Part shown: piece after piece, positions 1 to 26,418 of the stretch | Numbering within the stretch: position 1 is the stretch's first letter | Layout of the letters: every line of letters begins with the position of its first letter | DNA from: a virus | Virus record (IMG/VR): IMGVR_UViG_3300029319_000416 | Coordinates: 1-26,418 of that record | Length of the DNA: 26,418 bases | Direction: 5' to 3' (one strand) | Position numbers and translations under genes: made by a program | Notes under the pieces: model-generated | What the model was told of the DNA's origin: nothing | The model's input: the letters and a program-made list of their open reading frames with translations, nothing else | The model's database searches: none

Positions 1-5
1 GGCAT
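1..5 (-). CDS. Start of a further gene cut by the window edge
   Basis: ATGCC is visible, with AGGTGG just upstream, overlapping the TAG of the previous gene. The spacing and layout copy that of the junction at 1524. Only the start codon and two bases of the next codon are inside, so nothing can be said about the product. Confidence 0.4.
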
Positions 6-12
6 ATGCCAC

Positions 13-729
13 CTATGTAGGTTGCGCTATTGAAGTTAAACTTGATAAGTCAATCATATTGCCTTGCTTGCCAATACTTGTGGGTGATTTTGCGGCAAAT
101 CTATACCATCTATGATTTGAGTTTACATTTGAATAATATAAACTTGTAACAAAAAAAGTAATTGTTGAAGAGGTTATGCCACTAATACTTCCATCGGCAT
201 TAAAAGTAAGAACATGACTTAACCCACCACCAGTTGACCCATTGTTGTACGCAAGCCATTTATAAACCTCGTCTGTCACGTTTGAACTATCTGTGCCACC
301 GTACAAAATTACATGAGGATCGTTGTACGCAACATCTTCATTTTGTGTAACAGAAAAACTTAAAGACGTAACATAACCTGTACCTGCTCGAAACACTGGT
401 TGATAATAATATGGATTACTACTAGAGACAGTAACACTATAGCTATATGGGGTGGCAGTTACCGAATCACTTGCCTGCAAACCTACTCCAGAAAACGTAG
501 CACCAGGATCATACCTCATTTTAAATGCTATGTTTCTATTGCTACTGCCTGAACTACTTCTAAAATCACTAAAACTTATAGCCCCGCTTGTGGGTACGTT
601 ACTAGTGGTCGCGTTATCTGTGACAAGACCACCACCTTTATAATATTCAGACAGGCCATCAGGCGCAGTGCCCCCAAAAACAGTTCTAATGTCAGAAAAA
701 CTTATCGCGCCAGAAGCAGGAATAGGCAT
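13..729 (-). CDS. Fibre protein with duplicated SGAISFSD motif
   Basis: A 238-residue protein. SGAISFSDIR at residues 6-15 is repeated as SGAISFSDFR at 48-57, with LSEYYKGGG between them. This paired layout is found in small fibre proteins of cyanophages and other marine phages. The remaining 170 residues form a beta-rich, Ser/Tyr-rich domain with PYSYSVTVSSSNPYYYQPVF, which may be a receptor-binding part. No catalytic motif is seen. Its stop lies a few bases before the next start at the window edge. Confidence 0.78.
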   Translation of the reverse strand: MPIPASGAISFSDIRTVFGGTAPDGLSEYYKGGGLVTDNATTSNVPTSGAISFSDFRSSSGSSNRNIAFKMRYDPGATFSGVGLQASDSVTATPYSYSVTVSSSNPYYYQPVFRAGTGYVTSLSFSVTQNEDVAYNDPHVILYGGTDSSNVTDEVYKWLAYNNGSTGGGLSHVLTFNADGSISGITSSTITFFVTSLYYSNVNSNHRWYRFAAKSPTSIGKQGNMIDLSSLTSIAQPT

Positions 730-731
730 AA

Positions 732-1523
732 TTATATAGTTCCAAATGCAGTTACATCATCCAGAGAAACAATTTCTCCTGTAGTCTTTATTTTGGCTTT
801 ACCAGCACCACTGTAGCTAAACACCAACTCATTGCTAACCACACTTATAGTCCAGCTACCCAGTGTAAAGGTACTACCACTAATGGGTACGGTAGAAAAA
901 CTTAAAGTACCAGAACCGTCTGTCTGTAAATACTGACCATTCGTGCCGTCAGCCGTTGGGTAGTTTAGACTTGCAGCTTGCAACTTGGATATGGCAACTG
1001 TGCCTGTGCCGTTGGGTGTTATGTTAATATTAGCGTTGCTTGTAGATACAATTGAGTTGCCATTAACATCCAAATCTCCTCCAAGCTGAGGAGTCGTGTC
1101 CCCAACAACATCGGAAGGCAACACACGAACCTGTGCGCCAGAACCCGCACCATCCCCATAAATCCAAGCGGATGCTCCTGCTAAAATAGTGACGTTACCG
1201 CCAGAGCCTTGTGTAAATACAACAGACTGTGAGGTGGTGTTGTTTACAAGATACAGCTTTGATTGATCGTTAGGTGTTATGGTGACTGTATTTGTGCCTG
1301 ACGGCGAACCAGACAACACTAAAACTTTGTAGTGTCCATCAGAAAGCTGACCATCTGTTGTAGTTAATGTCGTAGTCGTACCTGTTAAAGTAAGTGTGAC
1401 AACGCCGTTTAACACACGGTCAATGATGTCAAAGTTTGTATTGACTGTTGTACCCCAGGCTCCAGCCTGTTCACCAGATCCTGGCTTTTCAATGCCTGAG
1501 TTTGTTGTAAACGTACTTGCCAT
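732..1523 (-). CDS. Tail fibre protein with GDTTPQLGGDLDVNG motif
   Basis: A 263-residue protein starting MASTFTTNSGIEKPGSGEQA, then GAWGTTVNTNFDIIDRVLNG. A beta-rich shaft follows with ILAGASAWIYGDG. At about residues 140-160 is GDTTPQLGGDLDVNGNSIVS, a widespread phage fibre motif, followed by NITPNGTGTVAISK and ADGTNGQYLQTDGSG. The C terminus, ELVFSYSGAGKAKIKTTGEI, is also typical of marine phage fibres. AAGGTGG overlaps the end of the preceding gene and is the ribosome binding site. Confidence 0.85.
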   Translation of the reverse strand: MASTFTTNSGIEKPGSGEQAGAWGTTVNTNFDIIDRVLNGVVTLTLTGTTTTLTTTDGQLSDGHYKVLVLSGSPSGTNTVTITPNDQSKLYLVNNTTSQSVVFTQGSGGNVTILAGASAWIYGDGAGSGAQVRVLPSDVVGDTTPQLGGDLDVNGNSIVSTSNANINITPNGTGTVAISKLQAASLNYPTADGTNGQYLQTDGSGTLSFSTVPISGSTFTLGSWTISVVSNELVFSYSGAGKAKIKTTGEIVSLDDVTAFGTI

Positions 1524-2240
1524 TTATGCCACCTTATTTGTCCATGTTTCAGACGACGTGCCTGCGTTAATTTGAGTCCAAGTATCACCTGTATGAGTAA
1601 TTTGAGTCCAGTTTTCGGTTGTTGCGCCTGCATCTATCTGTACCCAAAGTATATCACCATTCGTAGTTATGATAAATAGACTGTCCATTGTTTGTGAGGT
1701 AGTTAACAAAAACCCACCTAAAGTAGACATATCGAAAGAACTGTCTAACGAAACTACTGCTCGAAGTAATAAGCCACCTGTAGATGTTTGAGTGAAGTTT
1801 GCATCTAGTTCTGCAATGCCTGACGCAAGCAATTGTTGTGTTGTGGTTTGAGTAAAGTTTGCATCAACGCTAGAAACCCCTGACGCAATAAAAATCGGTG
1901 TGGACGTTTGAGTAAAGTTAGCGTCAACACTTGCAACACCGGAGGCTGTAAAGTTTGGCACGGTAGTCTGCGTAAAGTTAGCGTCAACACTTGCAACACC
2001 CACAGCTATAAGTTGTTGTGTCGTGGTTTGAGTAAAATTACTTGATAAATCTACTTCACCTATGAGAGTTCCCGCAGCGGCAGATATTTTTACAAACAGT
2101 GCCTCTAGCTCTGCGACTCCTGAAAAAGTAGCATTAGCAGAAGTTGTTTGCGTGAAATTTGCATCAACAGTTTCAGACCCAAAAAGTAAAATACCTTGGG
2201 TGGCAATAGGTGATTCTGATATTGCCTGAACGCCGAACAT
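1524..2240 (-). CDS. 20-residue tandem repeat fibre protein
   Basis: A 238-residue protein. Residues 21-200 consist of nine 20-residue units with the pattern G-V-A-S-V-D-A-N-F-T-Q-T-T, then a variable hydrophobic segment. Units 1 and 3 to 7 keep NFTQT, while units 2, 8 and 9 have drifted. Residues 201-238 have a second short repeat, with ENWTQI, DTWTQI and ETWTN. This looks like a rigid beta-solenoid or fibre shaft. AGGA lies close to the ATG. Similar repeat fibres occur in marine phages. The role is structural by composition, with no enzymatic motif. Confidence 0.8.
   Translation of the reverse strand: MFGVQAISESPIATQGILLFGSETVDANFTQTTSANATFSGVAELEALFVKISAAAGTLIGEVDLSSNFTQTTTQQLIAVGVASVDANFTQTTVPNFTASGVASVDANFTQTSTPIFIASGVSSVDANFTQTTTQQLLASGIAELDANFTQTSTGGLLLRAVVSLDSSFDMSTLGGFLLTTSQTMDSLFIITTNGDILWVQIDAGATTENWTQITHTGDTWTQINAGTSSETWTNKVA
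1641..2180 (-). repeat. Nine tandem 60-base repeats inside a fibre gene
   Basis: The coding units have an exact 60-base period over 540 bases. The best-kept part encodes VDANFTQT. Units 3 and 6 share TTTQQL(I/L)A, though two dissimilar units lie between them, so shuffling among units is suggested. Confidence 0.85.
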
Positions 2241-2245
2241 TGCTC

Positions 2246-2806
2246 CTAACCCAACGCCGTAATAGTTAAATTAGGTTGATGAAAGGTATTAGTTCCACCG
2301 CCATCAAAATAAACAGTGCTATGAAGTCTTCCTTCATTTGATGAACCATATTCCCTTGATTGAATTTTAAGAGTTTTTGCTGATGTCCATGTGGCTTGTC
2401 TACCAGTTGCGGTGTTTGCTGTGCCGCCAATAGGAATTACATACCTTAAACTTTGCATTACTTCTGGGTATTGCCCACTTATATTTAGCCTTTGATTTGT
2501 CACTTCATCTGAATCAATGTAAAACCTAAAATGAGCAATACCATTGGCATCTTTAAAAGCGAACTGACAATGAAAATCGTATATTACGCAAGTTGTTCCT
2601 GACGGTGGGGTATATGAAAGCTCAGAACCAGTTATAGTAGCGTAGCTAGTTGTTAATTCTTGTACCGCCGTAACATTTGTAGGAGTGTAAGTTCCACTAG
2701 AAACAGTGTAGTTTTGACCATCGCATATCATAGCGAGCTGTTCATTAACAATGCCACCAAGACTTCCGCCACCTATGAATGCCGCTAATTCTGCTGCTTT
2801 ACTCAT
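2246..2806 (-). CDS. Fibre-type virion protein
   Basis: A 186-residue protein starting MSKAAELAAFIGGGSLGGIV, a start type frequent in marine phage fibre genes. A beta-rich region follows (ITGSELSYTPPSGTTCVIYDF), then RFYIDSDEV, and a C-terminal block IQSREYGSSNEGRLHSTVYF that I recognise from related fibre proteins. It is probably a receptor-binding tip or a sheath subunit. The ATG at 2806 lies in the conserved junction with GGAG seven bases away; eight further upstream codons are not used. Confidence 0.75.
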   Translation of the reverse strand: MSKAAELAAFIGGGSLGGIVNEQLAMICDGQNYTVSSGTYTPTNVTAVQELTTSYATITGSELSYTPPSGTTCVIYDFHCQFAFKDANGIAHFRFYIDSDEVTNQRLNISGQYPEVMQSLRYVIPIGGTANTATGRQATWTSAKTLKIQSREYGSSNEGRLHSTVYFDGGGTNTFHQPNLTITALG

Positions 2807-3216
2807 GCTAGGTCTCCCATTGCGGAACATATAGAGCCTTTTGAATCAAAATAGGCTTTGCCAGCACCATCGCCTGAGTATGCAGTATTAAAAGGCCAAA
2901 AAGTTGTGGTTTTTGTTTGATAAGCATAAATATCATCGTCCATTGTTACCGCAACATATGCCGTATTTGTCGCAACAGTAGGCGCACCTGTAGTACACAT
3001 GTAAGTAGCACTGCTCATTGCAGAACTCCAATTTATACCACCAACCCCTGTATCTACATCTGTAAAAGAACTGGTGTTTAGTGAATCGACAATAGTATTA
3101 GTTAATTGATTCCAATAAGCATATCCTTTTGGAGTGCCGTTTGAAACCGTACTCATGGCAACAGAATTGTTACCGCTGGCATCCTTCAGGGTGTTTACTC
3201 TCAGTTCGCTTGCCAT
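2803..3216 (-). CDS. GDLA-family fibre protein, type C copy 2
   Basis: A 137-residue protein with MASELRVNTLKDASGNNSV, VSNGTPKGYAYW, DSLNTSSFTDVDTG and MSSATY, ending CSAMGDLA. It pairs with the gene at 5885-6265 by the V-x-NG-x2-K and DSLN motifs. It also has more aromatic residues near the end (FWPFNTAYSGDG). It is the last member of block 2 and its GDLA codons serve the unrelated 186-residue gene that follows. Confidence 0.78.
   Translation of the reverse strand: MASELRVNTLKDASGNNSVAMSTVSNGTPKGYAYWNQLTNTIVDSLNTSSFTDVDTGVGGINWSSAMSSATYMCTTGAPTVATNTAYVAVTMDDDIYAYQTKTTTFWPFNTAYSGDGAGKAYFDSKGSICSAMGDLA
2804..2817 (-). promoter_or_regulatory. GDLA junction: ribosome binding site and start
   Basis: GGAGACCTAGCATG, with ATGA stop/start overlap, between type C copy 2 and the 186-residue fibre gene. 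GGAG is seven bases from the ATG and encodes the Gly-Asp of GDLA. Confidence 0.8.
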
Positions 3217-3230
3217 TATGCTAAGTCTCC
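3214..3230 (-). promoter_or_regulatory. GDLA junction: ribosome binding site and start
   Basis: GGAGACTTAGCATAATG between type B and type C of block 2, with TAATG stop/start overlap. Confidence 0.8.
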
Positions 3231-3632
3231 GTTTGTCACAAGATGAACGGGGTCTTGGTCGTTATTTGCAGAACCATTATTATGAACAGAATGTATCCTG
3301 TCTACGCTTGTTGTTTGCGCTACCCCAGTAGAGCAAATATAAGAGTAAAAATTTGTTTCACTGGAACCTACGTTAGTTCCTGTAATTGGATGATTACTTG
3401 TATTTATATTATTTGTGTAAGTTATTGAATATTCTGCTGACCCGTGGTCAGTAAGAGTTGATACATTAAAACTTACATCAATAGAAACAGTGCCTGTTCC
3501 ATCAAAAGAAATAAACGCTTTTGCCAATCCCTGCTGCAAGTTGGTAGTCGTGCTGTTGCCCTCGCCTGTCACAGCAATAGACCCTGCGGTGGTTACACCC
3601 GTAATTGTATCTACCTTGAGTATGCTTGCCAT
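3216..3632 (-). CDS. GDLA-family fibre protein, type B copy 2
   Basis: A 138-residue protein with MASILKVDTITG, TAGSIAVTGEGN, TTNLQQGLAKAFISFDG and SFNVSTLTDHG, ending LVTNGDLA. The first 45 residues align closely with the gene at 6265-6714. The second half is different and shorter, with Asn, His and Ser. The start at 3632 lies in the junction sequence; the ten extra in-frame codons upstream belong to the previous gene's end. A fibre or appendage subunit by family. Confidence 0.8.
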   Translation of the reverse strand: MASILKVDTITGVTTAGSIAVTGEGNSTTTNLQQGLAKAFISFDGTGTVSIDVSFNVSTLTDHGSAEYSITYTNNINTSNHPITGTNVGSSETNFYSYICSTGVAQTTSVDRIHSVHNNGSANNDQDPVHLVTNGDLA

Positions 3633-3646
3633 TATGCGAGGTCTCC
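3630..3646 (-). promoter_or_regulatory. GDLA junction: ribosome binding site and start
   Basis: GGAGACCTCGCATAATG between type A and type B of block 2. It is identical over 17 bases to the junction at 6263-6279. Confidence 0.82.
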
Positions 3647-3988
3647 GTGTACTGTAGCACACTGTTTACTTGAGTCTGTTGCGCTATGTGAACTATTGTG
3701 GCTAGTATATCTAAAACCACCTGTCTGCATGTCTGTAAGCGTAACATGGTAATCATTAGAAACGCAGGAAACAGAATAATCATCATTAGCAAATGAATTT
3801 GTAGCATTTGGAAAAAGCGCACCTGCGTTTACATCAGTCAGACTAGAAACATTAAAACTGCCTTGCGTAGATACAGAGGAAGCACTGGTTGCTTGTATCC
3901 ACATTTTAGCAGCGTGTTGCTTAGTCAACCCAACAGGGCCAGTGCCAGCCTTATCAGCAATGGTATCTACATTCAGTACACTGGTCAT
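3632..3988 (-). CDS. GDLA-family fibre protein, type A copy 2
   Basis: A 118-residue protein with MTSVLNVDTIADKAG, LTKQHAAKMW and GSFNVSSLTDVNAG, ending TVHGDLA. The LTKQHAAK block is shared with the gene at 6711-7094, while the second half has diverged, with several His and Tyr. I placed the start at the ATG at 3988, coupled to the previous stop with GGAG upstream, rather than four codons earlier. The GDLA codons form the next ribosome binding site, the identical 17-base junction as at 6263-6279. Confidence 0.8.
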   Translation of the reverse strand: MTSVLNVDTIADKAGTGPVGLTKQHAAKMWIQATSASSVSTQGSFNVSSLTDVNAGALFPNATNSFANDDYSVSCVSNDYHVTLTDMQTGGFRYTSHNSSHSATDSSKQCATVHGDLA

Positions 3989-4443
3989 ACAATGCTCCAA
4001 TACCCGTTAACAGTCACGGTAGCAGACTGTGTGATCGGCCCTGCACTCAAGCCATTCTCATCGCTGTCAATCGTGATGTCTGCGCTGATGGTCTGACCGT
4101 TCAAACGAATGATGCTGTTGTTGCCCTTGAATGGGTAGCGAGTATCCGATTCAGTTTTGGTATATGAATTAGCCACAGAAAAGGTATCATAGATAACCAT
4201 CTCAACTACGTCATTGAGGCTTGCCCCTGTAACCAACACAACTGTTGTGCCTGTTGTAGCGGCATAGTCAGTCCCTGGTTTAAGCAAGACACCATTCTGA
4301 TATACATCCATGTACAGGCTGTCTTGATACGTCAAAACTTTACTGTCAGCATCGCTGCCGCTAAAAGAGGTTTGCCCCGCAGTTGCCTGATATACAAAGC
4401 GATTGCGAAAACCTACTGCTGGAGATTTACCTATATATGGCAT
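3985..4443 (-). CDS. MPYIG-type fibre protein, copy 2 (heads block 2)
   Basis: A 152-residue protein starting MPYIGKSPAVGFRNRFVYQA, then TSFSG and a YMDVYQNGVLLKPGTDYAAT strand pair (about 44-63). VVEMVIYDTFSVANSYTKTESD follows, and the end is LSAGPITQSATVTVNGYWSIV. This layout is very frequent in marine phage fibre proteins, where the TKTESDxRY part is often the collagen-like to trimer transition. It is related to the gene at 7091-7540 and likewise precedes three GDLA genes. Its stop overlaps the next start (ATGA). Confidence 0.8.
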   Translation of the reverse strand: MPYIGKSPAVGFRNRFVYQATAGQTSFSGSDADSKVLTYQDSLYMDVYQNGVLLKPGTDYAATTGTTVVLVTGASLNDVVEMVIYDTFSVANSYTKTESDTRYPFKGNNSIIRLNGQTISADITIDSDENGLSAGPITQSATVTVNGYWSIV

Positions 4444-4458
4444 TAGTCTTCCTTATAG

Positions 4459-5013
4459 TTATGAGGGATTTAATATCCCATAAATTTGAGCGGTTGACCC
4501 ATCCAAATTGCCACTAGCAACATAAATTCTAAAACCATTCTGTTCAGTCTCTGAGGTAAAAGCCCCAAGAGTCATTCCTGCGATATGATTTCCGCTACTG
4601 TTTTCTCCATTATACCAAATGGTCACACCTGTTCTCTTAGTGCTAATTTTTGGATTTATAAAATAAAACCAACCTGTCATATCTTCATTAGTACCCGCAC
4701 CACCATGACTAACTCGTAGTGATATGGCTGAAGTAGCATTTGAATTGCCATTGTTACTAGACGCTTCATTGGTAGTACCATAACCGTAACTACTAGAGCT
4801 AACTATTGAATTAGAACTGTCAAAAAACCTCATTCTTATGTCTGCGTCAGCGGTGGGTTTAATATGATAAAAAACCAGGTACTTATCATAAGCAGAAGAA
4901 GCCCCTGTCCAATCAAGATCTGTTGTTGAACTTCCTGCTGTAACTGTAGTTATCGGGACGTGTGCAACTGTATTTGCAGCAAAACCACCAGCCCTAACCT
5001 TTGTCAACGCCAT
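4459..5013 (-). CDS. Fibre-type beta-sandwich protein
   Basis: A 184-residue protein starting MALTKVRAGGFAANTVAHVP, followed by TVTAGSSTTDLDWTGASSAYDKYLVFYHI and a Ser/Asn-rich loop region. Strands such as ADIRMRFFDSS, GWFYFINP and GVTIWYNG suggest a jelly-roll or lectin-like domain, a usual form for receptor-binding tips. No catalytic residues are obvious. It lies directly before the second duplicated block. AAGGA is the ribosome binding site. Confidence 0.72.
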   Translation of the reverse strand: MALTKVRAGGFAANTVAHVPITTVTAGSSTTDLDWTGASSAYDKYLVFYHIKPTADADIRMRFFDSSNSIVSSSSYGYGTTNEASSNNGNSNATSAISLRVSHGGAGTNEDMTGWFYFINPKISTKRTGVTIWYNGENSSGNHIAGMTLGAFTSETEQNGFRIYVASGNLDGSTAQIYGILNPS

Positions 5014-5025
5014 ATCTACGTTTCC

Positions 5026-5397
5026 TTATGCGTAAGGACTATCACCAAGTACACTTGTATCCCAAGCTGCTTTCAGCTTCGCGATTGTATCTGCGTCTGT
5101 GATTGCTTGTGCGGCTGGTGCATCACGAAGAGCTTTCTTCTTATTTACAGAAGCAGTCTTTGCATCTGCATCATCAGCTTCTAATGCTTTCATGTACACT
5201 ACGTCTTCTGCATCGAGCAAAGGCGCACGAACTTCACGAATTTTGTCCTTGAAGATTTCTTTTGCCTTTGTCATATCTTCAGAGATGACTTTGCCATTCA
5301 AAGTCCATGCTCCACGAAAATGACGGTCTGATGGAACGGTAACAGTTGAGGCATCAACCTGATTGCCGTCCTTATCTACAATATAAGTTGTTGCCAT
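5026..5397 (-). CDS. Tail fibre assembly-type protein
   Basis: A 123-residue protein. The N-terminal part (VDKDGNQVDASTV, then SDRHFRGAWTLNGKVISEDM) resembles small phage tail assembly proteins. The rest is helical and charged: AKEIFKDKIREVRAPLLDAEDVVYMKAL (about 45-72), then VNKKKALRDAPA. Related proteins are encoded beside fibre genes and are regarded as assembly factors or tail chaperones. It has strong AAGGAG before the ATG. Together with the preceding gene it separates the two duplicated fibre blocks. Confidence 0.72.
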   Translation of the reverse strand: MATTYIVDKDGNQVDASTVTVPSDRHFRGAWTLNGKVISEDMTKAKEIFKDKIREVRAPLLDAEDVVYMKALEADDADAKTASVNKKKALRDAPAAQAITDADTIAKLKAAWDTSVLGDSPYA

Positions 5398-5408
5398 AGG
5401 GTTACTCC

Positions 5409-5885
5409 TTATGCGGCTACGATTTTATCAGTGGCTAGGTCTTCACTAATCTTCCAAGCATTACGCCACTCTCTTGTTGCTGGAAGCTGTTCTTTTTTGC
5501 ATATTACCAGTTTTGGCTTATTACCGCTATCCCACTCACGCCAAACGTGCTGGGGGCAGTCCTTCATTATGAGATATTCCAAGGCTTGCTCCTCTGTCAT
5601 AGCCTCAACGGGTTCTGTGTTGTGCAATAGATAGCCACGAGTATGTTTCTTAAAGTCTGGCTGGGCTTCGTCCTTGGCAAGTTCCCAGTACACCCAGACC
5701 GGGGGTAGAATACCGCCCTGCAATGCACAAGCCATCCAGTTTGGATCTGGTACGAGTATCTTAGCGCACTCGTCTATACTGTCTTCGTATACGACACGAT
5801 AGTCAGATTGATATGCTTCTAAGTTTTCTTTTGCCCAGCACAGTCTGTCCCATAAGTGTGTGCCTTGAAATTTTGGTGTGTCCAT
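5409..5885 (-). CDS. Conserved phage protein, possible fibre chaperone
   Basis: A 158-residue protein starting MDTPKFQGTHLWDRLCWAKE. It is rich in Trp (LPPVWVYWEL, HVWREWDSG) and charged residues, quite unlike the Ser/Thr/Gly-rich fibre genes around it. It ends in PATREWRNAWKISEDLA. The R-x-W-R-x-A-W motif resembles the RHFRGAWTL of the next gene. Such non-structural proteins inside a fibre cluster are often assembly chaperones, and that is my best guess. The start at 5885 uses the GDLA junction. Confidence 0.68.
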   Translation of the reverse strand: MDTPKFQGTHLWDRLCWAKENLEAYQSDYRVVYEDSIDECAKILVPDPNWMACALQGGILPPVWVYWELAKDEAQPDFKKHTRGYLLHNTEPVEAMTEEQALEYLIMKDCPQHVWREWDSGNKPKLVICKKEQLPATREWRNAWKISEDLATDKIVAA

Positions 5886-5899
5886 TATGCTAAATCTCC
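5883..5899 (-). promoter_or_regulatory. GDLA junction: ribosome binding site and start
   Basis: GGAGATTTAGCATAATG between type C of block 1 and the unrelated 158-residue gene. Silent changes at two codons keep GDLA. Confidence 0.8.
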
Positions 5900-6265
5900 C
5901 ATCACAATTATAGAACAACCATTTGTAGCATCAGTTGCACTGCTATTTGTAGAAACTTGATACGTTTGCACAGTTGCTTGAGAAGTTGAGGCAGTTTCTA
6001 TAGTTATTCTTCTGTTGTTAGATATAAATGCACATTGTCCAGCAGCATATAAGGCATTGCTCATGTTTGATGTAAAAAGCAAATCTGTTTCACCCGCACC
6101 CCCATCAACAATGCTGGCAATATTTAAACTATCACTTAAAGTATGTGTGCTGTCTTGAACTACTTTAGCCCAAGCCTTCGCACTACCATTGACAACAAAC
6201 TGCGTGTCAACCGACCCTGCGGTGCTGTGTTCTAGTTGGTCTGCTTTTATCTTTCCTAGAGCCAT
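5885..6265 (-). CDS. GDLA-family fibre protein, type C copy 1
   Basis: A 126-residue protein starting MALGKIKADQLEHSTAGSVD, with FVVNGSAKAWAKV, DSLNIASIVDGGAG, and FTSNM. It ends SIIVMGDLA. The V-x-NG-x2-K and DSLNxxS pattern pairs it with the gene at 2803-3216. It is the last of the three genes in block 1. Its GDLA codons provide the start site of the 158-residue gene that follows, which is not a family member, so the junction sequence is not tied to the family alone. Confidence 0.78.
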   Translation of the reverse strand: MALGKIKADQLEHSTAGSVDTQFVVNGSAKAWAKVVQDSTHTLSDSLNIASIVDGGAGETDLLFTSNMSNALYAAGQCAFISNNRRITIETASTSQATVQTYQVSTNSSATDATNGCSIIVMGDLA

Positions 6266-6279
6266 TATGCGAGGTCTCC
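6263..6279 (-). promoter_or_regulatory. GDLA junction: ribosome binding site and start
   Basis: GGAGACCTCGCATAATG between type B and type C of block 1. Confidence 0.82.
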
Positions 6280-6714
6280 AATTACTTGAATCGAACAAAA
6301 AGCGTAACCGTACTCATCAACGCTGGACGTATTAACATATCTATATACAAACCCACACCCTGTTGTGAGCATTTCTGTGGGGTTTGAATTAGTGTGTGCG
6401 CCAGACCTACACATAACTGACCTTAAAGTTGAGTCATTATCTAAACCACCAGTAGCCATATGTGACACAGAATAACGGTCAGCACTCATGTTACTTGTGT
6501 AGGCATTATCCCATAAACCTGCGCCATCGTCCGTTGTAGAACTAATGTTAAACGAAGTAGTTGTTCCAGTGGTAGTTTGATAAGCATCAATAGTTGCGAA
6601 TGCTTTTATCAATCCGTTTTGCAGATTAGTTGTCGCGCTGCCACCTTCACTTGTTACAGCAATAGAGCCAGCAGTGCTTGTACCAGTGAGCGTGTTTACA
6701 AGAATGGTACTCAT
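6265..6714 (-). CDS. GDLA-family fibre protein, type B copy 1
   Basis: A 149-residue protein that starts at the ATG at 6714, inside the conserved junction; a longer in-frame reading lacks support. Residues 1-40 hold STILVNTLTG, TAGSIAVTSEGG and TTNLQNGLIKAFATID. The central motif is SFNISSTTDDGAG with YTSNM. It ends CSIQVIGDLA. The N-terminal 40 residues closely match the gene at 3216-3632. The middle has extra length and three Cys. Likely a virion appendage subunit. Confidence 0.8.
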   Translation of the reverse strand: MSTILVNTLTGTSTAGSIAVTSEGGSATTNLQNGLIKAFATIDAYQTTTGTTTSFNISSTTDDGAGLWDNAYTSNMSADRYSVSHMATGGLDNDSTLRSVMCRSGAHTNSNPTEMLTTGCGFVYRYVNTSSVDEYGYAFCSIQVIGDLA

Positions 6715-7094
6715 GCTAGGTCTCCGAAAACAGCGATACATACATCTGAATCTACATAAGAACCAGTGTTTACTCTTAAATTACCGCAACCTGTTCTGCC
6801 ACTTGTGTACGAATCTGGAACTCCGGCCCAGTTAGTAACAAAATTATTATAAGCATTGTCGTTGGAAGAACCTACAGATGAAAAGGTTGCGCCATCCATA
6901 TTGCTTGTAAAATTAAAACCATACTGCCCTACAGCATCATCTAAAACTGAACTAATATTAAAACTGCCATGTTGAGTAGTCGTTGAACCACCACCGCTAT
7001 CCAATGATGACCATGCCTTTGCCGCATGTTGCTTAGTCAGCGTAGCTGCACCACCAGATGTACTCTGAATTGTATCTGCTTTTAACGTACTCAT
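6711..7094 (-). CDS. GDLA-family fibre protein, type A copy 1
   Basis: A 127-residue protein with the N-terminal signature STLKADTIQ, then LTKQHAAKAW at about residues 19-28, SFNISSVLDDAVG (about 44-56), and FTSNM. The C terminus is VFGDLA. The LTKQHAAK part matches the gene at 3632-3988 and marks them as the same paralogue type. Codons for GDLA form the ribosome binding site of the next gene. It is probably a small beta-sandwich subunit of a tail fibre or appendage. Confidence 0.8.
   Translation of the reverse strand: MSTLKADTIQSTSGGAATLTKQHAAKAWSSLDSGGGSTTTQHGSFNISSVLDDAVGQYGFNFTSNMDGATFSSVGSSNDNAYNNFVTNWAGVPDSYTSGRTGCGNLRVNTGSYVDSDVCIAVFGDLA
6712..6725 (-). promoter_or_regulatory. GDLA junction: ribosome binding site and start
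   Basis: GGAGACCTAGCATG between type A and type B of block 1, in the ATGA form, identical to the one at 2804-2817. Confidence 0.82.
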
Positions 7095-7540
7095 AGCGTC
7101 ACCAATGTACCACCAGACTCAACGGTGAGTGTCACACCGCTGGCTACTGTAAGTGGTCCTGTTACGTTAGCGTTTTCTGTTGCCAGAATAGTTGTGTTAG
7201 ATGTAAGAGATTGTGCGTTGGTACGAAACATACCACCAGCTTTGAAGTTGCCCTTGTTTTCCGCAGGAGGAACAACTGTGCTTGCTTGTGGAGCAAGATA
7301 ATTTACAAAAATATTGCCTGTGCCAGAAGAAGGGGCTTCGGTAAATGTAAGAGTAGTTCCGTCTGGAATTGTGTAAGCAGCTGTATCTTGTACAACACCA
7401 TCAACAGACACTAATACATCTTGCACAGAAGATACTGTAGTGGTTAATGTAAACGTAGTGTCGCTGCCGTCTCCATTAAACCTTTGTACAGCTTTGATGG
7501 CCTGATAAGACCCTGGAACTTTTTGACCTATGTACGGCAT
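7091..7540 (-). CDS. MPYIG-type fibre protein, copy 1 (heads block 1)
   Basis: A 149-residue protein with start MPYIGQKVPGSY, then QRFNGDGSDTTFTLTTTVSS and a strand-rich domain with DVLVSVDGVVQDTAAYTI (about 41-58). A C-terminal part with NVTGPLTVASGVTLTVESGG looks like a short beta-helix or fibre. It is related to the 152-residue gene at 3985-4443, which shares the MPYIG start, the V-x-G-V strand pair and a GPxT end. It is followed by three GDLA genes in the same order as that copy. Its stop overlaps the next start (ATGA). Confidence 0.78.
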   Translation of the reverse strand: MPYIGQKVPGSYQAIKAVQRFNGDGSDTTFTLTTTVSSVQDVLVSVDGVVQDTAAYTIPDGTTLTFTEAPSSGTGNIFVNYLAPQASTVVPPAENKGNFKAGGMFRTNAQSLTSNTTILATENANVTGPLTVASGVTLTVESGGTLVTL

Positions 7541-7549
7541 TATCCATCC

Positions 7550-7876
7550 TTATGAGCTAATAGTGTCTACAACAGAAACCCAAACATCTGCACTGCTTGC
7601 CGTATCGCTCTGGACCTTTAATACATCATTATTTTGCATTACTATTTTGGCCCCACCGTCTAATACTTGTAATGCTGATCCAACGGGTATAGGCGCATCT
7701 TTAATGATGTAATAATCATTAGACCCATCGTTAATAAATACATCCATCAAAATTTGGGAAGTCGTTACGTTAGCGATATTAATCCCTATAAGAGCATCAT
7801 CAGAGTTTGCTGTACGCATGGTCACAGCACTCGTGCCCACGTTTCGTGCAATGTTTCTTTCAAAATCCTGCGCCAT
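7550..7876 (-). CDS. Small conserved virion protein
   Basis: A 108-residue protein starting MAQDFERNIARNVG. Strand-rich segments follow (ALIGINIANVTTSQILMDVFIN, then YYIIKDAPIPVGSAL, and GAKIVMQNNDVLKVQSD). The pattern is that of a single beta-sandwich domain frequent next to fibre genes of marine phages. It has no Cys or catalytic motif. It has a full AAGGAG ribosome binding site. It may form a collar or trimeric cap, but that is only inference. Confidence 0.75.
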   Translation of the reverse strand: MAQDFERNIARNVGTSAVTMRTANSDDALIGINIANVTTSQILMDVFINDGSNDYYIIKDAPIPVGSALQVLDGGAKIVMQNNDVLKVQSDTASSADVWVSVVDTISS

Positions 7877-7886
7877 AATTTACTCC

Positions 7887-8429
7887 TTAGAGGGCAATCG
7901 CCATAGCCACTGCAAAACCAGCCGTTGCTCCTGTAGACGGCAAATTAGTCAACTGTGATCCATCTACTGCGGGTAGCCTAGCAGAGCCGTCAAGTATAAC
8001 AATCTTGTTTGCTGAAGTGCCCGTGTCTATTCTTGCAACAGGCACTGTTCCAGAAGCTATGTTACTGCCATTTAAAGCAGTTAATGCGCTTCCATTTGCT
8101 GCTACCAGATTACCACTAGCGTCTAAAAAAGACATCTTTTCTGCTGGCAATGTACAGAAAATAGTGCGAGTCCCTGAAGTCCAACTTACCGCACTGTCAG
8201 AATTACTAGACTGGAGGATTGTGGTACGAGCCAAGGTTGTACCAGATGCCGTGTAAGTCCCAACTCCTATTTCAAAGTCAGTTCCATCTGTGCAAGCATA
8301 GAAAGTGGTGTTTCCATCACCTATTTGACTGAACGCTTCGAAACCAGTAAACGCACCCGCGAGCGTATATGTACCCGTGCCTGTGGTGGTTGTAGTTTCT
8401 TTTATTCGGTCTTTTATGACCAGTGCCAT
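7887..8429 (-). CDS. Virion protein with VKDRxKETTTTTG-type domain
   Basis: A 180-residue protein with IKDRIKETTTTTGTGTYTLA at residues 4-23, then GFEAFSQIGDGNTTFYACTDG, YTASGTTLARTTILQSSNS, and FCTLPAEK. This is a domain I recognise from tail or receptor-binding proteins of many marine phages and some temperate phages. The remaining 75 residues (VAANGSALTALNGSNIASG) are a fibre-like repeat region with a hydrophobic end. A receptor or baseplate-associated role is likely but not specified. Confidence 0.78.
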   Translation of the reverse strand: MALVIKDRIKETTTTTGTGTYTLAGAFTGFEAFSQIGDGNTTFYACTDGTDFEIGVGTYTASGTTLARTTILQSSNSDSAVSWTSGTRTIFCTLPAEKMSFLDASGNLVAANGSALTALNGSNIASGTVPVARIDTGTSANKIVILDGSARLPAVDGSQLTNLPSTGATAGFAVAMAIAL

Positions 8430-8857
8430 TACTTTAACTCAATAGTTAGGTTATTCGTGTTTATGCGAAACACGTCACCCGTTGCGATTGTTTTTGAAGC
8501 GTCCAAAGCACCTACAAACAAGATGTTACCTGAAGAGGCTGCATCAACGATAAACGCATGAGTTATCGTGTTGCTTGTGCCTGTTGATGCAGGAAACTCA
8601 ATATTAGCAGAATTTTTAATTGTTTGTGTATCTGCCGAAGATGAAGTAAGCGTCCAGTTTGACGCTGTTACTTGCTGTCTTGCGTAAGAACCAAAGGTTG
8701 CTTCTGTTAAAGAACCAGCTTCTGCATCAGAAACTGCTGTTGCCAAGCCAACATATATGCTGTCACCTGGGGTTGAGAATGAACCAGCATTGTTCTTAAA
8801 AATAAAACCTAATATTTTATTTTCAAGATATGTGGTTGCTGCGTTACTTGTTGCCAT
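8429..8857 (-). CDS. Small tail fibre-type protein
   Basis: A 142-residue protein beginning with a helical segment (TTYLENKILGFIFKNN), then GDSIYVGLATAVSDAEAGSL and FGSYARQQVTASNW. The pattern of a YVGLAT strand followed by SYARQ is common to a family of short phage tail fibre proteins. The C-terminal half is a beta-rich GDVFRINTNNLTIEL end, often seen in these proteins. AGGAG is six bases upstream of the ATG. The stop overlaps the next start (TAATG). Confidence 0.78.
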   Translation of the reverse strand: MATSNAATTYLENKILGFIFKNNAGSFSTPGDSIYVGLATAVSDAEAGSLTEATFGSYARQQVTASNWTLTSSSADTQTIKNSANIEFPASTGTSNTITHAFIVDAASSGNILFVGALDASKTIATGDVFRINTNNLTIELK

Positions 8858-8866
8858 TTGTTACTC

Positions 8867-9514
8867 CTAAGTCCTTGGCTTTTCTGGTAAACCTCTACGA
8901 TAGGCATCTGAATTTTCCCTCGCTTCCGCTAAATCCTTCAGACGCATAAGTTCTTGTGAAAACCGTTGCTCGTAAAGCCCCATCATATCAGCTTCGCCTT
9001 TCATGTAAGTATACGCTTCCACAAGTGAACCGTAAAGAAGAGCGTTAGGGGCATTATCGCTCAACCAAGTTGTCCCAGAATCTGCACCAGCGGTAATGCT
9101 GGCAGGTCTATAATAGTAGTGTAATTCAACTGTGTAATTACTGTCTGGAGTGGGGCCAACGATAAAATTATCGACATCGTATATGCCATAATATTTCGGA
9201 ACACCGTTAGCACCTTTGTCTAAATGATACTGTTGAACAAAATTAACATCTTTAAATAATAGAAAATCTTGGCTGCCTGCGGTGGTGATTTGCAAAGAAA
9301 ATGAAGCAAGATAATCAGTGGGACAACTTAAAAAAGGGTCGCCACTTGACAACGCAGAAGTAGCGTTTTTTCTGAACAACTCAAGATCAACAAGCGTAAA
9401 GATGCGATCTTCTGCACCACGAATAAACACAGGTAAATTCGTAACAAAGGATGTTTCAGTGTTCTCTGAAAAATCTTGTATAGCTTGTTTTAATTCTGCG
9501 TATGTAAATGACAT
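8867..9514 (-). CDS. Head-tail adaptor protein, SU10-type
   Basis: A 215-residue protein starting MSFTYAELKQAIQDFSENTE, with VFIRGAEDRIFTLVDLELFRK (about 29-49). A beta-rich middle ends in YYYRPASITAGADSGTTWLS, and a helical part has ALLYGSLVEAYTYMKGE. This pattern matches the phage adaptor family that links the portal to the nozzle in SU10-like podoviruses. A second, gp4-like adaptor is encoded three genes earlier, so the two may form successive rings. It has a short AGGT ribosome binding site. Confidence 0.82.
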   Translation of the reverse strand: MSFTYAELKQAIQDFSENTETSFVTNLPVFIRGAEDRIFTLVDLELFRKNATSALSSGDPFLSCPTDYLASFSLQITTAGSQDFLLFKDVNFVQQYHLDKGANGVPKYYGIYDVDNFIVGPTPDSNYTVELHYYYRPASITAGADSGTTWLSDNAPNALLYGSLVEAYTYMKGEADMMGLYEQRFSQELMRLKDLAEARENSDAYRRGLPEKPRT

Positions 9515-9526
9515 ATTACCTGCTCA

Positions 9527-10177
9527 CTATACTATTGTTATGTTTCCAACCATAGATGAATGATTAGTGCACTGATAGACAAGCGTGGTGTCAGACGGTT
9601 CGTGCGGCACAATAAACTGAGTCAGTCCTGTTGTGCTGTTAAAGTTTTCGGTGACCCCTGTTGTAAAAGCAGAGCCGCCATCAGATGTTCGTATCTGCAA
9701 AGGATGGCTGCTAACGTGAGAAGTGTTGTCGATTAAATATGTATGTCCCTTGTAAAAGGTAAAATTGGGGTTGTTGCCAGCAGTTGCCCCTGGACCCGAA
9801 AAAGTGTAAGCAGAACCCGTAGCTGCTGTTGTTGTATACGTGGTTGTTGGGCCGCTAACTTCATCATTAAGGCGTATCCAATTCCCTCCATGAGCAAAAT
9901 ACAAACCACCTGTAGCGTGAACATGAGCCACCGCCCCATGATAGGTTGATGCGCTTGGTAAATCAGTTAAAGCAGCGTAATAAAAAACAATTTTGTTTGC
10001 GCCAGAACTTACATCAATCAAGCCAGAGGTGTTAATGATGTCTGTTAATGTAGTGCCAGTGCCCAGTGCATTATAAATTTCATCAAAGTTGTCATTGATT
10101 TTATCTGCACCATCACGAAGGGTATCGCCAGTGCCATCATTTGCGGCAGAACCAATTCCTATTGTTTGCTTTGCCAT
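9527..10177 (-). CDS. Tail fibre protein with cupredoxin-like C-terminal domain
   Basis: A 216-residue protein in three parts. Residues about 13-37 (NDGTGDTLRDGADKINDNFD) are the usual start of phage fibre proteins. Residues 63-105 form a beta domain with TYHGAVAHVHATGG and HGGNWIRL. Residues about 136-216 look like a cupredoxin-type beta sandwich, with SHPL (His158) and a C-x2-H-x2-M pattern (Cys203, His206, Met209) near the C terminus, as in type 1 copper proteins. Related domains occur in cyanophage fibres. Whether copper binds is not known. Confidence 0.78.
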   Translation of the reverse strand: MAKQTIGIGSAANDGTGDTLRDGADKINDNFDEIYNALGTGTTLTDIINTSGLIDVSSGANKIVFYYAALTDLPSASTYHGAVAHVHATGGLYFAHGGNWIRLNDEVSGPTTTYTTTAATGSAYTFSGPGATAGNNPNFTFYKGHTYLIDNTSHVSSHPLQIRTSDGGSAFTTGVTENFNSTTGLTQFIVPHEPSDTTLVYQCTNHSSMVGNITIV

Positions 10178-10753
10178 TTAACCCTCGTCAAAAGTTTTAG
10201 TTGTTGAATCAAGTGTGACATTTGTTGCGTCAAAGGTAGACGCAGGAGAGGGAGCAACGCTTGTGCCAGTATCAACCGTTGCAAATTCGCCTCCGCCTCG
10301 TATGCCCCCAACTGTCGCCGTCTCTCCTGTAATAGTAATGGTGTAAGTATTTTCATCGACCACTGTTATTGTGTAGCCCGAAGACAACTCAAGTGTTGTC
10401 TTCGTAAAACCATCAAACCCATTAACCTTTCTGAATCTAACTGAATCATTGGTGCTTCTTCCATGAGACGGTTCTGTCACAGTGATTACCGAAGACCCAG
10501 ATGAACTACTTTGAAAACAATCCGGTCTAAGTAACTGAATTACCGCAGGCTCTGTGCGATCAACTTTTGCTAACCTTAACCCCTGGGGGTCGGCGGCATG
10601 TCTTCTAGGGTTTAGCTGCGGATGTTTTGGTTCAAATTCGTCAGGTCCTACGGCTGCTCCCGTCCATTCAATTTTCATAGATGAATATGGGTATCTAAAC
10701 CCAGACCTATCTGAGATAAAATAAGCTTTTTTCCCCGTTGCAAAAGAAGGCAT
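10178..10753 (-). CDS. Neck or head-tail structural protein
   Basis: A 191-residue protein. Residues 9-30 (KAYFISDRSGFRYPYSSM) and 38-60 (FEPKHPQLNPRRHAADPQGL) are recognisable in marine phage neck or virion proteins. The second half is Thr/Ser-rich and beta-stranded, with a GRSTNDSVRFRKVNGFDG segment followed by a YTITVVDENTYTITIT region. That segment resembles a small repeat domain of phage tail proteins. It is coupled by TAATG to the gp4-like gene. Its exact role is unknown. Confidence 0.72.
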   Translation of the reverse strand: MPSFATGKKAYFISDRSGFRYPYSSMKIEWTGAAVGPDEFEPKHPQLNPRRHAADPQGLRLAKVDRTEPAVIQLLRPDCFQSSSSGSSVITVTEPSHGRSTNDSVRFRKVNGFDGFTKTTLELSSGYTITVVDENTYTITITGETATVGGIRGGGEFATVDTGTSVAPSPASTFDATNVTLDSTTKTFDEG

Positions 10754-11421
10754 TAGTTTACCCTCAAGTATTGATAATTAGGGGAAATGTTGAAAGACGA
10801 GCGGTCACGGTCTTCTGCCCTAGCCCTTTCAAATTCTTCATCATAAATTGCTTTTAAAAGCTGTATTCTATCAGGAGCACGTTTTATTGCGACGTAATAA
10901 GCAAGACCTGCGGCTAAACAAGGGTAAAATCTAAACGGCAGATCAAGCGTATTGTCTAGTTGATCTGCATCATCCATTCGAACGAGAGCGTCATAGATAA
11001 TTGTATCTGTTGCATTTTCAGGCGCATTGTACAAGAAAATCTTTGGCGTTACTTGTCTGTCCAAGAAAAATTGACTTGGCCTGCCTTGTTGGGTTTTATC
11101 TGGCAATACGAGATAATCTTGCCTGCTAATCCGGTTGAGCACTGTATCTGACCCGCTTCTACGACAAACTGCAGATAGAACATCTATTACATCCGCATTT
11201 AAATCATATGAGGCAGTGCCTTGAGTAAGCGTCAAAGACCGTTGCTTAATCGTCCATTGGTTCAAACCACGATTTGCCCAATCTGCTAGAAGCAGATTGA
11301 GCGATCGTTTTGCGGTGCGAGCATCGTATCCCGTCTTAAATTCGAGCCCGCACCGCTCAAAAGCTTCTTCGATATAATCATCGACTTGAAGCTCAAAGTT
11401 TTTTGAACCAGAGGTCGTCAT
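10753..11421 (-). CDS. Head-tail adaptor, P22 gp4-like
   Basis: A 222-residue protein with the pattern of podovirus gp4-like tail accessory factors that bind below the portal. The N-terminal helical part has VDDYIEEAFERCG and ARTAKRSLNLLLADWANRGLNQWTI (about residues 33-57). A beta region follows (SLTLTQGTASYDL), and a helical C-terminal part has LPFRFYPCLAAGLAYYVAIKRAP and EEFERARAEDRDRSS. Its place at the head-to-tail transition of the gene order agrees. It begins in the stop of the MMRGG protein (TAATG). Confidence 0.82.
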   Translation of the reverse strand: MTTSGSKNFELQVDDYIEEAFERCGLEFKTGYDARTAKRSLNLLLADWANRGLNQWTIKQRSLTLTQGTASYDLNADVIDVLSAVCRRSGSDTVLNRISRQDYLVLPDKTQQGRPSQFFLDRQVTPKIFLYNAPENATDTIIYDALVRMDDADQLDNTLDLPFRFYPCLAAGLAYYVAIKRAPDRIQLLKAIYDEEFERARAEDRDRSSFNISPNYQYLRVN

Positions 11422-11582
11422 TACTTTTTAACTCTGCCGCCCTTACGCATCATCTTTTTTGCCTTGCCGCCACCACGCATCATTGCTGGTTTAGCCTTTG
11501 CCATACCCCCACCTCTCATGAAAGCAGGCTTCTTTTTCGCTTTTGCTGCGCCACCACGCATCATCTTCTTAGCTTTTTTCAC
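11421..11582 (-). CDS. 53-residue MMRGG-repeat basic protein (GTG start)
   Basis: A short gene starting with GTG at 11582, with AGGAG eight bases upstream; its TAA overlaps the next ATG. The protein is nearly only Lys, Ala, Gly, Met and Arg. It repeats MMRGG/FMRGGG/MMRGGG/MMRKGG about every 10-14 residues, separated by KAKKK-type spacers. Low complexity and high charge suggest an unfolded nucleic-acid-binding peptide, possibly packaged with DNA. The correct spacing, overlap and ribosome binding site argue that it is real. Opposite-strand ORFs here are shadows. Confidence 0.75.
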   Translation of the reverse strand: MKKAKKMMRGGAAKAKKKPAFMRGGGMAKAKPAMMRGGGKAKKMMRKGGRVKK

Positions 11583-12129
11583 TTTTCAGTCTCCTGTAAA
11601 AGTCTTGACGTTGCTTGTACAAAAAATCTGCATCATAATATTGCTGAGCAATTTCATAATACCCCTTTACTCTAAGGGCGTCAGAGGCTTCCTGCAACTT
11701 TGAAAGTCTCTGCAAGAACACCATACCATATGGTGTTTCAACAGTCGATTCAAACTCATTATCCAATAACTCATTGCCTTCATCCTCTGGATGAAAACCC
11801 ATCAAAAACATATCTTTGTTGATGAAAATACCTTGGGATATGGCGTGATTAATTTTATCAAGATATTCGTCCATTTCATCAAGAGGAAGGGGACAAAAAT
11901 CAATCAGAATGACAACGTCTTTACTATCATCCCAAGTAGAAATCAGTGTATAAAGCGTCTGCCAATCTTGGTCATATTTGAAAGAAAAACCTACTTTATC
12001 TGTGGCCCAAGCTTTTTTTGCATAGGGGCAAGCAGGCATGTTGTTATAATACTCATTTGGAATTTCTAACGCATGAGCGGACCAATCTCTCATCTCAACT
12101 TTGATAGCTTCTTCGGTTGCGAAATCCAT
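11569..12129 (-). CDS. Conserved phage protein with PACPYAKKAW motif
   Basis: A 186-residue acidic to neutral protein, unlike its basic neighbours. It contains NNMPACPYAKKAWATDKVGF (about residues 29-48), then a region with alternating strands and helices (DVVILIDFCPLPLDEMDEYLDKIN). The C-terminal helical part contains YGMVFLQRLSKLQEASDALRVKGYY. The architecture suggests a small alpha/beta domain. I recognise the family from marine phages but no function is known. GAGG five bases upstream of the ATG fits. Its end overlaps the next gene by 14 bases. Confidence 0.75.
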   Translation of the reverse strand: MDFATEEAIKVEMRDWSAHALEIPNEYYNNMPACPYAKKAWATDKVGFSFKYDQDWQTLYTLISTWDDSKDVVILIDFCPLPLDEMDEYLDKINHAISQGIFINKDMFLMGFHPEDEGNELLDNEFESTVETPYGMVFLQRLSKLQEASDALRVKGYYEIAQQYYDADFLYKQRQDFYRRLKSEKS

Positions 12130-12136
12130 TAGAACC

Positions 12137-12505
12137 TCAAAATTGCACTACAGACCCACTTGTTCTTTTTCTTCTGCCATTCATCACTGCGCCGCATCCC
12201 CTAGCAACAGCCGTGCCAGCCACCTTTTTACCCCTAAAAGGCCGTTTGACGGGGCCTCCATCTGCGAGCTTTGTAACTTTTGCTCGTTTTGTATTAGATA
12301 CCACTGTCTTGCCTTTTGCTCCCGCTCTCTTTTTCTTTCTTGCTGTAGACGCTCTTTCAGCTTTTGAGAGGCTTCTAGCTTTTGAAGCTGGTAGGCAGCG
12401 GTCTGGGTTTTTCTTGTCTTTGGATGTCCCACATTTACCCTTAATGCTTCCATCAGTACCAATCCGAACCCAATTTTGATTTAACCATTTTTTTAACTCT
12501 CCCAT
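12137..12505 (-). CDS. Basic protein with CG...RC motif and GGPV tail
   Basis: A 122-residue protein. Residues 1-16 (MGELKKWLNQNWVRIG) are helical. The segment KGKCGTSKDKKNPDRCLPASKARSLSKAERA holds two Cys and is followed by a very basic stretch. The C-terminal third reads LADGGPVKRPFRGKKVAGTAVARGCGA and ends in a basic segment, GRRKR. This Cys-pair plus GGPV layout is known from small basic marine-phage proteins of unknown role. DNA binding is plausible from charge, and zinc binding by the Cys residues is uncertain. Confidence 0.78.
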   Translation of the reverse strand: MGELKKWLNQNWVRIGTDGSIKGKCGTSKDKKNPDRCLPASKARSLSKAERASTARKKKRAGAKGKTVVSNTKRAKVTKLADGGPVKRPFRGKKVAGTAVARGCGAVMNGRRKRTSGSVVQF

Positions 12506-12795
12506 CAGGCTCTTCCTTGTTGTCTGCGTATTGCTTCTTTTCCAGCTTTGGCTATTTTAGCCTGTTCAGGTTTCCCTGCAACTTTTGCCCTTTGTTCCAA
12601 AACTGTAAGTATTTGTATCTTTCTAGCAAATGGTTTTTTTATTTTTTTAACTTTTGCCACTGTTGATCTTGCATCCGCAGGCGTAGCAAACTTTATAGAT
12701 ACGGTGTCTTTAGGGTTTTCATCTGTGTATAGCCGCCTACCACTTCCTTTTGGCTTTTTTCCTGTTCCAACAACAGGGTCTTTTTTCTTTGCCAT
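12505..12795 (-). CDS. Small basic conserved phage protein
   Basis: A 96-residue protein beginning MAKKKDPVVGTGKKPKGSGR, then RLYTDENPKDTVSIKFATPADARSTV, and a Lys/Arg-rich helical end. I recognise the first half as a well-conserved block in marine phage genomes with no assigned function. The RLYTDENP segment is the most constant part. It has no Cys or membrane helix. The position within the basic-protein cluster suggests a virion or DNA-associated role. The end overlaps the next start as ATGA. Confidence 0.8.
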   Translation of the reverse strand: MAKKKDPVVGTGKKPKGSGRRLYTDENPKDTVSIKFATPADARSTVAKVKKIKKPFARKIQILTVLEQRAKVAGKPEQAKIAKAGKEAIRRQQGRA

Positions 12796-13083
12796 TTACT
12801 TACCTTTACGTTTGCCACCCTTAGATTTTTTAGCATAATTAGGGTCTTTACAATACTTTGATGCAGCCAAGTTTGCATATGCGCTTGGGTATGTATCAAA
12901 GGTGCGCTTTGCCCAAGCCTTACCTTCAGGGCATATTTTACTCCCTTTTGATTTTTTTGAAGCTGCGCCTCCCTTTCGGAAGTAACTCAAACCTTTTGGA
13001 GTAGGATTACCTTTCATTTTTTTACGACCTTTCATCGGGGGCTTGGATATTTGGTTTGCGAGTTGTCCACGCGATATCGTCAT
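12796..13083 (-). CDS. Small basic protein with paired Cys
   Basis: A 95-residue protein that starts MTISRGQLANQI, recalling the capsid protein's MAISRAQLAKEL, then becomes strongly Lys-rich. The conserved-looking part is ICPEGKAWAKRTFDTYPSAY followed by a second Cys in SKYCKDP. It contains FRKGGAASKK, one of several Gly-Gly motifs shared by proteins in this region. GGAGAGGG just upstream of the ATG supports this start despite the long overlap with the preceding gene. Function unknown. Confidence 0.75.
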   Translation of the reverse strand: MTISRGQLANQISKPPMKGRKKMKGNPTPKGLSYFRKGGAASKKSKGSKICPEGKAWAKRTFDTYPSAYANLAASKYCKDPNYAKKSKGGKRKGK

Positions 13084-13252
13084 TTACCCTCTCCTGCAGA
13101 TAAAAATCCCATAATTCAGCTAAAAGCTTATGATTTTGATCAACTTTAACAGAGATAACTGCCGTTTCTGTTTTTAATTCAACAACAGAAAAAGCAATCC
13201 AACCTATGAAAGCCAAACTCGCGCCACTTATCAAAGTGCTTATGTTTAACAT
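13022..13252 (-). CDS. Small membrane protein, single N-terminal helix
   Basis: A 76-residue protein with a membrane helix at about residues 8-24 (ISGASLAFIGWIAFSVV), then a charged helical part (KTETAVISVKVDQNHKLLAELW). Two ATGs are close: the one at 13258 abuts GGAG, while the one at 13252 has it six bases upstream and is preferred. Single-anchor proteins like this occur with lysis genes, but this one lies among basic virion-type proteins. It overlaps the next gene by 62 bases in a different frame, the largest overlap here. Confidence 0.65.
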   Translation of the reverse strand: MLNISTLISGASLAFIGWIAFSVVELKTETAVISVKVDQNHKLLAELWDFYLQERVNDDIAWTTRKPNIQAPDERS

Positions 13253-13530
13253 TTCCATCTCCGACGAGCCTGACGTAAACGACTATTTGGATTTTTTGCA
13301 GCTTTGGGAAACTTTTTCATTTGTCCAGCACTACGAGCACAAAAGGATTTGCGACGTTTTGCGTCTTTTGAGCCCTTTTTTACTTTTCCTGTGACGGCAG
13401 TTTTTAACTTGGACCCAGGGTTGGCTCTTCTGTACGCAGCCACACCTGCCTTTGTCATTCCCGCCCCAGCTTTTGTAGGGCGGAAATTCTTTTTGTTTCG
13501 CTTCGGCATCTTATCGTTACGCGAAGCCAT
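13246..13530 (-). CDS. Small highly basic protein with SFCAR motif
   Basis: A 94-residue protein rich in Lys and Arg. The conserved order is GMTKAGVAAYRRANPGSKLKTAVTGKVKKGSK, then AKRRKSFCARSAGQ, and a C-terminal NSRLRQARRRWKC. The same layout is found in small proteins of marine T7-like and T4-like phages. It has two Cys only. No enzyme motif is visible; binding to DNA or RNA is a reasonable guess from charge. The end overlaps the next gene's start, whose ATG lies in the terminal WKC codons. Confidence 0.78.
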   Translation of the reverse strand: MASRNDKMPKRNKKNFRPTKAGAGMTKAGVAAYRRANPGSKLKTAVTGKVKKGSKDAKRRKSFCARSAGQMKKFPKAAKNPNSRLRQARRRWKC

Positions 13531-13537
13531 AACTCAC

Positions 13538-13810
13538 CTAATTAAAAAAGAAGGTTACTGCTGTAATATTGGTTAGGGTGCTGACAAAAATGTCACTTAC
13601 ACGAATACCCTCAGCAGGAATATTTACAGAGTGTGTATCAGAAGCATTAAAGTCTAGATCTAAGACTGTAGCACCGCCTGAAGCATCTGTAATAGTGAGT
13701 CTTGGAGTTCCAGATGTAGTTTTTAACTGTATCTGTCGAATACGAGCGGGGCCGACACCTAATGACCCGGTGCCAGTAATCCGTTTCGTCTTAACATCAG
13801 AGCCTGCCAT
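13538..13810 (-). CDS. Small conserved virion protein
   Basis: A 90-residue protein with the pattern MAGSDVKTKRITGTGSLGVG, ARIRQIQ, then a beta-rich part with GGATVLDLDFNASDTHSVNIP. I recognise it as a small family frequent among marine phage structural genes, without an assigned role. It has no Cys, membrane segment or catalytic motif. Size and strand pattern suit a single small beta-sandwich or barrel. GGAG lies eight bases upstream of the ATG. Confidence 0.75.
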   Translation of the reverse strand: MAGSDVKTKRITGTGSLGVGPARIRQIQLKTTSGTPRLTITDASGGATVLDLDFNASDTHSVNIPAEGIRVSDIFVSTLTNITAVTFFFN

Positions 13811-13813
13811 AGC

Positions 13814-13897
13814 TTACTCTCCGTTCTTTTTCGTAGCCTTTTTGACGGCTTTAATAACCTTCTTTACAGACTTTTTACCACCGTTGAGCTTACCCAT
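13814..13897 (-). CDS. 27-residue Lys-rich micro-protein
   Basis: A very short gene between two well-supported ones: MGKLNGGKKSVKKVIKAVKK followed by ATKKNGE. It has AAGGAG six bases before its ATG, and its stop lies three bases before the next ATG. Its own terminal codons supply that gene's GGAG. About two fifths of residues are Lys, and the sequence could form an amphipathic basic helix. Similar tiny basic genes occur in related phages. A nucleic-acid-binding or condensing role is inferred from charge only. Confidence 0.7.
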   Translation of the reverse strand: MGKLNGGKKSVKKVIKAVKKATKKNGE

Positions 13898-13907
13898 GAT
13901 AAACTCC

Positions 13908-14390
13908 TTATGAAACAGCGGCAGAGAATGGAGTAGCTTCAGTGCCTGTCGCTGCGCCACGAGCTACGACTGAAAATACATTTGTCGCTACATCTTGGAT
14001 CTCAATCGTGCCACCAAGGATTCCTCCGGTTGTGGTGCCGTCCAAAGTAATAGTGTCTGACGCGGCTGCTGTCTCAAAAATAGAAGCAGAGTTATCAGAA
14101 TCATTAGCCACGATAGCTACACCAGCCATAGTGTCGTTGCCGTTAGCAACCTGAATAATATAATTGTTTGAGGTGATGGTAGTAGCCACAAAGAACTTGT
14201 AGATATTACCCGTACCGCTAGCAGCAGGGAGAGTAAGTGTCGCTCCGCTCGCTACGCTTAGAACCATTGTTCTTCCCGCATGAGAAGCTGCGGTCAATGT
14301 AGTATTCGCAGTAATAGATACGAGAGAATTTGCTCCTGAAATAAATCCGCCAGTAGAAGTCACTGGACCTGAAAAAGTAGTTGCAGCCAT
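13908..14390 (-). CDS. Beta-rich virion protein, decoration candidate
   Basis: A 160-residue protein starting MAATTFSGPVTSTGGF, with repeated short Thr/Ala/Ser strands (TTLTAASHAGRTMVLSVASGATLTLP). This composition is shared by surface decoration proteins and small fibre domains of marine phages. It has no catalytic motif or Cys. As the first gene after the capsid terminator, a role on the head surface is plausible but inferred. Its ribosome binding site AAGGGG is good, suggesting high expression. Confidence 0.72.
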   Translation of the reverse strand: MAATTFSGPVTSTGGFISGANSLVSITANTTLTAASHAGRTMVLSVASGATLTLPAASGTGNIYKFFVATTITSNNYIIQVANGNDTMAGVAIVANDSDNSASIFETAAASDTITLDGTTTGGILGGTIEIQDVATNVFSVVARGAATGTEATPFSAAVS

Positions 14391-14496
14391 ATTGATACCC
14401 CTTGCACAAGGTTTCGCTTTGTAGTCCGTGCAATGTCAGGTGGGCATGATCCTGTCTACAAAGCTAAAGTTACGCCCAAATTTAATATATAATAAA
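14391..14496 (-). other. Intergenic leader between capsid terminator and next gene
   Basis: This is the only substantial non-coding stretch. It is AT-rich next to the terminator, then holds an imperfect inverted repeat (TTGCAC and GTGCAA about 20 bases apart). AAGGGG precedes the ATG at 14390. I could not find a convincing -35/-10 pair for host sigma-70. A phage-specific promoter or a structured leader remains possible. Confidence 0.4.
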
Positions 14497-14522
14497 AAAG
14501 AGCGACTGTGAAGTCGCTCTTT
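14497..14522 (-). terminator. Intrinsic terminator after the major capsid gene
   Basis: The transcribed strand shows an 11-bp perfect stem (AAAGAGCGACT / AGTCGCTCTTT) with a four-base loop TCAC, followed by a T-rich tract (CTTTTTTATTATATATT). This is a textbook Rho-independent terminator for leftward transcription. Genes further left are in the same direction, so they need readthrough or another promoter. Confidence 0.92.
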
Positions 14523-14542
14523 GTGTTTCCGAAAAAACTGTT

Positions 14543-15448
14543 TTATGCCCCAGGTGTTGCAAATACACAACGCCAATCAGAGACCCCAAAGCTGTAACGC
14601 TCACGAGCTTTAAAACGTGTGTTCCCTGTATCAAAATCGCCTTCAAGAGCGGTTTTAATCGGTGAACGATTAAACATTTTAAATCCGTTAGGTGCATCTG
14701 TTTTGATGAAGAATGCATCTGTGTCTGTCAGGAAGTGGTTAACCACTGCCCCTTCAGGCAACATACCCATGTTCTTCATCGCATTTGCATCGTTGTCGGC
14801 TGTACCTGGACGCAGATTTGAGTTAAGCACACGCTCTGCAATAAACTGAAGTTCTTTTGGAATAATCAGTTTAGTGCCGCGTACAGCAACTTTCAGCCCA
14901 CGTTCATCTGTAAAGCCTGCAATATCAATCAACATTTGCTCAAGAGAGGTCTCGTTGAGGTCAGCGGCTGTTGCCAAAATGTTTGATTGATTGCCTGACA
15001 GTGATGGGTGTGCGTTAGAACAAAGAGCTGCACCGTCACCAATTGGTGAGCCTGTGCTAAATGCGTTGTTCAAGATAGACGCAGCTTTAATTTGCTTTGT
15101 CTGAGCCATTGAACGAGCAAGAGCTTTTGTATAACGAGATGCGAGGCGGTCATACAGATTATCCTCAATAGCTTCTTCAGTGATTGAAAAAGCAAGAGCA
15201 ATAGTCTCATGTGTATAACGTGCTGTGTAAGTTTCCTGTGCATCATCAAATGTGACGGCAGTGCCCTCACCTTTGACAGGTGCTGTAGAAAACCCACCAA
15301 GCATCACTTCCTCTTCAAACGCCCGATCAGAGGTTTCTTCTTCAAAAATCTCTGCATGTTCGTTTTCATAGCGGGTGTATTCCAGACCGAACAGTGCGTT
15401 CAAACCTGGCTCTAGCTCTTTAGCTAGTTGTGCGCGAGAAATAGCCAT
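14543..15448 (-). CDS. Major capsid protein (gpT-like, HK97 fold)
   Basis: A 301-residue protein matching the Mu gpT-like major head subunit family. Recognisable parts are EEETSDRAFEEEVMLGGF (about 36-53), YTHETIALAFSITEEAIEDN (about 78-97), and an A-domain-like stretch with PEGAVVNHFLTDTDAFFIKT. The C terminus GNTRFKARERYSFGVSDW is typical of the family. No long N-terminal delta domain is seen, in keeping with a separate scaffold gene. AAGGGGG precedes the ATG. A strong terminator follows about 20 bases after the stop, as expected for the most abundant late product. Confidence 0.92.
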   Translation of the reverse strand: MAISRAQLAKELEPGLNALFGLEYTRYENEHAEIFEEETSDRAFEEEVMLGGFSTAPVKGEGTAVTFDDAQETYTARYTHETIALAFSITEEAIEDNLYDRLASRYTKALARSMAQTKQIKAASILNNAFSTGSPIGDGAALCSNAHPSLSGNQSNILATAADLNETSLEQMLIDIAGFTDERGLKVAVRGTKLIIPKELQFIAERVLNSNLRPGTADNDANAMKNMGMLPEGAVVNHFLTDTDAFFIKTDAPNGFKMFNRSPIKTALEGDFDTGNTRFKARERYSFGVSDWRCVFATPGA

Positions 15449-15462
15449 TATCTATGTCCCCC

Positions 15463-16110
15463 TTATATGCCAGTGCTTGCCGCTGTAGTCTGAGAATCAG
15501 AGCTAGAGCATGGAGCATTATGGTGGAAGTTAAAGCGAACTATATAGTTCACTCCTGCCGCATCAAAATCAAGATTTGCGTCATCACCTGTAAGGCCAAC
15601 AACACGCATGATTAAGGTGGCTGTGGTTGCAACTGTTGAAATATCCATTTCAGCAGTAGAACGACCAGTTGCGGTTGAACCAGAAGTTCCGTTTGCCAAA
15701 GAGACATTAGCAAAGATGTTTGTCAGAGCAGTTGCACGATCAGTTGAGCTGCCGTCTGCGGCAATCATAAACAACTGATTAGGGTTGTCTGCTACAAAAG
15801 CTTTCACAGGAAAGTTTGTATCGACGCTTACATTATTGGAACCAGGCCAATAATTTTTGAAGACAGTCTTCTTAGAAGTGTCATCAACGTATTCAACGCC
15901 CATCAGGACCCCAAGAGCAGGAACAGTACCACCGTTTGCTGCACCAACAATGTCAATAACCCCCGCAGCCAGTGGAATCACTGGCGAGTTTTGGAAGATT
16001 GCATTGGTGTTGTTCGATGCGATCTCATATTGAGTCACACCAGTAGTGTTTGCACCTGCACCTGTTAAGCCAATTGGACGCAGACCAAAAGCAGTATCTT
16101 GGTTTGCCAT
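15463..16110 (-). CDS. Capsid-associated structural protein (decoration candidate)
   Basis: A 215-residue protein with the start MANQDTAFGLRPIG, seen in head-associated proteins of many phages. The rest is rich in Ala, Thr, Asn and Gly with alternating hydrophobic residues, as in a beta-rich virion protein. A capsid decoration or head-stabilising role is likely from its place between the scaffold region and the major capsid gene. It could instead be a minor capsid subunit. GGAG is followed by an A-tract directly into the ATG, suggesting strong translation. Confidence 0.78.
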   Translation of the reverse strand: MANQDTAFGLRPIGLTGAGANTTGVTQYEIASNNTNAIFQNSPVIPLAAGVIDIVGAANGGTVPALGVLMGVEYVDDTSKKTVFKNYWPGSNNVSVDTNFPVKAFVADNPNQLFMIAADGSSTDRATALTNIFANVSLANGTSGSTATGRSTAEMDISTVATTATLIMRVVGLTGDDANLDFDAAGVNYIVRFNFHHNAPCSSSDSQTTAASTGI

Positions 16111-16126
16111 TTTTTTTCTCCAATCA

Positions 16127-16145
16127 GGTCCTAATTTTTAGGACC
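16127..16145 (-). promoter_or_regulatory. Perfect 8-bp hairpin spanning a stop codon before the capsid genes
   Basis: On the transcribed strand, GGTCCTAA is followed by a three-base loop AAA and TTAGGACC. The hairpin contains the last codons and TAG of the preceding structural gene. It ends 10 bases before the GGAG ribosome binding site of the next gene. No run of U follows, so it is not a normal intrinsic terminator. It could be an RNA processing or stability element at the 5' side of the capsid message. Confidence 0.55.
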
Positions 16146-16616
16146 GCCAAAGGTTACACGCGACTGACGATCGGCATTGCCGATCCTCATCGTAGAGTGA
16201 GAATTTTCTCTCATCATATCGTGGTCCACGGCATCCATCTGGTCTTTAGTCCTACCATCAAAGTAGGCTTTCCTTTCGGCTACCGTTTCTAACGGAATAC
16301 GAGCGAGAACTAATCCGCCAACTCCAAACACACCAGCATATTTACCTGATTCAACGACGGGTGCCTCGAAATCCGGGTACTCATCTTGGCGGACCAGTTC
16401 GTATCCTTCGCGCAGACGAGCAGAAATGTTTTTCGTATCGTCAAATCCACGAACTTCGGCCCTGACCCAACGATGTTTGTATCCATCGGGCGCAGGTGGT
16501 GCGTCTAGCATAGACGGGGGAGCCCAAGGCTTACGCCGTGTCTCTTTCTCCCTTGTCTGACTAGCACGAGAGCTACGATCAACGCCTACGTTCTTTGTAA
16601 CTTGAATTTCAGCCAT
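16131..16616 (-). CDS. Conserved head-region structural protein
   Basis: A 161-residue protein common between scaffold and capsid genes in marine phages. Visible blocks are PWAPPSMLDAPPAPDGYKHRWVR (about residues 30-52), ARLREGYELVRQDEYPDFEAP, and GVFGVGGLVLARIPLE. The Arg-rich N terminus could touch DNA or a partner. It has no known catalytic motif, and its role in head assembly is inferred from position only. GTG and ATG starts are adjacent; the ATG at 16616 has the better spacing from GGAG. Its last codons and stop lie inside a perfect hairpin. Confidence 0.78.
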   Translation of the reverse strand: MAEIQVTKNVGVDRSSRASQTREKETRRKPWAPPSMLDAPPAPDGYKHRWVRAEVRGFDDTKNISARLREGYELVRQDEYPDFEAPVVESGKYAGVFGVGGLVLARIPLETVAERKAYFDGRTKDQMDAVDHDMMRENSHSTMRIGNADRQSRVTFGGPKN

Positions 16617-16618
16617 CA

Positions 16619-17512
16619 CTAGCTCCTTCCTAGTAATTCAACTTGCCTTGCATAATCCTCAAGAGAAACTCCTAATTTTTTTGCAATAGCAACTTGAGAT
16701 GGGGTCAAACTGACCTTCTTGAGTCCAGATTTGTTAGCAGTCCTAGATGCAGAAGCAACCGTCTGAACGGGTCGATTACTCTGTGACTGATTTGTGTCAA
16801 ACTTATGCGGAAACTCCGTTTTCATTCGTTTGTCTAATTCATTATAATACTCATCTGAGCTGGGGTCAAACCCTTCCTGCTCCACAAGCTGTCTATGAAT
16901 ACCAAAAGCCGCATATGTCATGGTATTGTCTGAACCAAACCATTCATTTCTGTTTGCCCATTCCTCTGCTTTTGGATCAGCAGCTCGGGGTGCAGCTTGC
17001 TGTTGTTGGGCAGGCTGCTCTTGAACGGGCTGCTCTTGGCGGCGTTTTTGTACTGCTTGAGCGTTTTCCGCTTTATCGGCAGAAACAGCAAGTTTTGCTA
17101 ACTTTTCTTGCGCCTCTACTGCAGCAGCACTGTCCCCGACAGACAATGCTTGGCTCAAGTCATTTTTAACCTGCGCGATTTCTGCTTCAACTCTATTAGA
17201 AAATTCTCTAACAAACCCTTGGTCTAGATTTTGCAATCTAGCTTTTGTTTCTTCTAATTCTTTTTTCACGCCTTGAGCATACTGAAGTGCATCTTGTTCA
17301 CGACGTTCAGCTTCTCTGCGAAGTTTTGTCAGACGATCAATGCGTTTTTTAGAATCTGATGCGGGCTTCTCTTGTGGTTCTTCTGCAGCCGCTTGTTCTA
17401 CAACCTCAACAGCATCGTCTGAAGTTGAAGCATCTACCTCTACTTCAACGGCCTCTTCTCTTGGCTCAACTGCTAAAGCTTCTTCTGCTTGTTTGTTTTC
17501 TTGATTTTCCAT
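16619..17512 (-). CDS. Capsid scaffolding protein
   Basis: A 297-residue protein with the usual scaffold composition. It has an acidic, Ala/Glu-rich N terminus, a charged coiled coil (about 55-130), a Gln-rich linker (about 160-180), and a compact C-terminal part ending in a short helical motif (LTPSQVAIAKKLGVSLEDYA) that could bind the capsid protein. It probably directs prohead assembly and leaves before packaging. A TTG four codons upstream is in frame, but the ATG at 17512 has AGGAG six bases before it and is preferred. Position just upstream of the capsid genes supports the role. Confidence 0.82.
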   Translation of the reverse strand: MENQENKQAEEALAVEPREEAVEVEVDASTSDDAVEVVEQAAAEEPQEKPASDSKKRIDRLTKLRREAERREQDALQYAQGVKKELEETKARLQNLDQGFVREFSNRVEAEIAQVKNDLSQALSVGDSAAAVEAQEKLAKLAVSADKAENAQAVQKRRQEQPVQEQPAQQQQAAPRAADPKAEEWANRNEWFGSDNTMTYAAFGIHRQLVEQEGFDPSSDEYYNELDKRMKTEFPHKFDTNQSQSNRPVQTVASASRTANKSGLKKVSLTPSQVAIAKKLGVSLEDYARQVELLGRS

Positions 17513-17520
17513 GATGCTCC

Positions 17521-17955
17521 TCAAACGTGTAAAATGTCTTCAGGATCAGATATCTTAGCAAGAATTTCATCATCGTTAAGTATCCGAACCTCGCCACCTT
17601 CAATCTTAAAGCGAGAACCCGCATACCTTGCGAAAATAACCCAATCTCCTTTGTTGCACCAAGTGCCCAAAGGAAACTTGTTTTTATCTTCGTAAGCAAG
17701 AGGTCCCACTTTAAGGACATAACCCACCTGAGTGGATATTTCTTGATTTGCTAATATCTGGTCTGGAAGCAAAACGCCTCCTTCCGTTTTACCTTTACCC
17801 TTGTAAGGGAGAACCAGTATACGCCAGCCTGTAGGATCTGGCATTCTATCTAATAGCGATTTATCAATTTTAGAAGGGTCGAGCACACGTTCTGAGGGAT
17901 GTACCCAGGGAGAAGACGGTTTGTCTTCATTTGTAGCTTTGACTGCATCAGTCAT
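17521..17955 (-). CDS. GroES-like co-chaperonin (Cpn10 fold)
   Basis: A 144-residue protein. Residues about 43-140 follow the GroES pattern: GWRILVLPY as first strand, a flexible loop (51-60) leading to GGVLLPD at 59-65, then a GYVLKVGP strand and GDWVIFARYAG. The hydrophobic VLL of the loop would dock on the GroEL apical domain. The N-terminal 42 residues are an extra extension absent from cellular GroES, which is about 95 residues. A phage co-chaperonin directly before scaffold and capsid genes suggests help in folding the capsid protein with host GroEL, as T4 gp31 does. AGGAG lies eight bases before the ATG. Confidence 0.85.
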   Translation of the reverse strand: MTDAVKATNEDKPSSPWVHPSERVLDPSKIDKSLLDRMPDPTGWRILVLPYKGKGKTEGGVLLPDQILANQEISTQVGYVLKVGPLAYEDKNKFPLGTWCNKGDWVIFARYAGSRFKIEGGEVRILNDDEILAKISDPEDILHV

Positions 17956-18145
17956 CTATTAGCTCCTGTTTCTCTAGCAGGCTCTTGAGTTCCTGTTCAA
18001 CATATTGCAGGCCATCAATGTTTCCCATTAACTGCCTGTAGTGCTCCATATCTTTCACTTCATTATTGACCAAAACATCCACAATGTTTTCTTTGCGGTC
18101 TCTAATAAGTTTTAATATGAATTGTGCGAGAGTTATCTCATCCAT
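17948..18145 (-). CDS. Small helical protein of unknown function
   Basis: A 65-residue protein, predicted largely helical and charged, with sequence such as LAQFILKLIRDRKENIVDVLVNN and a Leu/Glu-rich end. It has no membrane segment or Cys. Small helical proteins of this kind are common upstream of capsid-assembly genes in marine phages. The ATG lacks a clear ribosome binding site. The stop overlaps the GroES-like gene by 8 bases. Confidence 0.68.
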   Translation of the reverse strand: MDEITLAQFILKLIRDRKENIVDVLVNNEVKDMEHYRQLMGNIDGLQYVEQELKSLLEKQELIDD

Positions 18146-18157
18146 ATGAGATATTTA

Positions 18158-18538
18158 CTATTTTTTCCTAAACTTGTCTACTCCTTTAATGCCTAAAGCT
18201 GCGGATATTGTAAGAAAAACTAGATACGTATACCACTCTGGTAATTCATTAAGACGATCAAAACCATTTTTTACAATCTGTTCCATGCCTGGAATGAAAA
18301 CTAGTATTAATGGAATGAGTATAATGACCGTGACTATTTCATCCTTGATGGACGATTTTGTGGACTCAGCCATTATTAGCTCCCACTTCGAATCGTGGGT
18401 AGCTGCGGTTTTCATTATCTCAGCTTTTGCTTCCGCCTCAGTTTGTGCAAGAGTTGCTTTCGCCTTTTGCTTGGATACTTGCCCCTCAACAAATGAGCCT
18501 GCCAACGATGCGATAGGTCCAATAAGAGCTTGAAACAT
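18158..18538 (-). CDS. Holin candidate of the three-helix (3TM) type
   Basis: This 126-residue protein begins with a short hydrophobic, Gly-rich segment (residues 2-17). A charged, Ala-rich helical region follows (20-62, with an LAQTEAEAKAEIMK segment), then two clear membrane helices at about 68-84 (IVTVIILIPLILVFIPG) and 102-120. The arrangement matches the family of three-transmembrane phage holins that time host lysis by permeabilising the inner membrane. AGGAG six bases before the ATG is a strong ribosome binding site. No endolysin gene is seen in the window, so its partner must lie elsewhere. Confidence 0.75.
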   Translation of the reverse strand: MFQALIGPIASLAGSFVEGQVSKQKAKATLAQTEAEAKAEIMKTAATHDSKWELIMAESTKSSIKDEIVTVIILIPLILVFIPGMEQIVKNGFDRLNELPEWYTYLVFLTISAALGIKGVDKFRKK

Positions 18539-18541
18539 CTT

Positions 18542-18751
18542 TTACTCCTCAAGAAAATCTAGGATCTCTCCGTTCAACATCATAACTTTGTATTGTTTAC
18601 AAGACCATTTCTGGTCAAAGTTTCTTGTTTGTCCCATGTTACGCTTAATCTTGCGCCGCACTGACAAGCACTCAGACAAAGATTTGTATGGCGTGTACTC
18701 CATCTTCTCGCCATTCATCACCAATAATAAAACAAACGTAAGCTCAACCAT
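18542..18751 (-). CDS. Small conserved hypothetical protein
   Basis: A 69-residue protein with a short hydrophobic N terminus (LTFVLLLVMNG) and a basic middle (VRRKIKR). It has a conserved-looking WSCKQYK and an earlier Cys in SECLSVRR. This pattern recurs in small marine-phage proteins of unknown function. The hydrophobic stretch is too short to be sure of a signal peptide or membrane helix. It starts inside the preceding gene with an 8-base overlap, so coupling is likely. Confidence 0.68.
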   Translation of the reverse strand: MVELTFVLLLVMNGEKMEYTPYKSLSECLSVRRKIKRNMGQTRNFDQKWSCKQYKVMMLNGEILDFLEE

Positions 18752-19130
18752 TGCCGCTTCTAATAAGTTTTTCTACATCTATCTGTAATTTTGAAACTTG
18801 CTCTTTTAAAAAATCAATGTTTACTTTATTGTTTCTCATATTTTTTAATTCTTCTTCCATGCCCTCAATCAAACCAGACATGTGCTCTACCAGCATGAAT
18901 AATTCTGCCTCACCGCTCGATTGACCTAGCTCTCCTCTTGGATATTTAATTCTAAATTCAGAGTTTGCTGCTAAATCTTTTTCCATTAACTCTAATTTTG
19001 TTGAGTGTTTGTTCAAAGTTTCAACAATCCCAAAGTAAGCCCACGTTGCCAAACTAGCCGCTGCAACCATAGATATGATATTACGTAGAGGTAGAGCTAC
19101 TTCTGTATTTTCATTTAACTTAGCTGGCAT
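18744..19130 (-). CDS. Membrane-anchored coiled-coil protein
   Basis: A 128-residue protein with one membrane helix at about residues 17-36 (IISMVAAASLATWAYFG), followed by a long charged region rich in Glu, Lys and Leu that is likely coiled coil to the C terminus. The topology, a single anchor and a long helical tail, would fit a spanin-like or envelope-associated protein, but there is no lipobox or other specific signature. It lies in a run of small membrane proteins. The start follows the previous stop directly. Confidence 0.68.
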   Translation of the reverse strand: MPAKLNENTEVALPLRNIISMVAAASLATWAYFGIVETLNKHSTKLELMEKDLAANSEFRIKYPRGELGQSSGEAELFMLVEHMSGLIEGMEEELKNMRNNKVNIDFLKEQVSKLQIDVEKLIRSGNG

Positions 19131-19337
19131 TTACTTCTCTGAGTTGAGCCACACCGCCAGACTGCCTGTCATGGCCCCCGTAACCACCGATATTAGCGAA
19201 GCCTGTTGAGTTGTAAGATCTGGCTGTGAAAGTGCCCACTCTATGCATCTAATGTACACCCCTGTCATGCACAACATCATGAATCGAGGTAGTATTTTGA
19301 GTTCCAAAAGCTTTCTTGCTACTTCTTCTGCGCTCAT
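19131..19337 (-). CDS. Small two-helix membrane protein, holin-like
   Basis: A 68-residue protein with two hydrophobic segments, about residues 15-35 (ILPRFMMLCMTGVYIRC) and 46-64 (SLISVVTGAMTGSLAVW), and a short charged tail. Size and topology suit a class II holin or a pinholin-type protein, and a three-helix holin candidate lies nearby. Such proteins are also conserved in marine phages with no tested role. The start overlaps the previous stop (TAATG), suggesting translational coupling. The ribosome binding site is weak. Confidence 0.72.
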   Translation of the reverse strand: MSAEEVARKLLELKILPRFMMLCMTGVYIRCIEWALSQPDLTTQQASLISVVTGAMTGSLAVWLNSEK

Positions 19338-19783
19338 TAGTCAAACATCCCTTTAAGCCAAGCTACCCAAGCAACAAGCCCCGCCACCATTGAAGCGACT
19401 AAAAGACCTGCTGCACCTAAACCAATCGCTTCTGCAAGTTCAGCCCTTCTGCGTCTTGCCAGCTCCTCTCGCACCCTGCGTTCTTTTCTAGCATCTGCCT
19501 GAAATTTCTGCCAATCTTGCCAAAGCCCCGGTCTTCCTGTGTAAATCATTATCTGCTTTAATTGTAATTCTTTTTGGCGAATACTTTCTAGAGCCATAAA
19601 CTCTTCAAGGTCAGATGAGCGAACCCCCGACTTCTTTTTCTTATTACCTTTTCGCTGCAGCTCCTCTTTGGCTATAACAAAATCTGAAATAGCTTTTCCT
19701 GCTTTGGCAATATCTCCAGTATTCTGGACAGCCTTCTTGATAATTGTAAAAGCCGCATTTGCAGCCGCCAGTTCCGCTAAAAT
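19337..19783 (-). CDS. Conserved phage membrane protein, apparent ATT start
   Basis: An ATG at 19597 would give only 86 residues, but the frame stays open and protein-like up to a stop at 19793-19795. The extra N-terminal part contains LAELAAANAAF and GDIAKAGKAISDF, which resembles the beginning of a conserved marine-phage family. The best start is ATT at 19783, preceded by AAGAGG five bases upstream, giving 148 residues. There is no ATG, GTG or TTG between that stop and the internal ATG. The middle is charged (KKKKSG, then RRRRAE), and residues about 119-142 form one membrane helix near the C terminus. Function is unknown; a lysis or virion-membrane role is only a guess. It overlaps the next start by one base (TAATG). 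Confidence 0.75.
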   Translation of the reverse strand: MLAELAAANAAFTIIKKAVQNTGDIAKAGKAISDFVIAKEELQRKGNKKKKSGVRSSDLEEFMALESIRQKELQLKQIMIYTGRPGLWQDWQKFQADARKERRVREELARRRRAELAEAIGLGAAGLLVASMVAGLVAWVAWLKGMFD

Positions 19784-19797
19784 TTTCGCCTCTTATT

Positions 19798-19992
19798 TTA
19801 CTTGCAGCTATGATAGCTGCCGCCCTTGATTGCTGCGCCCATGCCGCGAACTTTTGAAATACCCATAGCTGTCGGTACAGACACTTCTTTTGCTTCGCCA
19901 TATGGAACACGACCTTGCCCATCAATTTCTGCAAAAGGTTTAGCCTTTGGTGCCTCTGTTGGGGTATTTGTCACTATTTTCACTACACTCAT
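19798..19992 (-). CDS. Small hypothetical protein
   Basis: A 64-residue protein that starts inside the portal stop (ATGA overlap). It is Lys/Pro-rich at the N-terminal end and ends in a Gly-rich stretch, GMGAAIKGGSYHSCK. No membrane segment or catalytic motif is visible. Similar short genes commonly follow the portal in marine phages, so a virion or portal-associated role is possible but unproven. Translation is probably coupled to the portal. Confidence 0.7.
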   Translation of the reverse strand: MSVVKIVTNTPTEAPKAKPFAEIDGQGRVPYGEAKEVSVPTAMGISKVRGMGAAIKGGSYHSCK

Positions 19993-22388
19993 TGTACGCT
20001 CCTATCTTTCATGCGTTCTCTTTCTAAAGCAGCTTGTATTCTAGCGGCTGTCTGCTCTTCTTGACTTCTAATGCGCTCATCAAACTGACGAGATTTATCC
20101 ATCATTTGAGCCTGTTTAAGGTTAAGCTCTCGCTCTTCCCGTTCCTTATCATTTTGCTCTGCCAATGCGTCAAGCTGCAATTCTTGTTGCTTCAATGCCA
20201 CTACAGGGTCCGGTTGAGCACTACCAGAAAGCTGGCGTCCCATGTCCTGTACGGCTTTCATGCCCTCAGCCATATATACAGCAGCTAAGGCATCTATCTG
20301 CATCTGCACCTCTGGGGGAACTTGCTGTTGCCCTTCCATGCCAGACTCGCGCATAGCTCTTTCAACCGCATCTATCTGTACATGTTGAAAGACATGTTTT
20401 TGAAGATTTACAGCGACCATCGGATTTGCAGAAACAAGTGGAGACCCTGACATAACAAGGTGAGCCATAATGTGGGCTTCATGGTTCTGCCCAGGAAACG
20501 CCTGCATTTTCTTACCATCTAGTGCTTCTTGGTTTTCTTGTGCAGGGTCCTTCGGCGTAGGCTGTTGAGCCTCTTCATTCATCAAGTACTTGTCAATGTC
20601 CCGTACACCCAACGCTTCGTACATGTCCCGATAGACCTCATACATGTTGTGTATCTGTGGGGCCTGTGACGCAAGCTGCATCTTGGTTTGAGCTAGAGCA
20701 ATCCTCTGGGCTTGTGAGAAGACATTAGGGTTGGACACAGGTATGACGTCAATCCGATCGTCAAAATCCTGCGCCTTTACTGCAGAGTCTACCCCTTCGA
20801 TTGAATATGGGTAAACAGGCGGCAGACTTTCTGCCATTACCCTTGAAAGCAACTTAAATTCTACCTTCATCGCGTAATGTAAGCGTTTATGAACTGCGCT
20901 CATAACACGAGAGCCCTGCTCCATCATCGCGATTGTAGTTCCCACAGCAGCCTGTTGGTTGCCATCTCCTACCTTGAGGTCTGTTATGGTCGCGAATCGC
21001 CTGCCTGCGTCAACTACGAAGCCTAAAAGGTTAAATAATGTGCCGTCAGGGCCTTTGAACGGCAAAGGCATCAAACTATCACGAATTGCACCCCCAGGAG
21101 CGTCTACGTCCCTAAATTCACCCGGCTGCAGAGGCTCATCATCGTCCCTGATCCGTAGGCCACGAGCTTTGAAGCCTGCTGGAAGGTTGGAAAGCGTCCC
21201 TGCGTCTATCAATTGCCGTAAAGCTGCAGTCGCTGTCCTTGAAAGACCGCCAATTGTATGAATTAAACCCAATCCATAGAAACCAAAGCCAGGAAGGAAC
21301 TTATAATGCACAAAATACTGTATTTTCTCCATGTTTGGGTCATTTTCGCGGTAGTTTCTGCGAATTGACAGTACCTGACCGTTGTCCTGAGAGATAGTTA
21401 CGATGTATGGCAGCTTAATTCCTGTCGGTTCGCCGTCTTGACCCTTGTCCTCGTACCCTTCTAGGTCCAAATCGACGTGACATTCAAGCAATGTGCAGTC
21501 ATAATCCACGGATGACGGCTCAAGACCAGTAATTCTGTCAATTTCTGACTCTAAATCATCGTCCACGGCCTGTTGTGGCAGCACAGGTATGTCCCTGTAA
21601 AAGCCCCCAATCTGCTTTTTACGCAATTCGTTCAAGCTCATACGCACGACATGCGTGATATTGGGGCAAGTTTCTAAATCAGCGGTTTCATATGGCACCA
21701 CCAGATGCTCTGCAGCTACAAATTTACTTACTGCCCGGTCGATGCCCTCGTCATAGTAGACTTTCTTGAACGTGCTACCCGCTAAAGGTAAGTAGAACAG
21801 CATCTGGTCAAACTCAGGGGTGTACTCCTCCATCACATTCGTGATGTAAAAGTTCATAAAGTCCTTTACACGCTGGGCTTGGTCAGACTTTGCTGCGTCT
21901 GCTGACCCGACAATAGCAGTACGCACTGGTCCGCCCGCTGGCAGCAGCTCATTGAACGCTTGAGCTTGGAACTGCACTGCCGCTTCAGCCAACAGTGGAT
22001 GCGTGACGCCTGACGCACCTCTGAAAGGCTCCGATCTTTCTGAATAATTGAATCCCAATAATTCCAAACCGTTTGCATAAGCATCTTCCCAATCCTGTCT
22101 ACTGGCTTTGTTTGCGTCAAAGTCTGATGTAAGCTCACTTGCAAGAGAACCCAAGACTCTGTCGTCTAAATCCTCTGCTAAATTGGCATAAAAACCACTG
22201 TCAGGCATGTCTGTAGACGGTTCAAAGTCTACAATAGCCCCGCCATCCTCCGATATTTGTATGTCAAACTCACTTTCAACAGGCATTTGAAGACTGCCAG
22301 GGGCTTCAATCTCCACCTCTGCCATCAATTCTTCTTGCTCTATCTGTGGATTTTGATTCTCTACCAGAGAAATAGGGGGTCTAACCAT
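19989..22388 (-). CDS. Portal protein
   Basis: At 799 residues this matches the size of large podovirus portals, the dodecameric ring at one capsid vertex through which DNA passes. It has an acidic N-terminal extension (about 1-80). The core contains GVTHPLLAEAAVQFQAQAFNELLPAGGPVRT-like sequence (about residues 126-157) and LPLAGSTFKKVYYDEG. A later conserved-looking block, GDGNQQAAVGTTIAMMEQGS, fits the crown/clip region of this portal family. The last 100 residues are Gln/Glu-rich and probably coiled coil. GAGG lies six bases before the ATG. Position after terminase and before scaffold and capsid genes supports the call. Exact family membership was judged by recognition only. Confidence 0.85.
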   Translation of the reverse strand: MVRPPISLVENQNPQIEQEELMAEVEIEAPGSLQMPVESEFDIQISEDGGAIVDFEPSTDMPDSGFYANLAEDLDDRVLGSLASELTSDFDANKASRQDWEDAYANGLELLGFNYSERSEPFRGASGVTHPLLAEAAVQFQAQAFNELLPAGGPVRTAIVGSADAAKSDQAQRVKDFMNFYITNVMEEYTPEFDQMLFYLPLAGSTFKKVYYDEGIDRAVSKFVAAEHLVVPYETADLETCPNITHVVRMSLNELRKKQIGGFYRDIPVLPQQAVDDDLESEIDRITGLEPSSVDYDCTLLECHVDLDLEGYEDKGQDGEPTGIKLPYIVTISQDNGQVLSIRRNYRENDPNMEKIQYFVHYKFLPGFGFYGLGLIHTIGGLSRTATAALRQLIDAGTLSNLPAGFKARGLRIRDDDEPLQPGEFRDVDAPGGAIRDSLMPLPFKGPDGTLFNLLGFVVDAGRRFATITDLKVGDGNQQAAVGTTIAMMEQGSRVMSAVHKRLHYAMKVEFKLLSRVMAESLPPVYPYSIEGVDSAVKAQDFDDRIDVIPVSNPNVFSQAQRIALAQTKMQLASQAPQIHNMYEVYRDMYEALGVRDIDKYLMNEEAQQPTPKDPAQENQEALDGKKMQAFPGQNHEAHIMAHLVMSGSPLVSANPMVAVNLQKHVFQHVQIDAVERAMRESGMEGQQQVPPEVQMQIDALAAVYMAEGMKAVQDMGRQLSGSAQPDPVVALKQQELQLDALAEQNDKEREERELNLKQAQMMDKSRQFDERIRSQEEQTAARIQAALERERMKDRSVQ

Positions 22389-22659
22389 TTACAACCTCAC
22401 AATCGCAACGCGGGCTCATACCCTTTATAAAGACAGGTGTTCCCTCGCCCATATATGCGCCTGTCACATTAAAATCCATGAACTCTATTGCCTCTGTTAA
22501 AGACATACCGTCCCGTGTCCGCAATATATCCACACATTTATCCCAATCGTAAGCAATCATCACAGGAAGTCCACACCTCTCAGCAGATCCAATAATCGCC
22601 TCATCAAACCCTTCTGCTTTTAACATGATGACTTCTTCGTCAAACTCTTCCTCTATCAT
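22381..22659 (-). CDS. Small acidic conserved phage protein
   Basis: A 92-residue protein of unknown function, with a very acidic start (IEEEFDEEV) and a conserved-looking core AEGFDEAIIGSAERCG, followed by YDWDKCVDIL. It resembles a small protein found next to the portal in many marine phages. The frame is also open from an ATG at 22674 that overlaps the previous stop, but that ATG has no ribosome binding site. The ATG at 22659 has GGAGG eight bases upstream, so I chose it. The end overlaps the portal start by 8 bases. No membrane segment is visible. Confidence 0.8.
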   Translation of the reverse strand: MIEEEFDEEVIMLKAEGFDEAIIGSAERCGLPVMIAYDWDKCVDILRTRDGMSLTEAIEFMDFNVTGAYMGEGTPVFIKGMSPRCDCEVVNG

Positions 22660-22673
22660 ATCATATCCCTCCA

Positions 22674-25600
22674 TTATTGCATATGTTTGATAAATTGTGC
22701 GATACCAGCCTTTACAGGACCACCTTTTGCAAACTTGACCGCAGGGTTGTCACGAACCGATATGTCTTTGAAAGGGGTCGTGGGCCGCGAGGTGTATTCC
22801 CCCACCTTCTGTTTAAGGTCGTCTTTTCGCTTTTTAGAAGGACGAGCATCAATAAACGTGTCTTGAAAAGCGGCCCGCCGTTCACGGCTCATGTTCTTAA
22901 CTACATTGTCAGGATGCAACAAAGCTATGTCTTCAATAGCTTTGAGAGCTCTTTTCTCTGCTTTTTGAATGTCCCTGTGCAATTGATTAAACTTTTTACC
23001 TACCTCAGAGTTATCAATCGCATGTAAATAACCCTTTGTAATCCTGTCTTGTTGCTTTGCTAAGTCCATAATCAAAGGATATATACTTCCGGGCGTTGAC
23101 CTTGCCGCTTCTTCTTCAAACTTAGCGACAGTCATCTCACCGTCTCGAACTCTTTTTAACCTTCTCAATATGCCATTGACCTTCATCTGTCCTTCAGCCG
23201 TATTCAAAGCATTTCCAAGCTCGTCTGACACAACAGCAAGGTTGCCATCAGGGGTCTCATAGGTAAAAAACTTGTGCCCAGGGTCTTGCCGCAGTTTGTT
23301 TTGTATTTCTTGGTACCTGGCTTTATTCGCAGGAGACGGATTGTTTTTCATAATAGTTTCTTGAATTTCAAGATCAGTTAAAAGTTGTCGCATGTCAAAA
23401 GGCAGTTCAAATTCAATGGTATTTCCGTATTGGACTGAAAAATACTTTTCAGTGCCGTCAGGCAAGACTTCATCTAAAGCCTTCTTATAGTGTATGGTTG
23501 ACGTTTTTTTGACAGCATCGTGCATGAAAGCCTCGCCTTTGCCCATATCCGCGAGTCGCGTATACTCAGAAAGGGCCTGTACAAACTCGTCTGCCACTGC
23601 CGTGCCATAAGTTTCTTCCAATTTAGTCCTGTCAAACTTTCCTACTTGGGGCCGAAGAAAGGCATCGGTGATGTTGCCTTTGCCTTTAAACTCGCCTTCG
23701 CCTCTGACCATCTGTCCAAGATAGTAAATGCTTTCATTTGCCGCCGCGTCCTTGGCTGCAGCCCCACTGGTTGACTCCAAACTCTCGTGAAGCTTTCTCA
23801 TATTACCACCAAAGTCCTGTTGGAAATTGTTACCTTTAGCACCAAAAGAATCTCTAATCGCGTTTACAGCGTCTTGAATATTGTCGTATGCCCGGTCATT
23901 TAAGGTAGAAATTCGAACCAAGTTTAACAGTTCGCCATCTGTCATACTCCGAACCTTAAACAAGTCTTTAAGGCCCCGCTCCATATTACGCAGAAACCCC
24001 GTTGAAGTTCGAGTAGGGGCACTTGTAATAATGTTCTCGCCGCCAATATGCACTTCTGACTCAAAATAACGAGAATTTGGTTTTTTCAAAGCCATTTTAT
24101 CCGCAGGGTAAGACGTCATTAAATACTGTGCAGGAGACAGGTTGTGAATGTCATCTACAGTAATCCCCCCTAAAAAATCAGGGTTAGGATAAGCTACTAA
24201 CAAAGCGGAAGGGTCTCTGAACGCCAATCCTCGACGGCCTGGATCACCTGCAAACCTTGTGAACGACATCATAGGATCGTATGATAAAGAAAATCCTGGC
24301 CTTCTAACCTCTGCACTTGCTGCAGCAGCCCCTGTCAAAGACTCCCGCAGTACATTATCAAATCCTGCTGCTTTAACTAATTCTGTTCGTGGTATGAAAA
24401 CACCAGTTTTTGATTTGTCAGGGTCTCTAAATTTTTCTGCAAGTTCCTCTAGTGTAAGACTGTTACCAATCTCCTCATTTTTTACAAAAATACTTTCTGG
24501 AAACTGTTCTAAAGAGTTTTTCTTTGTGTAGGTCACCCCGTGTGCAAGGCCCCGTATGCCCCCTGCCCCAACTTTTAGCTGGCGTAAAACCTCATCTGAA
24601 ACACCGCCCGTCCTACGGCTTTCTTGTATTTGGCTTTTTTGTACACCTGCCGCTATACGAGGACCAAAAGATGCTACGCCTTGGTCAAAAAGCTCTGGGT
24701 TTTCGTCTACTGCTCTGTCTACTGCATCGAGCTCATCAAGGCTTACATCCGTATCCGCAACATTTTCTTTGCGAAGGTCTATGGGATGCAAAGATTTATG
24801 AATACCCCTCGCAAATCCTTTGTTTGTAAACCTTTGCATTACCATGTTAGCTTCAACTTCACCGTACATGGTATAATATTGTTTCAAAGCTAACTCGAAA
24901 ATTTCTTCATCAAGTACAAATTCACCCTCGCTATCCTGAGTATTACGACCCGCACGTTGCATAAGGTCATCATACATTTGCATTACGGCCCCGCCTCCTG
25001 GGGCTTGCTCTATTGCCTGAATTGCATGTTGTATTTCATGCAATAAATTTTCTGTAAAATCGGCTGCGTCTACAGTGTCTCCTACGGCAATGGTTGGTTC
25101 TCCAAAAATACCTTCCTGTAGGTAAAAAGCCCCCGTCCTTACGGGTTCTCCTCCAATTATTTGTGTATCAGACTCAAGTCTCGCAATCCTTAAATCTTTA
25201 AGCTCCGGGTATTCTGCAAACAATTCTGGAAAATCAATTACTTCTGATAAAAGAGGAGACCTGCCCATATCAGGTTTCCCATCTGGAAACTTTGCAGTCA
25301 TTCTATCCAATTGAACCCTGCCGTCATCCAAAGTTCTGTAGGTCATTACGTCTTTTTTAATGCCGAACAGCCCGTCTTCAGGAGAAATTCTTAAATAATC
25401 CTTTATTGCACTGCCTTGTTGACCTGGAGGAGTTTCACCGGGGGTGCTCCCATATTCTTTTCCAAATTTAAGTTTGACATTAGCCGTTGGTATCTCAAAT
25501 CTAAACGCCTCCAAGTCGCTTGGGAAAACATCAGAGTCAAAATAAGACATATTCGCTCTGAAAATGTCCTCCTTGCTTCTGCCCATAGCTCGCATGGATT

Positions 25601-26198
25601 GAGCCAGTCTCATTCTTGTAGAGCCTGTTTTTGCTTTGACCCCGCCCATCATGCCAAGAATAGTTGATCCGTCGTCCGCGAGCCGCGCAGTAGAAACTAC
25701 TGTCCCTGCCGCCATAGCCGCCGGGACTAAAGAAGGGTCATAAAAAATTTCTCTGAAATTTTCAGGTTGAAAAACATTTTCGCGCTGGTCTTCAAGCAAA
25801 AAGTCATATCCACGAGACAAACCTATTGCAGACTTAATCTGGTCCTCTGGAATTTGAGCTATGCCCTCTGTTACAGTTTTGGCTACTTCAGCGGGGTTGT
25901 CTCTAAGTGCAGAGGCAAAACTCATTATGCCTTGTACAATAGGCATATAGCTCAGCCCAAATTCAGGTTCACCGTATACCCCTTCCGTCTTAACCCTTGT
26001 CTTCTCTCCAGGGGCTCCGTCAATAACGTCAACGTATTCAGTCGTCGGCTGCTTAATGATAGGAGACCTGAAAGGCTGAAACAGATTGCTTATTTGAGAT
26101 ATGATACCCAAATCTTTTGACGCTCTGTTAGGAAGGCCGTACTCATACCCCTGTGGGGCAAGAGCGTCTAAAAATTTTTCGCTTGTGGATTTAGCCAT
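22674..26198 (-). CDS. Large polyvalent protein with HEIQH zinc-metalloprotease motif
   Basis: This 1174-residue protein sits between terminase and portal, a usual place for phage polyvalent proteins, which can enter the host with the DNA. Residues 195-215 (SxRMRLAQSMRAMGRSKEDIF) and 310-400 resemble the polyvalent-protein-associated metalloprotease domain. HEIQH at 387-391 gives the two zinc-binding His and the catalytic Glu, and GEVEA at 446-450 offers a later Glu ligand. Residues about 550-720 show a His (LAHG, 551-554), SLS (637-639) and ESE (713-715) order that may be an ADP-ribosyltransferase-like fold; this is inference. The last third is helical and charged. The C terminus carries FAKGGPV, a motif shared with a basic protein elsewhere in the window. 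Only a weak ribosome binding site precedes the ATG. Confidence 0.8.
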   Translation of the reverse strand: MAKSTSEKFLDALAPQGYEYGLPNRASKDLGIISQISNLFQPFRSPIIKQPTTEYVDVIDGAPGEKTRVKTEGVYGEPEFGLSYMPIVQGIMSFASALRDNPAEVAKTVTEGIAQIPEDQIKSAIGLSRGYDFLLEDQRENVFQPENFREIFYDPSLVPAAMAAGTVVSTARLADDGSTILGMMGGVKAKTGSTRMRLAQSMRAMGRSKEDIFRANMSYFDSDVFPSDLEAFRFEIPTANVKLKFGKEYGSTPGETPPGQQGSAIKDYLRISPEDGLFGIKKDVMTYRTLDDGRVQLDRMTAKFPDGKPDMGRSPLLSEVIDFPELFAEYPELKDLRIARLESDTQIIGGEPVRTGAFYLQEGIFGEPTIAVGDTVDAADFTENLLHEIQHAIQAIEQAPGGGAVMQMYDDLMQRAGRNTQDSEGEFVLDEEIFELALKQYYTMYGEVEANMVMQRFTNKGFARGIHKSLHPIDLRKENVADTDVSLDELDAVDRAVDENPELFDQGVASFGPRIAAGVQKSQIQESRRTGGVSDEVLRQLKVGAGGIRGLAHGVTYTKKNSLEQFPESIFVKNEEIGNSLTLEELAEKFRDPDKSKTGVFIPRTELVKAAGFDNVLRESLTGAAAASAEVRRPGFSLSYDPMMSFTRFAGDPGRRGLAFRDPSALLVAYPNPDFLGGITVDDIHNLSPAQYLMTSYPADKMALKKPNSRYFESEVHIGGENIITSAPTRTSTGFLRNMERGLKDLFKVRSMTDGELLNLVRISTLNDRAYDNIQDAVNAIRDSFGAKGNNFQQDFGGNMRKLHESLESTSGAAAKDAAANESIYYLGQMVRGEGEFKGKGNITDAFLRPQVGKFDRTKLEETYGTAVADEFVQALSEYTRLADMGKGEAFMHDAVKKTSTIHYKKALDEVLPDGTEKYFSVQYGNTIEFELPFDMRQLLTDLEIQETIMKNNPSPANKARYQEIQNKLRQDPGHKFFTYETPDGNLAVVSDELGNALNTAEGQMKVNGILRRLKRVRDGEMTVAKFEEEAARSTPGSIYPLIMDLAKQQDRITKGYLHAIDNSEVGKKFNQLHRDIQKAEKRALKAIEDIALLHPDNVVKNMSRERRAAFQDTFIDARPSKKRKDDLKQKVGEYTSRPTTPFKDISVRDNPAVKFAKGGPVKAGIAQFIKHMQ

Positions 26199-26418
26199 AA
26201 TATGCGCGGACCTGAGTATGCTTATCTTCGTCTATGTCCCAATCGTCCGTGGGCAGCGATACAAAGTTACCTTGCCGATAACGCATTAACGCTTGGGTCA
26301 TGCTGTCAACAAGGTCATCATACTCCCCATTTGGAAACGCTGCAACTTCTTCAATAAGCTCATCCGCAAAGGTTTCATCAGGGGCATACACCATACCTGC
26401 TTCAAACAAAGGTGAGAC
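26191..26418 (-). CDS. Large terminase subunit, C-terminal end (partial)
   Basis: The frame is open to the window edge and encodes the last 75 residues of what looks like the ATPase/nuclease that packages DNA into the prohead. The visible part reads V-S-P-L-F-E-A-G, then an acidic stretch and the motif FPNGEYDDLVDSMTQAL, typical of the end of the RNase H-like nuclease domain. There D of the DDLVDS segment would be a metal-binding catalytic acid. A TTG at 26409 could be read as a start, but the residues before it fit the family, so the gene continues outside the window. The stop overlaps the next gene by 8 bases. The portal two genes further on supports the assignment. Confidence 0.88.
   Translation of the reverse strand, partial: VSPLFEAGMVYAPDETFADELIEEVAAFPNGEYDDLVDSMTQALMRYRQGNFVSLPTDDWDIDEDKHTQVRAYYG

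What the first reader, a model, noticed from the sequence alone, without database searches (positions are those of the whole stretch)
2803..7540. Collinear duplication of a four-gene tail-fibre block
An MPYIG-type gene followed by three GDLA-ending genes occurs twice, in the same order. Position by position the N-terminal parts match: LTKQHAAK(A/M)W in type A, TAGSIAVT(S/G)EG plus TTNLQ(N/Q)GL(I/A)KAF in type B, and V-x-NG-x2-K with DSLN in type C. The second halves differ. This points to block duplication followed by divergence of the exposed ends, giving one phage two sets of related fibre parts, perhaps for two hosts or a hetero-oligomeric appendage.
Basis: partly seen in the sequence, partly recalled or inferred. 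Interest (0 to 1): 0.82.

Follow-up and report, generated by a model that had tools for sequence, protein, structure and literature searches.

The report
Phage tail with swappable plug-in tips
A marine phage carries a row of seven to eight small tail-tip genes; in each, a short conserved start marks its position in the row, while the rest is swapped freely between positions and between unrelated phages, probably to keep up with changing bacterial surfaces.

Summary
M-A-B-C occurs twice in the same order (M1-A1-B1-C1 and M2-A2-B2-C2), with three other genes between. The reading "block duplication, then divergence of the ends" is half right. The duplication is ancient: over 100 IMG/VR contigs and the SAR116 phage HMO-2011 share the arrangement, on at least three backbones; this phage has an HTVC023P-like backbone and apparently gained the cassette by a crossover inside gene 7887-8429. 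A tree of the N-terminal regions groups by type (A1 with A2, B1 with B2, C1 with C2) and by slot. The C-terminal ~100 residues carry no slot signal: near-identical ends sit behind different N-termini, with DNA identity stopping at the 'AK-A-W' codons and at the 'GDLA' stop. The ends were swapped, not diverged in place. Slots V and 7 keep their N-terminal tag even when the attached fold is unrelated. 'GDLA' encodes GGAGA, a likely ribosome-binding site for the next gene. The cargo model is a beta-sandwich resembling tailspike tips and H-type lectins (weak, Z<7). Best explanation: an array of peptide-docked, interchangeable receptor-binding tips; docking and receptor binding are inferred. Close in kind to Ackermannviridae tailspike swapping and Klebsiella phage docking peptides.

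The parts
7887..8429 (-). O180, gene carrying the apparent left crossover of the cassette: residues 1-112 are of the HTVC023P-type backbone, residues 132-180 of the HMO-2011 type (gp43 C-terminus)
   Evidence: 85-88% identity to backbone relatives over residues 1-107/112; 84% to HMO-2011 gp43 residues 545-593 over residues 132-180. The switch lies between about 8093 and 8037.
7550..7876 (-). N108, fixed gene at the head of the cassette
   Evidence: 94% identical to HMO-2011 gp42; precedes M1 in most of the contigs
7091..7540 (-). M1, probable fibre anchor of block 1 (T7 gp17-like N-terminal domain)
   Evidence: PF03906 Phage_T7_tail 30.6 bits against cut-off 25.2; 89% to HMO-2011 gp41
6711..7094 (-). 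A1 = slot 1: tag MSTLKADTIQS + LTKQHAAK, then cargo domain, GDLA end
   Evidence: its cargo is 77% identical to a slot-4 protein of locus L331; AlphaFold model
6265..6714 (-). B1 = slot 2: tag MSTILVNTLTG + TAGSIAVTSEGGSATTNLQNGLIK, then cargo
   Evidence: its cargo is 63% identical to a protein of locus L083 that bears a slot-3 tag
5885..6265 (-). C1 = slot 3: tag MALGKIKADQLEH + VVNGSAK, then cargo
   Evidence: 51% to HMO-2011 gp37 over the N-terminal 76 residues
5409..5885 (-). Z, the most conserved cassette gene; function unknown
   Evidence: 81% to HMO-2011 gp36; confident model without a structural match
5026..5397 (-). Y, fixed gene, weakly like tail fibre assembly proteins
   Evidence: 72% to HMO-2011 gp35; phrog_4912 tail fiber assembly E 0.0014
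4459..5013 (-). X184 = slot V: tag MALTKVRAGG with a cargo that is not of the GDLA family
   Evidence: slot-V tag shared with GDLA-, gp39-, gp28-, C1q- and H-type occupants of the same slot in other phages
3985..4443 (-). M2, probable fibre anchor of block 2
   Evidence: 86% to HMO-2011 gp33; homologous to M1 by profile comparison, E 1.9e-14
3632..3988 (-). A2 = slot 4: tag MTSVLNVDTIADK + LTKQHAAK, then cargo
   Evidence: 47% to HMO-2011 gp32
3216..3632 (-). B2 = slot 5: tag MASILKVDTITG + TAGSIAVTGEGNSTTTNLQQGLAK, then cargo
2803..3216 (-). C2 = slot 6: tag MASELRVNTLKD, then cargo
   Evidence: its cargo is 99% identical to slot 6 of loci L104/L106
2246..2806 (-). H194 = slot 7: tag MSKAAELAAFIG with a cargo that is not of the GDLA family; last gene of the cassette
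   Evidence: slot-7 tag shared by gp28-, gp39-, H- and GDLA-type occupants; the next gene (1524-2240) is backbone again, 58-59% to L173/L185
6708..6725 (-). A1/B1 junction GGAGACCTAGCATGAGTA: GDLA codons, ribosome-binding site GGAGA and overlapping ATGA; right edge of the slot-1 cargo module
   Evidence: copies also at 2800-2817, 3213-3230, 3629-3646, 5882-5899, 6262-6279

Best explanation
The region is a host-recognition cassette that builds an array of small tail tips with exchangeable ends. M1 and M2 (T7-gp17-like anchors, products of an old M-A-B-C block duplication) each head a set of three tip genes; with slot V (here X184) and slot 7 (here H194) this makes eight ports. Each tip protein has a slot-specific N-terminal tag (about 10 residues, plus a linker up to a conserved K-A-W), which I infer docks it at one site of the adsorption apparatus, and a C-terminal receptor-binding domain of about 100 residues (beta-sandwich, lectin/tailspike-tip-like), probably a homotrimer. 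Recombination at the short shared flanks (the AK-A-W codons upstream, GGAGACCTNGCATRA downstream) moves cargo domains singly between slots and between phages, while the tags stay under purifying selection. The GDLA end doubles as the ribosome-binding site of the next, overlapping gene, so that the tips are translated as a coupled series. Shown from sequence: ancient duplication, fixed order, tag specificity, cargo shuffling with sharp DNA edges, ribosome-binding-site coding, transfer between unrelated backbones. Inferred: docking by the tags, trimers, glycan binding, host = SAR116 or kin.
For: Fixed order N-M1-[3]-Z-Y-V-M2-[3]-7 in dozens of contigs and in the isolate HMO-2011, on g45-g44-g43, Q-Pn-O and other backbones. 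Tag region: nearest neighbour in the same slot 94.6% of 572; cargo: 30.4% of 575, chance about 16%. Tree of tags: 7 label changes against 46.6 shuffled; tree of cargo: 45 against 46.5. First 11 residues alone identify the slot in 86% of 277 unique tags; when the neighbour must have a different cargo class, slot V is still right in 88 of 90 and slot 7 in 25 of 27. Cargo >=85% identical across slots: DNA identity ends at a median of -3 (different tag type) or +23 (same tag type) nt from the cargo start and +2 or +1 nt from the stop; same-slot controls run on 89 and 60 nt. Contigs with M1 >=97% identical have tags 82-95% and cargo 32-33% identical (medians). Tag codons pN/pS 0.20-0.58 in seven of eight slots, with pS 0.46-0.69. 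Gly of GDLA is GGA in about 97% against 24% background, Ala is GCA in about 95% against 41%. Cargo fold: top PDB matches phiAB6 tailspike tip Z 6.9, Pam1 tailspike 6.2, AP22 gp53 5.2, Helix lectins 4.7-4.8; BFVD matches to cyanophage tail fibres from E 1.5e-7.
Against: No experiment shows these proteins on the virion or binding a receptor. The PDB matches are below Z 8. The tags' binding site is unknown; Z and Y are unexplained. Cargo keeps some slot preference (30% against 16% by chance), so exchange is not wholly free. Slot patterns were examined on the same data that suggested them. Most sequences are metagenomic, though the isolate HMO-2011 shows the same cargo-slot mixing (its slot-1 cargo is 70% identical to a slot-5 protein).
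Confidence: 0.72

Rival explanations
1. One reading: one block duplication, then in-place divergence of the exposed ends, so that the phage carries two related fibre sets (two hosts or a hetero-oligomer).
For: The N-terminal regions do pair by type across the two blocks.
Against: Ends show no A-A, B-B or C-C relation. Ends 85-100% identical sit in different slots, with sharp DNA edges. The two-block layout is old and shared.
Confidence: 0.1
2. The tags are passengers: they are conserved only because crossovers fall downstream of them, and they have no docking role; the proteins attach by another part.
For: The cargo module's left edge lies just after the tag and linker, and in loci L097, L141 and L143 the slot-7 tag is fused to the unrelated protein Z.
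Against: Tag codons vary at synonymous sites (pS 0.46-0.69) but much less at amino-acid-changing sites (pN 0.11-0.19 in slots 1, 4, 5, 6 and 7), which indicates selection on the peptide. Unrelated cargo folds in slots V and 7 all bear the tag.
Confidence: 0.15
3. A, B and C form an obligate hetero-oligomeric tip (one A-B-C unit per anchor), and cargo exchange only tunes its surface.
For: Three tag types per block, fixed order and translational coupling would suit equal stoichiometry.
Against: 24 of 111 M1..Z blocks have something else than three GDLA genes, mostly a C1q-, gp39-type or unknown protein in the middle slot with A and C kept; 28 of 31 contig pairs that share cargo share exactly one. 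This argues against an intimate interface between cargo domains, not against heteromers of the tag regions.
Confidence: 0.12
4. Assembly artefact: chimaeric metagenomic contigs produce the apparent slot switching.
For: The junction sequence is repeated at every gene end.
Against: Shared flanks are about 15-25 nt, shorter than usual assembly words (my knowledge); cargo in the isolate HMO-2011 matches other slots at 61-70%, too diverged to be a mix-up; the pattern holds across many projects.
Confidence: 0.04

Closest known systems
Puniceispirillum phage HMO-2011 gp28-gp42 tail fibre cluster (NC_021864)
   Same: Same gene order; fixed genes 72-94% identical; same N-terminal tags at the same positions
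   Different: Other occupants of slots 2, V, 5 and 7 (gp39 + chaperone gp38; a GDLA gene; C1q gp31 + chaperone gp30; gp28); cargo of the shared slots differs; different phage backbone (HMO-2011 coat protein gp47 and amidase gp44 find nothing in the window)
Ackermannviridae tailspikes TSP1-4 (PMC8432352)
   Same: Several receptor-binding proteins per phage with type-specific N-termini; the same receptor module 91-100% identical on different TSP types; conserved motif at the swap edge
   Different: Up to four large beta-helix tailspikes joined through gp10-like XD domains; here seven to eight slots, cargo of about 100 residues, swap edges at both sides, overlapping genes, and sharing between unrelated backbones
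Klebsiella phage RBP systems with docking peptides (KP32, KP34, Menlow, PhiK64-1 groups; K1-5/SP6; PMC6872550)
   Same: Secondary RBPs attach by conserved N-terminal peptides as short as 7-11 residues, e.g. MALxxLV in KP34viruses
   Different: Depolymerase tailspikes; peptides differ between phage groups; no report found there of a cargo pool shared by many slots
Shared host-recognition modules of distantly related Alteromonas phages A5/V22 (PMC10579305)
   Same: Whole recognition module passed between unrelated phages
   Different: One fibre plus chaperone, no array of slots
Metaviromic islands of marine phages (PMC3909814)
   Same: Hypervariable host-recognition genes, including tail fibre, C1q and lectin-like genes; conserved N-terminus and variable C-terminus
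   Different: No slot-specific tags or cargo moving between slots described in the passages read

Membership tests
PHROG 11355 (tail fiber protein) | Profile match | tested here: met
   All six GDLA proteins match, E 2.7e-14 to 1.2e-3
Phage_T7_tail PF03906 (T7 gp17 N-terminal domain) | Score above the curated cut-off | tested here: met
   M1 30.6 bits against cut-off 25.2
Phage_T7_tail PF03906 (T7 gp17 N-terminal domain) | The same for M2 | tested here: not met
   M2 has no PF03906 match, though it is homologous to M1 by profile comparison
HMO-2011-type phage | HMO-2011 structural backbone (coat, amidase) | tested here: not met
   Of the HMO-2011 genes gp26-gp48 only the cassette genes, plus a weak gp45 match, hit the window
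HMO-2011-type phage | HMO-2011-type family A DNA polymerase | not testable with these tools
   The window is a 26 kb fragment without replication genes
HTVC023P-type phage | Portal of the HTVC023P/HTVC027P lineage | tested here: met
   about 50% identity over 95-97% of the portal
HTVC023P-type phage | PolA and multi-gene clade placement (PMC9599517) | not testable with these tools
   Those genes are not in the window
Ackermannviridae-like TSP complex | gp10-like XD domains that join the tailspikes | tested here: inconclusive
   No such Pfam domain found in the cassette proteins scanned, but only by Pfam
Ackermannviridae-like TSP complex | Receptor module found on different N-termini | tested here: met
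Diversity-generating retroelement | Reverse transcriptase | tested here: not met
   No RVT_1 match in the window; the record is a fragment, so absence from the whole genome is not shown
Invertible shufflon | Inverted repeats flanking alternative ends | tested here: not met
   Junction repeats are direct; only two weak inverted pairs, 71% and 82% complementary
Gp53-like_C / H-type-lectin-like tip fold | Structural match to AP22 gp53 or Helix agglutinin | tested here: inconclusive
   Z 5.2 and 4.8; one of 107 family members matches PF21882 at E 0.0046

The most novel reading that the evidence does not exclude
A positional docking code: about eight mutually exclusive N-terminal peptides, each specifying one port of the adsorption apparatus, used in common by several unrelated marine phage lineages that draw on one pool of more than a thousand small receptor-binding domains, moved singly as DNA modules whose right edge doubles as a ribosome-binding site.
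Probability: 0.4. Interest if true: 0.8.

Novelty: new variant of a known kind. Interest (0 to 1): 0.64.

Why it matters
If true, host range in several abundant marine phage groups evolves by plugging interchangeable tips into a fixed multi-port array rather than by slow change of one fibre. That makes testable how a phage can try many surface glycans at once, gives short tags and swap edges usable to recognise such tips in metagenomes, and offers a handle on host prediction: among the isolates in the phage collection the most conserved cassette gene (Z) was found at over 80% identity only in the SAR116 phage HMO-2011, although its relatives on Roseobacter and SAR11 are in the same collection.

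Tried and rejected
DGR: no reverse transcriptase in the window. Shufflon: no matching inverted repeats. Near relatives among sequenced phages by DNA: none. B1 against phages and plasmids: none. B1 scan of viral contigs found one relative only, because the short patterns fell in the variable part; M1, Z and M2 gave the survey. Genome-contig scan with Z: only distant hits (Methylocystaceae, Microvirga, Cohaesibacteraceae, two others), no help for the host. PDB sequence search of the tips: nothing. Fold of Z: confident model, no match reported in PDB or BFVD. Avoidance of duplicate cargo within one phage: 0 of 874 pairs share 60 or more identical residues, but under one would be expected by chance, so no conclusion. 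A literature search found no description of this slot system in the held library; most subscription journals are not held, and the HMO-2011 genome paper could not be read.
Full report
What is there. The window is a 26.4 kb virus record. Its portal is about 50% identical to those of the pelagiphages HTVC023P and HTVC027P. In the tail region, read on the - strand, the gene order is O180, N108, M1, A1, B1, C1, Z, Y, X184, M2, A2, B2, C2, H194, then R238 and other genes. M1-A1-B1-C1 and M2-A2-B2-C2 are the two blocks of the finding. The pairwise similarities are real (B 66 bits, A 31, C 18, M 18), and all six GDLA genes belong to one family. With the window alone the C pair is weak. With relatives, a tree of the N-terminal regions pairs slots 1 and 4, 2 and 5, 3 and 6.

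Where it comes from. From the last 49 codons of O180 to H194 the region is collinear with genes gp43 to gp28 of phage HMO-2011, which infects the SAR116 strain IMCC1322. The fixed genes are 72-94% identical (N108 94%, M1 89%, M2 86%, Z 81%, Y 72%), while the tips share at most their N-terminal parts. Outside the cassette HMO-2011 matches nothing here except a weak gp45 hit. O180 is a chimaera: residues 1-112 follow the HTVC023P-type relatives, residues 132-180 follow gp43. So a whole recognition cassette appears to have been exchanged between unrelated phages, the left crossover being in O180 and the right one between H194 and R238 (R238 is backbone again). Its close backbone relatives (portal 97-99% identical) carry more distant versions of the module.

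Survey. Scans with M1, Z and M2 and gene-order annotation show the order N-M1-[three]-Z-Y-[V]-M2-[three]-[7] in dozens of contigs. There are 111 M1..Z blocks; 87 of them hold exactly three GDLA genes, and most of the rest have another protein in the middle slot (C1q, gp39-type or unknown, sometimes with a small gene; HMO-2011's gp38 and gp30 are PF16778 tail assembly chaperones). The genes upstream of N show several backbones.

Tags against cargo. I cut each of 575 GDLA proteins at the conserved K before the A-W position. The nearest relative of the N-terminal part lies in the same slot in 94.6%, that of the C-terminal part in 30.4% (chance about 16%). Trees of the two parts for twelve contigs need 7 and 45 label changes, against 46.6 and 46.5 for shuffled labels. 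Of cargo pairs at 70% identity or more between contigs, 94 are across slots and 50 within a slot, and 28 of 31 contig pairs that share cargo share exactly one. In cross-slot pairs the DNA identity ends at the edges of the cargo: a median of -3 or +23 nt at the left (different or same tag type) and +2 or +1 nt after the stop codon, whereas same-slot pairs run on for 89 and 60 nt. The window itself shows this: A1's cargo is 77% identical to a slot-4 protein, and B1's is 63% identical to a protein with a slot-3 tag. The isolate HMO-2011 shows it too: its slot-1 cargo is 70% identical to a slot-5 protein.

The tag is independent of the fold. Occupants of slot V begin M[AP]LT[KQ].. and those of slot 7 MSKAAELAALIG, whether the rest is GDLA-type, gp39-type, gp28-type, C1q-type or H-type. 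If the nearest tag is sought only among proteins of another cargo class, slot V is found in 88 of 90 and slot 7 in 25 of 27. The class patterns were noticed in these data before being counted, so the percentages are descriptive. Tag codons vary at synonymous sites but little at replacement sites (pN/pS 0.20-0.58 except slot 3, where a register shift spoils the count), which speaks for selection on the peptide.

The GDLA end. Gly is GGA in about 97% against 24% elsewhere in these genes, Ala is GCA in about 95% against 41%, and the next ATG overlaps the stop (ATGA or TAATG). GGAGA with a 7-10 nt spacer is a good ribosome-binding site. The leucine codon varies while leucine is kept, so the ending is probably held by protein function as well. 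The same 15-18 nt are the right edge of the exchanged module and recur at every junction as direct repeats.

Fold. The AlphaFold2 model of A1 (pLDDT 78.8, pTM 0.66) is a beta-sandwich. The best PDB alignments are tips of phage tailspikes and fibres and H-type lectins, at Z 4.2-6.9, below the level at which fold identity can be claimed. Predicted viral structures match from E 1.5e-7, many of them tail fibres of cyanophages. Z gives a confident model with no match.

How it most likely works. M1 and M2 anchor fibres; tags place the tips; cargo domains meet receptors, probably surface glycans. Docking, oligomeric state and ligand are inferred from Klebsiella phages, whose secondary receptor-binding proteins are thought to attach by 7-11-residue N-terminal peptides (PMC6872550), and from Ackermannviridae, where one receptor module occurs on different tailspike types (PMC8432352). 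Host: cassette gene Z was found at over 80% identity only in HMO-2011 among isolates, although HMO-2011-like phages of Roseobacter and SAR11 are in the same collection. SAR116 or kin is therefore a reasonable but single-isolate guess.

Novelty. The principle (tagged, swappable receptor-binding proteins) is known. New as far as the held literature shows: seven to eight slots with their own tags, small cargo moving singly between all of them, an edge that doubles as a ribosome-binding site, and use by several unrelated marine phage lineages. Limits: metagenomic contigs, no virion data, weak structural matches.

Noticed in passing
L097, L141, L143 (gene Z): In contigs with a single M2-type block directly before Z, the Z protein starts with the slot-7 tag (MSKAAELAAETP...), a tag fused to a protein that is not a tip.
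   Followed up: partly
window 1524-2240 (-): R238 is built of imperfect repeats of about 20 residues around SVDANFTQTT (motif starts at residues 26, 66, 86, 106, 126, 146, 166).
   Followed up: no
window 22674-26198 (-): 1174-residue protein with an HEIQH motif, as in zinc metalloproteases.
   Followed up: no
window 12137-13530 (-): Four small, very basic proteins (lysine/arginine-rich, 94-122 residues) in a row next to the structural genes.
   Followed up: no
window 17521-17955 (-): 144-residue protein that looks like a co-chaperonin GroES by eye; HTVC023P has an annotated GroES in the same region.
   Followed up: no
Dunaliella viridis virus SI2 (NC_023841) 15521-15916: A record labelled as an algal virus encodes a Z homologue at 45% identity; it looks more like a bacteriophage.
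   Followed up: no
window 3985-4015 (-): M2 ends in WSIV, whose codons TGG AGC also spell GGAG just before the overlapping start of A2, the same device as in GDLA.
   Followed up: partly
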